From: Paenibacillus hexagrammi
Lineage (GTDB): Bacteria > Bacillota > Bacilli > Paenibacillales > NBRC-103111
Length of the DNA: 64,000 bases
NCBI RefSeq assembly: GCF_021513275.1
Contig: NZ_CP090978.1
Coordinates: forward strand, 3,968,001 to 4,032,000
Direction: 5' to 3'
This document shows positions 1-64,000 of the stretch, in pieces. The notes below the pieces were generated by a model, which saw only the letters and a list, made by a program, of their open reading frames with translations, ran no database searches and was not told the DNA's origin. How positions within the stretch are numbered: the stretch's first letter is position 1; each line of letters begins with the position of its first letter. The translations under genes and the position numbers were made by a program.

Positions 1-807
1 AGCCAAATTTCCTATTGAGCAAATCGCACCGCCACTCTGAAGCCTCTGATTCTGCCCGATGGCATTCATATACCTTGCATCAATAACACCCTTCTTAATG
101 CTCGGCTTCCCCAGCAAATACCCCTGTGCATAATGAATCCCCATACGGGTTAACTGTATCAGCTCCTCCATATGCTCAATCCCTTCGGCAACCAAAGAGA
201 TGTTCATCTTCTGCGCGAAGGTGACAAAGGTCTCCAATATGTACTCTTTCATTTTATTTTTATGAATATTCTCGATGAGCGAACGGTCGATTTTAATAAA
301 ATCCGGCTGCAGCTCAGCGATTGCCTGAAGCGACGAATAGCCCGCTCCCGCGTCATCAATCGCTATCCGATAGCCCTGTTTGCGGTAATGCTCCAGAATT
401 TGCTTGGCTAACGTGAAATCTTCAATCGAACTTCTTTCTGTAATCTCAAACACGACGTTATGCGGCTGAAGTCCATGCCTGCTCAACACGTCTAAGGTTT
501 TACCCGGAACAAACTGGGGATCATGCAAAACATGCGAAGAGATATTAATAAACAAGAGCTGATCGGCATTCACTTTAGCGCCTTGAATGGCCTTCTCTCT
601 AGCTAACTTCTCTAGCTTATACAGCTCGCCCTGCTCCTCTGCAAATTGAAAGAGATCTACTGGAGATGTGAACCGGCTGGTCCCAGGAGCTCTAGTCAGA
701 GCCTCATATCCGTATATTTCCCCGCTTTGTAAAGATACGATCGGTTGATATACCGTATATATCAATTGTTGTTCGATCAATGTTTGAAATTCCGTGTTTT
801 TTTCCAT
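1..807 (-). CDS. EAL-domain cyclic-di-GMP phosphodiesterase (C-terminus cut by window edge)
   Basis: Reading from an ATG at 807 gives 269 open codons that run off the left edge. The protein carries the EAL fold: YEALTR in the signature position, a DDAGAGYSS loop (usually DDFGAGYSS), IKIDRSLI, and VAEGIEHMEE near the end. Such enzymes hydrolyse c-di-GMP to pGpG in the cytoplasm and favour motility over sessile growth. There is no N-terminal sensor or membrane segment, so the EAL domain starts almost at residue 1. GAGG lies about 8 nt before the ATG and supports this start. The gene is divergent from the histidine kinase at 1005. Two PhoP-like hexamers 92-108 bp upstream suggest a phosphate link. 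Activity is inferred from the motifs only. Confidence 0.9.
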   Translation of the reverse strand, partial: MEKNTEFQTLIEQQLIYTVYQPIVSLQSGEIYGYEALTRAPGTSRFTSPVDLFQFAEEQGELYKLEKLAREKAIQGAKVNADQLLFINISSHVLHDPQFVPGKTLDVLSRHGLQPHNVVFEITERSSIEDFTLAKQILEHYRKQGYRIAIDDAGAGYSSLQAIAELQPDFIKIDRSLIENIHKNKMKEYILETFVTFAQKMNISLVAEGIEHMEELIQLTRMGIHYAQGYLLGKPSIKKGVIDARYMNAIGQNQRLQSGGAICSIGNLA

Positions 808-898
808 TTCTATGTTCCTCGTCATCATCATCATTCCCTTGCTGCCTATGCTAGTAAGAATAGTCTAGCAAACGAAATGGTGCATCATATTATAGAAT

Positions 899-915
899 TG
901 TAAAATCATTGTAAA
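899..915 (-). promoter_or_regulatory. Candidate PhoP box upstream of the EAL gene
   Basis: On the minus strand two exact TTTACA hexamers start 11 bp apart (plus-strand TGTAAA at 899-904 and 910-915). The known Bacillus PhoP box is a direct repeat of TT(A/T/C)ACA with this spacing. It lies about 92 bp upstream of the EAL start. Binding is inferred. Confidence 0.45.
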
Positions 916-1004
916 GAGTTTTTGATAAAAGCAGGGAATTGGGGATTTTTCCCGAAGAAGTACATGCTAGAGACGTTTAAATATACATTCGGGAAGGAAC
1001 TGAA

Positions 1005-2591
1005 ATGGAAGAACAGGTCAAAATTTTGGCAGTAGATGACCGCTACGAGAACTTGCTGGCCCTGCAAAGTATACTTGCCTCTTGCGACTGTGATCTTGTC
1101 ACGCTTCAATCCGGAGAAGAGGTTCTCAAATATTTATTGAAGGAACCCGCCCACAACATTGCAGCTATTCTGATGGATGTGCAAATGCCCGGTCTGAATG
1201 GTTTTGAAACGACGGAGCTCATCAAACAGAAGAAATCGTGTGAAGATATTCCTATTATATTCTTAACCGCCATCAGCACTTCCATCGAGCATGTACTCAG
1301 AGGCTATCATGCGGGATCAATCGACTATGTATTTAAGCCTGTACATCCCGAACTACTCAAGATGAAGGTAGATGCTTTCATTAAGCTGCATCGCGTCCAG
1401 CATAATTACATGCGACAAAGCGAGCTCCTCCATTCCCGTACCTTGGAGCTTGAGGCAGCCAATCATAAATTGGCAGCGGCTGAAATGCTGCTCAAGCAGC
1501 AAAACGAGCAGCTCGAGAAGAGAGTAGAAGAGCGGACACGGGAACTGATTGAAGCCCATAATAAACTTATGAAGTCACAAGCACATTTCAAAAAGATGTT
1601 CCAAGCCTCTCCGTGTTTAATGACGATCCGTAATTTGTCCACCTTCGAGTATATCGATGTCAATGAAAGTTGGAAGTATCATACCGGATATGGAGACGAA
1701 GTCATCGGCACCTCTCTCAATCCCATGAACCAAACTGCCGACACTTCGGATGAGCCGCGGCTCGGAGAGTTATATCAGAATTATAAAGTCAAGTATGAAA
1801 CCAAGCAAAAGGAAATCCGCAGTGCGCTGGTGTCTACGGAGATTATTGAAATGAACGACGAAAAATGTCTCCTGCAGGTCGGCATTGATATTACAGAAAC
1901 GCTTCGGTACGAAACGGAAATGGCCAGACTGGCCCAGTTAAACCTGGTCGGTGAAATGGCTGCAGGGATCGCTCATGAGATCCGCAATCCCATGACTACC
2001 ATCCGTGGCTTCCTCCAGTTGTTCCGTAACAGTCAAGGCAGGATGGATAACGAATATATTGAGATCATGCTGGAAGAGCTGGACAGAGCCAATGATATTA
2101 TTACCGAATACTTATCACTTGCCAAAAATAAACGAACCTATCAAAACGCCATGCAGTTGAATCGCATTCTAGAGACGCTCTCTCCTCTCATTCAAGCAGA
2201 AGCGGTCATGACCGGTAAACATTTTCATGTACACTATGGGGAATGCCCTGACGTTCAGCTCGATGATAAAGAAATCCGCCAATTAATTTTAAATATTTGC
2301 ATCAACGGTTTGGAAGCGATGGAAGCAGGAGGCAAGCTGACGGTTCAAACGTATTCGGAATCTGAGCATGTTATTCTCAAAATCTCCGACGAAGGCGGCG
2401 GCATTCAAACGGAGCATCTAGAAAAGCTGGGAAGACCTTTCTTCACGACCAAGGAACATGGCACTGGACTGGGACTCGCCGTATGCTACAGCATTGCGGC
2501 AAGACATAACGCTAAAATTGAAGTACAAAGCAGCCCGGCAGGAACTACCTTTACGATCAAATTTATAATTCCAGTTCCGATTCTCGTATAG
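1005..2591 (+). CDS. Hybrid sensor: receiver-PAS-histidine kinase
   Basis: The 528-residue protein is cytoplasmic, with no membrane segment. It begins with a response-regulator receiver domain (residues 6-125; acidic pair DD at 11-12, phosphoacceptor Asp58 in LMDVQMPG, Lys111 in VFKPVHP). A coiled coil follows (about 135-195, with EKRVEERTREL), then a PAS-like domain (195-300). The HisKA domain has the phosphorylated His324 in GIAHEIRNP, and the HATPase has GTGLGL near the C-terminus. The order receiver-then-kinase resembles response-regulator-controlled kinases of the sporulation-kinase type, but the partner cannot be named from sequence. AAGGA precedes the ATG. The gene is convergent with phoU across a terminator at 2600-2638. 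Confidence 0.92.
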   Translation: MEEQVKILAVDDRYENLLALQSILASCDCDLVTLQSGEEVLKYLLKEPAHNIAAILMDVQMPGLNGFETTELIKQKKSCEDIPIIFLTAISTSIEHVLRGYHAGSIDYVFKPVHPELLKMKVDAFIKLHRVQHNYMRQSELLHSRTLELEAANHKLAAAEMLLKQQNEQLEKRVEERTRELIEAHNKLMKSQAHFKKMFQASPCLMTIRNLSTFEYIDVNESWKYHTGYGDEVIGTSLNPMNQTADTSDEPRLGELYQNYKVKYETKQKEIRSALVSTEIIEMNDEKCLLQVGIDITETLRYETEMARLAQLNLVGEMAAGIAHEIRNPMTTIRGFLQLFRNSQGRMDNEYIEIMLEELDRANDIITEYLSLAKNKRTYQNAMQLNRILETLSPLIQAEAVMTGKHFHVHYGECPDVQLDDKEIRQLILNICINGLEAMEAGGKLTVQTYSESEHVILKISDEGGGIQTEHLEKLGRPFFTTKEHGTGLGLAVCYSIAARHNAKIEVQSSPAGTTFTIKFIIPVPILV

Positions 2592-2599
2592 CTCAAATT

Positions 2600-2638
2600 A
2601 AAAAGCGCATGACGGCTTTTCGCCGCAATGCGCTTTTT
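2600..2638. terminator. Bidirectional terminator between the hybrid kinase and phoU
   Basis: A GC-rich inverted repeat (aaaaagcgca ... tgcgcttttt, with an inner gacggc/gccg stem) has A and T runs on both sides, so it can end transcription from the plus-strand kinase and the minus-strand pst-phoU operon. Confidence 0.85.
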
Positions 2639-2651
2639 GTGATTTCTAATG

Positions 2652-3317
2652 TTACACATTCAGATCCTTGCGTTTACCCGTAACCATATAAATGACGCCT
2701 TCGCCGATATTCGTCACGTGATCGGCTACGCGTTCCAAGTAATGAGCAACCAACAGCAAGTGCGTGAGCTGTCTGTTACGGCTCGAATCCTCGTTCATCA
2801 TACCGATCAACTCCTGCATAACGCCGCTGTACAGCTTATCCACACGATCGTCTTTTTCAGCCAAAGCCGCGGCTCTGTGCACATCCCGCTCCGCGTAGGC
2901 AATTAAGCTCTCTTGCAGCATCTGGATCGAAATATCCGCCATTTGCGGAATGGTTTCCAGCGGCTTTACCAGCTCCTCTCCGGCAAAGCGAATCGTAATT
3001 CGGGCAATATCAACGGCATGATCCGCGATGCGCTCCAAGTCAGTAGCGATTTTAATTGCAGCTCCAATGATTCTTAGGTCGCTGGCCATCGGCTGCTGAG
3101 TTGCGATCAGACGCAAACACAATTCATCGATGCGTGTTAAAAAATCGTCAATTTCATCGTCTTTTTTAATGATTTCTGCAGCCATCTTATCATCCAACTT
3201 GGCGAGCGACTGGACAGCCGCATAAATGGAATCCTCCACATTGCTGCCCATTTGAATTAATTCTTGCTGAAGCAGCTCGAGCGACTGGTGAAATCCCGGT
3301 CTTGTATCCACTCCCAC
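2652..3317 (-). CDS. phoU: Phosphate transport regulator PhoU
   Basis: The 221-residue all-helical protein has two PhoU repeats with conserved ERIADHAVDIA and ERVADHVTNIGE motifs (metal-binding E-R-x-x-D-H). It is a cytoplasmic negative regulator that couples the Pst importer to phosphate sensing. It is the last gene of pstS-C-A-B-phoU and starts 11 bp after pstB. The called start is GTG at 3317, close behind AGAGAGG. A second GTG at 3311 has a more usual 10-nt spacing and may be the true start, which would remove two residues. Confidence 0.96.
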   Translation of the reverse strand: MGVDTRPGFHQSLELLQQELIQMGSNVEDSIYAAVQSLAKLDDKMAAEIIKKDDEIDDFLTRIDELCLRLIATQQPMASDLRIIGAAIKIATDLERIADHAVDIARITIRFAGEELVKPLETIPQMADISIQMLQESLIAYAERDVHRAAALAEKDDRVDKLYSGVMQELIGMMNEDSSRNRQLTHLLLVAHYLERVADHVTNIGEGVIYMVTGKRKDLNV

Positions 3318-3328
3318 ACGTCCTCTCT

Positions 3329-4093
3329 TTATCCGAATCTGCCTGTAATATAGTCTTCTGTCCGTTGATCGTTAGGACTTGTGAAGATTTTGTCCGTCTT
3401 ATCAGTCTCAATCAGATACCCATTCAAGAAGAAGGATGTCATATCCGAGATTCTTGCAGCCTGCTGCATATTGTGGGTCACGATGATAATCGTGTACTTT
3501 TCTTTGAGCGTTTGCGTCAGCTCTTCCACCTTCAGTGTTGAGATCGGGTCAAGCGCGGAGGTGGGCTCATCCATCAACAGCACATCGGGTTCAACCGCCA
3601 GCAAGCGCGCGATACAAAGACGCTGCTGTTGACCGCCGGAGAGTCCGAGAGCCGATTTGTTCAGTCGGTCCTTCACTTCGTCCCAAAGCGCAGCTTGAGC
3701 AAGGCTCTTCTCGACGATTCCATCCAGAACGGACTTCTTCTTGATACCATGAATCCGCGGACCGTAAGCAATGTTATCATATATGCTCATCGGGAACGGA
3801 TTAGGACGCTGAAATACCATGCCGACACGCTTTCGAAGAGAAACTACATCGGAGTCGGAGCCATAAATGTTTTGACCGTCAACAGCTACATTCCCTGTGA
3901 TGCGTACATTATCGATCAGATCGTTCATCCGGTTCAGCGTTCGCAGAAAGGTTGACTTACCACAGCCTGAAGGTCCGATCAAAGCTGCAATCGTTCCCGC
4001 TTCAATGCTCAAATCGATATCATGCAGGGCATGGTTCTCCCCATAGAACAAGTTTAATTTATCGGCTCTGATCTTGGATTTGGTGGCGATCAT
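3329..4093 (-). CDS. pstB: Phosphate ABC transporter ATPase PstB
   Basis: At 254 residues it has the normal PstB length. It carries Walker [10 protein letters not shown], the Q-loop region [19 protein letters not shown] that is typical of PstB, signature LSGGQQQR, Walker [13 protein letters not shown] and the switch-His segment [11 protein letters not shown]. It hydrolyses ATP at the cytoplasmic face of the PstC-PstA channel. The ATG follows the pstA stop directly (4094), consistent with translational coupling. Confidence 0.98.
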
Positions 4094-4951
4094 TTATTTA
4101 CCTCCGGTTAATCGTTTTTGTAGGATACGGCTTGGAATAGCCAACAGCAGGTTGAATAGCAAAACAACGATGAGCAGCAGCGCCGCGCTTCCTTTGGCAA
4201 TGTCCTTAGCATCAGGAACGAGCGCTTCAGCTCCTACATACCAGAGGTGGACGGATAAAGTTTCGCCCATTTTCAACGGATTGAAATCGGGAAAAAATCG
4301 GGATACAGACAGGCCTGCCGTATAAATCAGGATGGCGGATTCACCCAAAGCACGTCCTGCAATCAGAGTAATCCCTGTCATCAGATTCGGCAGTGCGGCC
4401 GGAATGAGAACCTTGCGAATCGCTTGCCATTTGGTTGATCCTAGCGCCAAACTAGCTTCCCAATACGATTCTGGCACAGTCTTAATCGCTTCCTCGGTTA
4501 CACGAACCATAACCGGCAGGTTGAGAAGTGCTACGGTCGCGGCACCGCCTAGAATTGAAAATTTCAAGTTCAGTAGATTTGCAAAAAGTAGGAATCCAAA
4601 GAGTCCAAATACAATCGAAGGTACGGAGGATAGGGCTTCGACCGAAATCCGCACCAAGTCAGTGAACCAATTTTTTTGTGCATAAACAGAAAGATAGATA
4701 CCCGAGAAGACGCCAATCGGCACCGAGATCACTAGTGACAGAAACAGCACATAAAAGGAGTTAAACAGCTGTGGACCTACCCCGCCCCCAGCCTTGATTT
4801 CCTCCGGCTTGCCGAAGATGAAATGCCAGGACAGATGCGGAATACCCTCTCCTAATATTTTCACGAGAAACCAAGCCAAAATTAGAATGATAGCAATCCC
4901 CGAAGCCCAAAAATAGATCGTAGCCAGTCGGTCCGTTGTTTTACTAGTCAT
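4094..4951 (-). CDS. pstA: Phosphate ABC transporter permease PstA
   Basis: The 285-residue permease has six predicted membrane helices and the EAA-type loop (EASLALGSTKWQAIRKV) that contacts PstB. The longest open frame reaches 5050, but the ATG at 4951 is preferred. It has AGGAG about 9 nt upstream, overlaps the pstC stop as ATGA, and gives the sequence MTSKTTDRLATIYFW with a short cytoplasmic tail. Its place between pstC and pstB is canonical. Confidence 0.96.
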   Translation of the reverse strand: MTSKTTDRLATIYFWASGIAIILILAWFLVKILGEGIPHLSWHFIFGKPEEIKAGGGVGPQLFNSFYVLFLSLVISVPIGVFSGIYLSVYAQKNWFTDLVRISVEALSSVPSIVFGLFGFLLFANLLNLKFSILGGAATVALLNLPVMVRVTEEAIKTVPESYWEASLALGSTKWQAIRKVLIPAALPNLMTGITLIAGRALGESAILIYTAGLSVSRFFPDFNPLKMGETLSVHLWYVGAEALVPDAKDIAKGSAALLLIVVLLFNLLLAIPSRILQKRLTGGK

Positions 4952-5883
4952 TTCAGTTCGCTCCTTTTCGCTACGATGCGAATAATTAAAATCAGAAGCA
5001 AGGATATAATAAGAAGAACAAGTGCCATCATGTAGAGCGCGTTGTTCCAACTCGTACCATAGTTCGTGTTCCCCATATCTTTGACAATCGCCGTAGTCAA
5101 TACGGTCGTGGAATCTAGCAGCGATTTGGGCATTTGCGGTGAGTTTCCAATCACCATAAACACAGCCATCGTTTCACCGATCGCTCTTCCCATACCCAGA
5201 ATAATCCCAGTCAGAATACCTGGTCTAGCAGCAGGAAGCAGAACCCTCCACATCGTCTGCCAGCGCGTTGCGCCCAGTGCCAGTGATGCTTCTTCCAACC
5301 GGATCGGAAGAGATCGAATGGCATCCTCAGAGATGGACAGAATGGTCGGCAGAATCATGACGGCCAAAATAATCGCTGCTGGTAAAATGCCGTAGCCGAT
5401 ATCACCTGTAATTTTTCCAAGAGCAGGCACGATGACGGTCATCCCGATCAAGCCATATACGACGGAAGGAATTCCAACAAAGAGATCGGTTGCCGGGCGA
5501 AGAATTTCTCTCACCCATTTTGGTGCAATCTTGGCCATAAACAAGGCTCCGGACAAGGCCAGCGGAACCGAAAACAATACAGAGAGCAATGTTAACAGCA
5601 TGGTACTGTATAAAAACGGAAAAGCACCGAACTTATTTTGTGAAGGCGTCCAGTCGGTAGAGAAGAAAAACTCGGTGAAGCTGACCCCTTGAAAAGTTTT
5701 GATCCCCTGCATCCCTACGAATCCGATAATGGAAAAGATGATGACCGACACCAGAGCTGCGCTCCCTACAAATACCCATCGCATCAGGGTGTCTTGGTTG
5801 TACTGTGACCGGGTCCATTTGCTCATGGTCGGTTTGCTATTATCTTCTACTGAGTTGGTCAGTTTGTCTGCCATCATGTTCAA
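4948..5883 (-). CDS. pstC: Phosphate ABC transporter permease PstC
   Basis: The 311-residue inner-membrane permease has a hydrophilic N-terminus of about 33 residues, six predicted helices and the EAA loop (EEASLALGATRWQTMWRV). The start is most likely TTG at 5883, with GGGG 9 nt upstream; an ATG two codons later has poorer spacing. It forms the translocation channel with PstA. A strong hairpin separates it from pstS, and PhoP-like repeats lie 54-92 bp upstream, so the permease genes may be read both from pstS and from an internal promoter. Confidence 0.97.
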   Translation of the reverse strand: MNMMADKLTNSVEDNSKPTMSKWTRSQYNQDTLMRWVFVGSAALVSVIIFSIIGFVGMQGIKTFQGVSFTEFFFSTDWTPSQNKFGAFPFLYSTMLLTLLSVLFSVPLALSGALFMAKIAPKWVREILRPATDLFVGIPSVVYGLIGMTVIVPALGKITGDIGYGILPAAIILAVMILPTILSISEDAIRSLPIRLEEASLALGATRWQTMWRVLLPAARPGILTGIILGMGRAIGETMAVFMVIGNSPQMPKSLLDSTTVLTTAIVKDMGNTNYGTSWNNALYMMALVLLIISLLLILIIRIVAKRSELK

Positions 5884-5936
5884 TGCATCGTGCCCCTTTC
5901 ATCTCTTACCTTCTACCTATAATGATAGGTCATGAA

Positions 5937-5975
5937 TGTAAATGGACCATCAAGCAATTGTTAAGGCAATGTAAA
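5937..5975 (-). promoter_or_regulatory. Candidate PhoP box upstream of pstC
   Basis: On the minus strand TTTACA (plus 5970-5975), TTAACA (5959-5964) and TTTACA (5937-5942) start at offsets of 11 and 22 bp, the periodicity of PhoP direct repeats. They lie just before the pstC start and downstream of the pstS hairpin. Confidence 0.5.
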
Positions 5976-5999
5976 AATTCGCTCCTTTTCGACAAAATC

Positions 6000-6033
6000 A
6001 AAGAGGTAGTTCTCATTGAGAACTACCTCTGTA
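6000..6033 (-). terminator. Strong hairpin between pstS and pstC
   Basis: It is a perfect 14-bp inverted repeat with a 1-nt centre (arms 6003-6016 and 6018-6031). On the minus strand it is followed by TTTGATTTTG. It lies 13 bp after the pstS stop and probably acts as a partial terminator or 3' mRNA stabiliser, giving more PstS than permease. Confidence 0.8.
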
Positions 6034-6045
6034 GTTACATCTGGA

Positions 6046-6968
6046 TTATTTATCCAAAAGATTCGCAGGAAGGAATTTCAGTTCGCGCACTTGTTTGTCT
6101 TGGAAATCTTTGCTTCTGATATAATCTATGAATGCTTTTGCTGGGTCTTTTGCTTCACCTTTTGTATACATATGCTCAACGCCATACAGCTTGTAAGAAC
6201 CGTTTTTGATGTTGTCTTCGGAGAATGCAACGTTATCGATTTTAAGAGCTTTGATCGAATCGTCGATGTAAGGAGTATCCACATAACCAATGGACCCCGC
6301 TTGACTTCCAACCGCTGTTTTCATAGCACCGCTGTTCTCTTGTGTAATACCATCTTTAGAGAATTCTTTGCCATCCAGGATGATTTGTTTTACCAACTTA
6401 CGGGAGCCGGAGCTTTCAGGACGGTGAACCAGAACGATTTTCTCGTCTTTACCTCCTACTTCTTTCCAGTTCGTGATTTTGCCCATGTAGATATCAGCCG
6501 CTTGCTGTTTGGTTAAGTTATCAATAGTAACGTCTTTATTTACGATGATTGCAAATGGAGCGATAGCTGCAACATGATCTTTCAAATCTTTATCTTTATA
6601 TTCATCACCCGGCTCAACGTCGGAGTTCCCGATATCGGAAGTGCCGTCTGCCACGTTTTTGATTCCTGTACCCGATCCGCCTGCAGTTACGTTAATCGTA
6701 ACCTTCGGATTTTTTTCCATGAATTCAGTTGCCGCTTGTTTGACTAGAGGAAGAAGTGCACTGGAACCGGAAGCTGTAATTGTACCGGAAAGATCAGATT
6801 TAGCTGCTGCCGGAGTTTCACTCGGCTTTGTGGAAGCCGCTGCGCTTGCGCTTGGTGCTGCATCTTTAGGTGCTGTTTCTGTTTTGGCACCGCAACCTAC
6901 CATAACCCCCATCATTACTACCGTAGAAAGTGCTAATGTGATTCCTTTTTCGACATGAACTTAAACAT
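6046..6968 (-). CDS. pstS: Phosphate-binding lipoprotein PstS (signal peptide broken by a one-base frameshift)
   Basis: The continuous frame 6046-6915 (289 residues) encodes a PBP-like phosphate receptor: GTITASGSSALLPLVKQAA, GGSGTGIKNV, and RPESSGSRKLVKQIIL for phosphate contacts. Its formal start at 6915 has no ribosome binding site and lies inside the signal peptide. The real start is probably ATG 6968, behind AAGGAGG. From there the frame reads MFKFMSKK and then stops. Adding one A to the A-run at 6946-6950 joins it to a hydrophobic core and the lipobox VMVGC, giving 307 residues. The protein would be tethered outside the membrane by a lipid on that Cys. The frameshift is probably a sequencing error. 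Confidence 0.93.
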
Positions 6969-7058
6969 TGTCAGCATGTCCTCCTTAGTTTTTATCTTCT
7001 CTAGTTAGGTTCGACTGTGTCCACCGAACTAACTCACACCCTTATCGTAACAACGGTT

Positions 7059-7122
7059 TGTAAATTCCAAACTCACGAAACGTAAACGTAATGTAAAACT
7101 TTTATTTTACAATTCTTTTACA
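7059..7122. promoter_or_regulatory. PhoP-box cluster in the pstS / chemoreceptor divergent promoter
   Basis: Minus-strand TTTACA/TTTACG hexamers (plus 7092-7097, 7081-7086, 7059-7064) are spaced 11 and 22 bp apart. On the plus strand two exact TTTACA copies sit at 7106-7111 and 7117-7122, again 11 bp apart. This matches the Bacillus PhoP direct-repeat rule and fits induction of pstS under phosphate starvation. The opposing pair faces the chemoreceptor gene. Confidence 0.65.
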
Positions 7123-7219
7123 ATTTCCAACATCCAATTTAATAGTAGAGTCCTATAGTAATAAGAAATTAATAGAAATTAGTCGAACTTTGTCTTTTAA
7201 AAATCGGAGGTATGAGAAC

Positions 7220-9259
7220 ATGAAGAGAAGACTATCCTTCCCTATGACCATGCGTTTCAAATTAATCGCAAGCTTCAGCGCAGTATTACTCATTTTTCTT
7301 GCTGTTGCTCTCTTCAATCTGCATCAAATGAATCAGATTAAGCAGCATATGAACGATCAAAACGATAAGGTCAGGCTGAAGGTCATGGCTCTTGAAATGA
7401 AGGAGACCGTACAGGAGCTGAATATTATCGCCTCAGGCCTGGAGATTTCTAAGAAACCGGAGTTTATCTTGAAATACAACAGCATGCGGCAGCCCTACAA
7501 TGATCTGCTGAAACAAATCGGTGACACAGCCTCCACACCGGACCAGTTAAAGTGGCGAAGCCAATTAATTCAGGCCTCCGTCGACTATATCAATAACTTT
7601 GATTCCGCTGCTAAAATGATTCAAGGCAATGGTACCAATCCGGTGGATCTGCAGATGAACCTTCTTTACATCTATAATGAATCCCAAGAATTAAAGGATA
7701 AAATCTTTGAGCTAGTCGACCATTTCTATGTCGCTTATTCAGAATCTGCCGATCAAGCCGTAAGCGAGTCGACACTGCTGTTAGATCAAACAAGCCATGT
7801 TATGTTGGTCGCCTCTGTCATCGTGTTTATCTGTACCGTCGTCATCGCTCTGCTCATTATCCGCTCCTTCTTAGGCCCAATTACCCGTTTGCAAAAAGCA
7901 GCTGCGAGCATTGCCGACGGAGATTTAAGCCATACGATCAATTCCGAAGCTAAGGACGAGCTTGGCCAATTAAGCCGCAGCTTTGATCATATGATTGTGC
8001 AGGTTCGCGAGATGCTCAGCGCTGCTGGAAGAATCGCCTCATCTCTGACCGAGCATTCCCATAAGTTCCGCCAATTCAGCGAGACTACCGCCTCGGCCAA
8101 CACCGATATTTTGAAAGCTATTCATGAGATATCGGTAGGTGCCGATGAGCAGGCTACCCATAGTGAAGCCAGCTCCACTATGATTGCGGAGCTTGAAGAC
8201 GAAATGAACAACATTACGGCCTACACGCAGGAGATGAAGCGATCGAGCGAAGAAGCGTCTAAAGGGACATTGAAAGGAACGGAAGCGATAAAAGCCTTGA
8301 AGGAATCATCCGATAGCTCGCAGGAGGTCTTGAAGAAAGTCAACCACGCTATGAACACACTTGCTGCCAGCTCGAAGCAAATCGGCGCCATTACCCGATC
8401 CATTACCGAAATTTCCACACAGACGAACGTGCTTGCCTTGAATGCTGCAATTGAAGCAGCCAGAGCCGGCGTTCACGGCAAAGGGTTCTCAATTATCGCC
8501 GAAGAAGTGCGGCAGCTATCCCAGCAAACGAATGATTCTTCCAAATCGATCAGCACCATTATTCAAACGCTGCAAACACAAATTAGTGAGCTTCAAAGCA
8601 GCCTGATGGAAGCCCGGGAGCAAGCCGATTCCCAAACAGGGCGGGTAGCAGCCACCATTGATTCCTTCTCCGGTATCGAGCTATCTATGAATCAGATTAC
8701 AGCTCAGATCGTACAGGTACACGGCAGGATTGAACAGATGCGGCAGAAAAACGACGCTCTGGTCGAATCCGTACAATTCGTAGCCGCTGTTGCGCAAGAA
8801 ACAGCCGCAGGTGTGGAGGAAGTCAACTCCACCTCGACCCAGCAGGATGCTTCGATCCGTCAAATTGCCGAGGAAGCTGATGATATCTATCGTTTGGCAA
8901 CACAGCTATTTGGTGAAATAAGCAAGTTCAAGACAGGAAGTGAAGCTTTTCTAGCGTCTAACAACAACGCTAATTTGAAAGCAGCTTCAATAGAAGGCAA
9001 TGTAAAAGAAGATCGAAAAGATGACGTAATAGATAAAGCAATCTTACAAGGAGAAGCCAAGAAAGAGGCTCTGATGAGGGAAGACATGCAGACGGTAGAA
9101 AATAAGATCGGTCAAACAGTGAAAGAAAAAGAAGAAGAGACACAGGAGCAAGAAGTCCATTCTGCCTCAGGTGATGGATCAATGGGAACGAAAGGTAAGA
9201 AAGAAGATTCTAAAACAACCAAAGAGGATCAGGAAGACAAAAAGCTGGTACATGTCTGA
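7220..9259 (+). CDS. Methyl-accepting chemotaxis protein
   Basis: The start is ATG 7220, behind GGAGG with a 9-nt gap, giving 679 residues. The order is: membrane helix near residues 12-32; an extracellular helical sensor domain of about 150 residues (4-helix-bundle type); a second membrane helix around 190-215; a HAMP linker; and the cytoplasmic signalling coiled coil with the hairpin tip region ([29 protein letters not shown]). The last 90 or so residues are an unusual, very hydrophilic Lys/Glu/Gln-rich tail. It would signal to CheA/CheW. It is divergent from pstS across a PhoP-box cluster, so a role in phosphate-related taxis is possible but unproven. Confidence 0.95.
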
Positions 9260-9270
9260 TCTAAAGCTAT

Positions 9271-9306
9271 GAAAGCCGCTTAGAGGAATTCCTCCAAGCG
9301 GCTTCT
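9271..9306. terminator. Bidirectional terminator between chemoreceptor and MBL-fold gene
   Basis: Inverted repeat gaaagccgctt ... aagcggcttc, with an inner gagg/cctc pairing around GAATTC and a short T-rich flank. It lies between convergent genes. Confidence 0.75.
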
Positions 9307-9311
9307 TCATG

Positions 9312-10154
9312 CTAGCTATGCACAAACCGTCCATGCTCCGGTACAGCTATACCGTCAAATTGCTCCGCTAGCATCGATAAGCTTTGTTCCAGTTCGCTGC
9401 CCGACATTGGTGTCCCGTGACCTGTAACAGCTGCTGAGGGATGCAGTGCCTCGAGCTTTCTAACGGATTCCTTGGCGGCGTTCCAGTCCGTCGTGAAATA
9501 CTTAGGAGGACCGCTGATTTCCTGCTCTTGCGTGATAACTTTATACAGTGATTCCTGCTTCACGGTTACGAAAGCATCTCCAGCCACCAAAACCTTATCC
9601 TTAATACGAAATAGGGAAATATGACCCGGCGTGTGTCCCGGTGTATGCACCCAACGCCAATCCGGTAGCCCAGGCACACTCCCGTCATGCGGCAGCTTAT
9701 GAACCCGAGTGCCTAGGTTTATGCCGTGGTTCGGAAATAAGGGAGAAAGCTCGCTGACAAGTCCACCGTCTACACGGCTATCCCCAGGGGGGTAGTTGGA
9801 TATTCCCGTCAAATAAGGAAGCTCTAATTCATGCGCGTAAACGGGCACATCCCACATCTTAAGCAAATCTTCAATCGCCCCAACATGATCAAAATGGCCA
9901 TGTGTCAATATGATTGCTTGAGGAGGCGTGTTCGGACCATATCGTTCTTCCGCTGCTCTGCGGATGGCTTCAGATGAGCCAGGCATACCAGCGTCAACTA
10001 AAACCCATCCCTTACTTAGTTGGTTGGGATCGCCAATTAAACATATATTTACGATTTGGACGCAAAAGGCAAATACATCCGATGCAACCTGATTCCCCTG
10101 ACCGTCCGATATCGAAGTCAAAGGTAAAAAAGTATCTGTAAATGACTTATCCAT
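9312..10154 (-). CDS. Metallo-beta-lactamase-fold hydrolase
   Basis: The 280-residue cytoplasmic protein has the zinc motif HGHFDH (in ILTHGHFDHVGAI), a later His in HTPGHTPGHISLF, the bridging Asp in VLVAGDAFV, and a C-terminal GHGTPM His, as in glyoxalase-II-like and related MBL hydrolases. The substrate is unknown. The open frame extends to 10181, but ATG 10154 follows GGAGGAGC at a normal distance and is preferred. It is monocistronic between two terminators. Confidence 0.88.
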   Translation of the reverse strand: MDKSFTDTFLPLTSISDGQGNQVASDVFAFCVQIVNICLIGDPNQLSKGWVLVDAGMPGSSEAIRRAAEERYGPNTPPQAIILTHGHFDHVGAIEDLLKMWDVPVYAHELELPYLTGISNYPPGDSRVDGGLVSELSPLFPNHGINLGTRVHKLPHDGSVPGLPDWRWVHTPGHTPGHISLFRIKDKVLVAGDAFVTVKQESLYKVITQEQEISGPPKYFTTDWNAAKESVRKLEALHPSAAVTGHGTPMSGSELEQSLSMLAEQFDGIAVPEHGRFVHS

Positions 10155-10231
10155 GTAGTTGCTCCTCCAATATCTGCTCATTCCTCTATACTATCTCCAA
10201 ATCCGGATGAATGTTGCAGTTTGCGACAAAA

Positions 10232-10262
10232 GAAAAAAAGCATCCTTTGCCCAAGGATGCTC
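10232..10262 (-). terminator. Terminator of the marR-motA-motB operon
   Basis: On the minus strand a 9-bp stem AGCATCCTT/AAGGATGCT is followed by a run of seven Ts, 75 bp after the motB stop. Confidence 0.88.
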
Positions 10263-10335
10263 CGAGTTTGTTAATTCAACTATGACGATTACGAACTTCC
10301 GCAGCTTTTCTCCGATTGCTGCTCAGCTTCCGCTT

Positions 10336-11352
10336 TTATGTCTGCGATTGCTGCTCAGCTTGAGGTTGATCTTCAACAGATGATTGCGCCTGAGGCTGTG
10401 ATTCTGTAGGCAACTGTGCCTGTGTTTGCACCTCAGCAGGTGTCTGTGCCTGTGCCTGTGTCTGTGCCTGTCCTTCGCCAGAAGTCTGAGCCTGCTGCTG
10501 CGCGTCAGAACCCGCCTGACCTGCGTTGGCGGCCCCTCCCTGATCAGCCCCGCTATTGTCCTCCGACGGCTTAAGATTGCGCAGGATGCTTACCTCTACC
10601 CGTCGATTGCGCGCTCGGCCATCCGCTGTATCGTTGCTTTCTACCGGATGAAATTCACCGTACCCGACTGAACGATACATGACCGGGTTTAGCTTGCTAT
10701 TGTTCAGCAATTCCTTCATAAAGTTAACCGAACGCTTCGCACTTAGATCCCAGTTCGTCTCGAATTCTTGATTATGAATCGGTATATTATCCGTATGCCC
10801 CGATACCTCTACTTGATAGTCGGGATAGCTGCTCAGCAGCTCGGACATCGGAACCGCCAGCGTTTTGGCATCCTGCTTGAGCGACGCCGAGCCAGAATCG
10901 AATAAAGCTTTGTCGCTGATCGTAATGACCAACTTCTCATTATCGAGCTTCGTAGTTAGCTGCTCCGCCAGGTTATTGTCCTTGATGAAGGCATCCACAC
11001 TCTTCTTGAGCTTCTCCAGGTCTTCCTCTTCCTTCTTTTGCTTTTCAGTAAGCTTCCCCGCATTCTGATCTTCCTTTTTTGTCGGAGGAGGATTTTGATT
11101 ATCATTGTTATTCTTGGTTGAGTTCGCCGCCTCGTCGATCGGAATCAGGTTGAACATTTCCAGCGGCGCCGTGCCTCCTGTAAATGCGGAATTGAGCGAT
11201 CTCATGATGGAATCGTATTTTTTACTATCCATCTGGCTCGAAGCGAACAAAATAATAAACAAGGCTAGCAGAAGTGTAAGCAAGTCGGCATAAGGAATGA
11301 GCCAGGTTTCATCGACGTGTTCTTCATGCTCTTCATGTTTTTTCTTGCTCAC
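10336..11352 (-). CDS. motB: Flagellar stator protein MotB
   Basis: The 338-residue protein has one N-terminal membrane helix with the proton-binding Asp in IPYADLLTLLLALFIILFA. A plug/linker and an OmpA-like peptidoglycan-binding domain follow (VSGHTDNIPI, DLSAKRSVNFM, GRARNRRVEVSI). It anchors the stator to the wall and carries protons with MotA. The GTG start overlaps the motA stop (GTGA), behind GGAGG. The C-terminal 70 residues are a low-complexity Gln/Ala/Thr tail, partly made of a hexanucleotide repeat and not part of the usual family. It could be H+ or Na+ driven. Confidence 0.95.
   Translation of the reverse strand: MSKKKHEEHEEHVDETWLIPYADLLTLLLALFIILFASSQMDSKKYDSIMRSLNSAFTGGTAPLEMFNLIPIDEAANSTKNNNDNQNPPPTKKEDQNAGKLTEKQKKEEEDLEKLKKSVDAFIKDNNLAEQLTTKLDNEKLVITISDKALFDSGSASLKQDAKTLAVPMSELLSSYPDYQVEVSGHTDNIPIHNQEFETNWDLSAKRSVNFMKELLNNSKLNPVMYRSVGYGEFHPVESNDTADGRARNRRVEVSILRNLKPSEDNSGADQGGAANAGQAGSDAQQQAQTSGEGQAQTQAQAQTPAEVQTQAQLPTESQPQAQSSVEDQPQAEQQSQT
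10441..10470. repeat. Hexanucleotide repeat in the 3' end of motB
   Basis: Five tandem TG(T/C)CTG units encode the Gln-Ala/Gln-Thr part of the MotB tail. Related, less perfect units flank it on both sides. Length change in units of six would keep the frame. Confidence 0.7.
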
Positions 11353-12143
11353 TGTGGAGTGGCCTCCTTCGCCTCTTCATCGTACTTCGCACGATCAGAG
11401 TTCGCGATAAAGATCATCATTTTTTGCTTCACGGAATTAGCAGAAACACCGGATTGAATCGAAAGCAGGCCTTCTACAATCATCAGCTTGATCTCGACCT
11501 CTTTCTTTGATTTCTGCTTCAGTTTATTAGCGAACGGGTGACAGATTACATATCCGAGGAAGATACCGAACAGCGTTGCAACGAAGGCTGCGGAAATCAA
11601 GTGACCCAGTTTTTCTACTTCACTGAGGTTACCGAGCGCTGCGATCAGACCGACAACCGCCCCCAGCACTCCTAGCGTTGGCGCATACGTACCAGCCTGA
11701 GTAAAAATACCGGCGAACTTCTTGTGTCTAGCTTCCATCTCAGCAATGTCTTCAAGGAGTACATCCCGGACGAAATCTGGATCGTTACCATCGATGATCA
11801 GGCGCATGCCTGTTTTCATGAACGGATCGGACAATTCTTCGGCTTGCTTTTCTAGAGACAACAAACCCTCACGACGAGTGATCGATACCCAATTAATAAA
11901 AGTTTCGATGAGTTCTTTTTTAGCCATTAACTTCTGTTCAGTGAAAATGATCTTCATCAATTTAGGAAATTTCTTGATGTCATCCAGCGGAAACGCAATA
12001 AACAGTGCCGCCGCCGTTCCGCCGAAAATAATCAGCATCGCAGCAGGGTTGAGTAGTGCTGCAAGGCTTGCTCCTTTCAAGACCATGCCGACCCCGATTG
12101 CAACGAAGGCAAGAACGATACCGATAAGTGATGATTTCTCCAT
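11349..12143 (-). CDS. motA: Flagellar stator protein MotA
   Basis: The 264-residue protein has four predicted membrane helices and a large cytoplasmic loop between helices 2 and 3 that contacts FliG. Helix 3 carries the family motif around APTLGVLGAVVGLIAAL, including the conserved Pro, and IFLGYVICHPFANKLK follows in helix 4. It forms the stator ring around MotB dimers. The start has GGAGAGGGG upstream. It lies 37 bp after marR and overlaps motB, so the three genes are probably one transcript. Confidence 0.96.
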   Translation of the reverse strand: MEKSSLIGIVLAFVAIGVGMVLKGASLAALLNPAAMLIIFGGTAAALFIAFPLDDIKKFPKLMKIIFTEQKLMAKKELIETFINWVSITRREGLLSLEKQAEELSDPFMKTGMRLIIDGNDPDFVRDVLLEDIAEMEARHKKFAGIFTQAGTYAPTLGVLGAVVGLIAALGNLSEVEKLGHLISAAFVATLFGIFLGYVICHPFANKLKQKSKKEVEIKLMIVEGLLSIQSGVSANSVKQKMMIFIANSDRAKYDEEAKEATPQ

Positions 12144-12180
12144 CTGTGTTACCCCTCTCCATGTTTCATTGATTAGCTTG

Positions 12181-12624
12181 TTACTCTGTGCCCAGTACTT
12201 TCATCAGGCGAATAAAATCCGTTTCTTCTTGCCCCAGCTTCGCAATGAAGCTGTGATCCACCTGCTGCGCGATCAGGAAAGCCTGCGAAGCGAGCTGCTT
12301 TCCTTCCTCTGTTAATACTATGGATTTGGCTCGCGTATCCGTGGAGTGCTCTTTACGAGTCAGCAACCCTTTTTTCTCCAGAGACCGCAGGACTTGCGAG
12401 GCAAGCATGGGTTCAACATGCGCGTAGCTTGCGATTTGCGCTTGTGTGACATCACCTTGTTCACATTGCCGATTCAACCAGTCTGTGGCTATGAGCAGAA
12501 TAAACTGAACGTGAGTAAGCTCAACGGCTTGTAAAGCTTGCCGCATATTCTTTTGCCACAGGTTCAGCACCTGCCACAACAAGAAACTGGGACTATCGTC
12601 GGACTTCTCGATTTCAGAATTCAT
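12181..12624 (-). CDS. MarR-family transcriptional regulator
   Basis: The protein has a winged helix-turn-helix (VTQAQIASYAHVEPMLASQ as recognition region, then LEKKGLLTRKEHSTDTRAKSIVLTEEG as wing), typical of MarR dimers. ATG 12624 is preferred to the longer frame from 12648 because GGAGGG lies 5 nt upstream; this gives 147 residues. It is the first gene of marR-motA-motB. A perfect 11+2+11 AT-rich palindrome upstream is a likely own operator. The ligand is unknown. Confidence 0.9.
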   Translation of the reverse strand: MNSEIEKSDDSPSFLLWQVLNLWQKNMRQALQAVELTHVQFILLIATDWLNRQCEQGDVTQAQIASYAHVEPMLASQVLRSLEKKGLLTRKEHSTDTRAKSIVLTEEGKQLASQAFLIAQQVDHSFIAKLGQEETDFIRLMKVLGTE

Positions 12625-12640
12625 AGGGACCCTCCGATAA

Positions 12641-12712
12641 TTCGACAAAATTTTATGTATATGAACTTATAATAAAAACTTTTATTATAAAACACAATAC
12701 TTTTTTGTCGAA
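12641..12712. promoter_or_regulatory. Pair of opposed Spo0A-box-like heptamers before marR
   Basis: TTCGACA at 12641-12647 and TGTCGAA at 12706-12712 match the 0A box (TGNCGAA) in opposite orientations, flanking the palindrome in the marR-motAB promoter. Two 7-mers can arise by chance, so this is tentative. Confidence 0.35.
12667..12690. promoter_or_regulatory. Perfect palindrome, likely MarR operator
   Basis: Arms TTATAATAAAA and TTTTATTATAA are exact reverse complements around a 2-nt centre, 43 bp upstream of the marR start. MarR proteins typically bind AT-rich palindromes of this size in their own promoters. Confidence 0.6.
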
Positions 12713-12777
12713 AACTGTACGTACATAGTTTGACTCGGCTGCTGCGAATCCCTGCTTTTCACGCTCCTATAAACATG

Positions 12778-12835
12778 GAAAAAGCTGCCTCCAAAGCCAC
12801 TTTCAGGTGGCGTTAGAGACAGCCCTCAAATAGAA
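12778..12835 (-). terminator. Terminator of the mtl-ptsIH operon
   Basis: On the minus strand GCTGTCTC...CGCCAC pairs with GTGG...GAGGCAGC around a TGAA loop and is followed by TTTTT. It lies shortly after the ptsH stop. Confidence 0.88.
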
Positions 12836-12847
12836 TTGCTGCTGCCG

Positions 12848-13111
12848 TTATTCTTCAAAAATTTTGCTGAGCAGCTGCCCCAGCGCTTCTAAAGCCTGCT
12901 CTTCCTGATCCCCGTCGGTTTCCAAGAGGACTTCATCATTAGCTTCGATGCCCAACGTCAGCATGCTGAGAGAGCTCTTGCCATTTACTTTTTTCCCATT
13001 CTTGCTAACATTTACTTTGCACGGAAACGTGCTAGCGGTTTGCACAAATACCTTAGTTGGACGCGCATGAAATCCGGATGGATTCAGCACGGTATATGTT
13101 TGAGATACCAT
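12848..13111 (-). CDS. ptsH: Phosphocarrier protein HPr
   Basis: The 87-residue protein has the catalytic His in SGFHARPTKVF, so it is HPr and not the His-less Crh. The regulatory Ser lies in NGKSSLSMLTLG, the HPr-kinase site region, although the usual KSIMGVMSL sequence is changed. It passes phosphate from EI to EIIA domains, including MtlF, and Ser-phosphorylated HPr would be the CcpA corepressor. It starts only 3 bp after the ptsI stop. The order ptsI-ptsH is opposite to the common ptsH-ptsI order. Confidence 0.96.
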   Translation of the reverse strand: MVSQTYTVLNPSGFHARPTKVFVQTASTFPCKVNVSKNGKKVNGKSSLSMLTLGIEANDEVLLETDGDQEEQALEALGQLLSKIFEE

Positions 13112-13114
13112 AGT

Positions 13115-14848
13115 CTACACTCTCCCTATTTTATCGTGTACGAATTGTTGGATTTGACGCTCACTGCCCATTTGAATGGCTTCCTCAGCGTAGCCTGCCC
13201 ACTCCTCGCGGGACAAGTCTTTCATTAATGCCCTCGCAGGCAAAATGGAGCTCGCGCTCATGCTGAACTCATGCAGCCCCAGTCCAAGCAACAGCGGTAT
13301 TGCGGTCTCATCGCCAGCCATTTCTCCGCACATGCCGACCCACTTGCCTTCTTTCTCCGCAGCTTGAATAACCATGCGAACAAGTCGAAGAATAGACGGA
13401 TGACAAGGCTGATACAGATACGATACGTTCTCGTTCATCCGGTCTGCTGCCATCGTATATTGAATCAAATCGTTCGTGCCGATGCTGAAGAAATCAACCT
13501 CTTTGGCGAGAATGTCAGCCGCAAGAGCTGCCGCGGGGATTTCGATCATAATCCCGACTTCCAGACTGTCCGATACAGGAATTCCTTCCTGCTGCAGCTT
13601 CTCCTTCTCTTCAGCCAGCAGCTTCTTGGCTTCGAGCAGTTCTTCCTTAACAGCAATCATAGGAAACATGATTTTCAGCTGGCCACAGGAGCTTGCCCGA
13701 AGCAACGCTCGCAGCTGTGTTCGGAACAGCTCCTGCTTACTTAGACATAAGCGCACAGCCCGCAGCCCGAGGAACGGATTAGTCTCCACAGGAAGCTTCA
13801 TATAAGGCAGCTCCTTATCCCCGCCTATATCCAGCGTGCGGATAACCACCGGCTTGTTATTCATTCTCTCCAGCACGTGCTTGTAAACCTGGAACTGCTC
13901 TTCTTCGCTCGGAAGGGAGCTGCGTCCCATATACAAGAATTCTGTCCGGAATAACCCAACACCTTCCGCACCGTTGCTCAGCACCTTCTGCAAATCTTCT
14001 ACGCTGCCGATGTTGGCAGCAAGCTCCACATGATGACCATCCTTGGTCACCGTCGGTTGATCCAGCAATGCGCGCAGCTCAAGCCTGCGTTGATCGTAAT
14101 CCGCTTTCTTGGCACGGTATTCCTCCAGCTCTTGATCGCTGGGTGAAGGCAGGACTGTTCCCGTGACCGCATCCATGATGATCATCGTCCCGGTCTGTAT
14201 ATCGCCCGCTGCCGTTCCCGCGCCCACAATAGCGGGAACCTCAAGAGAACGCGCCATAATAGCCGAGTGGGAGGTCCGGCTGCCGATCTCAGTAACAAAT
14301 CCGAGAACGTAATCCAGGTTCAGCTGAGCCGTATCCGATGGAGTCAAATCTTCGGCGATCAGGATACACGGCTCGCTTATAGCCGAGACCGCTGCATATT
14401 CTTCGCCTCGGAGATGGCTCATGATTCTTCGCGATATGTCGAGCACGTCAGCGGCTCTTTCCCGAAGCATTTCATTATCCATAGAACGAAGCATCTCCAC
14501 GAACTGATTTGCTACCTCATAAAGAGAGAACTCCGCGTTATCTCCTTCATTCTCAATTCGTTCTATAATCGCATCTATGAAATCAGGATCCTCAAGCAGC
14601 AGCAGGTGTGCTTCGAATATTTCCGCTTTCGCCGCACCCATGCGCTGCTCGGTCAGCTCTCTTATTTGCTCAATCTCTTGTTTGGACTGCTCCACCGCCT
14701 GTGTAAACCGCTTCTTCTCTTCTGCGGAATCATTAGCCTTGCCGGGAGCAGGCACATAATGTGAATGCTTCAGGCGATAAGCCTTGGCGATGGCGATGCC
14801 GGGGGAAGCGGCAATGCCTTGAAACGGTTTAGCCATCATTTTAGCCAT
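13115..14848 (-). CDS. ptsI: PEP-protein phosphotransferase, PTS Enzyme I
   Basis: At 577 residues it has the usual EI length. It shows the N-terminal phosphohistidine motif [21 protein letters not shown], the PEP-binding segment [10 protein letters not shown], and the C-terminal TIM-barrel motifs [25 protein letters not shown] and CGEMAG. It takes phosphate from PEP and gives it to HPr. AAAGGGGA precedes the ATG. It is placed inside the mannitol operon, 16 bp after mtlD, instead of in a separate ptsHI operon. Whether it is the only EI of the cell cannot be seen here. Confidence 0.97.
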
Positions 14849-14864
14849 AGCGAACTCCCCTTTC

Positions 14865-16022
14865 TTAAGAATGTACTTGATTCTTCAATTGTTCATATTC
14901 AGCCGCAATACTCGCATGAAGCGGATGTTCTTGCGGAATAGATGTATACCTAGTAATGGCTTTATCGATTCCTTCCCGGCTCACAGCAGCCTGGATATCC
15001 ATCGATTCCTGATCCGCCTCATCTCGGAACAAGAAAGCGGCGGCCATCGCCTTAGGAAGGTAAACCGGATGTAAACCCAAATCAAAAGCCTGCATAGCCG
15101 GACGGACCAAACGATCGTTGCTGGACAACTTGCGAATTGGCGAACGTCCGACCCTCGTAACCTCATCCGTTAAATATGGATTGCGGAAACGGTCCAAAAT
15201 TTTATGAATGTAGCGTTCATGCTCCGCACTGTCAAAGCCGTATTTCTTGACGAGCAATGCACCCGTTTCGTTCATGATTTGCTCAACTTGCTTCACAATG
15301 TCTTCATGAGCCATGGCTTCCTGAATTGTCGAATAACCCTGAATAAATCCTAAATAAGCAGCGGAGCAATGGCCGGTGTTCACAGTGAACAGCTTGCGCT
15401 CAATATAAGGCTCCAAATGGTCGACATAATGAACACCTTCGATCCGGTGGAAACCCGGAAGCATCTGCGATTCATCGACAACCCACTCATAGAAAGGCTC
15501 AACAGTAACCTCTAGCGGATCTTCGTTGTGCTGTAGAGGCACAATCCGGTCAACAGCGGCGTCGGGAAAAGCTATAAGTCCCTCAGCGCGCTGCTGCATG
15601 GCTTCACTTAAATGAGAATATACATGCTCTTTCAGCTGGGTGCTGCCCCCAATGGCATTCTCACAAGCGATTACATGAAGGGGCTGCGCGCCGCGCTCGA
15701 TCCGCCTCTCAATCCCTCTAGCAATACCCTCGGCAATATGCTTCAGAATGTTAACGCCTACTGCAGTCGTTACCAAATCAGCTTCAGCTACCGCATCCGC
15801 TACGACGTCAATCTGTTTGCCTAGAATCGCGGATACACCCTCCACATGAAATTCATCCTGGGTTTCGTTCGCTAAACGTACGGTGTATGCCCCTCTCTCC
15901 TGAAGATGACCCACGAGCGTTTCATTGACATCGGAGAACGTAACCTTATAGCCCGAATTAGACAAAAGCAGCCCTATAAATCCACGTCCGATATTGCCTG
16001 CCCCAAAGTGCAAAGCTCTCAT
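14865..16022 (-). CDS. mtlD: Mannitol-1-phosphate 5-dehydrogenase
   Basis: The 385-residue cytoplasmic enzyme has an N-terminal NAD-binding motif ([14 protein letters not shown]) and the mannitol dehydrogenase family region around [18 protein letters not shown], whose Lys is the expected catalytic residue. It oxidises mannitol 1-phosphate to fructose 6-phosphate. Its ATG overlaps the mtlF stop as ATGA, so the two are translationally coupled. Confidence 0.97.
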
Positions 16023-16456
16023 GCTTCCATCCCGCTTTCAAATATCTTGATCATGTCTTCCGGCGTCTTGGCGTTCATAATTTGCTCCATATTCTCATCT
16101 TCGGAACAAATCATGGCCACATTGGTCAAAATTTCAAGATGATCGTTACCGGCCGCCGCGATGCCGATAATTAAAGTTGCCTTTTCACCATCGCCAAAAT
16201 CAACTCCTTCAGCTAGTTGAACAATGGACAATCCGGTAGAAACGATCAGCGATTTGGAGTCTGCTGTTCCATGCGGAATGGCGAGCCCGTTCCCCATATA
16301 CGTAGACAGCGTTTCTTCACGTTCCAGCATCTTGTCGATATACCCCGCCGAGGCGTGACCTGCATCAACCAGCAATTGACCTGCCATGCGGATCGCTTCT
16401 GTTTTATTGGCAGGCTTCGCGTTCAGCTTTACTTTGTTTACAGATAGAATACTCAT
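16019..16456 (-). CDS. mtlF: Mannitol-specific PTS EIIA component
   Basis: The 145-residue EIIA protein has the phosphorylated His in GNGLAIPHGTADSK. It takes phosphate from HPr and passes it to the EIIB domain of MtlA, which lacks its own EIIA. AAGGAG precedes the ATG. It is preceded by mtlR and overlaps mtlD. Confidence 0.96.
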   Translation of the reverse strand: MSILSVNKVKLNAKPANKTEAIRMAGQLLVDAGHASAGYIDKMLEREETLSTYMGNGLAIPHGTADSKSLIVSTGLSIVQLAEGVDFGDGEKATLIIGIAAAGNDHLEILTNVAMICSEDENMEQIMNAKTPEDMIKIFESGMEA

Positions 16457-16482
16457 CGTACAGTTCTCCTTTGTATATCCGA

Positions 16483-18540
16483 TTATTTTTTATTTTCTAG
16501 AAATTGCGCTAATTCCTGTGATAAAAATTGCTTGATCTCTTGTTCACTGCCTTCTTTTAACAATTGCAGCATCTCGGGTATAAGCAAATAAGAGCTAATT
16601 TCACTCAGAACCTCCAAACTCTCCTTGCTTAGCTCCTGTGGTCCTAACATCAACAAAGCTTGCCTTAGTTCTGCTTCAGCGGCCTCTTCCTTCCATAGAA
16701 GGGGATGCTCGAACCGAAACAGGGTAAGAAATGGACTGCGGACATATTGGCTTCGAATATGAAATAGAGCGATTCCTGTTTCGGGAATCACTTGACTGCT
16801 CTGCTTTTCCCGCTCCAGCAATAACTCCACAACAGGCTGTGCCTCTTCAATAATACCTGCAAGCTTCGGATATTGGCATAGTGCATGTAGCGCCTCATCC
16901 AAGCTGACAAAGGCTTGCTCCAAAACATATAGTTTAAATTGATCTACAATACGAACAATTTCATTCACATAATGCTGAATGCGTCTCAGACGGACGGAGG
17001 AGTTTGGATCCCTTGCTGCAGAAGCGGAAGCGAGCTTCCTTTCGGAGCCCTGATTTAAAGTAACATTGTGGATAAAAGAACGAAGCCGGTCCGCATCATC
17101 CTTGGAGAGCAGCGGACTAAGCTTAATATACCGTTCCTCAGGTATGGGAAGATCCACCGTAGAAATAATCAAATCATAATCCTGGGCCGGGATTCTCGCC
17201 GCCTCGAACCACGATGCATTGCCTATGATTTCAATCTGCGGGAATTCCTTCGTCAGACGCACCGCCAGCATTTTGGACGTGCCGATGCCGCTGGTGCACA
17301 CAATAATGGCGCTGACGTCACGGCGAAATTGCTTCAGCCTTTCCATTGAAGCCCCGAAATGCATGACCAGGAAGCCAATCTCCTCATCGGGGACATCGAT
17401 CTCCGGGATCGTGACGTCCACTGCGCGCCGAATCATGAGAAATAAGGGCTCGTAATCCCGTTTAATTTGACTGAGCAGCGGGTTCCTAATGTTGATGCCG
17501 GCTCTCAATCTGCGCAAAGCGGAACCAAGATGCGTCAATAAGCCCTCACTTAGTGATTTATCATCACGAAATTGCAAGCCCGCAATTTGCTCCATCCGAG
17601 CGATTAGCCTTCCTATGGTATCAATCAGCCAAGGTTCATGATCGGGAAGCAGCTCGCTCGGAGCACGAGAGACACGGCAGTTGAGCAGCTCGACGAGATA
17701 TTCAACCTCCGCAGAAGGAAAATCCACATCTACGTGCCTCTTGATATGTTCAATAATATGCTGCAACAGCAAGTTGTTCTTTGGAAGAGTCAACGACTCA
17801 TTCGGCTCTTGCTCAATAAGTTTCCCCTGCTGGATTCGAGCGATACATATAGAAACATCAATGAGAAGCTCGGTATACTCGCTCTCGGATAACGCCCCCA
17901 AGCCTCTGTCCTCATCCTGCCAAAGCGCCCCCTCGACATATCGGAAATTAACCTTGCCAATTAACTCCAACAGCATGTGTGATGCCGTATTCGATGTATC
18001 ATCGGCTTTACCGAACAGATCCGAATCATCCAGATAACTGTTTGCCAGCTTGCGAATTAACTTACGCTTATTCGTCTCCGTACCCGCTAGCTCAACACCG
18101 TATCCTCTGCGCCGAATAAGAGTCAACCCGCATTGAGCCATCCACTGCTCCACATCGTCCAAATCATGCGTAATGGTTGGCACAGTTACTGACATGTCAT
18201 GAGCCAGCGTAAATAGCTTTACCGGCTCGTTTTCCGTTAATAACGTGCAAAGAATGAGAACCTTTCGCTCCTGCGCCGAATGTTCCACCGCAGTCTCATC
18301 CTGAAGCAGAGTCTGAAAAGCTGCTAATTGATCAGACTCGCCTTGCAATTGAATGCCTTTGCCTGCTTTCTTAAGCAGCGTTAGACCATGTTCAGCCATG
18401 ATCCCTTCAAGCTCAGCAAGCTCTCGATGAACGGTTCGGGTGCTCACGTTAATCTCCGCAGCAATCTCTCCGGCTGTAATATCTTCCCGCTGCTTAATCA
18501 GCAAATTCACGATTTGACGATGCCTGCTCGACAGGATCAT
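16483..18540 (-). CDS. mtlR: Mannitol operon activator MtlR (PRD protein)
   Basis: The 685-residue regulator has N-terminal HTH domains (ITAGEIAAEINVSTRTVHREL), two PTS regulation domains (about residues 190-405), an EIIB-like domain with a Cys in IIVCTSGIGTSKMLA (about 410-500), and a C-terminal EIIA-like domain (about 540-685). This is the MtlR arrangement known from Geobacillus/Bacillus, where HPr- and MtlA-dependent phosphorylation controls activity. It lies in the operon after mtlA, and a hairpin occupies the gap. GAGGAG precedes the ATG. Confidence 0.95.
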   Translation of the reverse strand: MILSSRHRQIVNLLIKQREDITAGEIAAEINVSTRTVHRELAELEGIMAEHGLTLLKKAGKGIQLQGESDQLAAFQTLLQDETAVEHSAQERKVLILCTLLTENEPVKLFTLAHDMSVTVPTITHDLDDVEQWMAQCGLTLIRRRGYGVELAGTETNKRKLIRKLANSYLDDSDLFGKADDTSNTASHMLLELIGKVNFRYVEGALWQDEDRGLGALSESEYTELLIDVSICIARIQQGKLIEQEPNESLTLPKNNLLLQHIIEHIKRHVDVDFPSAEVEYLVELLNCRVSRAPSELLPDHEPWLIDTIGRLIARMEQIAGLQFRDDKSLSEGLLTHLGSALRRLRAGINIRNPLLSQIKRDYEPLFLMIRRAVDVTIPEIDVPDEEIGFLVMHFGASMERLKQFRRDVSAIIVCTSGIGTSKMLAVRLTKEFPQIEIIGNASWFEAARIPAQDYDLIISTVDLPIPEERYIKLSPLLSKDDADRLRSFIHNVTLNQGSERKLASASAARDPNSSVRLRRIQHYVNEIVRIVDQFKLYVLEQAFVSLDEALHALCQYPKLAGIIEEAQPVVELLLEREKQSSQVIPETGIALFHIRSQYVRSPFLTLFRFEHPLLWKEEAAEAELRQALLMLGPQELSKESLEVLSEISSYLLIPEMLQLLKEGSEQEIKQFLSQELAQFLENKK

Positions 18541-18570
18541 ACGAATTCTCCTCGTTAGCCAAAATGGAGA

Positions 18571-18595
18571 TAACGCCGGCGGTTAGCCAGCGTTA
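18571..18595 (-). other. Intercistronic hairpin between mtlA and mtlR
   Basis: Ten-bp arms TAACGCCGGC and GCCAGCGTTA (one G-U pair) surround a 5-nt loop. There is no T-run on the minus strand, so an mRNA processing or stability element is more likely than a terminator. Confidence 0.5.
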
Positions 18596-18607
18596 CAAAT
18601 ATCCTCA

Positions 18608-20071
18608 TCAAGAACGCAATCGATCGACGAGCACGTCATATTCCGGACTTTTCATGAAGTTATCGATGGAAATATGCTCGGCTTGCGGAGCCTTGCTTCT
18701 AGCCCGATCCGTTAATGATTTATGCGTGACGACAATGTCCGCATCTTGCGGTATCTCGCCGATAGCCGTATTGATGACCGTCACATCGACGCCCGCGTCC
18801 TTCATCTTCTTCCTAAGGATGGAGGCGCCCATCGCACTGGAGCCCATACCTGCATCACAAGCGAATACAATCTTGTTCACGTCGGACGCAGCTTTGACGA
18901 CAGTAGTAGCCGCCGGTGCAGCTGTTGCTGCTGTTGCCGCTGAAGAAGTTTGAGCTTTAGAAGGCGCCTGCTTCATATCCTTCATTTTGGCAGTCGCTGC
19001 TTCAAGGTTGTCTTCTTCATCCGTTTTCTTCACAGTCTTCAGCAGCAGCGCCGCGACAAGGAAGGAAACGATCGTTGCCGTAATAACGCCGGTGAAGATC
19101 GGCAGCAGGCCGCCCTTAGGCGCCATTGCAATGTAAGCAAAGATACTGCCCGGTGAAGGAGGTGCTACGAGACCCGCGTTAAACAACGAGAAAGTGAACG
19201 TACCTGTCACACCGCCGGCCATAACTGCAAGAATGAGACGAGGATTCATCAGAATGTACGGGAAGTAGATCTCATGAATACCGCCAAAGAAATGAATGAT
19301 CGCTGCGCCCGGTGCGGACAGCTTTGCGCTTCCGCGGCCAACTAGCCAGTATGCGAGGAGAATGCCAAGTCCCGGACCTGGGTTGGATTCGAGCATGAAT
19401 AGAATGGATTTGCCTGTCTTGGACGCTTGGTCTAGAGCAATCGGACTGAGAACGCCATGGTTGATGGCATTGTTCAGGAACAACACCTTACCTGGCTCAA
19501 TCAGAAGGTTAGCCAGAGGAAGCAATCCTGCATTGACCAGAACCTGAACACCAGCGGCGAGCGTTTTACTTACCACCTGCACAGCTGGACCTACAACTGC
19601 GTAAGCTAGAACTGCTAGTATTCCTCCAATAATACCTGAGGAGAAGTTGTTGACCAGCATTTCGAAGCCGGAACGGACCTTTCCTTCGATCGACCTATCG
19701 AATTGTTTCAGCACCCATGCCGCGAAGGGACCTACAATCATCGCTCCCAAGAACATGGGAATGTCCGTACCGATGACAACCCCCATCGTCGTTACCGCGC
19801 CGATGACACCTCCACGCGTGCCGTGCACCATCGTACCGCCCGTATATCCGATCAACAGGGGCAGCAGATAGGTAATCATCGGACCGACAAGCTTCGCCAA
19901 ATATTCATTTGGAATCCAGCCCGTTGGTATGAATAAAGCTGTGATTAACCCCCATGCGATAAATGCGCCGATGTTCGGCATCACCATACCGCTCAGGAAA
20001 CGGCCGAAACTTTGAACCTTTACCCGTACTCCGCCGGAAGCTGCTTGCGTTTTGTTTACTGTCGCATCCAT
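18608..20071 (-). CDS. mtlA: Mannitol-specific PTS EIICB permease
   Basis: The 487-residue protein has an EIIC membrane domain (about residues 20-345, with GGIHEIYFPYILMNPRL, which includes the substrate-site GGIHE motif). An Ala-rich linker (about 350-395) and an EIIB domain follow, with the phosphocysteine in VFACDAGMGSSAMGASI. It imports mannitol and phosphorylates it to mannitol 1-phosphate. GGAGGGG precedes the ATG. It is the first gene of mtlA-R-F-D-ptsI-ptsH, and a cre site lies 75 bp upstream. Confidence 0.98.
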   Translation of the reverse strand: MDATVNKTQAASGGVRVKVQSFGRFLSGMVMPNIGAFIAWGLITALFIPTGWIPNEYLAKLVGPMITYLLPLLIGYTGGTMVHGTRGGVIGAVTTMGVVIGTDIPMFLGAMIVGPFAAWVLKQFDRSIEGKVRSGFEMLVNNFSSGIIGGILAVLAYAVVGPAVQVVSKTLAAGVQVLVNAGLLPLANLLIEPGKVLFLNNAINHGVLSPIALDQASKTGKSILFMLESNPGPGLGILLAYWLVGRGSAKLSAPGAAIIHFFGGIHEIYFPYILMNPRLILAVMAGGVTGTFTFSLFNAGLVAPPSPGSIFAYIAMAPKGGLLPIFTGVITATIVSFLVAALLLKTVKKTDEEDNLEAATAKMKDMKQAPSKAQTSSAATAATAAPAATTVVKAASDVNKIVFACDAGMGSSAMGASILRKKMKDAGVDVTVINTAIGEIPQDADIVVTHKSLTDRARSKAPQAEHISIDNFMKSPEYDVLVDRLRS

Positions 20072-20145
20072 TAGGATACCCCTCCTAAGTATGAATCATC
20101 TTTGCCGATTTTTTTCGACAAAGTGTTTGTGTACTTATCGTAATG

Positions 20146-20159
20146 CAAAAGCGCTTACA
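20146..20159. promoter_or_regulatory. Candidate cre (CcpA) site upstream of mtlA
   Basis: Minus-strand TGTAAGCGCTTTTG matches the cre consensus TGWAANCGNTNWCA except for the last two bases. Its place 75-88 bp before the mtlA start fits catabolite repression of the mannitol operon. Confidence 0.6.
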
Positions 20160-20407
20160 TGATCAATGAAATCAAAATCCCTTTTCGTCATGAGCCCTGT
20201 TGACATCATTTAACTTCAACCAATTTCGTCATGTGGCCCTTCTTCTCTTCACCTACAACAACGATAACGCTCTCCCCCACCTTCAACATCCTGTGGAGCT
20301 TTGTTTCCTGCCGCAAATCTCCATCTCAGAAGCTGCAGCCACTGAACATAGTGTCTGCATCATTGTCAGAAACATACCGAATCCCCGCATGTTAGAAACT
20401 CACAAAG
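20160..20407. other. Intergenic stretch between the mtlA promoter and the ypsA terminator
   Basis: No gene, RNA or repeat could be supported here. A 116-codon plus-strand open frame from 20200 has no ribosome binding site and no recognisable protein features. The mtlA promoter elements are probably in the right-hand part of 20072-20200. Confidence 0.4.
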
Positions 20408-20453
20408 CAAAAAAGCCTTCTAGTAGCCCTTCGTTAAGGGTAAAAGAAAGCTT
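20408..20453 (-). terminator. Terminator of ypsA
   Basis: An imperfect minus-strand stem (AAGCTTTCT with AGAAGGCTT outside, CCCTT/AAGGG inside) is followed by TTTTTT, about 36 bp after the ypsA stop. Confidence 0.75.
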
Positions 20454-20488
20454 CCATGATCGAGCGGCGGCAGTCCGTCTCACGTGCT

Positions 20489-21055
20489 TTAGACGTAATC
20501 CATATCCTGCCGCTCATCTTCGGCAACACTCTGCAAATCCATTGCATTGATGCTGAAAATGGGATACGAGCCTTGTTCCGCCAGACGCATCGCCTGCCGC
20601 TTGATGTATTGCGGTGAGCCCCCAGTGTCCTCATCGTATACCAGGATCATACCATCCGTATTCCGCAGCAGAAAGGTATCCCTTTCCTTAAATTGCCAAG
20701 GTCCATCGTATTTGGTTTTTGTCACGCTGTTTACATAGTCGGCACGTGCCAATACTCCGCTGTAAATGCCTTTCTTCTCATCGCTCCACTTCTCTTCCTG
20801 CTCTAGGAACGGAGTGATGACCGCCAACCGCATATGGGGATATTCCGTCTTTAAGTCGATCACAGCTTCTGCGGCCCACAGCTCGACTCCCCAGCCTCCG
20901 CTCACGACAACCCATTCCAGTCCCTCATCCATGAGCGAGATAATTTGCTTTGTGATGGCCTTTTTAATAATAGATATTCCTGGATGCTTTAAGGAGAAAA
21001 TCCCCAGCTCCGATGCTCTATATCCCGTAATCAGCACCCGCTTCACTTGCTGCAC
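20489..21055 (-). CDS. ypsA: YpsA-family SLOG protein
   Basis: The 188-residue cytoplasmic protein starts VLITGYRASELGIF, followed by GLEWVVVSGGWGVELWAAEAV and later NTDGMILVYDEDTGGSPQY. These are the conserved nucleotide-binding loops of the YpsA (DUF1273) group of the SLOG superfamily. Bacillus and Staphylococcus homologues influence cell division, but the biochemical role is not settled. It is a single gene here, without the gpsB neighbour seen in some Firmicutes. Confidence 0.9.
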   Translation of the reverse strand: MQQVKRVLITGYRASELGIFSLKHPGISIIKKAITKQIISLMDEGLEWVVVSGGWGVELWAAEAVIDLKTEYPHMRLAVITPFLEQEEKWSDEKKGIYSGVLARADYVNSVTKTKYDGPWQFKERDTFLLRNTDGMILVYDEDTGGSPQYIKRQAMRLAEQGSYPIFSINAMDLQSVAEDERQDMDYV

Positions 21056-21317
21056 GCTCCCCGTTTCTTCTTCTCTTCAGGGTAACATACCCGATCCAGC
21101 GATACCAGCCATGATGAATGTTACGTGGACTGTTGATGAAGATTTGGGGGGCGGGGATGTTAATGTTACGTCCATGTATGGATGAGTACGATAGATGTCT
21201 GGAAGGCACAAGGTAATATGGATTAGCGTTAGGGTGTGCTGATCGTAGTTGAAATGTGATGATACACACTAGAGATGTATTGAAGGTTTCCAGGAAGTGT
21301 GTCATAATATAAAAAAC

Positions 21318-21327
21318 TGACCGGTCA
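21318..21327. promoter_or_regulatory. Perfect 10-bp palindrome in the MFS promoter
   Basis: TGACCGGTCA lies 41 bp upstream of the MFS start in an AT-rich, promoter-like segment. This is the kind of site bound by TetR-family repressors, and a tetR gene follows the transporter. Confidence 0.5.
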
Positions 21328-21367
21328 TTTTATTTAAATTAAGCGCAATCTACAAGGAGAATGCCGA

Positions 21368-22585
21368 ATGAAGCTCCAAGTTTATCTGTATGTGAAAGCC
21401 TTTTCTGATTTCGGAACCCGTATGGATATGATCGCCATCAACGCCATGATTTACATCAAAACCGGCAGTGTCTTCTGGCTGTCCGCTTCCATGATTTGTA
21501 CCATGATCGGAGGTATTCTGGCCAGTTCTGCATCCGGCATGGCAGCCGATCGTTTAAGCCGTAAGCAGATCATGATTGTCAGCGATGTCCTGCGCGGCCT
21601 ATTGATTCTACTCATTATTCCGTTTCCGGACCCGATGTTCATCTTGATCGTCCGCTTCGCTTCCGGCTTTGTCTCCAGCTTCTTTCAGGTCAGTTACACA
21701 GCCGAAATCCCGCAGATTTACGGAAGCTCGAATGTGCTGAACATCAATGCAATGATCTCCAGACTAAGCTCAATCAGCATGGTCGCTGGCTTTCTCGTAG
21801 GAGGGTTGTTCTATGAATTCTTCGGCTATGAAACGGTTCTCATTGTAGATGCAATCTCCTTTCTCGTCTCGGGGATTATCCTTTACAAGCTAAAATGGGA
21901 AAGCGAATCATTTACCGTTCACAAGCAAATGGGCGGCTTTTTCCGGCAAGTAGCAGGCGATTTCTACGAGGTAACGCGGTACTTCCGCCTTTACCCGTAT
22001 GTGCTACTCGTCTTCCTTGTGTACTTCGTCGATACTTTCGGCTCGGCTTCCCATAATTTGGGTTTCCCCTTGCTCGCTGAGTCCATAGATGCCAAGAAGC
22101 AAGCTATGTTGTACGGTACCATGTGGTCTATATGGGGAGCGGGAAATGTTCTTATGACTTATTTTCTTCCTAAGATTAAGTTGGTACAGGTAGATTTGTA
22201 CCGGGCTTATTTGATATCCACACTATTCATGTCACTGGGATTTGTTTGCATCTTTTGGACGACAACACTTCCTATCGTGCTTGTCTGCGCATTCTTAACA
22301 GGGATTGCCGACGCTTGCGCCATGACCTTGCAGTCGACGATCATTCAACAATGTGACAATCAGATCCGAGGTCGAATTGCGGGGGTATCCAGCTTACTTA
22401 ATTCCTTTGGTTTTGGCTGCGGATTTATAGCCGCCTCATTGCTGCTGAACTCACTAGCTCTGCGAAGTATGGTATGGTTGATGCACGGCTTCGTGCTTAC
22501 CGCCGGTGCCGTAACGCTTGGCGTGTACATCTGGATGTCCAGGAAGAACACCATTATTCATGGCACATTAAAAAAAGAAGCCTGA
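21368..22585 (+). CDS. MFS transporter
   Basis: The 405-residue protein has about twelve predicted membrane helices and the loop motif ASGMAADRLSRKQIMIVSDVLRG between helices 2 and 3, which is typical of major-facilitator drug or siderophore exporters (MFS_3/EntS-like). AAGGAG precedes the ATG at 8 nt. The tetR gene 155 bp downstream and the palindrome before the start suggest efflux of a small compound, under repression. The substrate cannot be told from sequence. Confidence 0.9.
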   Translation: MKLQVYLYVKAFSDFGTRMDMIAINAMIYIKTGSVFWLSASMICTMIGGILASSASGMAADRLSRKQIMIVSDVLRGLLILLIIPFPDPMFILIVRFASGFVSSFFQVSYTAEIPQIYGSSNVLNINAMISRLSSISMVAGFLVGGLFYEFFGYETVLIVDAISFLVSGIILYKLKWESESFTVHKQMGGFFRQVAGDFYEVTRYFRLYPYVLLVFLVYFVDTFGSASHNLGFPLLAESIDAKKQAMLYGTMWSIWGAGNVLMTYFLPKIKLVQVDLYRAYLISTLFMSLGFVCIFWTTTLPIVLVCAFLTGIADACAMTLQSTIIQQCDNQIRGRIAGVSSLLNSFGFGCGFIAASLLLNSLALRSMVWLMHGFVLTAGAVTLGVYIWMSRKNTIIHGTLKKEA

Positions 22586-22740
22586 TCGCCTGATTCACAG
22601 TTCCATCAGCAGGAAGCTTCCGTTCGTCTTGCAATTAGCGGCTTCTCACGCTATATTCATAGACATGAAGCCCATAGAATCAACGCCTCAGAAAGAGCGA
22701 GCTATGACACTCAGTCCGAAAGCTAAAGGAGAAGCTCTGC

Positions 22741-23373
22741 ATGCCCAAGGTAACGGAAGCGTATAAGCAGCAAAAGCGCGATGCCATACTGGAAGGCGCA
22801 CTCGACTGTTTTTCCGGCAAAGGCTACGCCGGTACGACCATCGATGACATTGCGATTCATCTAGGAGTCAGCAAGGGCTCCATCTATACCTATTTCCAAA
22901 GTAAAGAAGACATTTATATTCGCCTGATGGAAAAACGAATGAACACGATGGTAAACAGCTTCAAGACGAAGTTTCAAGCACACGAGAGTGCCACCGAGAA
23001 GCTGAATTACATGTTCCAGCGATTTATTGATCAGCCTTTGGAGGATTTGAGGCGCCTGCTCAAGTTCCATCTGGAATTTACGATTCATTCCTCCCGGAAT
23101 GAAGACATGCAAGCACAAATGGACGGTAACAACCAGAAAGCGCTGGGCATGATTCTTGAGGTCATCCGGGAAGGGATGGAAAGCGGAGAGTTTCGGCAGG
23201 AGTTGGATGCAGGCATTGTCACATCGCTATTCTGGGCAGTTCGCGACGGCATTGCGCTGCATTTTCTTAGCGACGGCACCAAAGATCAATTCAACCGTTT
23301 GATTCATGAATGGAAAGAAATGTTATTTAGATATATCAACATGAGTTATGCACCTCGTGGTAACACTTGGTAA
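22741..23373 (+). CDS. TetR/AcrR-family regulator with an IS-derived C-terminus
   Basis: The 210-residue protein has an N-terminal HTH (GYAGTTIDDIAIHLGVSKGSIYTYFQSKEDIY) and a helical ligand-binding domain. AAAGGAG precedes the ATG. The last codons, from about residue 200, lie inside the inverted repeat of the adjacent insertion sequence, so the native end has been replaced by about eleven foreign residues (through PRGNTW). Most of the ligand domain is intact, so it may still work. The likely target is the palindrome before the MFS gene. Confidence 0.88.
   Translation: MPKVTEAYKQQKRDAILEGALDCFSGKGYAGTTIDDIAIHLGVSKGSIYTYFQSKEDIYIRLMEKRMNTMVNSFKTKFQAHESATEKLNYMFQRFIDQPLEDLRRLLKFHLEFTIHSSRNEDMQAQMDGNNQKALGMILEVIREGMESGEFRQELDAGIVTSLFWAVRDGIALHFLSDGTKDQFNRLIHEWKEMLFRYINMSYAPRGNTW
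23339..23352 (+). repeat. Left terminal inverted repeat of the IS
   Basis: The 14-bp sequence ACATGAGTTATGCA is exactly complementary to 24994-25007. It overlaps the tetR 3' end and the transposase stop region. Confidence 0.85.
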
Positions 23374-24851
23374 TTTTGTGGTTTAGGTGTAACCCAAAGA
23401 AGCATTAAATAATGCTGTGGCCAAAATAATCGAATAAGTCTTGCAAAACGTTTCACTTCTATGTCAAAATCAACGTAGATTCGCTCATGACCTTTGTAGG
23501 TTCTTTTGCGAGTTTGGCAACGAGTGTGGAAAAGGCTGCGGACCATTTCGCCGTGGGTGCAGCCTTCATCTCCACTCGTTTTTTCTTTGTTCATTTCAAA
23601 TAAGGCAACGCCCAGCAAGGTCTCCGCTGTAAATAATAGCTCGAAGTGGGCATGGTGATGCGCTTCGGATTCGGAGTGGCACTTTTCAAAAGCCAGTTCC
23701 TGCTTAGCAGTTCGAAAAAACACCTCAATACGCCAGCGTTTCACATACGTCTGTGTAGCTTCCTTCGGTGCATCGTAGCGGTTACTAATGAGAAGATAAG
23801 CCCCTCTGTATGTAGCTGGGGATTCGTCATCTTCCGTAGATTCTACATGTATCGAGAGTTCGTCTTCCTTTAAACGCATGGCGGCAACAGCGGCAATCTG
23901 AACATATCTTTGTTTGGTGACTTGTTTTCCTTTACGATTGGTTACGGTATAGGGCTGTTTCATATAGATATCTGGAATTGCGATGGATACCAGACCTGAT
24001 GTTCTGTGACTTGTTAGCTTCTTAAACACTTCTCGAATAAGCATATTGGGAGTCAACGGTACGTAACGCTCTCTTCGAGTAAGAGGCTCGATTTCCCTTC
24101 GAAATAAAGCCGTATTTCGCTTGGCTTTGGTTACCCAATCAAACTGATTTGACTCCAGGAACACGAAAAAATCCTTACACAAATACCAACGGTCCATGGC
24201 TACCCATAATCGGCATTTCACGGATTCACGCAGCATCAAGAGCATTTGCTTGGCGAGATCCAACTTCGTAAGACCCTCACCTTTGGTTTCAGGTTTATGC
24301 CAAATCGAATAGAACAAGGGATACTCTAGCCCACTTTGTAAGACAGCTTGAATGACAACCAAATTCATCGCCCATGAATATGTTTTCGTAGAATGATCAA
24401 AAAGCCATGATAAAAAAGGGAGTTGTTTAGCATACGGATGCGCACAATGCGTGTCATCTAGATTTATGACATCCCCTTCTTTCAGCCTTGTTTGCCCATC
24501 CTGCTGAAGGCGCTCAATTCGCTTTTTACCAAATGTTTTCCATGGAAACGAAGTCGTAAAAAAACGGCTCATGGTATACTGCGCAAGTTTCCATGGCTTA
24601 AACATAACTTTTAATAAAGAGTCCTTTTGAGCCAAATCGGCCATTTGAACAACGGAAGAGCAATTAGAAATGAGACCCACCACATAGAGAAAACATAGCA
24701 ACCAGGACGGCGTTCCGCTACGCTTCATCATGCCAGACTGAGTTAAGAGGAGCGAAATATCAAACCTCTCCCAAAGGGTACGCAAGATAGGGGCGCCCGC
24801 ACATTCACTCAATTGTAAATCCCGATATTTCGGTTTTTTTAACGCTTTCAT
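23346..24851 (-). CDS. IS4-family transposase
   Basis: The 501-residue DDE transposase has the first acidic motif at VINLDDTHCAHPYAK, a second at LWVAMDRWY, and the IS4 signature Y-(2)-R-(3)-E-(6)-K in YVKRWRIEVFFRTAKQE. It is full length with no internal stop, so the element may be active. It cuts and pastes the IS through the 14-bp inverted repeats. It is unrelated to the neighbouring genes. Confidence 0.95.
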   Translation of the reverse strand: MKALKKPKYRDLQLSECAGAPILRTLWERFDISLLLTQSGMMKRSGTPSWLLCFLYVVGLISNCSSVVQMADLAQKDSLLKVMFKPWKLAQYTMSRFFTTSFPWKTFGKKRIERLQQDGQTRLKEGDVINLDDTHCAHPYAKQLPFLSWLFDHSTKTYSWAMNLVVIQAVLQSGLEYPLFYSIWHKPETKGEGLTKLDLAKQMLLMLRESVKCRLWVAMDRWYLCKDFFVFLESNQFDWVTKAKRNTALFRREIEPLTRRERYVPLTPNMLIREVFKKLTSHRTSGLVSIAIPDIYMKQPYTVTNRKGKQVTKQRYVQIAAVAAMRLKEDELSIHVESTEDDESPATYRGAYLLISNRYDAPKEATQTYVKRWRIEVFFRTAKQELAFEKCHSESEAHHHAHFELLFTAETLLGVALFEMNKEKTSGDEGCTHGEMVRSLFHTRCQTRKRTYKGHERIYVDFDIEVKRFARLIRLFWPQHYLMLLWVTPKPQNYQVLPRGA

Positions 24852-24993
24852 TGGAAAATCACCTGTAATTTTGAAGTAACACCTTGGTTAAGGTATCCTT
24901 CGCAATTATTGTGGTGATTTTCAAAAGTCAAGTGTTTTTTTAGTTGGACGTAAGATTTTTGACATAGATTAACTACCAATAAATTACTTCAAC

Positions 24994-25007
24994 TGCATAA
25001 CTCATGT
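24994..25007 (-). repeat. Right terminal inverted repeat of the IS
   Basis: TGCATAACTCATGT is the exact complement of the left end. About 140 bp of AT-rich sequence separates it from the transposase start and probably holds the transposase promoter. Confidence 0.85.
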
Positions 25008-25215
25008 ACCAAACAATTCTATCTAAAGATGTAGAAGTATGTCATCATCAGGGCCCTGCTCCTAATTTTTGTTCTTCATTTTTTGTCGTTGTCGTATGTA
25101 GACTAGTTATTTGTCCTCTTTTAAAAATACCTGGGTTTGTTTTACAATTTTCATGGTTTGCTTTTTTGCTTTACAACACATTCACCTAGCCACTTCCAAA
25201 ATGAAAGGGGAATTT

Positions 25216-26277
25216 ATGATGCATTCCACCTGTATGCTGCCCGTCGAACGTCCCATCATCACTTCTTGGGCTAATCAGGCCCATATCTTTTCGATCGCTC
25301 AACGTCATCCTGCCTTCAAATCCTGGCTATGTTCCAAATACATTCAACTAGAGCTAATTCAAGGCTGGAGCGGCAGGGATGTCGTGCTCAATTACACTCA
25401 CATCGCCTCACCTGAAGAGGAATGCCCCTGGCTTGAAATATCAAGTACGACTCTATCGAAGATCCTAGAAGCTGGTGATCTGATCTCCTTTTATAAACAA
25501 GCCTTATCCAAAGGGACCTATATCTACCAGCTCCTGAATCAATATTACATCCCCTATTACCCCTATTATCAAAAAATGGACGATCTACATGACCCGATGA
25601 TAATCGGCTTTGACGACAGTCGTGAAGTCTTCTTTCTAGCGGATTTTCATCGGAATCCGGACGAAGCCACTAGGTACGGAGTATTCGAGGTTACCTACCG
25701 CGAACTGGAGGATGCCGTATGCAAATTGCCCGCTCATCTGAATCGCATGGGCTGCATCGAGCTGTGGCGCTACAAACCGGACGTCTCCTGGGAGTTCGAT
25801 TTAGAAACCGCGATACAATCGCTAACCGATTATCTGCAATCAACCTACACTCCTCATCGTGAGCCTACATGGCTGACCACGACTGTTCTGGAATATGGTA
25901 TGAAGACTTACGATCACCTGCTTCACGTCCTTGAGGAATCTAAGTCGGATAGGGAGATGGGTGATTTCCGCTTTTTTCATGTACTGTCCGATCACAAGCA
26001 GCTGATGTTACTGCGACTTCAGTATATGAATGAAGCTGGCCTGATCAGCCAAGCCGCGTTCGATGCTTACCAGGAGCTGCTGCAGGAAACCTCAGTCATC
26101 CGAAATCTTCTGCTCAAATTCGGCTTAAGCCGTAGAATGAGTCTGCTCGACCGCATTATCCTGCTGCTCCGCTCGTTGGCGGAAGGCGAACAGCGAATCT
26201 TGAGCACGATCCTTTGCGAGTTAAAAGATAGAAAGGATTCGCTTCGTATCCAAACCTTGCCGATACAAGCGGGATAA
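25216..26277 (+). CDS. BtrH-N-like / C39-like protein of unknown role
   Basis: The start ATG 25216 (or 25219) follows AAAGGGG. The longer frame from 25111 has no ribosome binding site and is rejected. The protein has about 353 residues and no signal peptide. The segment around YIPYYPYYQKMDDLHDPMIIGFDDSREVFFLADF resembles the N-terminal domain of butirosin BtrH and C39-type cysteine-protease-like proteins that accompany peptide or NRPS/PKS clusters in Paenibacillus. The C-terminal half is helical and not recognised. No biosynthetic genes lie nearby, so it is an orphan. Family assignment is by eye and moderate. Confidence 0.6.
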   Translation: MMHSTCMLPVERPIITSWANQAHIFSIAQRHPAFKSWLCSKYIQLELIQGWSGRDVVLNYTHIASPEEECPWLEISSTTLSKILEAGDLISFYKQALSKGTYIYQLLNQYYIPYYPYYQKMDDLHDPMIIGFDDSREVFFLADFHRNPDEATRYGVFEVTYRELEDAVCKLPAHLNRMGCIELWRYKPDVSWEFDLETAIQSLTDYLQSTYTPHREPTWLTTTVLEYGMKTYDHLLHVLEESKSDREMGDFRFFHVLSDHKQLMLLRLQYMNEAGLISQAAFDAYQELLQETSVIRNLLLKFGLSRRMSLLDRIILLLRSLAEGEQRILSTILCELKDRKDSLRIQTLPIQAG

Positions 26278-26303
26278 GCATTGGACGGGGTTTCGTTGAA
26301 ATT

Positions 26304-26352
26304 AAAAAAAGCTATAAACGTACATTATTCAGTACATTTATAGCTTTTTTTA
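26304..26352. terminator. Terminator after the BtrH-like gene
   Basis: Inverted repeat GCTATAAA(c)GTAC ... GTAC(a)TTTATAGC with A-run before and T-run after, 27 bp past the stop. It can act in both directions. Confidence 0.85.
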
Positions 26353-26415
26353 TGATTCATATTAGTGTTACTACCGAGAGCATACAGCGAACCTCATCGG
26401 GCAAGTTTTTCCATT

Positions 26416-26442
26416 TAGAAAGAGTCCGGCCGAGCCGGACTC
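26416..26442 (-). terminator. Terminator of the pectinase operon
   Basis: Nine-bp arms GAGTCCGGC and GCCGGACTC around a 3-nt loop, followed on the minus strand by TTTCT, 5 bp after the stop of the last giant enzyme gene. Confidence 0.8.
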
Positions 26443-26447
26443 ACCTG

Positions 26448-29400
26448 TTAGAACTTCTGCGCAATCGCCGCTAAGTCAATAATGTCGATTCGGTTATCAT
26501 GGTTGATATCGTACCGTTGAATTTCAGACCAGCTGCTGTCGGTCGAGTCGACTCCATTATGTGCGGAGATGATACCCAGGTCACCTACGCTAGCAACTGA
26601 ATTCATAGCTGCCAAGAAATCTTCTCGGGCAGAATTAACCTCTTGTGCGGCTTGACTAACTTCAGTACCATCTGCGCCTGCACGGTTGAATACTTCGGCA
26701 GCCTTGGCAATGGCAGCAGCCAGTGTATCGTGTGCCGCCTGAGGATATTGCCCCCATCGAACCCCAATGGAAGAAGCGTCAAGTACCGTTTGCGCACTTT
26801 CCATATTTGAGCCAAGAACCGACTTGGAGGGCTGGAATTCTAATCGTGCCCTAGCCGCTTGCAAATTGCTTACCGCCGCATTGACTTGGGCTTGCGTTGC
26901 CAGCAGGTTGCTCTGAATCTCCTTAGCCGAAGTCAAGTAGCTTTGAAGAAGTGCCCACGAAGAAGTGGTATAACTCTCGGAAGCCAGAGAATCCGACGAT
27001 GAAATTTGGCTGCTTAACGCTGCTTTATCAATAAGTACATCCATCGAATGAATGGTGTCCGCAACCATCGAGATCGTACCATGTACATCTTGGATTTCCA
27101 TCTCTTTGAGTCGAAGAATTGTTTTCGAATCGCCTGGATGTTCCAACCCGACTGCATTCCACTTGATTCTCATCATATCACCATGAGGGACGACCCCAGC
27201 TGTACCACTTGTCATGATAAATGTAACTTTTCCAGCCGTTTGGTCGTTTTCGATGGATGTCAATGCAAGCCCATCTACCAGCGACTCAGCCGAAACAAAG
27301 TGAATCTGCTCCGGATCATACGTCATGGTGAAGCTCTGGCGAACAACAGGTGTATTCGCATTACTTGTCATACTGTCATGATTAAGCCCATATACGAGCT
27401 CAAATTCTCGATCTACTAAGGCAGTAGTTCCTCCACTAATGACAGCCAATGGTACTGTTTCCGATGGAGCTTGGATGTTTACGCTAGCTTCATCGGAAGG
27501 AATGCTTTCGCCAGCGGAGTTTACGGCTGTAACCACATAGTAGTAAGTTCCCTCAACCATCCCGGATTCATAAAAAGCATTGCTTGTTACGTTAGAGGCA
27601 ACTGTTTGGTAATCCGTACCGCTGGTTAGACTGCGTTTCACCACATATTGATCCGCCCCGGCAACGGCATTCCAGGATAAGTACACTTGGGATGCCCCAG
27701 TGATGGCAGTAAGATGGGCTGGCGCTTGCGGGATCGTGATCACCTCAGGAATCACGATAGCTGCAGGGCTAATCCCTGTCCCCAACTGCCAAGGGAATCT
27801 GGCATTGGCGTATTCCGTATTCTGCAAAATAATATTGTTTGCATAATTACCTGTTAGTCGCAGGAATGTGCTCGTTCCTGTCGGGACATCCACATGATTG
27901 AACCAAACATTCGACGCATTGCTCATGTCGTAGATTACGCCTGTTGCAGGAACAATTTGTACATGATTTAGCTGCACATCCGCAATATTGTTGGATACCC
28001 AACCGGTATTCGATGTCATCTTCACATTCGTGAAAACAATATCATGAACCGGTACATTTTGAAGCGCGTCAATGGTTACTGCCTGATCGGCGCCATTCAC
28101 AGTAATATTACTGATTGAAATCTGTTTCAATTCCGGCACACGCTTATCAACGCCAAGTTGGGCGTTATCTACAGTATCGTTATGGCCTGTATAGAAATCA
28201 CTGAAGCTAATGGCAGAACCAAGAATATTGTCCATATGGATGCCATCGAAATAAAGGTTTTCGATCGGTCCGCCGCCGCCGACATAAGATTTGATGTTAA
28301 TGCCGGTATCCGTACCGATGTATTGATTGTTAAGGAAGGCTAGATTTTTAAAGCCGCCCGAGGTGTTGCTCCCGAATGAAACGCCACCATGTCCGCGGAA
28401 AACGATATTGTTGGCGACAACCACATTCGTTTGAGTTTGGATGGAGCTTGGATCACCGCTGGCCTTCATTCCGATGTCGTCATCCCCGGCATTCACTGTG
28501 TTATGGTACATCACGACATTTTGTGAAGAAGTCACATCCAGACCATCACCATTCTGGAACCACCAGTCATTGTTGGCCGTTGTATTTCTGATTACAAGAT
28601 TTTGAACTCTGGTGAAGCTGCCGGCATATACAGGGCCGTTCATGAATGTGGGACCGTCGACAAGAACATTTTTACTATCTGCAATATTAAGCAATATGGG
28701 TCTAGCCACATCAACAGCTTGCTCGGACGGATACCACATACTTTCATCTTCGCTCAGTACTCCACCCATGGAAAGCAAATAATTCCATTGTGTAGTCGTA
28801 ACCTTGCTCTTCTTGACAGGTCTCCAGTATTGACCATTGCCGTCAAATACTCCATTGCCGGTGACCGCAATGTTCGTTACACCTGATGCATTCAACTGAT
28901 GTCTGATCGGGCCATTCACTTGTAAAAAGTCATCCAGGTCAGAGCTGAATAAGATGGTCGCACCGTCTTCCAGATGAAGATTCACATTGTTCTGCATCAC
29001 AATAGGCCCCGTATACCAAACACCGGCAGGAACAATAACGCGGCCACCGCCAGGATTGGCTGAAGCGGCTATAATCGCCTGGTTAATTGCTGAGGTATTC
29101 TTCGTTACTCCGTCTCCCACTGCGCCATAGTCCACGATGTTGAAGTCCTTATCAGGAAACGTATACAGTGTCATGTTTGGCATGTCGAAAGGTAACCCTG
29201 TTACGTATGACTGCAGATCGTCACCGCCGGTAGCATAGTTCACTGAAGATTTGGTTTGGACAGTTACATCTGCGTCAACCACTATATCCATTCCTTTTAT
29301 CGTACCTTGAACGGTAAAGTTTCCCGCACTTGCATATGAGGCCGGACTTACGCTATTCCATACGACAGGCAGCGCCTTCTCAGAAGTATCCGTGTAGGTG

Positions 29401-30629
29401 ACAGGAACGATGGAAGGCAAGTAGGGCGCTATCCCTTCAAATGTATAGAGATGAAGCGGCATGACATTCGAGATTGTTTGGCTGGGCAATATGGATGTAT
29501 TGCTTACCTGAATCTCAAAAGGAATAGTTCTGCCTGAATCGAACGTAAATACTAACGTATTTGTACCTAAAGGCAGTTGCTTCAAATAGGATTTATTGAT
29601 TGTAAACATAGGATCTGCAATTGAGAAATCTTTATCTTGCACTAATGTATACGATCCGTTCGTAATCGATGTTACAGCTTCACCTTGAATCTGGACCGAA
29701 ACTTGAATATTGGCTTGATTCAACATGTTGCGATCAAACGACACTTCTGCGCTTGACAACGATGCTGCGCTTGAGAATGCACTTTCACCATTTTCATTGA
29801 CCGCAGTTACGGTATAGGAATAGGGAGTTCCGGTGTTGACCACCGTATCCGTGAATTTGACCTTTCCTTCCAATCCCTGATCGATCTCGATCCAATTTAA
29901 GTTGAATTTCCCCGTTACAGAGGAAACACGAAGTGTTTGGGGACCTGCTTGTAAGGCTACAATGGCATTAACCGTATCCCAATTCTGCCAACCGCCAGTT
30001 AATGGTACGTCGACTGTGCCCAGTACAGTGCCATCACTTGATTTTACTTGCAGCTGCTTCCCGCTGTCTGGAGCTGACACACGTAATTTTATCGTATAGA
30101 ATCCATCAGCAGGCATATCGACTGCATAATCCATCCAATCTCCTGCGTCGATATAGCCAACATCTTGACCGCCGCCAACATCGGACGTCGTTTCAAGCTT
30201 TACCCCATCCATTGCGTTGTAATTCTCAGCTTCAACTGTCGTAACTGGCGTCGTCACCTCTGACTGCAAACCGCTTGCGATTTGCGAGTAGCCTCCGTCA
30301 GGACTGGAACTGCGATATACATTGTAGCTGCTAGCACCAGGAACGATGTTCCATAGCAGACGGAGCGGTGTATCTCCCAGGGATGCTGTTGCGCCATTTT
30401 GATACGAAATGGACAACTCTGTTGGAGCAGCAGGCGGCTGTGCTCCCCTAGGAAGGGTGCCGAATAACGTTGGATCCCAAGCATCTGTTCCTTGGAAGAT
30501 GTTTTGTACGGTATATTCATTGGCTTCGTTTGCCGTCAATTGTGTGGTCCACTTTTGTCGGGCTTTAGGGTTAGCCCCTGCTCCATAGCTGTTGTATTCC
30601 CCATAACGTGCTGTTAATTCATTGGCTTC
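26448..30629 (-). CDS. Giant pectinase B, 3' part: FN3/CBM, X2, GH28 polygalacturonase, cohesin, FIVAR, dockerin
   Basis: This is the downstream part of the gene beginning at 33793, separated from it by a frameshift at 30629-30633. The first open start (30539) has no ribosome binding site, and the residues before it continue the upstream pectinesterase. The order is: the end of CE8; an FN3 domain with a CBM6/35 nested inside; an X2-like module; a bacterial Ig-like (Big_4) module; a GH28 right-handed beta-helix (FNIVDYGAVGDG, NGDGLDV, GDDDIGMK, RGHGGVSFGS, GINIKS); FN3; a cohesin; two FIVAR-like helical repeats; and a dockerin. Only the second Ca loop of the dockerin (DINHDNRIDIID) is intact. 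The protein is secreted and would cleave de-esterified homogalacturonan. Confidence 0.9.
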   Translation of the reverse strand, partial: EANELTARYGEYNSYGAGANPKARQKWTTQLTANEANEYTVQNIFQGTDAWDPTLFGTLPRGAQPPAAPTELSISYQNGATASLGDTPLRLLWNIVPGASSYNVYRSSSPDGGYSQIASGLQSEVTTPVTTVEAENYNAMDGVKLETTSDVGGGQDVGYIDAGDWMDYAVDMPADGFYTIKLRVSAPDSGKQLQVKSSDGTVLGTVDVPLTGGWQNWDTVNAIVALQAGPQTLRVSSVTGKFNLNWIEIDQGLEGKVKFTDTVVNTGTPYSYTVTAVNENGESAFSSAASLSSAEVSFDRNMLNQANIQVSVQIQGEAVTSITNGSYTLVQDKDFSIADPMFTINKSYLKQLPLGTNTLVFTFDSGRTIPFEIQVSNTSILPSQTISNVMPLHLYTFEGIAPYLPSIVPVTYTDTSEKALPVVWNSVSPASYASAGNFTVQGTIKGMDIVVDADVTVQTKSSVNYATGGDDLQSYVTGLPFDMPNMTLYTFPDKDFNIVDYGAVGDGVTKNTSAINQAIIAASANPGGGRVIVPAGVWYTGPIVMQNNVNLHLEDGATILFSSDLDDFLQVNGPIRHQLNASGVTNIAVTGNGVFDGNGQYWRPVKKSKVTTTQWNYLLSMGGVLSEDESMWYPSEQAVDVARPILLNIADSKNVLVDGPTFMNGPVYAGSFTRVQNLVIRNTTANNDWWFQNGDGLDVTSSQNVVMYHNTVNAGDDDIGMKASGDPSSIQTQTNVVVANNIVFRGHGGVSFGSNTSGGFKNLAFLNNQYIGTDTGINIKSYVGGGGPIENLYFDGIHMDNILGSAISFSDFYTGHNDTVDNAQLGVDKRVPELKQISISNITVNGADQAVTIDALQNVPVHDIVFTNVKMTSNTGWVSNNIADVQLNHVQIVPATGVIYDMSNASNVWFNHVDVPTGTSTFLRLTGNYANNIILQNTEYANARFPWQLGTGISPAAIVIPEVITIPQAPAHLTAITGASQVYLSWNAVAGADQYVVKRSLTSGTDYQTVASNVTSNAFYESGMVEGTYYYVVTAVNSAGESIPSDEASVNIQAPSETVPLAVISGGTTALVDREFELVYGLNHDSMTSNANTPVVRQSFTMTYDPEQIHFVSAESLVDGLALTSIENDQTAGKVTFIMTSGTAGVVPHGDMMRIKWNAVGLEHPGDSKTILRLKEMEIQDVHGTISMVADTIHSMDVLIDKAALSSQISSSDSLASESYTTSSWALLQSYLTSAKEIQSNLLATQAQVNAAVSNLQAARARLEFQPSKSVLGSNMESAQTVLDASSIGVRWGQYPQAAHDTLAAAIAKAAEVFNRAGADGTEVSQAAQEVNSAREDFLAAMNSVASVGDLGIISAHNGVDSTDSSWSEIQRYDINHDNRIDIIDLAAIAQKF

Positions 30630-33600
30630 CCCCAGTTAAACCATCCGTCGGGAGCAATGTGTGCGTCCATGTCTGTATGGATGTACTTCACGTTCGCATA
30701 GCCTCTCCAAGGTCTGCCTAATTCAGTGGAGCTGTCGATAGCCGCAGGATTTTGATCGATATCCCATGCGGGATCCCAATTCGCCACCTGCCCCTTTAAG
30801 AAAGAAGTCCCTCTTGTCAATTTTGAATTAAGGAAAGTGTAGCCGTATGGCGATAGCTGATCGGTGGATGCCGCCGTGACATAACCGCCGCCATTACCTA
30901 CCATTTTTATTTCTGAATGATCGAAAATGGCGTTAGCATTTCCAAAAATCCAGTCAACATCACCTTCAATTATAGAATCCTTAAAATATTGCCGGCCGGA
31001 GTTAATATATAACGTATCCTGATAGCCGACAATTCGTACGTTATTGAAGTATGCCCGGTCAGCAACTACAAAAAGTGCAACAGAAGGACCGGCAGTTGAT
31101 CTTGGGAAAGAAGAGTTTTGGAAGGTTAGGCTTTCAGCTGAAAAATCACTCGCTGTTACCTTGACCGAAAAGCTATTGCTCGTTCCTACGACTGCGTAAT
31201 CATCATAGGTAAGAATGGTTCCGTCCCTGCTTTCACCTACCAGACTAACAAAAGGCTTGTTAATGGTGAGCTTCTCTTTGTAAACACCGTTCTTCATGAA
31301 AATGACTTGTCGTGTGGTGTTAGAACCAGAGATCGAGTTAATGGCGTCCGTAACCGTCGTAAAATCTCCGGTTCCATCTTTCGCTACAATAATTACATTC
31401 GCTGGAGTAGCACTCCGAACATTACTTCTGTTTCCCTCTCCCTGATCATTCACCGCAGAAACGGAATAGAAATAGGTCGTTCCATTCGTTAGCCCCATAT
31501 CTGTAAAACTGGTTTCCGAAACGCTTGCTATTGTCTCATAGGGTCCTTCATATGTAGTCGCACGTTTAATGGAATAAGTCGCTGCACCTGCAACTTCACT
31601 CCACTGTAGAGCAACCCGATTACTGCCGGGTACAACCTTTACATTTTCCGGCTTAGAAGGCGCGCCATCCTTAAGATGAAACGGATAAGCGGCAACCTGA
31701 TCGGAATTCATGCTAGTTGTACTTGAACTATTAGCCGAAACAACATAGTAATAAGTCGTATCATTCGTAACCGTCTCATCCTTGAAAGTCAAATCAGTCA
31801 CGTTATCCGCAACAACAGCGTACGATCTGCCAGACAGCGTGCTCCTTTTTACCGTATAGGAAGCAGCTCCCGGAACTGCACTCCAAGTCAAAGTAACACT
31901 GGAATTCCCTTCGTTTGCCGTGAGACCATCTGGTCTATCAATAGGTACTACTGGTGTCATTTCGATAACGTTGGAGTTTCCAATGATCCCGCTGGAGCTT
32001 TTCGCTTGAATCACATATTGATAATTCGTTCCATCCGTTAATCCAGCGTCCGTATACGTTGTTGCTGATACCCCAGTAGCGAGAGATTGATACGTATCTC
32101 CCCCATTATCGCTTCGAAGCACATCATAACTTTCTGCACGATCAACGGCATCCCACTGCAGAGAAATTTGACTATCTCTCGCTGTGCCTTGAAGTACATA
32201 AGCCGCAACTGATAAAGGGGTTACCGCAACAGGTGTGCTATAACTGCTTTCACCATATGAAGTCACTGCGCTTACTTGGTAATAATACGTTGTGTTATTT
32301 TGCAGATTGGAATCATTGAATGTATTTGCCGATACATTTTCAAGCTGTTGATACGGTCCATCTACGGCTGTACTACGTTTCACATTATAGGAGAGAGCTT
32401 TGGCAACCGGCGACCAGCCAATCGTGGCAGTCGTGTTTCCGGCTATTGAATACATCCCGTCAGGTGTAAATGACTTCACGGTAAAGTTCATCCAGTTAAA
32501 ATTAAAGCCGCCCTTGACCGCAGCGATTCTAAGAATCTGAGAACCAGCCTCAAGGTGAATGGTTGTGTTAACTGTTGTCCACCAGCTCCAGTTTCCTGTT
32601 GCCGGAATTTCGACTGTCGAAAGCACAGTGCCCTGCTGATCCATAAATTGAACTTTGCCTCCGCCACTTTTAGAAGCGACTCGAAGGTCCACCGAATAAA
32701 AATCAGTCGTGGCCACATCGACGTTGTAATCCATCCAATCGCCATCATCAATATAATCGACAACAGTTCCGCTGCCGCTGTCTGTGGTTGTTTCCGTTTG
32801 AACCCCATTCATTTCATACCAGTTCACAGCGTCGATTTGCCCCGGAATCGTTCCCGAAGACGTTGGAGTAGGAGTAGGAGGCGGAGCTTCTATAGCTGTA
32901 AATTTGATCCAATTCAAATTGAAGCCACCTGTTTTAGCATAAATTCGGATAGATTGGATACCGGCGGACAAGGTTGCCGTTGTACTGATCGTAGTCCAAT
33001 TCTGATAGCCGGTTGTATTGGGCACATATACCGCAGACGTCACGGTACTTGTTTGATCTTGTAATTGAATTTCACCGCCTGTGGGTGAAGCGACGCGATA
33101 ATCAACCGTATATGTGCCCGGATTCGTAACATTAACCATGTAGGTTAACCAATCGCCGGTATCAATATAGCTTACATTCAGCCCGCCGCCCGTATCTGAG
33201 GTGCTCTCTGTTCTTACATCACTCATCCCATCCCACGCTTCAGCTTCGATGATCCCAGGCGCGGCTTTGGGGAACGTCGCTGCATCGATGCTGGTAAATG
33301 CCAGCCAATTGAGATTAAATCCGCCTGTGCTCGTAGAAATCCGCACATTTTGTGTACCGGCATTAAGCTGGACCGGCAAACTAATCGTCGTCCACGTCTG
33401 AAAAGCTCTCGTGTTAGGGACGTACACGTTCGTCAATACGCTGCTGTTACTATCAAGAAGCTGGAATGATCTATCCGTATACTTGGAGGACACTCGAAAA
33501 TCAACTTGATAAGTACCTGTTGAAGGAACGTTAATCGTATACTCCAACCAATCCCCAGCATCAATATAGGCAACATCTTGACCGCCGCCTGTATCACTGC

Positions 33601-33793
33601 TTGCCTCAGCTTGAACGCCATTCATCGCGGTCCAATTCTCCGCTTCGATTTGTCCGGGAATATCGACTGCTGCAGCTGCACTAGCGCTGCTATACGCGGG
33701 AAGCAAGCTGAAGAGCAGCACAGAGACTAAGACTATAGCAAATAGTCTTCTGATCGAGGCGCCTTTTCCCATAAAGGGAGAGGCTACTACCAT
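30614..33793 (-). CDS. Giant pectinase B, 5' part: signal peptide, three CBM6/35, four FN3, CE8 pectinesterase
   Basis: The frame starts at ATG 33793 behind GGAGGG and stops at 30614, inside the pectinesterase domain. The order is: a signal peptide (residues 1-40, AYSSASAAAA); three CBM6/35-like modules (about 43-170, 175-300, 312-440), each with a GDW-Y-V motif and a GGFN(L/F)NW end; four FN3 domains (about 445-800); and CE8 with GYQDTLY, GDVDWIFG and LGRPW. Adding one G to the run at 30629-30633 continues the enzyme (WGEANELTARYGEYNSYG) into the 3' part, for 2448 residues in all. CE8 removes methyl groups from pectin. It is the last gene after the cohesin-SLH gene, 15 bp away. Confidence 0.92.
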   Translation of the reverse strand: MVVASPFMGKGASIRRLFAIVLVSVLLFSLLPAYSSASAAAAVDIPGQIEAENWTAMNGVQAEASSDTGGGQDVAYIDAGDWLEYTINVPSTGTYQVDFRVSSKYTDRSFQLLDSNSSVLTNVYVPNTRAFQTWTTISLPVQLNAGTQNVRISTSTGGFNLNWLAFTSIDAATFPKAAPGIIEAEAWDGMSDVRTESTSDTGGGLNVSYIDTGDWLTYMVNVTNPGTYTVDYRVASPTGGEIQLQDQTSTVTSAVYVPNTTGYQNWTTISTTATLSAGIQSIRIYAKTGGFNLNWIKFTAIEAPPPTPTPTSSGTIPGQIDAVNWYEMNGVQTETTTDSGSGTVVDYIDDGDWMDYNVDVATTDFYSVDLRVASKSGGGKVQFMDQQGTVLSTVEIPATGNWSWWTTVNTTIHLEAGSQILRIAAVKGGFNFNWMNFTVKSFTPDGMYSIAGNTTATIGWSPVAKALSYNVKRSTAVDGPYQQLENVSANTFNDSNLQNNTTYYYQVSAVTSYGESSYSTPVAVTPLSVAAYVLQGTARDSQISLQWDAVDRAESYDVLRSDNGGDTYQSLATGVSATTYTDAGLTDGTNYQYVIQAKSSSGIIGNSNVIEMTPVVPIDRPDGLTANEGNSSVTLTWSAVPGAASYTVKRSTLSGRSYAVVADNVTDLTFKDETVTNDTTYYYVVSANSSSTTSMNSDQVAAYPFHLKDGAPSKPENVKVVPGSNRVALQWSEVAGAATYSIKRATTYEGPYETIASVSETSFTDMGLTNGTTYFYSVSAVNDQGEGNRSNVRSATPANVIIVAKDGTGDFTTVTDAINSISGSNTTRQVIFMKNGVYKEKLTINKPFVSLVGESRDGTILTYDDYAVVGTSNSFSVKVTASDFSAESLTFQNSSFPRSTAGPSVALFVVADRAYFNNVRIVGYQDTLYINSGRQYFKDSIIEGDVDWIFGNANAIFDHSEIKMVGNGGGYVTAASTDQLSPYGYTFLNSKLTRGTSFLKGQVANWDPAWDIDQNPAAIDSSTELGRPWRGYANVKYIHTDMDAHIAPDGWFNWGKPMN

Positions 33794-33808
33794 AGGTCAT
33801 CCCTCCTT

Positions 33809-35572
33809 TTATTGTTGATTGAAGATGTTGTACATAAGTACAACCGTCTCGGCCCTGGTCGTTGTTGCTTTCGGATGAACACCTTGTTCATCTCCGTGAA
33901 TAATTCCTGCATGGACCAAACTGGAAACGCTCTCAGCAGCATACGAAGATATGTCCTTGTAATCGCTGAACTGAGCGAGTGTAGAATGATCTCCGTTTAG
34001 ATTCAAGCGGTTCGTTGCTTGTAAAGCTCTTGCAGACAAGACCATCATATCTTCTCTAGTAATGGGCTCGAGCGGGTTGAATTTATTGTCGCCAGCCCCT
34101 TCGGCAATTCCCAAGCTTCTAGCTATTCGCAGGGGTTCATTGTAATAAGCCTGATCCGGCACATCATCGAAGGCGGCGCCGAGCGAACCTTTCAGCTCTA
34201 ATGTTTTGACTAACAGGACCATGAAATCCGCTCTAGTGATGGCACGATTGGGTTGGAATTCAAGATCGGACACCCCGTTCACAATTCCCTTGGATGCCAT
34301 CACTTCAATCTGATGTCTTGCCCATTCAGTCGATGCAAGATCATGGAATGTTTTCGTCTGGTAGCCAATGGCATAGGTGCTGAAATGCGTAGTTGTAAAC
34401 GTCACTGCCCCACTAGTCTTATCGTACTTTCCACTGTAAACCGGAGTTATATGACCGTTACTCTCCACATACCACACAACGATATGTTCAGGATTCTGAA
34501 TTTCTTGACTAGTCGGCTCATAAGGGATACTTACAACCAAAGGCGCGCTATCGTTGCTCCAAGGAATGATCTCATTTCCAGATGTGAACGATAACTCGAT
34601 CGAAGGACGATTGAGATATTCATGGTCCCCTACTTTCAAATGGTCCACTGTTGACTTTTTGATATGAAGTTCAATCTCGTCCGCATCCGTCATACCACCA
34701 GGAAACAGATTATCAGGAATCGTCACACTGCCTACATCCGTACTTATTTCTATTTCTGCCTTCTTATCCGCATTGGAAAGCAATCGTGTCGGCAAAATAC
34801 TGACATACTCATCTGCGTGATTGTTGTTTTCAACCTCGATCTTTACTTTCTTCATTCCAGATGCATTGGTATTGGTCTTATCTAAGACTGCTTGTAACGC
34901 ATCTGGATTGACTGTAAAAGTAAATGATTTCTTACCTTCGTCGAACACCTCATGAGACGTTATCTTTTCTGGCGTTGCCGAGTCCGTACCTCCAGAATTG
35001 GAACCTGTCGAACCTCCGCCATTACCATTACCATTACCATTACCATTACCATTACCGTTACCGCCTCCGTTGCCGCCACCGCCATTTCCTCCACCTGGGC
35101 TCGAAATATGGGCTTCTACGAACTGTGAGCTGCTATGTTCAACCAAATCCAACTGGGAACTTACTACCTTTACACTGGATAAGCTGATTTTCGCATTTCC
35201 CGATTGAAGAGCTTTAAAGTTTACAGTAGCAAGTGTTGCGCTGCCGTTAGTACCAGATGTATCGCCGATTTCTGTATGCGTTAACTGAACCCCATTCGTT
35301 GTTAGCTTAGCGGATGCATCGTACCCCCCATGATTGGTATGATAATTAACAAAGCTCACTTGGGAGCTGTCAAAAGCAAGATTGATCTCATAGGCGTACA
35401 TATCCGAGAGATGATCAGCTAGAACGGTAACTTTAAAATCCGAGTTAACTGTAGGACTATCATTGGAGATTTGAAGTGTAAAGTCAGGCTCGTCGTTCGC
35501 TTTCGTCACTACGGGATTTGCTAGGATCGTGAAGCACATAAGAGCAAATAAAAGCTTTAATTTGGTCATCAT
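33809..35572 (-). CDS. Surface anchor protein: cohesin, Gly/Asn linker, three SLH domains
   Basis: The start ATG 35572 follows GAAGGAAGG, giving 587 residues. The order is: a signal peptide (to about residue 25, VVTKA); a cohesin-like beta-sandwich (about 28-155, with VLADHLSDMYAYEINLAFD and NGSATLATVNFKAL); a (Gly-Asn)n linker from a hexanucleotide repeat; a beta-rich domain (about 200-400) of unknown fold; and three SLH domains with TRAD, TRED and TRAE motifs at the C-terminus. SLH domains bind pyruvylated secondary wall polymer, so the protein would display one cohesin on the cell surface. It sits between two dockerin-bearing enzymes in one operon, which suggests it anchors them. Binding is inferred. 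Confidence 0.9.
   Translation of the reverse strand: MMTKLKLLFALMCFTILANPVVTKANDEPDFTLQISNDSPTVNSDFKVTVLADHLSDMYAYEINLAFDSSQVSFVNYHTNHGGYDASAKLTTNGVQLTHTEIGDTSGTNGSATLATVNFKALQSGNAKISLSSVKVVSSQLDLVEHSSSQFVEAHISSPGGGNGGGGNGGGNGNGNGNGNGNGNGGGSTGSNSGGTDSATPEKITSHEVFDEGKKSFTFTVNPDALQAVLDKTNTNASGMKKVKIEVENNNHADEYVSILPTRLLSNADKKAEIEISTDVGSVTIPDNLFPGGMTDADEIELHIKKSTVDHLKVGDHEYLNRPSIELSFTSGNEIIPWSNDSAPLVVSIPYEPTSQEIQNPEHIVVWYVESNGHITPVYSGKYDKTSGAVTFTTTHFSTYAIGYQTKTFHDLASTEWARHQIEVMASKGIVNGVSDLEFQPNRAITRADFMVLLVKTLELKGSLGAAFDDVPDQAYYNEPLRIARSLGIAEGAGDNKFNPLEPITREDMMVLSARALQATNRLNLNGDHSTLAQFSDYKDISSYAAESVSSLVHAGIIHGDEQGVHPKATTTRAETVVLMYNIFNQQ
35021..35062. repeat. Hexanucleotide tandem repeat coding for the Gly-Asn linker
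   Basis: Six perfect ATTACC units (35021-35056) are followed by one GTTACC. On the coding strand they give Gly-Asn pairs. Unit changes keep the frame and would change only the linker length between cohesin and SLH domains. Confidence 0.85.
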
Positions 35573-35642
35573 TCGGGCATTCCTTCCTTCCCCATTCAAT
35601 TTAGGAGGCAGCTTGATGCTACAACTGCCCCCTACATGCAAC

Positions 35643-38600
35643 TTAACTTCGGCTAATCACAATCTTGCGTGCCATTAGAACTAAATCAACGATATTTAAC
35701 TGATGATCTTGATTGAGATCGTATCTCTTGACGGATGACCAGTCATTTGACGTTGATGTCACCCCATAATGCTGGTCGATGATTTGAAGGTCAATGACAC
35801 CAGCGTTCGTGTTCATGGAAGCGTCAAAAGCTTGAATGGCTGCCGACAAGCTTTGCACCTCTTGATCAACAGCTGATTGTGCCGATGATGTATCGTTTTT
35901 TACTGCAAGCGCTTTTGTAATGGCATCATGTAGACGATTCACTGCATCTTGCGTATATTGTCCCCAGTAGGTTCCAATGGTGGCAGCAGCAGCTCGTGAA
36001 TTGGCTTCGTTCAGCTTAGTAATCAATGTGGTCATATCAGCAGCTTCGAAAGCTTCCACAGCAACCTCATAAGAAGTTCCGTCTACCGCAATTTCGTTGC
36101 CGCTGCCATCGCTTACCCATACTTTGCTCAAGTTGATGGTACTTGTCGTTGCTTGTGCCGAGCTATCGATCATGAATTGGAGCTGCAGAATTCGACTCAG
36201 ACTTCCTGTTAGTGATTGATCAGGTGAAGAACTCGCAATGAGGATTCTCACTTGACCTGGTGTTGTGACATGATGAATGACCGATACGCCATCAACTAAG
36301 GATTCTGCCGAGACAAACTGCATGTGCTCACTCGGGTAGGTGAATGTTAGATCCATCCCGTATACGCTCTGAGTTACACCTGAGAAACCATATACCAGCT
36401 CGAGCGACTGTCCCGCATTTACACGCTGCGGTCCAGTTAGAACACTACCTGCACGAACCGTAACTAATGCTGTTGCGTTCAGACTTGATCCATACACGGA
36501 GCCTGTAACGGTAAAAGTACCATTTTGGGCATACTGCTCAGGTGCAATTGGATCCCATACAACCGAAACCTGTGTAGTCGTTCCATTTGCATAAACAGCG
36601 TCTACCACAGACGGCAACAGGGGTGCAGTTCCCAGCGGTGTAGTCGTTTGGATGCTTGGAATAGATGTAATGGCTTCAGGATCCCAATCGTCAGTTCCAT
36701 TGATCGTACTTGACTTGCTAAAAATATTAGCAAGTGTATAGTCGCTTGCCTCTTCGCTTGTTAACTGGTGAGTCCAAGAAAGACGCGCAGTCGGATTGGC
36801 ACCGGGACCATAGCTGTTGTACTCCCCGTAATAGGCCGTTCTTTCATTACTTGCATTACCAAAATTGTTCCATCCCGTGGCAGCGATGTGAGCGCCGATA
36901 TACGAGTTCAAGTATACGGTTTTCGCGTAAGGTCTCCACGGACGGCCCAAATCCACGCCATTTTTTCCGTTTATCAACGGTTCTCCTGTCACTTTGCTAT
37001 CGAGGAATACATACCCGAACTTTTGCCCCAGCGGAGTGGATGCCGCCGTTACATGACCCGTTAGTCTTGAACGAAGCTCCGTATGATCAAACACCGCAAT
37101 CCCAGGTCCGAAAATAAAATCAACAGAGCCGGAGATATAGCAATCTTTAAAATAGGAACGATAGGATTGAATCGTCGTATTGTTTGCGTAATTCAGAGGA
37201 TCTGCGTTATCTGTTAGGTTACGAGTCAGTAATGTATCCTGATACGCAGTGATTCTGCTGTTCTCGAACATGACTTTATCCGCGTAGATATCGAGCGCTA
37301 CGGACTGCCCGGAGCCAGACCCTGACGTATTTCTAATCGTTAGGTTCTTCCCATAAAAATCATGACCCTTAATCATCAACGTATAGTCTGTATATGTGCC
37401 CAGCCCAAGCGAAGATCCATTTGCAGACGTTTTCTTGGGACTATCATCGTAAGTCAGGATCACACCGTCTTCACTTTCACCAATCATAGAAATATAAGGC
37501 TTACTTTCTGGAATAAGGACCTTCTCGTAATAGAGACCATTTTTCACAAAAATAACGGCTCTTCCGTCATTTTGATCCGGAACTGCATGTATGGCCTCTT
37601 GAATGGTTCTATAGTCACCGCTTCCATCGGCAGCTACCAGTATGAACTGCTTAGCCCCAGACGCTACATCAGGAAGGACAGAGATATAAGCGGTAACTGG
37701 GAGCTCCGCTCCTTGTACTGTTCCCGTTACTTTGAATCCGCTCACATTTGTATGAGCATATAATCCAGGCGAAATATCGTCCCAAACAACGGGAAGAGAC
37801 TGTGTTGTAAGATTATTCAGAACGGCTTTAACCTGATTAGGAAGTTGTGGAGCTGCACCCGCCGTTGTTTTCACGATTACAGGCAAGTAGCTATTTATGA
37901 CTACGGACGTTACATGGACAGTAATGGCAGCCCGTTGAGCATATCCTGTTACCGTTCCATAAATGGTGACCGTTCCCGGTTGTGCGAACTTGGAGGAATC
38001 CATGAAATCCCAGATCACCGGTGCGTAATCAACAGACCCATTGTCCAACATGACCGGAACTTGCGCAGGAAGAATCGGTGCTGCGCCTACAGCAGTTGTC
38101 ACCTGTAAGGGTTTAAATCCAATGACCGATTCTTGCCCTGTTATCGTAACCGGATACATCCCTAATATGGCGCTTCCATCATTCATGGATGCCGTTACAA
38201 GTACTTGGCCGTCCTGTTTTGCCGTAAGCACGCCATTTGCATCGATTGCTGCATGAGATGTAGGTGTCAGGTCGGTGTTGTATACAGCCCAGGTAACGCT
38301 CGAAGCCCCGCCGGTCGTTTTAGCAGCGCTGAAGCTCAAGCTGCCACCCTTCTCGGTAATGCTGCTTTTCCCATTAGATGGTTGAATGACAATTCCGTAG
38401 CCCGTATCCTCAGCTGAATCGCTGTGAACCTTCAAGTCATCGAGCATAACTTGTGAGGCCACAGTTGTATTATTATTAGGGCCAACCGATTTGAACGTAC
38501 TAATATCCGGAGTTGCCAATGTTGAATCATAGAAAGGCTGACCGCTCAGTACTTTATTACCGTTGTAGTAAACATCAACAAGCTTGTTATTATAGTCCAC

Positions 38601-40697
38601 TACCGTTTTTAGTGAGAACCAGGTATCAAGTGGAATCAACGGAATAATCGTTTGAGAGGTTTGGCCATTAATGACATAAGACAACGCACCCGAGTTTTCC
38701 GTATTCAACCAAAGGACGATCTTGCCGTTAGAAGAAAGCAATTGGAACACCCTATTATTTCCGGTAACCTTGGTCGCGTAGGTTCCCGTTGGTACGCCAT
38801 TACTTACATTCTGCGGGGTTAGAAATTTCATGCTGACCTCTACCGATGTCGTTCCTGTTTGTGGGGCAAAGCTGCGCTGAGCCGTTACATAACCTGCTCC
38901 ACGATCATTTAAATACATGCTGTTTGGACCGGATGCACCATCCGAAACAATATCTATAGAACCTAGATTACTGTTCGTAGTAGAAGGCGTCCAATATCCT
39001 CCTGGCGAATCCCCAACTTGATAATCCGAGAAGTCCTCATTCACGGGGAATGACTTGTCATATACAACTTCTCCGTCTTGGACAATGTTGCTGCTCTTCG
39101 TCAAGTTGATTCCTTGCGTCAATCTGCTGTCCTTGAAAAAGATATTTTCTGTATTCGTCAATATCGCTTTTGTAAACGCAACATTGATAAACTGTACGTT
39201 TTTCAATGTATTATCCGATGTAGGCGTAGAAGGTGCCCCTGTTAACGAGATTACGTTATCTGCTGCCGTACCCGCTGTATCATTATTAACAAGATTTATA
39301 AATCGGAAGTTGCTCATATCCGGCGGATAAATATCCGGTACATCCAATTTGTCATAATTGGAATTCAGATCGATTTTGTTAATCAGAGAATCTCGAACTT
39401 GAATATTTTTAATGTAACCGCCCCTGGAGGTGCTCGTTTTCACTTTAAAGCCCGGCGAAGCCGCATTGGATGAGACATCCACCGGAATCAGATTGCAATC
39501 CTCCGCATAGACGTCGCTGACGCCCCCTGACATTTCGCTGCCGATTACAATACCGCCATGACCGCCGCTGAACGTATCTCCACGGTAGTAAATAAACCGG
39601 GAAGGTCTGCCGATTTGACGCCCCTCTTCATTAATCCCGGATTTAATGGCACTGCTGTCATCTCCGGTTTGAAAGGTAGAATTCAGAATGTAAACGCTCT
39701 CGGAAGAGTTGGGATCAAATCCATCGCCGTTGTGCTGGGAGGTATTCACATCCAGATTGTATGCTGTAATGTCTTTGCTATACACAGGAACAATGGTCCA
39801 CATCATACCGTTACGGATTCGCAATCCATCCAAATAAACGTTATGAGCGTTACTCAAACCAATCAAGTGACCGCCGCCATAGGAATGCCCTACCTCATCA
39901 ACATCCTTGTCATACTCCTCACGCAGTAATAAACCATTCTCTTCATCACCAATCGTCCCCGGTCCCAGAATCGCAATGTTCTCAACTGAGTAGCCATAAT
40001 TCGTGTGATCTAGAACACCTGCATTGATGAGACTCTGATAGGCCTCCGGTTCTTCAAGACTATGTCTCTGCAAAACGAAAGGCATGAAATCGGCTTTCTT
40101 AGTACTCGGCATGATTGCAGCGCCTGCATCCACATAAACGGTCATATTACTGTGCAAGAATATGCCGCCAGTTACATAGGAACCAGCAGGAAAATACAAT
40201 GTATCGCCTGGTGTGACTGCATCAATAGCGGACTGAATCGCCGCAGTATCCAAGGTGCTTCCATCGCCTACAGCTCCGTAATCCTTAACATTGAAGCGCT
40301 TGCCCGTTCTTTTCGTCGTAATTTGAATGGTGTTGCTATCCAAGGATTCATTGCCATTCGCATCTTGTGCCCGAACCAAATAGCCATAGCTTGTTTCCGG
40401 GTTCAATCCAAGTACCTTGTAAAAAGTCTTATCCGTTGAACCGACTAGTGTCCCATCCAGATTGTAGATGTTATATCTAACAATATTGGAGTAATACAAA
40501 GGCTTTTCCCACACCAAGACCACCGACGCATCTGTATTCGACGCTGGTGCCATTCGCAAATCAGTTGGTGTATACATGCTCGAAGCATAACTGGAAGCGT
40601 TTACTAAATTAGATTTGTCAAATAGCGGTATCCCCGGCAAGTAGGAAGCAAGGAGTAACACGATCATCATCCACATACTTTGCTTCATCACTCTCAA
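35643..40697 (-). CDS. Giant pectinase A: FN3, GH28 polygalacturonase, Ig modules, CE8 pectinesterase, cohesin, FIVAR, dockerin
   Basis: The best start is TTG 40697, 6 nt after GGAGGG, giving 1684 residues; the frame also extends to 40739. The order is: a signal peptide; FN3 (about 40-130); GH28 (about 140-545; VKDYGAVGDGSTLDTAAIQ, NGDGFDPNSS, GDDSSAIKSG, GGHGGIVIGS); a LamG-like beta module (about 560-755); Ig-like modules (about 765-1045); CE8 (about 1065-1360; AYQDTL, GSVDFIFG, LGRPW); a further Ig module; a cohesin; FIVAR; and a dockerin with one intact Ca loop (DLNQDHQLNIVD). The GH28 resembles exo-polygalacturonases. De-esterification and hydrolysis on one secreted chain suit methylated pectin. 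The anchor gene follows 70 bp downstream. Confidence 0.93.
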   Translation of the reverse strand: MRVMKQSMWMMIVLLLASYLPGIPLFDKSNLVNASSYASSMYTPTDLRMAPASNTDASVVLVWEKPLYYSNIVRYNIYNLDGTLVGSTDKTFYKVLGLNPETSYGYLVRAQDANGNESLDSNTIQITTKRTGKRFNVKDYGAVGDGSTLDTAAIQSAIDAVTPGDTLYFPAGSYVTGGIFLHSNMTVYVDAGAAIMPSTKKADFMPFVLQRHSLEEPEAYQSLINAGVLDHTNYGYSVENIAILGPGTIGDEENGLLLREEYDKDVDEVGHSYGGGHLIGLSNAHNVYLDGLRIRNGMMWTIVPVYSKDITAYNLDVNTSQHNGDGFDPNSSESVYILNSTFQTGDDSSAIKSGINEEGRQIGRPSRFIYYRGDTFSGGHGGIVIGSEMSGGVSDVYAEDCNLIPVDVSSNAASPGFKVKTSTSRGGYIKNIQVRDSLINKIDLNSNYDKLDVPDIYPPDMSNFRFINLVNNDTAGTAADNVISLTGAPSTPTSDNTLKNVQFINVAFTKAILTNTENIFFKDSRLTQGINLTKSSNIVQDGEVVYDKSFPVNEDFSDYQVGDSPGGYWTPSTTNSNLGSIDIVSDGASGPNSMYLNDRGAGYVTAQRSFAPQTGTTSVEVSMKFLTPQNVSNGVPTGTYATKVTGNNRVFQLLSSNGKIVLWLNTENSGALSYVINGQTSQTIIPLIPLDTWFSLKTVVDYNNKLVDVYYNGNKVLSGQPFYDSTLATPDISTFKSVGPNNNTTVASQVMLDDLKVHSDSAEDTGYGIVIQPSNGKSSITEKGGSLSFSAAKTTGGASSVTWAVYNTDLTPTSHAAIDANGVLTAKQDGQVLVTASMNDGSAILGMYPVTITGQESVIGFKPLQVTTAVGAAPILPAQVPVMLDNGSVDYAPVIWDFMDSSKFAQPGTVTIYGTVTGYAQRAAITVHVTSVVINSYLPVIVKTTAGAAPQLPNQVKAVLNNLTTQSLPVVWDDISPGLYAHTNVSGFKVTGTVQGAELPVTAYISVLPDVASGAKQFILVAADGSGDYRTIQEAIHAVPDQNDGRAVIFVKNGLYYEKVLIPESKPYISMIGESEDGVILTYDDSPKKTSANGSSLGLGTYTDYTLMIKGHDFYGKNLTIRNTSGSGSGQSVALDIYADKVMFENSRITAYQDTLLTRNLTDNADPLNYANNTTIQSYRSYFKDCYISGSVDFIFGPGIAVFDHTELRSRLTGHVTAASTPLGQKFGYVFLDSKVTGEPLINGKNGVDLGRPWRPYAKTVYLNSYIGAHIAATGWNNFGNASNERTAYYGEYNSYGPGANPTARLSWTHQLTSEEASDYTLANIFSKSSTINGTDDWDPEAITSIPSIQTTTPLGTAPLLPSVVDAVYANGTTTQVSVVWDPIAPEQYAQNGTFTVTGSVYGSSLNATALVTVRAGSVLTGPQRVNAGQSLELVYGFSGVTQSVYGMDLTFTYPSEHMQFVSAESLVDGVSVIHHVTTPGQVRILIASSSPDQSLTGSLSRILQLQFMIDSSAQATTSTINLSKVWVSDGSGNEIAVDGTSYEVAVEAFEAADMTTLITKLNEANSRAAAATIGTYWGQYTQDAVNRLHDAITKALAVKNDTSSAQSAVDQEVQSLSAAIQAFDASMNTNAGVIDLQIIDQHYGVTSTSNDWSSVKRYDLNQDHQLNIVDLVLMARKIVISRS

Positions 40698-40805
40698 ACG
40701 AAACCCTCCTTTATCATCATTGGAACCATATAGCCTCATCGCATTCTTCGTTGAGTAGATCCCCCTCTCCTGCTCTATAATGAACTCCTATTACTTCCCC
40801 AATAT

Positions 40806-42407
40806 CTATTTCCACTCCCTATAGGAGAAATAATCAAAATCAGCCGCCTTAAGCTGTCCAGATAGATCTTGAACACACATCCCGACAAATGTGCCTGTAA
40901 ATCCCCAAGATCTGAAATACCCGTCTTGAGAAATGGTGGCATACTCATCAGATAGCTTGGCAGCATCCAAAACTGGCCCTATCAGGTTCCACTCACTGCC
41001 ATCCATTGAATAATAAAATTGCAGATAACTTTCATTAAAATGGACTTTTAGCCATACACGCATCGTGTCAGCAAGAGTAATGGGTTCCTCCAGCAATTCG
41101 TTATACTTCCCACGCATGGAACTGATCAGCTGCAATACAGGACCTTTGCTTTCTTCGTGAGTGAGATGCAGATAATAATGATTCTCGGTGTTGTAGTAAG
41201 CAATTAAGCCAGCCATTTGTTGAAAATGATCCGGTGTAAACTCCAAACATGTTTCAACCTCCGCTTTAAACGATTGAAGCCGTCTAGCCACCATGCTCTG
41301 ACGGTGTAAGGAATTCAGCGATTCCCTCCCCCTGATACGTAGCCAGCCAGGTCTTTCAGTTAACGACAACCAATCCGGGTGCGCGGGATCCCTTAACGTG
41401 CTGAAATGAACGGAAAGCTGCGTTTCATCAAAATGATCCAAGAACGGCACTTCAGGAAATGCATGGGAAGGCAGATTAGGGGGTTCCACTTCTTCCTGCG
41501 GACTCATGGTACTGTCTACAACACGCAACCATCCCTCTTCATTCCACTCACAGCGCTGAATGGCAGTTTCACGTCCCAAGTTGCATTCTCCATCTTCATT
41601 AACCGGTCTCGCACACAAATGAGCTATATACCATTCACCCGTCTGTGTTTCAACAAGACTCGCATGACCGGCTTTTTGCAATCGCAGGTGCGATTTTCCT
41701 TTGGAAGTAAGAACGGGATTGCATGGATCAACTTCATAGGGACCCGTCAGATTCCTAGAACGTGCAACCGTAACTGCATGATTGTAGCTGGTTCCCCCTT
41801 CCGCAACCATGAGATAATAGAACCCATCCTTTTTATACAAATGAGGTCCTTCCGTTCCTCCCAAACTCGTTCCTTTGAAAATCGTTGTAACAGGCCCTAT
41901 TAGTCTTCGCTGATCGGCACAATATTCTTGAAGGTTAATGCCATGGAATCGGTTTCGGCCTTTTCTATGATCCCAAACCATATTAAGCAACCACTTTCTC
42001 CCGTCGTCATCGTGAAACAACGATGGATCGAACCCGCTGCTGTTTACATATACAGGCTCAGACCAGGGCCCATGTATATCTTGAGCTGTAATTACATAGT
42101 TAGGTGTATCTTTGTAAACGCCTGTAAGGCACTTTACATTGGAATATAGTAAGTAAAACTGTTGACCATCATGGCTTAAACAAGGCGCCCAGACTCCACC
42201 GGAATTCGGACAACCGATCAAATTGAGTTGACTCATGCGAGTGAGAGGATGTGTAAGCAACTGCCAGTTTACAAGATCCTTGGAATGGTGAATTTGTACG
42301 CCTGGAAACCATTCAAATGTGGAAGTGGCAAGGTAATAGTCATCTCCAACTCTTAAGAAAGAGGGGTCAGGATTAAACCCTCTTAGTACGGGGTTTTGAA
42401 TTTTCAT
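40806..42407 (-). CDS. GH43 beta-xylosidase / alpha-L-arabinofuranosidase
   Basis: The 533-residue enzyme has no signal peptide, so it acts in the cytoplasm. The N-terminal five-bladed propeller has NPVLRGFNPDPSFLRVGDDYYLATSTFEWFPG (catalytic base Asp in NPDPS) and GTEGPHLYKKDGFYYLMVAEGG (catalytic Glu), as in GH43 xylosidases of the XynB3 type. A C-terminal beta-sandwich of about 200 residues follows. It would release xylose or arabinose from imported oligosaccharides. AGGAGG precedes the ATG. It is downstream of the two permeases in the same orientation. Substrate choice between xylose and arabinose is uncertain. Confidence 0.93.
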   Translation of the reverse strand: MKIQNPVLRGFNPDPSFLRVGDDYYLATSTFEWFPGVQIHHSKDLVNWQLLTHPLTRMSQLNLIGCPNSGGVWAPCLSHDGQQFYLLYSNVKCLTGVYKDTPNYVITAQDIHGPWSEPVYVNSSGFDPSLFHDDDGRKWLLNMVWDHRKGRNRFHGINLQEYCADQRRLIGPVTTIFKGTSLGGTEGPHLYKKDGFYYLMVAEGGTSYNHAVTVARSRNLTGPYEVDPCNPVLTSKGKSHLRLQKAGHASLVETQTGEWYIAHLCARPVNEDGECNLGRETAIQRCEWNEEGWLRVVDSTMSPQEEVEPPNLPSHAFPEVPFLDHFDETQLSVHFSTLRDPAHPDWLSLTERPGWLRIRGRESLNSLHRQSMVARRLQSFKAEVETCLEFTPDHFQQMAGLIAYYNTENHYYLHLTHEESKGPVLQLISSMRGKYNELLEEPITLADTMRVWLKVHFNESYLQFYYSMDGSEWNLIGPVLDAAKLSDEYATISQDGYFRSWGFTGTFVGMCVQDLSGQLKAADFDYFSYREWK

Positions 42408-42457
42408 TTGAAGTCCTCCTAACAGATTTTGGTAATAGCCGCTTCTTTCTACTTTCT

Positions 42458-43297
42458 TTATCCCTTCACGGATCCCCCGGCTAACCCCTGGATTAAAAAC
42501 CGCTGGATATACATGAACAGCAAAATAGGTGGAATCAAACCGATGATACTTCCTGCCGCAAGTGAACCGTATTCGACACTGTACTGGCCGATTAAGTATT
42601 TTAGGCCGATTGGAATGGTAAACTTCGACGCAGAAGTCAAGAATGAGAACGCGACTAGGAATTCATTCCAGCAGCCGATGAAGGCAAAAGCTGCCGTTGC
42701 GACAATCCCGGGAAGAATAACCGGTGTAATAATCGTAAAGATGACGCGGAACCTGCTTGCCCCGTCTACCATGGCCGCTTCGTCAATTTCCTTCGGAATT
42801 CCGCCAATAAATCCCTTCATCAACAGTGTGTTAAAGGCTACCTGCGATACAATATAAAACAATATAATCGCGTATGGCGTATTCATCAGCCCCATGCTTT
42901 TGAAGATGAGGAATAGCGGAATGACAAACAGGATTACCGGAAGCATTTGGGTGCTGAGCAGAATCAACATAAAGAGATTCTTCCCTGCAAATTTAAACCT
43001 GCTCAACGCATATCCATTGGTGATCGATAGAATGGCAACGAATATGACGGATACTAAACAAATAAATAGACTGTTGATGAAAAATCCCGAAAATTTATTC
43101 ACACTCCACACCTTGATGAAGTTATCAAAGGTTATCGGACTGGGAAAATAGTGAATGGTAGAGCTTAGAATATCTTCTTCCCGCTTTAATGAAGTGGAAA
43201 TGTCCCATAAAAATGGCAGTAGCACAAACAACAGTGTAGCTAGTAAAGGTATATAAAATAAGATCAAGGAAGTCAGCGTATGTCGTAATTTATTCAT
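42458..43297 (-). CDS. Sugar ABC transporter permease, MalG/MsmG type
   Basis: The 279-residue permease has six predicted membrane helices and the EAA loop (EIDEAAMVDGASRFRVIFTI), and ends in the usual QRFLIQGLAGGSVKG. ATG 43297 is preferred, behind AGGAG within the preceding permease gene; the open frame reaches 43306. With the MsmF-type partner and the binding protein at 47632 it would import oligosaccharides. No ATPase gene is present in the locus. Confidence 0.95.
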   Translation of the reverse strand: MNKLRHTLTSLILFYIPLLATLLFVLLPFLWDISTSLKREEDILSSTIHYFPSPITFDNFIKVWSVNKFSGFFINSLFICLVSVIFVAILSITNGYALSRFKFAGKNLFMLILLSTQMLPVILFVIPLFLIFKSMGLMNTPYAIILFYIVSQVAFNTLLMKGFIGGIPKEIDEAAMVDGASRFRVIFTIITPVILPGIVATAAFAFIGCWNEFLVAFSFLTSASKFTIPIGLKYLIGQYSVEYGSLAAGSIIGLIPPILLFMYIQRFLIQGLAGGSVKG

Positions 43298-44240
43298 CTT
43301 GATCACTCCTGCTTAATTTTAAATATCCAATGACAAATATCATAAGTACAAAGAATGTAATGACACCCATCGCTGAAGCGTAGCCATAATTGCCGTTGAG
43401 GATCGCTGTTTTGAACATGTAAACAGGAAGCGTCGTGGTCATATTCATAGGACCGCCATCCGTCATCGTATAGATCATATCCATAGAATTAAATTCCCAA
43501 ATAGCTCTTAACATCGTTGAGAAAATAATGCTTTCTTTCAAATAAGGCAACGTGATGGAGAACAATTTTCTTACTTTTCCGGCGCCGTCTACATCACAGG
43601 ATTCATAAATGTCTTGCGGAATCGATTGCAGCGCAGCCAGCAAAGCTACCGCAAAGAACGGGATTCCTCTCCAGAGCTCTGCTACAATTACAGAACCGAA
43701 CACCGTGTGGGTGTTGGCAAGCCAGGCAATATTCTCATGAATGATGCCGAGTTTTTTCAAAAGGTCATTGATCACGCCAATGTGTTGATTGAACATAAGC
43801 GACCATAGCATCGTGGTCAGTACACCCGAAACCGCCCATGGAATCAGTACCAGAGATCGGACTACACCACGAAAACGAAACGTTTGATTTAATAACAACG
43901 CCACAATGAGGCCAAACACAAGCTGTAACACAACCTCAATGACCACCCATTTAACGGTAATCCATAGCGAGCTTGGAAACAGCTCATCATGAAATAAGAT
44001 TTCTCTAAAATTGCTAAGGCCAGCAAATCCAAAATCTTGTGGACGCGTCATATCGTAATTACGCAGCGCCAATTCAAAAACCTTAAGAATCGGAAAAAAC
44101 ATAATAACTGCAATCAAGATCAGTGTTGGGACAACTAGAACATAGGGTAAAAATCTATCCTCGCCAACCCATTTACTCAACTTTCTTTTTCTTCCAGCCG
44201 CTCCAAATGTACTGCCTGTAGTCTGTTGTTCTAGTTTCAT
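43290..44240 (-). CDS. Sugar ABC transporter permease, MalF/MsmF type
   Basis: The 316-residue permease has a cytoplasmic N-terminus of about 30 residues, six predicted helices and the EAA-like loop YESCDVDGAGKVRKLFSITLP. GAGGTGAT lies upstream of the ATG. Its 3' end overlaps the next permease. It pairs with that MsmG-type protein to form the channel of a CUT1 sugar importer. It follows the response regulator after a terminator, so it probably has its own promoter in 44241-44343. Confidence 0.95.
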   Translation of the reverse strand: MKLEQQTTGSTFGAAGRKRKLSKWVGEDRFLPYVLVVPTLILIAVIMFFPILKVFELALRNYDMTRPQDFGFAGLSNFREILFHDELFPSSLWITVKWVVIEVVLQLVFGLIVALLLNQTFRFRGVVRSLVLIPWAVSGVLTTMLWSLMFNQHIGVINDLLKKLGIIHENIAWLANTHTVFGSVIVAELWRGIPFFAVALLAALQSIPQDIYESCDVDGAGKVRKLFSITLPYLKESIIFSTMLRAIWEFNSMDMIYTMTDGGPMNMTTTLPVYMFKTAILNGNYGYASAMGVITFFVLMIFVIGYLKLSRSDQDE

Positions 44241-44343
44241 TATTATTGATCACCTCTGTACTCATCATAAAATTTTAAAAGAATTATCTAAATAATATTT
44301 CTTGCAAATAGTGTTTGTTTTCTTCAATAAATGCCCGAGAAAC

Positions 44344-44372
44344 AAAAAAGCCCTATCCACCACGGGATAAGA
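44344..44372 (-). terminator. Terminator after the response regulator gene
   Basis: Minus-strand stem CTTATCC/GGATAGG with a 6-nt loop, followed by GCTTTTTT, between the regulator and the permease genes. Confidence 0.75.
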
Positions 44373-44417
44373 CTCGGTATGTAGATCAAGTAGGGTCCAT
44401 GGCGAGCTTCACTCTCA

Positions 44418-45437
44418 TCATTGTCTATTTTGCTGCCGAAACTCAATAGGCGATAGACCGGTTTGCCGCTTGAACTGCACACTAAAATATTGGGTATTGA
44501 TAAATCCAACTTTCTCAGCCACTTCATAAACCTTATAATCCGTGTGAATTAAGAGCTCAATCGCTTTTTCCATTCTAATACGGAGCACATAGTCACTAAA
44601 ATTAACATCCGTATATCGTTTAAATAAGGTACTTACATATGATGGAGATATATGCACGGTTTCTGCTACAATCTTCAAATCTAAATCTACATTATCATAG
44701 TTATTCGTAATATAATCCATAATGGTTTTGAGAAAGGCTTGATGCGAGTTCCCTGAATACTTAACCTGATCATAGAACAAGATATTCTCAGTTATGGTGC
44801 TATCCTTTAACTGCGCTGCGATCATGGCTTCCTCATAGGAGAAAGCAATATGATTAAACCCCTTACCAAAACTGCCAATTCCCATCCGAACTTGAATTTT
44901 CAGATACTGATCTATAAGCCCAACCATGGTTTGAGAAATATGTTCCGTATCCTTTTTCATCTTTTCCAAATCTTCATGTGCAAAGTTAAATAGCAGGTTG
45001 ATCCGGTGGTTGTAATGGACGATACAAACCTGATAATCATCCATTACTGTCGTTCCTAAAACCTCGTTGCATACATTTTTTATCGAGAACAGAAGCAGCT
45101 CCAGATCCTCCGGTTTATTCGGCTTTAAATATCGATCCATGCCGCTGTCCAGCCCAATTACAGCTATGCCAAACATGACACCGCAAAAAGATAATCCCAA
45201 CAATTCGCACTCTTTTTCTACAAACTCTTCGCTTCCAATGCCTGCGATTAATCCGCTGAGAAATTGATTCACGATAAGCCCTTGACTCTTCCTCTCCTTC
45301 TCAAGCTTTCTCCGATCCTCCTCTAATGCTAAACATGCATTTACAACCACTTGCCGAATGCGATCATTGCTTTCATATTTCATAATATAATCAAATGCTT
45401 GAAGCTGGATCGCATCCTTCGCATAGCTAAAATCATC
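44418..45437 (-). CDS. YesN-type response regulator, 3' part with AraC DNA-binding domain
   Basis: This frame continues the receiver domain begun at 45693 (SGFDDFSYAKDAIQLQAFDYI) and then runs through a helical linker region to an AraC-type double HTH. The HTH region includes LKIVAETVHISPSYVSTLFKRYTDVNFSDYVLRIRMEKA and VYEVAEKVGFINTQYFSVQFKRQTGLSP. Its formal start at 45383 lies inside the receiver domain, so it is not an independent gene. Removing one base from the A-run at 45438-45441 gives one 424-residue regulator. It should activate the neighbouring import and pectinase genes. Confidence 0.88.
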   Translation of the reverse strand, partial: DDFSYAKDAIQLQAFDYIMKYESNDRIRQVVVNACLALEEDRRKLEKERKSQGLIVNQFLSGLIAGIGSEEFVEKECELLGLSFCGVMFGIAVIGLDSGMDRYLKPNKPEDLELLLFSIKNVCNEVLGTTVMDDYQVCIVHYNHRINLLFNFAHEDLEKMKKDTEHISQTMVGLIDQYLKIQVRMGIGSFGKGFNHIAFSYEEAMIAAQLKDSTITENILFYDQVKYSGNSHQAFLKTIMDYITNNYDNVDLDLKIVAETVHISPSYVSTLFKRYTDVNFSDYVLRIRMEKAIELLIHTDYKVYEVAEKVGFINTQYFSVQFKRQTGLSPIEFRQQNRQ

Positions 45438-45693
45438 AAAAGCCTGACAAGAAAATGACTTTCATGTCCAGATTATTCTCTTTGATTAAACCGGCAAGCT
45501 TTAAACCATCTATGAACGGCATGCGAATGTCCGATAGCAAAATATCCGGCTTCACATTCTGAATAAGCTCCCAAGCTTCTAACCCATCCGCAGCTACACC
45601 CACGATTTGAATGTTATATTGTTCCCAAGGAATGCTGCGTTTGATCCCTTCTCTAATCCAAACATCATCATCAGCTATGAGCAGCTTAAACAT
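45436..45693 (-). CDS. YesN-type response regulator, 5' part (receiver domain, frameshifted)
   Basis: ATG 45693 follows GAGAGG at 8 nt and reads MFKLLIADDDVWIREGIKRSIPW with the phosphoacceptor Asp in DILLSDIRMPFIDG. The frame ends at SGF followed by TGA, because the T-run of the coding strand (plus-strand A-run 45438-45441) is one base too long. The rest of the receiver continues in the next frame. It starts immediately after the sensor kinase stop, as in YesM-YesN pairs. Confidence 0.85.
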   Translation of the reverse strand: MFKLLIADDDVWIREGIKRSIPWEQYNIQIVGVAADGLEAWELIQNVKPDILLSDIRMPFIDGLKLAGLIKENNLDMKVIFLSGF

Positions 45694-45694
45694 G

Positions 45695-47488
45695 TTAATC
45701 ACCTCTCCCTGTATTCGGTATTTTCACTCTTACAATGGTATATACTCCTGCTTCGCTCTCTAATTCCAATCCATAGTTACGGCCGAATTGGAGTACTAGA
45801 CGTCTGTGCACATTACGTAAGCCGAATGTAACCGGCGCTTCATACACCTCATGTGATTGAATGGAAGCCAGTAGCTCTGCCTGTTTCTCCGGATGCATAC
45901 CCGCCCCGTCATCAAATATTTCAAGAATGGCTATGTCCCCCTGCTGAGTTCCAGTAATGCGGATGCTTCCTCTCCCATACTTGCTCTTAATCCCATGATA
46001 GATGGCATTTTCGACAATCGGCTGAAGGGTTAATTTCATAATAGGAAGATGCAGCATGCTTTCTTCAATGTCAATTTCAAAATCAAAATTACCTGTATAT
46101 CGAATATTTTGGATGCTTAAATAGCTCCTGATATGCTCAATTTCTTCCCATAACGAAATGACCTCTCTGCCTTTACTAATGCCGATTCGGAAGAAATGCG
46201 TCAAGGCGCTAACCATCGTGGAGGCTTTTTCCTTTTCATCCAGATCAATCAGATATTTAATGGAACCAAGCGTATTGTAAAGGAAATGAGGCTGAATTTG
46301 CGATTGTAAGGCGATCAGTTCAATCTCTCTTTTTTGCTCCTGTTCGTCCTTCACTTTTTCCAGCAATTCTTTCACAGAAACCACCAGGCTTTCCAGACCA
46401 TGCGCAAGGACACCAAGCTCATTTTGCTCACTCAATTGGAAGCTTACATCTAAGTTGCCTTGCCGAACTCGCTTCACTTGTTGTGATAAATAACGGATTG
46501 GATTTGTCAAACTGCCGGCAAACATAGTCGCAACGACAATAAAAACTAACAATATAATAGCTACAACAATGAAAGTAATGGTTTTGATTTGGCTTGCTTT
46601 GCTGAGAATATCACTTTGAGGAACGATAGCAGCCAGCTTCCATTTATTTAAAGACAATGACGTGTACTGGATCATCATCGGTTCTCCCGAGTTGCTGCTT
46701 ACCTTGAACTCACCGTTTTGCTCTCCATTATTCTTAATCTGATCTATGACGCTATCACTTATCGCATATTCTGAAGCTAACTCCTTCGAATACATAACGC
46801 CATCCGTACTGATTAGAGCAAGTGTTCCATTTGGACTTACCTTTACATTTCTTAAAATATTTAAAAGATACGATTCCTTCATGTTGATCAGACTAATTGC
46901 ACTCACATTGGACTCTGCGTTTCCATAAATTTTAAACACACTCATGACTTTACGCGGCTGAACCGTGTTAAACACTTCATCGTCATGTGTATTAAGCCAA
47001 TAGTAACCGTTTACACTCTCCTTATTTTGAAAGCGTTTGATCCATTCCTGCAGATTGATTCCGATACTTCGAGGTATAAAAAATTCTTCCTTCATATGAA
47101 ACGTGCGCCCATTATTAAAAGTAACGAAAATGGAATCGATCATTTCATCATAATTGTGATACGAGATATCAAATTGCCGATGAAGCTCAATGAGATCATC
47201 ATATCGATGTCCGTCAACATCTTGGTCGGTATTGGACAATATATTTTGAAAAGCTGAATTATTCTCGATAATGACTAGCTGTGCAAATACAGCATGAAAC
47301 TTATCATTCAAAAATACACCTGTTTGCTCAAGCGTGTCATTCAATAGAAAATACGCGTTTCTTTCTAACTGCTTGACTGCCGTATAATAAGAAAAATACC
47401 CCGTGAGAATCACCGAGGATACCAGAATCGGTAAAAAATAAAGAAGCAGCTTTACTTTAATGGGCCTTCTTGAGAGATAAGAGATCAT
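45695..47488 (-). CDS. YesM-type sensor histidine kinase
   Basis: The 597-residue membrane kinase has a membrane helix near residues 13-32, an extracellular sensor of about 260 residues, a second helix (about 300-325), HAMP, a His-kinase domain with the phospho-His in QSQIQPHFLYNTLGSIKYL, and a HATPase with QPIVENAIYHGI and DDGAGM. GGAGG precedes the ATG. In this family the external domain senses sugars or polysaccharide fragments, sometimes through a binding lipoprotein. One (47632) is encoded just upstream. Confidence 0.94.
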   Translation of the reverse strand: MISYLSRRPIKVKLLLYFLPILVSSVILTGYFSYYTAVKQLERNAYFLLNDTLEQTGVFLNDKFHAVFAQLVIIENNSAFQNILSNTDQDVDGHRYDDLIELHRQFDISYHNYDEMIDSIFVTFNNGRTFHMKEEFFIPRSIGINLQEWIKRFQNKESVNGYYWLNTHDDEVFNTVQPRKVMSVFKIYGNAESNVSAISLINMKESYLLNILRNVKVSPNGTLALISTDGVMYSKELASEYAISDSVIDQIKNNGEQNGEFKVSSNSGEPMMIQYTSLSLNKWKLAAIVPQSDILSKASQIKTITFIVVAIILLVFIVVATMFAGSLTNPIRYLSQQVKRVRQGNLDVSFQLSEQNELGVLAHGLESLVVSVKELLEKVKDEQEQKREIELIALQSQIQPHFLYNTLGSIKYLIDLDEKEKASTMVSALTHFFRIGISKGREVISLWEEIEHIRSYLSIQNIRYTGNFDFEIDIEESMLHLPIMKLTLQPIVENAIYHGIKSKYGRGSIRITGTQQGDIAILEIFDDGAGMHPEKQAELLASIQSHEVYEAPVTFGLRNVHRRLVLQFGRNYGLELESEAGVYTIVRVKIPNTGRGD

Positions 47489-47568
47489 AGGTTCCTCCGC
47501 ATGTTACCTTACTTTATGACATAAATTATACATCCAACCTATCTTCCAAATCTATTCCCACTCGTTTG

Positions 47569-47608
47569 AAAAACAAAGGACGAGCCCTTGTCAATTTCAA
47601 GGACTCGC
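47569..47608 (-). terminator. Terminator after the sugar-binding protein gene
   Basis: Minus-strand stem CGAGTCCTTG/CAAGGGCTCG followed by TTTGTTTTTC, in the 143-bp gap between the binding-protein gene and the kinase gene. Confidence 0.8.
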
Positions 47609-47631
47609 CTGCAATGCCTATGCCCGATGCA

Positions 47632-48999
47632 TTACTTCGATTTATTTGCAGCATCAAAATCTGCCTTTTCTTTCTCTAATTGCTTTGCCCATTCATCCAG
47701 CAGTTCCTTGGCTGTCATTTTCTTCGCCATGACCTTCTGAATCATCGGTGCCATATTCGTCTGAACTTTGTTATAACCAGGCAAGTATACAGGATTATCC
47801 GTAAACTTGGTATCCGGGGAGCTCATCAGATCAGCACCGGTTTTGATGTAAGGAACCTTCTGAATCCAATCATCTTTGAGCGCGTCTAGGTACGTCGGAA
47901 TTTCTCCGTACAGCTGGCCATAGGGACTGTCAGAGTTGGAGACAAAGTAAGTCATAAACTTCCAAGCCGCATCCTTATTCTTAGAAGTCTTCAGCATCAT
48001 CATAACCGATGGTGTAACTCCAGGCTGCACGTTCGTACCTTGTAGGCTAGTTGGAAACGGTGTTGCTGTAAATTTAGTTAAATCGTTGTTAAACGCCTTA
48101 TTTTGTGCGCTTGCGGAACCAAGATTGTGGAAAATCATGCCGACTTTACCGGATTGGAAGGACGCCGCTAACTCCGTCCAGCCCTTGTTCAAATCATCCT
48201 CTGGTGTGAGCACATTGTAATTACCCAGGTATTTTTCCAGAAACTCAACATGCTTGGGATCGTTAATCGTAGCCTTGCCATCTTTCGTAAAGTAGTTCGT
48301 AATGCCAGAATATGAATACATCAAATACTCCAGTGTAGTCGCACTGCCAGCCCCGCCGCGAATCGAATATCCATAACGATCTTTGGATTTGTCAGTCAGC
48401 TTTTTAGCAGCTTCAAAGAAATTATTCCAATCGCCTTGAACCGGAAGGTTAGCCTCCTTCAACCAGTCTGGACGAACCCACTCTACCCATGGCAGAACAG
48501 CGTAAGGAAGTCCATACAGCTTTCCGCCAACCGGGTCTGCAGCCTTCATAGAAGCGATCGAACCCGTCGTAATCTTGTCCTTTTTGTCCCAGTTCGACAT
48601 GTAAGTATCCAGCGGCTCTAACACATCGCGTCCAATAAAGTCAGATGTGAAGTTGTTGATAATATCCGGACCTTCTCCTGCCGCGATGGATACATTCAGC
48701 TTTTGAATATAACCATTCAGGTCGCCCGGCACCCCTAAATAATTGACCGTAATATTCGGATTCTTTGCCATAAAATCTTTCACAACGCCTTGCCAGAAAG
48801 CATCACGTTCCGGTGTCGTTGCCGCCGCCCAAAATGTAATGGTTGTTTTCTTGCCCGCATCCGATACGGCTGCACTCGAACTAGGTTGAGCACTTGCACT
48901 AGATGTGGAATCAGACCCATTTGATCCGCACCCGGTTAAAACGCTTCCAACTAACATGACAGAAGCCATGGCAAGTCCCAATTTCTTCTTTTGTAACAT
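47632..48999 (-). CDS. Sugar ABC transporter substrate-binding lipoprotein (family 1)
   Basis: The 455-residue protein has a lipoprotein signal (lipobox VLTGC near residue 24), a Ser/Ala-rich spacer, and a solute-binding fold of the MsmE/UgpB kind (TTITFWAAATTPERDAFWQGVVKDF, then IAAGEGPDIINNF). It would capture oligosaccharides outside the membrane for the two permeases at 42458-44240. It is the first gene of the pectin locus on the minus strand and is separated from the kinase by a terminator, which would let it be made in excess. The ligand is inferred to be pectin-derived from context only. Confidence 0.93.
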   Translation of the reverse strand: MLQKKKLGLAMASVMLVGSVLTGCGSNGSDSTSSASAQPSSSAAVSDAGKKTTITFWAAATTPERDAFWQGVVKDFMAKNPNITVNYLGVPGDLNGYIQKLNVSIAAGEGPDIINNFTSDFIGRDVLEPLDTYMSNWDKKDKITTGSIASMKAADPVGGKLYGLPYAVLPWVEWVRPDWLKEANLPVQGDWNNFFEAAKKLTDKSKDRYGYSIRGGAGSATTLEYLMYSYSGITNYFTKDGKATINDPKHVEFLEKYLGNYNVLTPEDDLNKGWTELAASFQSGKVGMIFHNLGSASAQNKAFNNDLTKFTATPFPTSLQGTNVQPGVTPSVMMMLKTSKNKDAAWKFMTYFVSNSDSPYGQLYGEIPTYLDALKDDWIQKVPYIKTGADLMSSPDTKFTDNPVYLPGYNKVQTNMAPMIQKVMAKKMTAKELLDEWAKQLEKEKADFDAANKSK

Positions 49000-49104
49000 A
49001 CATGTTCCCCCTCAACTTCGTATTTGTGACTAAAGATGATGTCTTCGTCTTGAATTCAGTCTATCTGAAGCAGTTGGCTTTTTATATAAAATAATTAACA
49101 CACT

Positions 49105-49125
49105 TTGTTTGATTTCTTCAAACAA
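49105..49125. promoter_or_regulatory. Inverted repeat between the binding-protein and SDR genes
   Basis: Arms TTGTTTGA and TCAAACAA are exact complements with a 5-nt spacer, 106 bp upstream of the binding-protein start and also 106 bp upstream of the SDR start. It is an operator-like site for an unknown regulator. Confidence 0.45.
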
Positions 49126-49230
49126 TGATCCCATGCAAAAAAACACAACCTACGATTCAATTCGTCACTCACCCATTTCAGAAGCAAGAATAATGTAATA
49201 ATAGTGAACTCTGAATTGGAGGGAAACCTA

Positions 49231-50130
49231 TTGTATTCCCATGGACCACAAGTGACAAAATGCGAGGAAATCCCGGTCGAGTTTCCGTATCAATACCAAC
49301 CCGGACAGCCGGGTTTGGAATATGTAATGGTGCCTCGGCCCGTATCGGAGCCGCCCGGAGCAACTGGATCGGGTAAGCTGCACAATAAGGTTGCGATCAT
49401 TACCGGGGGGGACAGCGGAATTGGTCGGGCGGTTGCCTATTTATTTGCCCGAGAAGGCGCGGATATTGCTGTTGTATACCTTAATGAACACGCTGATGCT
49501 ATAGAGACACAGGAGAGAATCCAGCAAATGGGCCGCCGCTGCTTGACGATTGCCGGGGATATAGGTGATGAAACATTCTGCAAAGAGGCCGTCGCACACA
49601 CCTTGTCCAGATTCGGACGAGTCGATATCTTAATCAACAATGCGGCGGAACTTCTTTATGAAAAGGACATAACGGATCTCTCATCCGAGCAGCTGTTGCG
49701 GATCTTCCAGACGAATATATTCTCCTGTTTTTATTTTACGAAAGCTGTACTTCCTTACATGCAGCCGGGCAGCGCCATCATCAATACGAGCTCCCTCGCA
49801 GCGGATAAAGGCTATTCAGGAATGGCTAGCTACTCCGCCTCGAAAGGTGCTGTTAGCGCACTAACCCGTTCATTAGCGGTTTCACTTGCTGATCGGGGCA
49901 TCCGGGTCAATGCCGTGGCACCTGGTCGAACATGGACTCCTCTAATCCCTTCATCCCTTCCGCCTGAATATTACATGTTTTATGGGTCTTTCCATAATTC
50001 TGGACCTATCAAAAGAGCAGCACAGCCTTACGAAATCGCCCCTATCTATTTGTACTTGGCATCGGAAGATTCCCGTTTCGTAATCGGTCAGACCATCCAT
50101 GTGAACGGTGGAGAATATTTGGGCTTATGA
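49231..50130 (+). CDS. Short-chain dehydrogenase/reductase
   Basis: TTG 49231 is the likely start because GGAGGG lies 8 nt upstream; a GTG at 49204 lies before that site. The 299-residue enzyme has an extended N-terminal arm, then the Rossmann motif TGGDSGIGR, NNAA, the catalytic Ser in NTSSLAA and YSASK (Tyr/Lys). This arrangement resembles the general-stress SDR group (YhdF/YdaD-like) of Bacillus. It acts in the cytoplasm with NAD(P). The substrate is unknown. It is divergent from the pectin locus. Confidence 0.92.
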   Translation: MYSHGPQVTKCEEIPVEFPYQYQPGQPGLEYVMVPRPVSEPPGATGSGKLHNKVAIITGGDSGIGRAVAYLFAREGADIAVVYLNEHADAIETQERIQQMGRRCLTIAGDIGDETFCKEAVAHTLSRFGRVDILINNAAELLYEKDITDLSSEQLLRIFQTNIFSCFYFTKAVLPYMQPGSAIINTSSLAADKGYSGMASYSASKGAVSALTRSLAVSLADRGIRVNAVAPGRTWTPLIPSSLPPEYYMFYGSFHNSGPIKRAAQPYEIAPIYLYLASEDSRFVIGQTIHVNGGEYLGL

Positions 50131-50168
50131 TCATGTGAAGCTAGGCAGGAAGTTCGTTAGTGGTATGC

Positions 50169-50203
50169 AAAAAAGCTCACGGAATAGGCGTCCGGAGCTT
50201 TTT
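50169..50203. terminator. Bidirectional terminator between SDR and membrane-protein genes
   Basis: Inverted repeat AAAAAGCTC(a)CGGA ... TCCG-GAGCTTTTT between convergent genes. Confidence 0.85.
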
Positions 50204-50708
50204 ATGCTTTCTTCCGCAGGGGGAGATGATTTCCAATAAAATGGTAAACCTTTATTAAAATCAAAGCGGATACCGGATACACCGGGATTGAATAGTATAA
50301 CTTCCAACCGGTATATACAAAAAAACCGTTCAAAATTTGCAGCCATTCAAAGAATATCGAAAACGCAGTCCATCCGGCTATATAGAACACGAGACGCATC
50401 CGATTCTTTTTTTCACGCAAGTTCCATTTATCATAAAGAAATAAAAACATAAACGAAAACGGCGTATACAAAAAAACGTGAGCAACTGCCGTTATAGGCT
50501 CGTAAGTAGTATTATCACCACAGTAATAGAGCTCAAACGGCGGTGCGGCTAGCTCATAATCAGAGCTGGCAACAAACGCGACATTAAACGTCCAAAGGAT
50601 GACGATAGTGATAGCGTCAAAATGCTTTCGTATCCTGAAGAACACGGTCATCGCTATAACCGAGCAAATAACTATGAACCATTCGTTCCAATCAACATGG
50701 AAATTCAT
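50202..50708 (-). CDS. Small integral membrane protein, CBO0543-like
   Basis: The 168-residue protein is mostly hydrophobic with about five predicted membrane helices and the pattern FSIFFEWLQILNGFFVYTGWKLYYS, seen in the uncharacterised CBO0543-type membrane proteins of spore-forming Firmicutes. Its ATG overlaps the stop of the upstream gene, so the two form a pair. The function is unknown. Confidence 0.65.
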   Translation of the reverse strand: MNFHVDWNEWFIVICSVIAMTVFFRIRKHFDAITIVILWTFNVAFVASSDYELAAPPFELYYCGDNTTYEPITAVAHVFLYTPFSFMFLFLYDKWNLREKKNRMRLVFYIAGWTAFSIFFEWLQILNGFFVYTGWKLYYSIPVYPVSALILIKVYHFIGNHLPLRKKA

Positions 50709-51181
50709 GTTTTATCGTATCCCTTATAAAATTTCCCGCGAAAGACCATTTGGATCATCATCATCAACATCAAATAACCTATCCAAAATATGCCGGACCC
50801 TAACAAATACGGTCCCACGTGTTTAAAAACGCCCAGCCAATCGGAAATCCATTCTAAACCAAGCAAAAGAATCGAATACTTGATGATTATCCAGGCTTTT
50901 TTGATTTTGGATGAAGCAGCGGCAATTTCATGTAAACAAAACAGTGTAACGATTGGATACAGCACTAGGCGTATAAGCACATCCGAAAGCTCATGGACAA
51001 CCGTCGGCGGACTCAAGACAATTTTTGTATTCATCGTAAAAATAGCCGATCGGTTTTGAATCAGTAAAGAAGCTAAGCACCAGTAAAAAAAGATTTCTAA
51101 CGAATGTAAATGTTTGTTTTGATATTTCAAAAAGTAAACAAATACGAACAGACTAACGGAGCTATACAATAATAAAAGCAT
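50705..51181 (-). CDS. Small integral membrane protein, paralogue of its neighbour
   Basis: The 158-residue protein has about five predicted helices and the similar segment LLGLEWISDWLGVFKHVGPYLLGSG in the position of the FEWLQ region of the next gene. It probably belongs to the same CBO0543-like group. No known function. The 4-bp overlap with the downstream gene suggests the two proteins act together. Confidence 0.62.
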   Translation of the reverse strand: MLLLLYSSVSLFVFVYFLKYQNKHLHSLEIFFYWCLASLLIQNRSAIFTMNTKIVLSPPTVVHELSDVLIRLVLYPIVTLFCLHEIAAASSKIKKAWIIIKYSILLLGLEWISDWLGVFKHVGPYLLGSGIFWIGYLMLMMMIQMVFRGKFYKGYDKT

Positions 51182-51187
51182 AGGAGC

Positions 51188-51406
51188 TCACTTCCTGGAA
51201 ATCTTATGCATGTATTGTTTTCTGGTTTTCATTTCCTTATACCTTATCCCACGAGGAAACACATAACTTTGCCCGGCTTCCGCCGTGAATTCAATGATTT
51301 GGCCGTCCGCGAGTCCTTTGATTCGGCATGCACCGCCAACGTTTGATGTTACTTTGGCTTCAACGACGATGCTTTCCGCCCAACGAATATCCACTGTGTA
51401 CCCCCC
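51188..51406 (-). CDS. GH95 enzyme, C-terminal fragment after a frameshift
   Basis: The frame reads [31 protein letters not shown] and further beta strands, the normal C-terminal domain of GH95 enzymes. It joins the end of the upstream frame (GLRARGG) if one C is removed from the C-run at 51401-51407. It is not an independent gene; an internal ATG at 51436 is a chance start. Confidence 0.85.
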
Positions 51407-53510
51407 CGCGAGCTCTAAGTCCCCGGACATACCCATCTTTCCACTCCCGCGGCAGCGCCGGCAGCAAGTGGATCACGCCTGAGTGACTCTGAAGCAGCAT
51501 CTCCGCAATACCAGCTGCTCCCCCAAAGTTCCCGTCAATCTGAAACGGCGGATGGTTATCAAGAAGATTGGGCAATGTGGAATGCCCAAGAAGAGCCATC
51601 ACATTTTCGTATGCTTTGTTGGCATCATGAAGCCGCGCCCAGAAGTTGATGATCCATGCACGGCTCCAGCCCGTATGCCCTCCTCCATTAGCAAGCCTCC
51701 GCTCCAGGGTAACCCGCGCCGCTTTGGCAAACTCGGGTGTCTTCTCGACTGTAAATTGATCACCGGGATACAAACCGAACAGATGGGATACGTGCCGATG
51801 CCCGGGTTCAGCTTCCTCGTAATCCTCCATCCATTCCTGAATTTGCCCATGTTTGCCAATCGCCGGCTGCGGAAGCCGGGTCAAGGTCATCTTGAGTTCT
51901 TCACTGAATGGCTCGTCGATTGCAAGAATCTGTGTGCTTTCGATACAGGCGTCGAATAGTGCACGGATAATTTGAAAATCCATGGAAGCCCCGGCACAGA
52001 GGACACCGGACTCGCCATTCGGCAGCCTATATGTATTTTCCGGCGAGACCGAAGGACATGTGATCAGTTGTCCATCTGGCCCCTCGATTAGATAATCCTG
52101 CAAAAATTCCGCCGCCTCCTTCATGATCGGATACATCCGGGCGAGAAATTCTGCATCTTGGCCGTAGAGGAAGTGTTCCCACAGATGCAGGCACAGCCAG
52201 GCAGCGCCCATCGGCCAGAAGGAAGCCGGCAAATACGTATCCTGAGGAGCCGTATCTGCCCATAGGTCCGTATTATGATGAGCGGTAAAGCCGCGGCAAC
52301 CGTACATGGTCCTCGCCGTTATCCGCCCGGGCTCTCTCATCCGTTCAATCAAGTCAAATAGAGGCAGATGGCATTCGGCTACATTTCCCGCTTCGGCAAT
52401 CCAGTAATTCATTTGCGTATTAATATTAATTGTGAACTTACTGTCCCAAGGGGGAAGGAAGTGATCGTTCCAGATCCCCTGAAGATTTGCTGGAAGGGAG
52501 CCCGGACGGCTTGAAGAAATCAGCAGATAGCGGCCAAATTGAAAATAAAGGGCAACCAGGCCCGGATCATCATGTCCTTGAAGAATCCGTTCCAAGCGTT
52601 CCTTTGTTGGAAGGCGATCCGCTTCCCCTGTATCTTTTGACAGCCTTAGTTCCACTCGGTCGAAGAGTGAACGGTAATCATATATATGCCGTTCGAGCAG
52701 AGACTTAAAGGAATGCTTCATTGCCGATTCAATCTGTTCCATGCAGACGGCCTCGGGATCCGCAAATCGGAACGTAGTCCCCGCAGCTAAGAACAGAACG
52801 GCTTCATCCGCTTGCTCTACAATCAGATGGTCGCCGATCGTCTTATGAGCTCCGCCTTTGACCGAGGCCTTCAGCAGTGCGCAGAACTGTTCACCGCCTT
52901 CCCCTCCGCTATGTCCGGACATGATGAGGCCGTCTTGCTGCCATTTCCCCGTCTTTTCGACGTATCTCCACGAACCCCGATCAAACCTCGCCTTGAAGGT
53001 GATCGAGCCGGGTGTGCTTGCGGATAACCGAATGACCAGCACCTGATCTGGATAGCTGGCAAATATTTCGCGCAAGTACCGTACGCCTTGAAGCTCATAT
53101 TCAACCCGCGCGATTCCACGGTCCAGATCTAACTCCCGGACATAATGTTCAGGCTTATCCTCATGTTTCGCAAAGGATAAACGTAGATCGCCCAGCGGTA
53201 AATAATGGCGTTGCGACTCAGGCAGGCCCGGCATGGCCATGGCTGCTAGCTCCTGTGCCTCTTGAAGCTTGCCTGCAAGAATCAACTCCCTAATCCGAGG
53301 AAGATTCGGCAGCGCATCGGGATTGTTACGATCACGCGGTCCGCCATACCATACCGAATCCTCGTTCAGCTGCAGCAGTTCCTTGTCCCATCGGCCAAGC
53401 ACCATGGCGCCTAGCCGGCCGTTGCCGATAGGAAGCGCTTCATTCCATTCGGTTGCGGGTTCTCGAAACCATAACCGCTTGGTTGCGGTAGTTCGTGCTC
53501 TCATTTTCAC
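51360..53510 (-). CDS. GH95 alpha-L-fucosidase / alpha-L-galactosidase (3' end frameshifted)
   Basis: GTG 53510 follows GGAGG at 6 nt. The protein has no signal peptide. It has the N-terminal beta domain ([42 protein letters not shown]) and the (alpha/alpha)6 catalytic domain with [29 protein letters not shown] and [16 protein letters not shown]. The last native residues are GLRARGG; the following 15 or so are out of frame. Correction gives 773 residues, a normal GH95 length. It would remove terminal fucose or L-galactose from xyloglucan or rhamnogalacturonan fragments. It is divergent from an AraC regulator. Confidence 0.92.
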
Positions 53511-53672
53511 AATACTCCTCCCCTATTCGCAATTCACGATCCTTTCATTTCTTGCAAAGACGAACAACTTTTCAAACTAGAAAAGTAACGAATCCTTTGG
53601 TAAAGTGAGAAAGACAAGGACTATACAATTATTTCCTCATATGATGGAACAAACCTTCGTGGAGGGGTACGG

Positions 53673-54443
53673 ATGACCCATATTTATTATGTTGAATGCA
53701 ATACTACGCACGCGAGCAATTTTGTTATCGACGTTCCCGTGGGATATCACTGGCTCCTTGTCCTAACGAAGACTCCCGCCCAATTCTGGGTCGATAACCA
53801 GCTCAAGGAATACCCTGCTCATTGCGCTGTTCTTTACCGCCCTCAGCAGAAGGTCTATTATCAGGCCTGTGCCGATCATTTCGTCAATGATTGGATACGC
53901 TTCGAGACAAATGAATTCTATATAACGGAATCACCGCTTCCATCGGGCGTTCCATTTTCCTTAGAAGACCCGGACTACTGCAGCAAGCTATTCGAACTGT
54001 TAGTCATCGAACATAACTTTACTCGCGGTTACAAAGAATCTTCCATTGACTGTTTGTTAAGGACGATGTTCAACCAGCTGCTGGAATCCTACTTTCATGC
54101 TGAAATCACTCCCCAATACTACAATCTATTGAGACTTCGCACCGCTATCCAAACCAATCCGAGCGATTATTGGACCGTTTCGAAAATGGCGGAAAACCTT
54201 CGAATCAGCCCCGGTTATCTTCAAAGCATCTACAAAAAAACGTTTGGAATTTCCTGCATGGATGACGTCATCAACAGCCGCATTCGATTAGCCAAGGAAC
54301 ATTTAATGCACAGCACTCAAACCATAGCTGAAATCGCTGCGCGGTGCGGATATCAAAATGTGGAGCATTTCTGCAGACAATTCAAGCAAATGACAGGAGA
54401 TACACCAAGACACTACCAGAAGTGCACAAAAAAATGGATTTAA
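53673..54443 (+). CDS. AraC-family transcriptional regulator
   Basis: The 256-residue protein has an N-terminal cupin-like sensor half (about 1-150, with YPAHCAVLYRPQQKVYYQA) and a C-terminal double HTH (WTVSKMAENLRISPGYLQSIYKKTFGI, then IAEIAARCGYQNVEHFCRQFKQMTGDTPRHY). GGAGGGG precedes the ATG. Its divergent position, 162 bp from the GH95 gene, suggests it controls that gene and possibly the adjacent arabinan operon. The sugar ligand is unknown. Confidence 0.92.
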   Translation: MTHIYYVECNTTHASNFVIDVPVGYHWLLVLTKTPAQFWVDNQLKEYPAHCAVLYRPQQKVYYQACADHFVNDWIRFETNEFYITESPLPSGVPFSLEDPDYCSKLFELLVIEHNFTRGYKESSIDCLLRTMFNQLLESYFHAEITPQYYNLLRLRTAIQTNPSDYWTVSKMAENLRISPGYLQSIYKKTFGISCMDDVINSRIRLAKEHLMHSTQTIAEIAARCGYQNVEHFCRQFKQMTGDTPRHYQKCTKKWI

Positions 54444-54450
54444 AAAAGAA

Positions 54451-54489
54451 CACCCGATCTTTCCAGAGGGAAGTCGGGTGAGGCTTTTA
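54451..54489. terminator. Bidirectional terminator after the AraC gene
   Basis: Arms CACCCGA(t)CTTTCC and GGAAG-TCGGGTG surround an AGAG loop, with A-rich sequence before and TTTT after, between convergent genes. Confidence 0.85.
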
Positions 54490-54491
54490 TT

Positions 54492-54782
54492 TCAATGAGA
54501 TAACAACATGTCATTCTCGACACTCCATTTGGATCCACCGGGGTGCGGACAATCTTTCTCAAGCAATTTTCCGCGCACCTCCACTAGGCAGCCACAGTGC
54601 TTGCATGTCGTTTCGTATTCCAACGATGGGCAAGCGCGGCAAACGTCGACCCGGGAGCTATATGCCTCTTCACTCACAAAAGCAAAGCCCTTACCATTCA
54701 TCGCTGCAAGCAATCGATTGATCTGATCGCGCGTCACTTGCACGTTAGACGAGCAGCCCTTACATCCTGCGTTCCCTCTCAT
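54492..54782 (-). CDS. Small Cys-rich protein (DUF6171-like)
   Basis: The 96-residue protein has paired cysteines GCKGC near the N-terminus, then CRAC, CKHCGC and a final CPHPGGSKW. This pattern suggests a zinc ribbon and matches small DUF6171-type proteins as far as can be judged by eye. It follows GH51 by 3 bp with no clear ribosome binding site of its own, so translation is probably coupled. The role is unknown. Confidence 0.65.
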   Translation of the reverse strand: MRGNAGCKGCSSNVQVTRDQINRLLAAMNGKGFAFVSEEAYSSRVDVCRACPSLEYETTCKHCGCLVEVRGKLLEKDCPHPGGSKWSVENDMLLSH

Positions 54783-54785
54783 AGA

Positions 54786-56273
54786 CTAGGAACGCAGCGT
54801 TAGTACAACGACGGACATCGGAGGCAGCGTCGCCGTCAAGCCTTCGCCACTTATATCCGTTACTCCGCTGAATTCCGTCGGTTTCACGGTCTCCGGCTGC
54901 TCGAACGTGTTATGTGCGTTCATGTCTGCATGTGTCAGAATTCGCCCGCTGACGTTCATCGTCCCGTCCAATCCGCGAAGTCGCAGCGAAACCGGCACAG
55001 CCTGGTTCGGATTAACATTGCATAGGCTGATGTCGATTGTACCGTCCGCACGCTTCGATGCGGAGGCGCTGACCTGCGGAATCGTCTCTTCACCTACCCG
55101 GTATTCACCTGCAGTGAGATGAAGCTCAAGCGCTTGCGCATCCTGATGCACCTTGAACATTTCAAATACATGGTACGTCGGCGTCAATATCATCTTGGCC
55201 CCTTCTGTCAAAATCATCGCCTGCAGCACGTTAACGGTTTGCGCGATATTCGCCATGTGGACGCGGTTACAATGCTTCTGGAAAATGTGGAAATGAAGCC
55301 CTGCAACCAATGCATCCCGCAGGGAATTCTGCTGGTACAGAAATCCGGGGTTCGAGCCCGGCTCTACCTGGAACCAGGTTCCCCACTCGTCCACAATTAA
55401 GCCGACCCTTTTCTTCGGGTCATACTGGTCCATGATGGCGGAGTGGCGCGTAATCAGCTCGTCCATGCGCAAAGCCAGCTGCATGGTCTCAAACCATTCC
55501 GCTTCGGCGAATCCGATTGCCGGACGTTTCACCTCAAATCCGCCAGGCACTGTGTAGTTGTGCACACTGAGGCCATCCATATGTCCGGTTGCCTCGCGCA
55601 TCAACACCTCCGTCCAGCGATAATCGTCTCCATTGGCACCGCCGGCAATTTTATAAATGCGGTTGCCGCCGTAGCTTCGAACATAGGTCTGATAGCGGCG
55701 ATACTCGTCCGCATAATATTCGGCCCTCATATTCCCGCCGCAGCCCCAATTCTCGTTACCTACACCAAAGTATTTCAGCTTCCAAGGCTTCTCTCGTCCG
55801 TTCGCCTTCCGCCAGTTAGCCATCGGTGACTCACCTTCAAAGGTCATATATTCGACCCATTCCTGCATCTCCTGAACCGAGCCGCTTCCGACGTTACCGC
55901 AAATATATGGCTCCGTGCCAAGCAGCTCGCATAGATCGAAGAACTCGTGCGTGCCGAAGTGGTTATTTTCCACAACTCCGCCCCAATGCGTATTGACCAT
56001 GCGTTTGCGCTGCTCCCTCGGACCAATCCCGTCCTTCCAGTGGTACTCATCGGCAAAGCAGCCGCCCGGCCAGCGAAGCACTGGAATGCTGAGCTGGCGC
56101 AGCGCCTCCAGGACGTCGTTCCGAATGCCTCGAGTATTCGGAATCGGTGAATCCTCGCCAACCCAAATACCCTCATAAATACATCTGCCGAGATGCTCAG
56201 CGAAGTGACCGTAAATATGCCGGCTGATCGTGCCGACCTCCAGATCCGTATTAACAGTAACTGTTGTGTTCAT
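54786..56273 (-). CDS. abfA: Alpha-L-arabinofuranosidase, GH51
   Basis: The 495-residue cytoplasmic enzyme has [41 protein letters not shown], the acid/base Glu in [13 protein letters not shown], and the nucleophile Glu in IVDEWGTWF, followed by a C-terminal beta-sandwich. This is the standard GH51 layout and length. It releases terminal arabinofuranose from arabinan or arabinoxylan oligosaccharides. AGGAG precedes the ATG. It is downstream of the esterases in the same operon, after a hairpin. Confidence 0.97.
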
Positions 56274-56376
56274 ATCATCATCTCCTGATTGTCATTATTT
56301 CTAATTTCCACAAATAGCAACCACAAACTGGAAATTGCATGTAGAATCTTCGTATCTTTGTTCAATGGATGGATTC

Positions 56377-56404
56377 CAAAGAGCCGCTCCCTATGGAACG
56401 GCCC
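56377..56404 (-). terminator. Hairpin between the esterase and GH51 genes
   Basis: Minus-strand stem GCCGTTCC/GGAGCGGC (one G-U pair) with a 4-nt loop, followed by a short CTTTGG. It is a weak terminator or processing site. Confidence 0.5.
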
Positions 56405-56432
56405 AGAAGCTATCCACCTGAGTTCGCCGCTG

Positions 56433-57506
56433 CTAAACGATGGTCAACCTGATCACATTCGGCCGCACATGCAGCTCACGTCTTCTGCATGACAATAGAA
56501 GAAACTGGTAGACTCCATTGTTCCATACATGAAAATCATGAACACCATGTTTGACAATAACCTGGTAAAAATCAGCGAGGTACGCTCCAGCAGCTTCAGC
56601 AAGTCCATCCGTTGAAGACTCGAAGCTGCCAATGGACACTTCATCTGCATCCCCGCAGATCATATATAGCACATGCAGCTGATGCATCTTGGAAGCGATA
56701 CCCGCACCTAGCACCGAACCACCGCTAGAGGTAGGCGCGTTCGAAAACGCTCCAATATAAGCAAATAGATCTTCCATACCGGAAGCCCGTACCGTAGGAT
56801 CAAGCCCATTTGCCCAACCGCTCTCTCTCCCGGTATAAGCCGTAGAATCACATCGGTCCCCGCCGAGTATCAAATTCAAAGCCTGCATGCCACCCATGGA
56901 AAGGCCAGCTATGGCCCTGTGCATACGGCTTTTTTCAATTCCCTCAGGGGATCTGTCCTGTATATTCGCACGAGTATGGTAAGTGGATTCGATAAAAGGA
57001 ATCAAATCATATCTCAACTCATAATCGAAATAATAGAAGCCCAGGATGTTGGTCCCCATCGGATTGAACGATCGATCCGTCCAGTCGTGCGCACTTCTCC
57101 CATTAGGAAATACAATAATAAGCGGATCGATATGACCGTTTGCGATGAGATTGTCAACGATATTACACAGGACAAAGCTCCCGTCGACTTTGCCGTTGCT
57201 GTCCAGCCACTCATCATGATCCCCGCCTACGCCGTGCAGTAAATACAATACATTGTATTTGGTTTCGATATCATGCGGGTCGTAGCCAGCGGGCAAATAG
57301 ACGCTACATGTCTTCAGGATGGCTTCTCCCTCAACTGGTTCTCTTCCCGCTTCAGCAGCTTCGACATTCCCGCTAGTCACTAGCTGCCTGGATGCGTTCA
57401 AATAATGTCTCACCTTATAGGTAACCTGATGAATCTCGCCTCTATGCCCCTCTTTAGCCAGCTGTTTATATTCGGGAGGCAGCGCTGTCATATCCATGTT
57501 CTCCAT
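56433..57506 (-). CDS. Feruloyl/acetyl-type esterase (esterase D family)
   Basis: ATG 57506 follows AGAGG and is preferred over the longer frame from 57578. The 357-residue alpha/beta-hydrolase has CSVYLPAGYDP, LYLLHGVGGDHDEW, the nucleophile Ser in AGLSMGGMQA and the catalytic His in HGVHDFHVWNNGVYQF. This layout resembles feruloyl and acetyl esterases of xylan and pectin operons. There is no signal peptide. The last 20 or so residues after the usual family end look unlike it. It lies between another esterase and GH51 and probably removes acyl groups from imported oligosaccharides. Confidence 0.88.
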   Translation of the reverse strand: MENMDMTALPPEYKQLAKEGHRGEIHQVTYKVRHYLNASRQLVTSGNVEAAEAGREPVEGEAILKTCSVYLPAGYDPHDIETKYNVLYLLHGVGGDHDEWLDSNGKVDGSFVLCNIVDNLIANGHIDPLIIVFPNGRSAHDWTDRSFNPMGTNILGFYYFDYELRYDLIPFIESTYHTRANIQDRSPEGIEKSRMHRAIAGLSMGGMQALNLILGGDRCDSTAYTGRESGWANGLDPTVRASGMEDLFAYIGAFSNAPTSSGGSVLGAGIASKMHQLHVLYMICGDADEVSIGSFESSTDGLAEAAGAYLADFYQVIVKHGVHDFHVWNNGVYQFLLLSCRRRELHVRPNVIRLTIV

Positions 57507-57583
57507 TGTTCGTCCTCTTGCTCCTTCCCTCATGTAAGCAAATTCATCGGTATGCGCATATTCCATGCCGTTGTCCAAAATTA

Positions 57584-59122
57584 TTACATTTTATCCATTA
57601 ATTTATATTTCTTCACATACTGCTGCACAAGAAATGCCATGATCTCACTCGGCTGCTCCCTGGAAAATTCGGATCGATCTGCAAACACCATCCTATACGG
57701 CGCTTCTGGCGTAAAGGCTTCCCAACGAGGCAGTTCCTCTCCGGTAGAATCCTGTCCGTTCGGATCTCCAGAACGGATGAAGTTAGCCCAATAAGTACAC
57801 ATTTGGCGGGCCAAATCATAATGTTTACCGACAAACGGTCTCCAGCACTTAGCCAACGTCTCGAAGAAAAACCACAGATCTACCGAGTGAAAGGCACCGG
57901 GATCATCCCAGCCTGGTATTTCCGCATCAAAATGATAATAGTAAAAAGGAGAATCCCCACCATGGTCAGCACTTACTTGTGCTGCGATGCGAATCGCATA
58001 TTCAATGCTGCTAACCGCTGCCCTCTGTATGCGCTCCTCCACACTGCCCGACTGCGCACTGCAAAGCGCAAGAAACGTATCCGCATCGTCGCCGAACATG
58101 TCCTCGGCCAATTTCTCAAAGTCGCCAATTGTATCCAGATTCGGAGTGCTGATAAACTCCCCTGACGTATGACCGAATAATACCGGTACCATCCAACGTT
58201 TATTTTGAAGAAACAATTCAAACGAATGACCTACACTGAATGCCTGATCGACAACCGTGCCCCAGAAGCCCTGGTATTCTACGGCCTTGTCTCGCAGGTA
58301 GACGGCATCGAGCCCTCGTGCTTCCTCTAGGGAGGAAACGCCTAGATACTCAAAAAACTCCACGCCTTCCAGCTCGGCATCCCCCAGCTGAAGCCCAAAT
58401 TTGGGCATGCGATTTCCTGGGTAAAGCTCTTTGAAAATACCGCTTTGGATAATGGCCCTCTGGAACAGACCTTCATTCTGAGGCGAAACCAGTTGGCTCA
58501 AGACGCTACCGCCACCGGCCGACTGTCCCCCGATGGTGATATTGTCCGGATCGCCTCCGAAGGCTGCAATATTGCGCTTCACCCATCTTGTTGCCGCTTG
58601 CTGGTCAAGGTTGCCGAAGTTCGCTGGTGCTTCCGGCGATTCCGCCGTAATCTCCGGATGGCATAAAAATCCAAAGACATTCAAACGATAGTTGATCGTG
58701 ACGACCACGATGCCACGCCGGGCGATGCGCTCTCCGTCAAATTCCATTTCGGCGGTATGGCCGACTTGCAGCCCTCCGCCAAAATACCATACATATACCG
58801 GCAATTTCTCATCGGTGCGAGTAGCCGGTGTCCAAACATTCAGGTAGAGGCAATCCTCATCCATGGCAATATCCGGTTCTACGGCCCATTCCCGGGTATA
58901 GATGTTGTTCGGGTCGATCTCCTGTCTCACCTGCATCGAGATCGGTGCGAATTCGTAGGCTTTGAGCACGCCGCTCCAGTCTGCGGCTGGCTGCGGGGCT
59001 CGCCAGCGATTCTCGCCAACGGGCGGGGCAGCAAATGGAATCCCCTTGAAGCTCGTGATTCGGGGATCAGCTGCCGGCAAGCCCTGTACGATCCCATTTT
59101 CAACCTCTACGATTCTTAGCAT
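57584..59122 (-). CDS. Carboxylesterase, type B
   Basis: The 512-residue alpha/beta-hydrolase has FKGIPFAAPPVG, EDCLYLNVW, the nucleophile elbow GGQSAGGGS, and a late catalytic His in DPGAFHSVDLWFFF. This matches type-B carboxylesterases (PnbA-like). There is no signal peptide. GGGGG precedes the ATG at 9 nt. It is in a sugar-uptake operon and may deacetylate or de-esterify imported pectin or xylan fragments. The substrate is not defined by the sequence. Confidence 0.93.
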   Translation of the reverse strand: MLRIVEVENGIVQGLPAADPRITSFKGIPFAAPPVGENRWRAPQPAADWSGVLKAYEFAPISMQVRQEIDPNNIYTREWAVEPDIAMDEDCLYLNVWTPATRTDEKLPVYVWYFGGGLQVGHTAEMEFDGERIARRGIVVVTINYRLNVFGFLCHPEITAESPEAPANFGNLDQQAATRWVKRNIAAFGGDPDNITIGGQSAGGGSVLSQLVSPQNEGLFQRAIIQSGIFKELYPGNRMPKFGLQLGDAELEGVEFFEYLGVSSLEEARGLDAVYLRDKAVEYQGFWGTVVDQAFSVGHSFELFLQNKRWMVPVLFGHTSGEFISTPNLDTIGDFEKLAEDMFGDDADTFLALCSAQSGSVEERIQRAAVSSIEYAIRIAAQVSADHGGDSPFYYYHFDAEIPGWDDPGAFHSVDLWFFFETLAKCWRPFVGKHYDLARQMCTYWANFIRSGDPNGQDSTGEELPRWEAFTPEAPYRMVFADRSEFSREQPSEIMAFLVQQYVKKYKLMDKM

Positions 59123-59177
59123 ATGTAATGTCCCCCTTCATTTCACCAAATAGCATTTCAAGCTGTCTGCATACTTC

Positions 59178-59203
59178 GGCCCCGCTCATGGTTCAGCAGG
59201 GCC
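59178..59203 (-). other. Hairpin between the binding-protein and carboxylesterase genes
   Basis: Stem GGCCCTGCT/AGCGGGGCC without a T-run on the minus strand. It is likely an mRNA stability or processing element after the abundant binding-protein transcript. Confidence 0.45.
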
Positions 59204-59214
59204 TTTTGAGGGTT

Positions 59215-60993
59215 TTACTTATTAGCCGAAGCTTCCGTACGCATCTTAACGATCTTTTGAGCTTTCGTTTTATCCGCTGCAAATACATCTTCCCAGCCAA
59301 GTCCAACTACATCTGTCTTCATTTTTGCCCATAGCTGGTCAAATTCCGCTTGATTCTTGGCAAATACCATTTTCCAGGACGTATTCTTCACATAGTTCGA
59401 AATCTGGCTCCGCTTGTTTTTAATGTCAGATGAATCGCTTCCCAGGCTTGTGTTGATATTAGGAACGATATCGATCATATGATTTTTCATGTAGTACTCA
59501 GTTGGGTTTGTAGCGTCATAAGCTTTCTGCCAATCCGTAGTTAAAGCCGTTTTATTCGCTTCAATGGTCGTGCTCCAGTAATTGTTGTTATAGAATTCTC
59601 CCGTATCGGGATCCTTCACAAAGTCGCTCATAATCATGCTGTTGATCTTACTCTGACCATCCTGATAGCCACCGCCGCCGTACTGATCCGGTACAGGTGT
59701 ATTTTTTTGGAAGGCAGTCTGCCCAACTTCGGTTAGCTTATACTTCCCATCCGCTGTCTTTTCATAATTGAAGCCTTCAAATCCATTCGTATAGTAGCGC
59801 AATCCTTCAGGTGAAACGGTCCAGTCCAGGAACTCCATAATTCGTTCAGGATGCTTGGCTTTTGCGCCGAGAGCAAACACTCTTCCGTTTCCGTAGTAAG
59901 CGTCACTGTTCTGAATAATATGGGTGTCAGCGATAGGAACAGCGACATTGCCATCCCCATTCTTTCCTCTTTCGATGGAATTATAGAATCCTCTTTGCCA
60001 CGAATACCACAAGAGCAATACCTGCTTGTTCGTGAGCTTTTCAGCTACTTTATTCCAATCCTGTGTTGCCGAATCAGGATCTACAAGTCCCATCTGATTT
60101 GCCGTAAAGTAGAATTGCAGAATCTTCTTGTACATGCTGTTGTCATCAACGAGCGGAACAATGTCGCCTTTTGCATTGAGCTGCAGGGTTGTGGTTCCTT
60201 CCGGCTGTTCATAGCCGTACCAGTTGCTGAGCCAGCGTACATTCTCCATATCACCGTTGTCCCAATCCTTCCACAAGGTAATCGGAACAATCGGTTTCCC
60301 GTCTGCCGTCTTCGGATATTTCTCTTGCATGCTCTTAAGCACATTCAGAAGATCTGTCAGATTATTCAGCTTGGGAGCCCCTACGCCCTTATAATAATCC
60401 CACGGCATAATAGGGCTGGAATAGGGGATTTCTTCCGAGAATGTTGTCGGTGAAGTATCCGCTTCAAAAGTTGGCATCGCATAAATCTTGCCATCAGGAT
60501 TTACCTTGTCAAAAGCCGCATTGAATGGCTTATAATGATTGTCCACATAAGTGGAGAGATACTTTGTATTCTTGACCTTATCTGTCAGATCCATAACAAG
60601 ACCCGCCGGTATCAGCTCTTCCAGCTGACTGTTATCGACAATCATCAGATCGCCCAGATCACCCGCTGCCGACCTCGTCTTGTACAATTGATCGCCCGCA
60701 ATCTGTGGAGCAAGAATGTTCAACGTTAGATTAAACTTGTCTTTCAGCAGCTTGCCGTACCAGCCCGTTTGTTCCCCCTGATAATTGGCTGCATTGTCAA
60801 AGACGGTAATGGTCAAAGGCTCACTGTGATCAATGGCTGTTTGACCCTGTGAGGCCGGGCTGCTTGCTCCCCCAGTCGTCGGATCCGCACTGCTGGGTGC
60901 GCTTTCGCAACCACTGAGTACGGTCATTCCCAGGACGAGGCAGGCCAATACGGCCGACATCGATTTATTTCCTGCTCCGCTCGTCTTACTCAT
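59215..60993 (-). CDS. Oligosaccharide-binding lipoprotein (LplA/YtcQ type)
   Basis: ATG 60993 follows GGGGGG at 7 nt; upstream ATGs at 61008 and 60999 lie in or too close to that site. The 592-residue lipoprotein has lipobox VLSGC and a Ser/Ala/Gly spacer, then a large solute-binding fold (EPLTITVFDNAANYQ, MIVDNSQLEELIPAG, DWTVSPEGLRYYTNGFEGFNYE). This size and pattern fit the Lpl/Ytc group that binds aldouronic or rhamnogalacturonan oligosaccharides with LplB/LplC-like permeases. The ligand here is inferred from context. Confidence 0.93.
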   Translation of the reverse strand: MSKTSGAGNKSMSAVLACLVLGMTVLSGCESAPSSADPTTGGASSPASQGQTAIDHSEPLTITVFDNAANYQGEQTGWYGKLLKDKFNLTLNILAPQIAGDQLYKTRSAAGDLGDLMIVDNSQLEELIPAGLVMDLTDKVKNTKYLSTYVDNHYKPFNAAFDKVNPDGKIYAMPTFEADTSPTTFSEEIPYSSPIMPWDYYKGVGAPKLNNLTDLLNVLKSMQEKYPKTADGKPIVPITLWKDWDNGDMENVRWLSNWYGYEQPEGTTTLQLNAKGDIVPLVDDNSMYKKILQFYFTANQMGLVDPDSATQDWNKVAEKLTNKQVLLLWYSWQRGFYNSIERGKNGDGNVAVPIADTHIIQNSDAYYGNGRVFALGAKAKHPERIMEFLDWTVSPEGLRYYTNGFEGFNYEKTADGKYKLTEVGQTAFQKNTPVPDQYGGGGYQDGQSKINSMIMSDFVKDPDTGEFYNNNYWSTTIEANKTALTTDWQKAYDATNPTEYYMKNHMIDIVPNINTSLGSDSSDIKNKRSQISNYVKNTSWKMVFAKNQAEFDQLWAKMKTDVVGLGWEDVFAADKTKAQKIVKMRTEASANK

Positions 60994-61035
60994 TTGCATT
61001 CCCCCCATATTGTTCGTTTATTATAATCGCGCAGA

Positions 61036-62000
61036 TTAACCCTTTACTGCACCTATCATAATTCCTTTTACAAAAATCTTTGGAAAAGAGGATAAATCAG
61101 CAAGATGGGTGCGACCACGATGATCGTAACCGTCATGCGAATAGAGGTCGTCGTTTGCTTGGTTGCCAGACTCGCCATGGCAGTTGAACCGGCATTTTGC
61201 AGATTGACCATAGTGGATAAGGAACTTGCCTGATTGATATAGTTATATAAAATGAACTGCAAACTGTAGAGCTTGCTATCCGTAACCAGAAGCAGGGTAT
61301 CCTGAAAGGCATTCCATTGATCCACAGCCGAGAATATGGCAACCGTAGCCAATATGGGCTTACAGATGGGCAGCATGATCTTAAAAAAGATCGTCATCGT
61401 TCCAGCCCCGTCGATACTTGCCGACTGCTGCAATTCCTTAGGCGTTGATTCCACAAAGGTTTTTACCAGAATGATGAAAAAAGGCGCCACAATGGTCGGC
61501 AATATATAAGCCAAAAAATTATTTGTCAGATGCAGAGATCTCATAGTCAGATACCAAGGAATAATCCCCGCATTAAAATACATGGTTATGATCGTAAAGC
61601 GATACCAAAACCTTCTCCTCCACATGTCCTCCTGGGTAAACATGTATCCTAAAAAAGCGGAAGCCCCAACCGTTAATGTTGTACCAATCAGCGTTCTTCC
61701 CAGAGAAATCATGGCAGCGTGCCACAGCCCCGGTATTTTGAACACATCGAAATAGTTCTGGAAATGAATTTTCTGAGGGAAAAATATGACATCGCCTCTG
61801 GCACTGAGATCATTGGCACTGATCGTGTTAATCAAGATCGAGTAGAACGGATACACGCAAATAAGAGCAAATAAGGCAAACAGAGCATAGATCAAAACAG
61901 AAATCATGTTATCGATCGTGCTTGCCCTTACTTTAACAGGCTGCAACGGATTCCCGCTGCGCACGTTCTCGCTCGGTACTAGACTTGTTTTGTCACTCAT
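61036..62000 (-). CDS. LplC-type sugar permease (C-terminus frameshifted)
   Basis: The open frame 61068-62000 (310 residues) has six predicted helices and the EAA loop (ELQQSASIDGAGTMTIFFKIMLP), but ends abruptly at LFQRFL. Adding one base to the A-run at 61072-61076 continues it as FVKGIMIGAVKG and a stop at 61036, the invariant C-terminus of this permease family, for 321 residues. The ATG overlaps the stop of the LplB-type gene. It forms the importer channel with that partner. Confidence 0.93.
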
Positions 62001-62917
62001 ACAATGCTCTCTCCTCTTACTAATTTAGATAATCCGTTGATCGAAAAGAGAAGCACAACACTGATCAAGCTTTTTAACATACTGATGGCAACGGAAACGG
62101 AATAGCTGCCGCCTCCCATAGCCAAGTTGTATACATATAAGTCCAGAACCTGTATGGTGTCCTTATTAAAGGAGTTCTGAAATACAAAATATTGCTCCAA
62201 ACCATTATTCAAGAAGCTCGCAAGCTGCAGCATCAAGAGGACAAAGTAAGTCGGCAGCAAGCTGGGCAAGGTGACATGCCGTATGCTCTGCATCCTCGTT
62301 GCGCCGTCTACACGAGCCGCCTCATAGAGAGAATCATCGATCCCTGTAATGGCAGCTATATATAAAATGGCCGACCAGCCTAATGTCTTCCAAGTAGCCC
62401 ACATCCACATCGTCAACCAAACATGGTCTGAGTCTTGAAGAAATAGCACCGGAGAGTCGATAAACCCCCATTGTTTCAACAACCCATTGACGATCCCCTC
62501 ACTGGAGAACATGGAAAATGCGAGTGAATACACCAATACCCAGCTGATAAAATTGGGAAGCGTGGTTACCGTTTGTACAAATTTTCGAAAGCGAACCGCT
62601 TTAATCTCATTGAGAAAGATGGCAAATATCATGGGAAGCCAGGAGAAAAGCAGCAGCAATCCGCTCATTCCAAACGTATTTTTGATAACCTGAAGCAGCT
62701 GATCGATCTTCACTTGGTTTTCTACCAAAGAATGAAACCACTTCAAACCAACAAACGGTGATTTGGACAGCGGAATCGGCGGTGTGTAATCAAAGAACGC
62801 ATACACCCACCCGTATAACGGGTAATACGCAAAGGTTGCGAGTAGAATCATAAAAGGCAATATATAGAGAAATTTCCTGATAGACATGCTTCTCAAACTG
62901 TTTTCCTTTGGTCGCAC
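61997..62917 (-). CDS. LplB-type sugar permease
   Basis: The 306-residue permease has six predicted helices and the EAA-like loop (SLYEAARVDGATRMQSIRHVTLP). GTG 62917 is preferred because AGGAAGG lies 8 nt upstream; the frame extends to ATG 62938, which has no ribosome binding site and abuts a cre site. It is the first gene of the operon permease-permease-binding protein-esterases-GH51. No ATPase gene is present; a shared MsmX-type ATPase elsewhere is likely. Confidence 0.93.
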   Translation of the reverse strand: MRPKENSLRSMSIRKFLYILPFMILLATFAYYPLYGWVYAFFDYTPPIPLSKSPFVGLKWFHSLVENQVKIDQLLQVIKNTFGMSGLLLLFSWLPMIFAIFLNEIKAVRFRKFVQTVTTLPNFISWVLVYSLAFSMFSSEGIVNGLLKQWGFIDSPVLFLQDSDHVWLTMWMWATWKTLGWSAILYIAAITGIDDSLYEAARVDGATRMQSIRHVTLPSLLPTYFVLLMLQLASFLNNGLEQYFVFQNSFNKDTIQVLDLYVYNLAMGGGSYSVSVAISMLKSLISVVLLFSINGLSKLVRGESIV

Positions 62918-62939
62918 CGTGTTCACCTTCCTCATCATT

Positions 62940-62953
62940 AGAAAACGCTTTCA
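62940..62953 (-). promoter_or_regulatory. cre site before the LplB-type operon
   Basis: Minus-strand TGAAAGCGTTTTCT matches the CcpA consensus TGWAANCGNTNWCA at all but the last base. It lies 23 bp upstream of the GTG start, a position fit for roadblock repression by CcpA with HPr-Ser-P. Confidence 0.75.
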
Positions 62954-63148
62954 ACTTCAACACCCATAAGCTCAGCACCTAAGATTCATCCGTCCACAAA
63001 CCTCCCAACATTTACCACTTGTAACATGATTTTATATGACGAACCTAATGAAAACAATGATATATACACATGTAAAATTGATCTATTCTAAGATTGGGTA
63101 CATGCTTTGCTAAAGAAGATTTTTCCTAAGCTGTATAATCGCACGTAA

Positions 63149-63195
63149 ACGAAACAGCCTTAGTCCCATAACCTGCAGGACTAAGGCTGTTTCGT
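63149..63195 (-). terminator. Terminator after the third cohesin-dockerin gene
   Basis: Perfect 17-bp arms (63150-63166 and 63178-63194) around an 11-nt loop, followed on the minus strand by TTTACG. It is very stable, although the T-run is weak. Confidence 0.75.
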
Positions 63196-63235
63196 GATTC
63201 TAGTCTATAATTACGCAGTACAAATTATCTACACT

Positions 63236-64000
63236 TTAGCTCAATATCTTCCTAGCCATAGCCGCTAGATCCTCGATATCGACCTTGCCGTCATTGTTCA
63301 AATCGGCATGTTTGTAGGCAGACCAGTTCGGGTCGGCGGAGTTTCTTCCGTATGCTGCGGCAACGATAGCTAAGTCACCAATGGAATAACGGCCGTCATC
63401 ATTCACATCGCCAGGCTGTGTTGTAATGACAGAATCCATAAAAGTCTGCAGAGCGACCGTCAATGCACTTACCGCCTGCTCTACTTGCTCCCGGGTTGCC
63501 GTAACATCATCAGCTACAGCTTTCGCTTGATCAATTGCTGCCAGCAGCAATGCTTTTGAGCCTGCCGGATACTGGCCTGTGCCGGTTCCCTCCGCAGCCA
63601 TATCATGCTTACTCTGAGCATTGGCGATTAATGCAAGCAGGGCGGTCTTGTCGATGACAACATTACTTAGTTGAACCGTGTAAGATTTGCCTTCTATTTC
63701 TGCCTCATGACCTGCTTCGTCGGCGATTAATGCTTGGGATAAAGATATCATTGAGAGAGCAGCTTGAGTATCGGATTTTACTTTCCAATGAAGCTTCAGA
63801 AGGCTGCCTTCAAGACGGGCGTTCTGTCCAACGGTAGCCACAAGGAACCGAATTTCACCTTGCTTTTGAGCCTTGTCAACAATGACTACCTCATCTGGAT
63901 TAACCGATTCTGCCGACACGAATTCCAGTTGACTCGGATCATAAGTAAATGTTAGGTCCTGAGCATAAATATTTTGATCCAGCCCGCTTAGGGTATAATC
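63236..64000 (-). CDS. Cohesin-FIVAR-dockerin protein (N-terminal part outside the window)
   Basis: The frame is open to the right edge (254 residues seen). It begins inside a cohesin domain (DLTFTYDPSQLEFVSAESV), followed by a FIVAR-like helical repeat (about residues 120-195) and a complete dockerin with two Ca loops (DVNDDGRYSIGD and DLNNDGKVDIED). The cohesin motif FVSAES is shared with both giant pectinases, so these tails are paralogous cassettes. The catalytic part upstream is not visible. An internal GTG near 63919 is not a real start. Confidence 0.9.
   Translation of the reverse strand, partial: DYTLSGLDQNIYAQDLTFTYDPSQLEFVSAESVNPDEVVIVDKAQKQGEIRFLVATVGQNARLEGSLLKLHWKVKSDTQAALSMISLSQALIADEAGHEAEIEGKSYTVQLSNVVIDKTALLALIANAQSKHDMAAEGTGTGQYPAGSKALLLAAIDQAKAVADDVTATREQVEQAVSALTVALQTFMDSVITTQPGDVNDDGRYSIGDLAIVAAAYGRNSADPNWSAYKHADLNNDGKVDIEDLAAMARKILS

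Follow-up and report, generated by a model that had tools for sequence, protein, structure and literature searches.

A locus of Paenibacillus hexagrammi probably encodes a surface-attached pectin module in which a small SLH-domain protein holds pectinase A or pectinase B, and we regard it as one case of a wider scheme in the Paenibacillaceae. The locus lies in the window, by which we mean the whole stretch of 64,000 nucleotides that was analysed (contig NZ_CP090978.1, positions 3,968,001 to 4,032,000). Surface anchoring, which the initial annotation had proposed, is supported by gene order, by a matched control and by co-variation, all of them read from sequence. The term "mini-cellulosome" that came with the proposal, however, names the wrong family, as no multi-cohesin scaffoldin was found in the genome.

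Gene order at the pectinase locus

Over positions 26448-42407, transcription on the minus strand runs from a GH43 enzyme through pectinase B and a protein with cohesin and SLH domains (the anchor) to pectinase A (Table 1). Three consecutive genes had been described here, and while pectinase, anchor and pectinase do lie back to back on the minus strand, they comprise four ORFs, A being split by a frame break. The end of the cluster had been placed at 40697, and the start of B is at 40739, 42 bases further. The gap is 1 base between the B and anchor ORFs and 15 bases between the anchor and A, measured from start codons in the ORF list that may be wrong. Neither a signal peptide nor a tail was seen by eye in the GH43 enzyme. 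A promoter and terminator scan gave sites not above those in shuffles (29 versus 33.2 and 15 versus 14.8), and thus an operon boundary cannot be drawn from that scan. We note that an ABC transporter and regulators lie upstream, as expected for a polysaccharide-use locus. They are probably its uptake and control half, with the connection to pectin drawn from their position.

Table 1. Features of the pectinase locus, in window positions
Feature	Positions	Strand	Evidence
Sugar ABC transporter (two BPD_transp_1 permeases, SBP_bac_1 binding protein), AraC-family regulator and histidine kinase	42458..48999	minus	Pfam, over cut-offs
GH43 enzyme, upstream of B, same direction	40806..42407	minus	Pfam
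Pectinase B: weak fn3, GH28, Big_4 Ig-like domains, pectinesterase, cohesin, FIVAR, dockerin	35643..40739	minus	Pfam
Pectinase B cohesin (enzyme class)	36069..36434	minus	PF00963, AlphaFold2 tail model, tree
Pectinase B FIVAR	35808..36038	minus	Local profile, profile match to PDB 2jnk/2ozn
Pectinase B single-loop dockerin (EF loop 1 lost, loop 2 intact)	35661..35810	minus	Local profile, alignments, model helices
Anchor: signal-peptide-like start, cohesin, Gly/Asn-rich linker, mid domain, three SLH	33809..35641	minus	Pfam, relatives, model
Anchor-class cohesin	35153..35464	minus	Pfam, anchor clade, model
Three SLH domains of anchor	33839..34348	minus	Pfam E=1e-26, 3 stretches
Pectinase A, first part: three CBM6, fn3, most of pectinesterase, truncated at frame break	30614..33793	minus	Pfam; match to relatives
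Pectinase A, second part: pectinesterase end (assigned by match to relatives), CBM6, X2, Big_4, GH28, fn3, cohesin, two FIVAR, dockerin	26448..30539	minus	Pfam, local profiles
Pectinase A cohesin (divergent)	27078..27422	minus	Local profile
Pectinase A single-loop dockerin	26454..26597	minus	Local profile, alignment; under Pfam cut-off

As judged by sequence comparison, the B-anchor-A arrangement is more than chance, since the same order is kept in P. rigui (L110) and P. whitsoniae (L111), and pectinase B was found at E<=1e-150 in 3 of 104 family genomes, exactly those with the triad. B is 63-64% identical to its two counterparts across nearly its full length. Pectinase A is unbroken as one ORF in both relatives and, in the window, lies in two different frames with the break near 30540-30640. 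Its first part matches residues 318-973 of A from P. whitsoniae and 7-504 of A from P. rigui, and its second part matches 1001-2218 (of 2221 aa) and 532-1751 (of 1754 aa), respectively, at 51-61% identity. Further tail genes of the same genome are broken near 1496500, 2674500, 2804500 and 3559000, so the break in A may equally well come from assembly indels left uncorrected or from real loss. Catalytic motifs look intact by eye.

The anchor protein

The initial annotation described a small secreted protein with one cohesin and three SLH domains, and the description holds. With Pfam the cohesin reaches 26.7 bits, over the cut-off of 24.1 (E=7e-6), the SLH domains reach E=1e-26, and the N-terminus is signal-peptide-like by eye, although the ORF starts with TTG and the true start codon may be internal. 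In the structural model, the cohesin region is covered by blocks with a pLDDT of 84-96. The anchor thus pairs a cohesin with SLH domains in a secreted protein, as do members of the SLH-anchoring scaffoldin class, which has at least one such cohesin (PMC11557425, cited in part).

The anchor cohesin looks to be of another type than the tail cohesins. The anchor profile finds its best PDB matches in adaptor and anchoring cohesins of cellulosomes (3l8q, 8.4e-8, over the 53 profile positions 3-55 only), and NagJ of Clostridium perfringens ranks behind them at 4.9e-4. A tree built from 99 cohesins places that of the window, together with 23 more of the 30 anchor cohesins, in a single clade (96/91) that contains no enzyme cohesin, and 67 of 68 enzyme cohesins fall on the other side. 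A neighboring group holds one enzyme cohesin (L107) together with four other anchor cohesins, and two SLH-bearing cohesins of the window's genome (1546800 and 1686107) are placed with the enzyme class. Anchor cohesins therefore appear to be largely a class apart from enzyme cohesins, in a tree that has few columns, a midpoint root and bootstrap values that are not fully settled.

We considered whether the anchor is peculiar to the window and rejected the idea. The genome encodes six proteins with cohesin and SLH domains, the anchor among them, and at E<=1e-30 relatives turn up in 90 of the 104 genomes of the family, with many of the matches listed covering the mid and SLH part only. Of the other five, three (ORFs 1075863, 1689607 and 5057736) adjoin a dockerin gene of another type, ORF 1761824 has no dockerin neighbor in the stretch examined, and the fifth is itself large, with a beta-helix match.

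The tails of the pectinases

Both A and B end in a cohesin-FIVAR-dockerin tail. Each enzyme had been said to carry a cohesin of its own, and this is clear for B, in which PF00963 scores over the cut-off both with the tail alone (43.0 bits) and in the genome search (44.7 bits), with no cohesin listed when the whole protein is scanned. The cohesin of A, by contrast, stays under the cut-off (20.5 bits in the genome search and 18.9 with the tail alone) and is clear only with a local profile, at 64 bits. C-terminal dockerins had also been assigned to both enzymes. The local profile finds them, and in B three helices are retained in the dockerin part of the AlphaFold2 model (219-227, 238-244 and 254-268), but Pfam scores do not reach the cut-off of 22.9: 15.0 (whole protein), 19.5 (genome search) and 17.1 bits (tail alone) for B, and 14.4 (whole protein) and 19.3 bits (genome search) for A, whose dockerin was not listed by Pfam at E<=0.01 when the tail was scanned alone. 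The FIVAR of B is likewise below its cut-off (23.6 versus 29.2 bits). For the B tail, the model, which used 22 sequences, has high confidence along its whole length (mean pLDDT 96.4, pTM 0.76).

The comparison with C. perfringens that came with the initial annotation was apt, as its proteins are among the closest relatives by the PDB matches of a 22-tail profile. Profile positions 134-265 match the FIVAR-dockerin of NagH (2jnk/2ozn) at E=1.5e-23, and the cohesins of NanJ (2vo8) and NagJ (2ozn_A) match at 3.3e-18 and 4.5e-15; 2w1n, 2jh2 and 2o4e, like 2ozn_A, lie at 3e-15 to 5e-15, and the next-best chain is 5nrm at 1.5e-7. As a single sequence, the B tail matches 2vo8 and no other PDB entry (E=0.0023) and does not reach the NagH FIVAR-dockerin, and thus it is the family profile that supplies the link. 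By that profile, the tails combine a dockerin fused to a NagH-homologous FIVAR with an X82-type cohesin on a catalytic protein. On this sequence evidence, a cohesin-dockerin complex of solved structure has relatives of its two partners joined here in one chain.

Two calcium loops are the norm for dockerins, and in A and B the first is lost, which is why they fall below the Pfam cut-off. In an alignment of 73 dockerins, loop 1 is kept in 65; the other 8 have lost its calcium-binding residues but retain helix 1 and the second loop. These 8 comprise every dockerin of the three pectin triads, six in number, one from P. lycopersici (L163) and one from a relative (L103). Within the window's genome, loop 1 is lost in 2 of the 46 dockerins on cohesin-bearing ORFs, and both lie beside the anchor. 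Because it is common to all six triad dockerins, the loss looks inherited, and we reject random decay of the loop. One-loop dockerins might bind weakly.

A related but broader reading, that the whole system is decaying and the locus no longer assembles, we find very unlikely. Loop-1 loss, the split in A, the weak scores of both dockerins and of the A cohesin, and the other broken tail ORFs of the genome would all suit it. The same loss is shared across three species with loop 2 intact, however, A is whole in P. rigui and P. whitsoniae, and several broken tails in one assembly are also compatible with uncorrected indels. We note that the broken A and the missing loop had escaped the initial annotation, as had the occurrence of the same kind of tail on about 45 ORFs.

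Tails across the genome and the family

At E<=1, the window's genome has 55 cohesin matches (53 over the cut-off) and 53 dockerin matches (48 over the cut-off). When local profiles were run around the Pfam matches, 45 ORFs carried both modules. In all 45 the last dockerin ends at most 5 residues from the end of the ORF, and in 38 a FIVAR lies between cohesin and dockerin. Among the 44 of these ORFs whose N-terminal parts, and no others, were scanned for families, we found GH43 (8), the GH115 C-terminal domain (5), GH2 (4), GH28 (2), GH10 (2) and GH127 (2). The most cohesins found on any ORF of the genome is two (at 5055115 and 3479911).

Cohesins and dockerins are also common in the family, in 85 and 73 of 104 genomes, respectively, at E<=1e-4. 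The two counts track each other (Spearman 0.91, with the best 34 and 55 matches per genome scored). Two Paenibacillaceae relatives have 118 and 99 cohesin matches, in draft genomes with 6% contamination in which a few matches lie at contig ends and some may have been counted twice.

Such numbers raise an alternative in which dockerins mainly bind the cohesins of other enzymes, so that self-complementary enzymes polymerise without a scaffoldin and a few anchors tie the chains or nets to the wall. We treat this as a serious contender, although we would put it somewhat short of an even chance. It accords with the presence of both modules on the same 45 ORFs, with the tracking of the two counts among the 104 genomes, with the excess of tails (45) over cohesin and SLH proteins (six), and with the resemblance of tail cohesin and FIVAR-dockerin to the two partners of the C. 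perfringens complex. The co-variation described below bears against it.

Anchors adjoin tailed proteins

In 20 anchor regions with flanks, an adjacent cohesin and dockerin ORF was found in 18, a dockerin-only ORF in one (L109) and none in one (L092). In each of the 23 pairs besides that of the window, anchor and partner share a strand, and the gap from frame to frame is -106 to 218 bases. A matched control came from a scan of named genomes with the anchor alignment, which gave 79 loci, partly the same places as the 20 regions. Twenty of these loci have a cohesin, and a dockerin gene lies in the flanks of 18 (a cohesin and dockerin ORF in 15, dockerin only in 3); the two others are L113, which is the L092 locus and whose neighbor reads as N, and L164, on a 3-kb contig. 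The remaining 59 have the mid domain and SLH without a cohesin match, and a cohesin and dockerin neighbor was found in 2, L120 and L150, both of which have anchor-like length and layout. The difference in cohesin and dockerin neighbors, 15/20 versus 2/59, gives p=3.4e-10 by Fisher's test, a value that is optimistic because the loci are related.

The mid domain was entertained as the special part of the anchor and rejected. It is present in 79 of 79 loci, 59 of which, Clostridia included, have no cohesin match, and 57 of those 59 have no dockerin flank. The neighbors themselves are of many kinds, among them GH28/pectinesterase, GH3, GH5, GH43, PL8, a beta-helix with CBM9 and DUF2252, and thus the rule is that an anchor adjoins a tailed protein, not specifically a pectinase. 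Several neighbor dockerins are under the Pfam cut-off, for example at 20.6 (L095) and 19.9 (L097 and L112).

Anchor cohesins co-vary with the neighboring dockerin

Distance matrices were compared by Mantel tests for 24 anchor-enzyme pairs, made up of the window, 17 loci of the 79-locus scan and 6 others. L113 and L164 (no readable neighbor), L109 (partner without a cohesin match) and L135, L144 and L151 (dockerin-only neighbor) were excluded; L120 and L150 were counted as anchors, with their cohesins placed by position, there being no cohesin match. Against the neighbor's dockerin, r is 0.73 for the anchor cohesin, 0.45 for the anchor mid domain and 0.41 for the anchor SLH. Given mid domain and SLH, the partial r of the anchor cohesin is 0.67 (p=0.0003, the floor of 3000 permutations), and it drops to 0.53 without the doubtful loci L120, L150 and L107; given the anchor cohesin, that of the mid domain is 0.00 (p=0.49). 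The value kept by the anchor cohesin given mid domain and SLH is 0.62 after thinning to 18 pairs and 0.68 without the pairs of the window, L110, L111 and L163. These p values, too, are optimistic because the loci are related, and linked inheritance can supply part of the signal. Co-variation of anchor cohesin and dockerin is nonetheless, at the level of sequence, the pattern that binding would predict, in a test that does not indicate which cohesin is preferred.

The cohesin of the enzyme also co-varies with its own dockerin (r=0.74). This fits the possibility that each dockerin folds back onto the cohesin of its own chain and that the tail is a closed structural cap instead of glue, as do the 45 ORFs in which the two modules are regularly paired on one chain and the confidence with which the B tail is modelled as one unit. 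We think it unlikely that tails work in this way, as folding back leaves unexplained both the cohesin and SLH genes beside enzymes and their co-variation with dockerins, and the distance from cohesin to dockerin ranges between 6 and 168 residues. In the 24 pairs the anchor cohesin keeps a smaller partial r of 0.37 (p=0.0018) given the enzyme cohesin, a result that lessens the support for anchoring but speaks against binding mainly between enzymes; the enzyme cohesin, given the anchor cohesin, keeps 0.40 (p=0.0002).

A model for the locus and its relation to known systems

How the surface-attached pectin module would work can be outlined. A and B would be secreted, each pairing a pectinesterase with a GH28 polygalacturonase-type hydrolase, such that the pectinesterase removes methyl groups and GH28 then cuts the demethylated chain. 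The small protein would be fixed in the wall by its three SLH domains and would offer one cohesin on a flexible Gly/Asn-rich stalk, to which B or A may bind through its single-loop FIVAR-dockerin tail, and oligogalacturonides would be released beside the ABC transporter encoded upstream. In the wider scheme, many large carbohydrate enzymes end in cohesin-(FIVAR)-dockerin, some are accompanied by an anchor from the same operon, with a cohesin that evolves together with the neighbor's dockerin, and the enzymes' own cohesins may add further enzymes. The sequences themselves show the domain content, gene order and its conservation, the cohesin classes, the co-variation and the loss of loop 1. Cohesin-dockerin binding, surface location, substrate and the recruitment of further enzymes through those cohesins are steps that we infer.

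The general design of cohesin and dockerin enzymes with SLH anchors is already known from P. guangzhouensis (PMC11557425; Minor et al. 2024, cited in part), where 35 proteins bear cohesins, a single cohesin-dockerin pair is present in 28 of these, in many cases with an N-terminal GH, and five SLH-cohesin anchors occur, and for which the authors suggest an enzyme-rich surface unlike that of conventional cellulosomes. Proteins with one cohesin and one dockerin and several SLH-cohesin anchors are the points in common, and the P. guangzhouensis type of "monovalent adaptor" (a single cohesin-dockerin pair, often with an N-terminal GH) is represented here by B in one ORF and by A in one ORF in two relatives. 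That account differs in treating one species from domain lists, and its section 15 names no pectin enzymes or gene order and no anchor cohesin class, co-variation or single-loop dockerins.

In C. perfringens, NagJ and NagH form a cohesin/FIVAR-dockerin complex (PDB 2OZN), and one GH31 protein carries both modules (PMC12997984, cited in part, after Adams 2008). That system and ours share one cohesin per enzyme without a scaffoldin, and it supplies the best PDB matches of the tail profile. In C. perfringens, however, cohesin and dockerin are mostly on different enzymes, five of each (PMC12997984, cited in part), whereas here both are on each tailed enzyme, and the SLH anchors and likely plant-wall substrates set the present system further apart. 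With the clostridial cellulosome that has an SLH-anchoring scaffoldin (PMC11557425, in part), ours shares the cohesin-dockerin logic, including dockerins on the enzymes, and an SLH-borne surface cohesin. Unlike the cellulosome, it lacks a non-catalytic, multi-cohesin primary scaffoldin, as the anchor has one cohesin and no ORF found in the genome has more than two, and we reject a scaffoldin-based mini-cellulosome. Two other multi-enzyme complexes are alike in coming from the Paenibacillaceae: that of P. curdlanolyticus S1, which has SLH domains, is said to need glycosylation for assembly and consists mostly of sequence without known homology (PMC6823336, in part), and CelABC of Reconcilibacillus, which has neither dockerins nor a cohesin scaffoldin (PMC6794216, in part). 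A pectin complex of the present design, co-varying anchors and single-loop dockerins in Paenibacillaceae were not found in the open-licence PMC literature.

We speculate, in a proposal that may well prove wrong, that a scaffoldin-free net of self-complementary enzymes is a third cohesin-dockerin organisation in soil Paenibacillaceae, with up to about 118 cohesins per genome. Operon-encoded anchors would tie the net to the wall and evolve in step with the dockerins of the operon they belong to, and private codes, such as the single-loop FIVAR-dockerin, would reserve an anchor for the pectinases. If anchors bind as predicted, the system amounts to a naturally occurring collection of enzyme-to-surface clips that designer complexes could draw on, and it makes it testable whether self-complementary enzymes assemble without a scaffold. 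Cellulosome-capable bacteria, with few exceptions, belong to four genera, and Pseudobacteroides cellulosolvens has 79 cohesins (PMC11557425, in part). The 118 and 99 matches in the two Paenibacillaceae relatives, counted by another method, exceed that number.

Other cohesin and dockerin genes of the window genome

Two further genes of the genome bear on how the enzymes might be joined or anchored (see the table). One encodes little beyond cohesin, FIVAR, and dockerin modules, and from its domain order it is a possible linker joining enzymes. The other is a minimal anchor that lacks a mid domain and has no adjoining dockerin gene in the stretch examined around it; it could be an in-trans partner for the other tails.

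Features of the window and its genome (C1, genome coordinates; L042 and L033, stretches of that genome)
Feature	Position	Length	Content
Possible linker	C1:3479911-3481515 (L042)	535 aa	cohesin-FIVAR-dockerin-cohesin-dockerin
Minimal anchor	C1:1761824-1762864 (L033 7846-8868)	340 aa	one anchor-class cohesin, three SLH
Interrupted tails	C1 near 1496500, 2674500, 2804500, 3559000		cohesin-dockerin
Transposase	window 23346-24851		DDE_Tnp_1, E=1.7e-10
Genes after pectin locus	window 51360-59122		GH95, arabinofuranosidase-like, two esterases
Right-edge enzyme	window 63236-64000, minus strand, to genome 4035387		GH31, CBM6/CBM35
Gene pair	C1:1686107-1690635		large cohesin+SLH, small dockerin

Several other cohesin-dockerin tails are interrupted in the assembly by frame changes or stops, and these resemble the broken pectinase A. 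We note that a DDE transposase lies about 1.6 kb past the end of pectinase A.

GH95, arabinofuranosidase-like, and esterase genes come after the pectin locus, and the half of the window to which they belong therefore looks like a plant-polysaccharide region. The GH31 enzyme starting at the right edge carries a cohesin-FIVAR-dockerin tail of the two-loop type, and beyond it, outside the window, are additional tailed enzymes (a GH67 C terminus and GH115).

A second gene arrangement, in which the gene for a small dockerin protein comes after that for a large cohesin+SLH protein, recurs at three anchor-scan loci (L135, L144, and L151) and was found in Paenibacillus and one Clostridia MAG. The window genome has this pair too, and there the large member is a GH53 enzyme. 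Finally, cohesin matches in two Paenibacillaceae draft genomes (118 in G041 and 99 in G028) exceed the 79 cohesins reported for Pseudobacteroides cellulosolvens (PMC11557425), which were counted by a different method.
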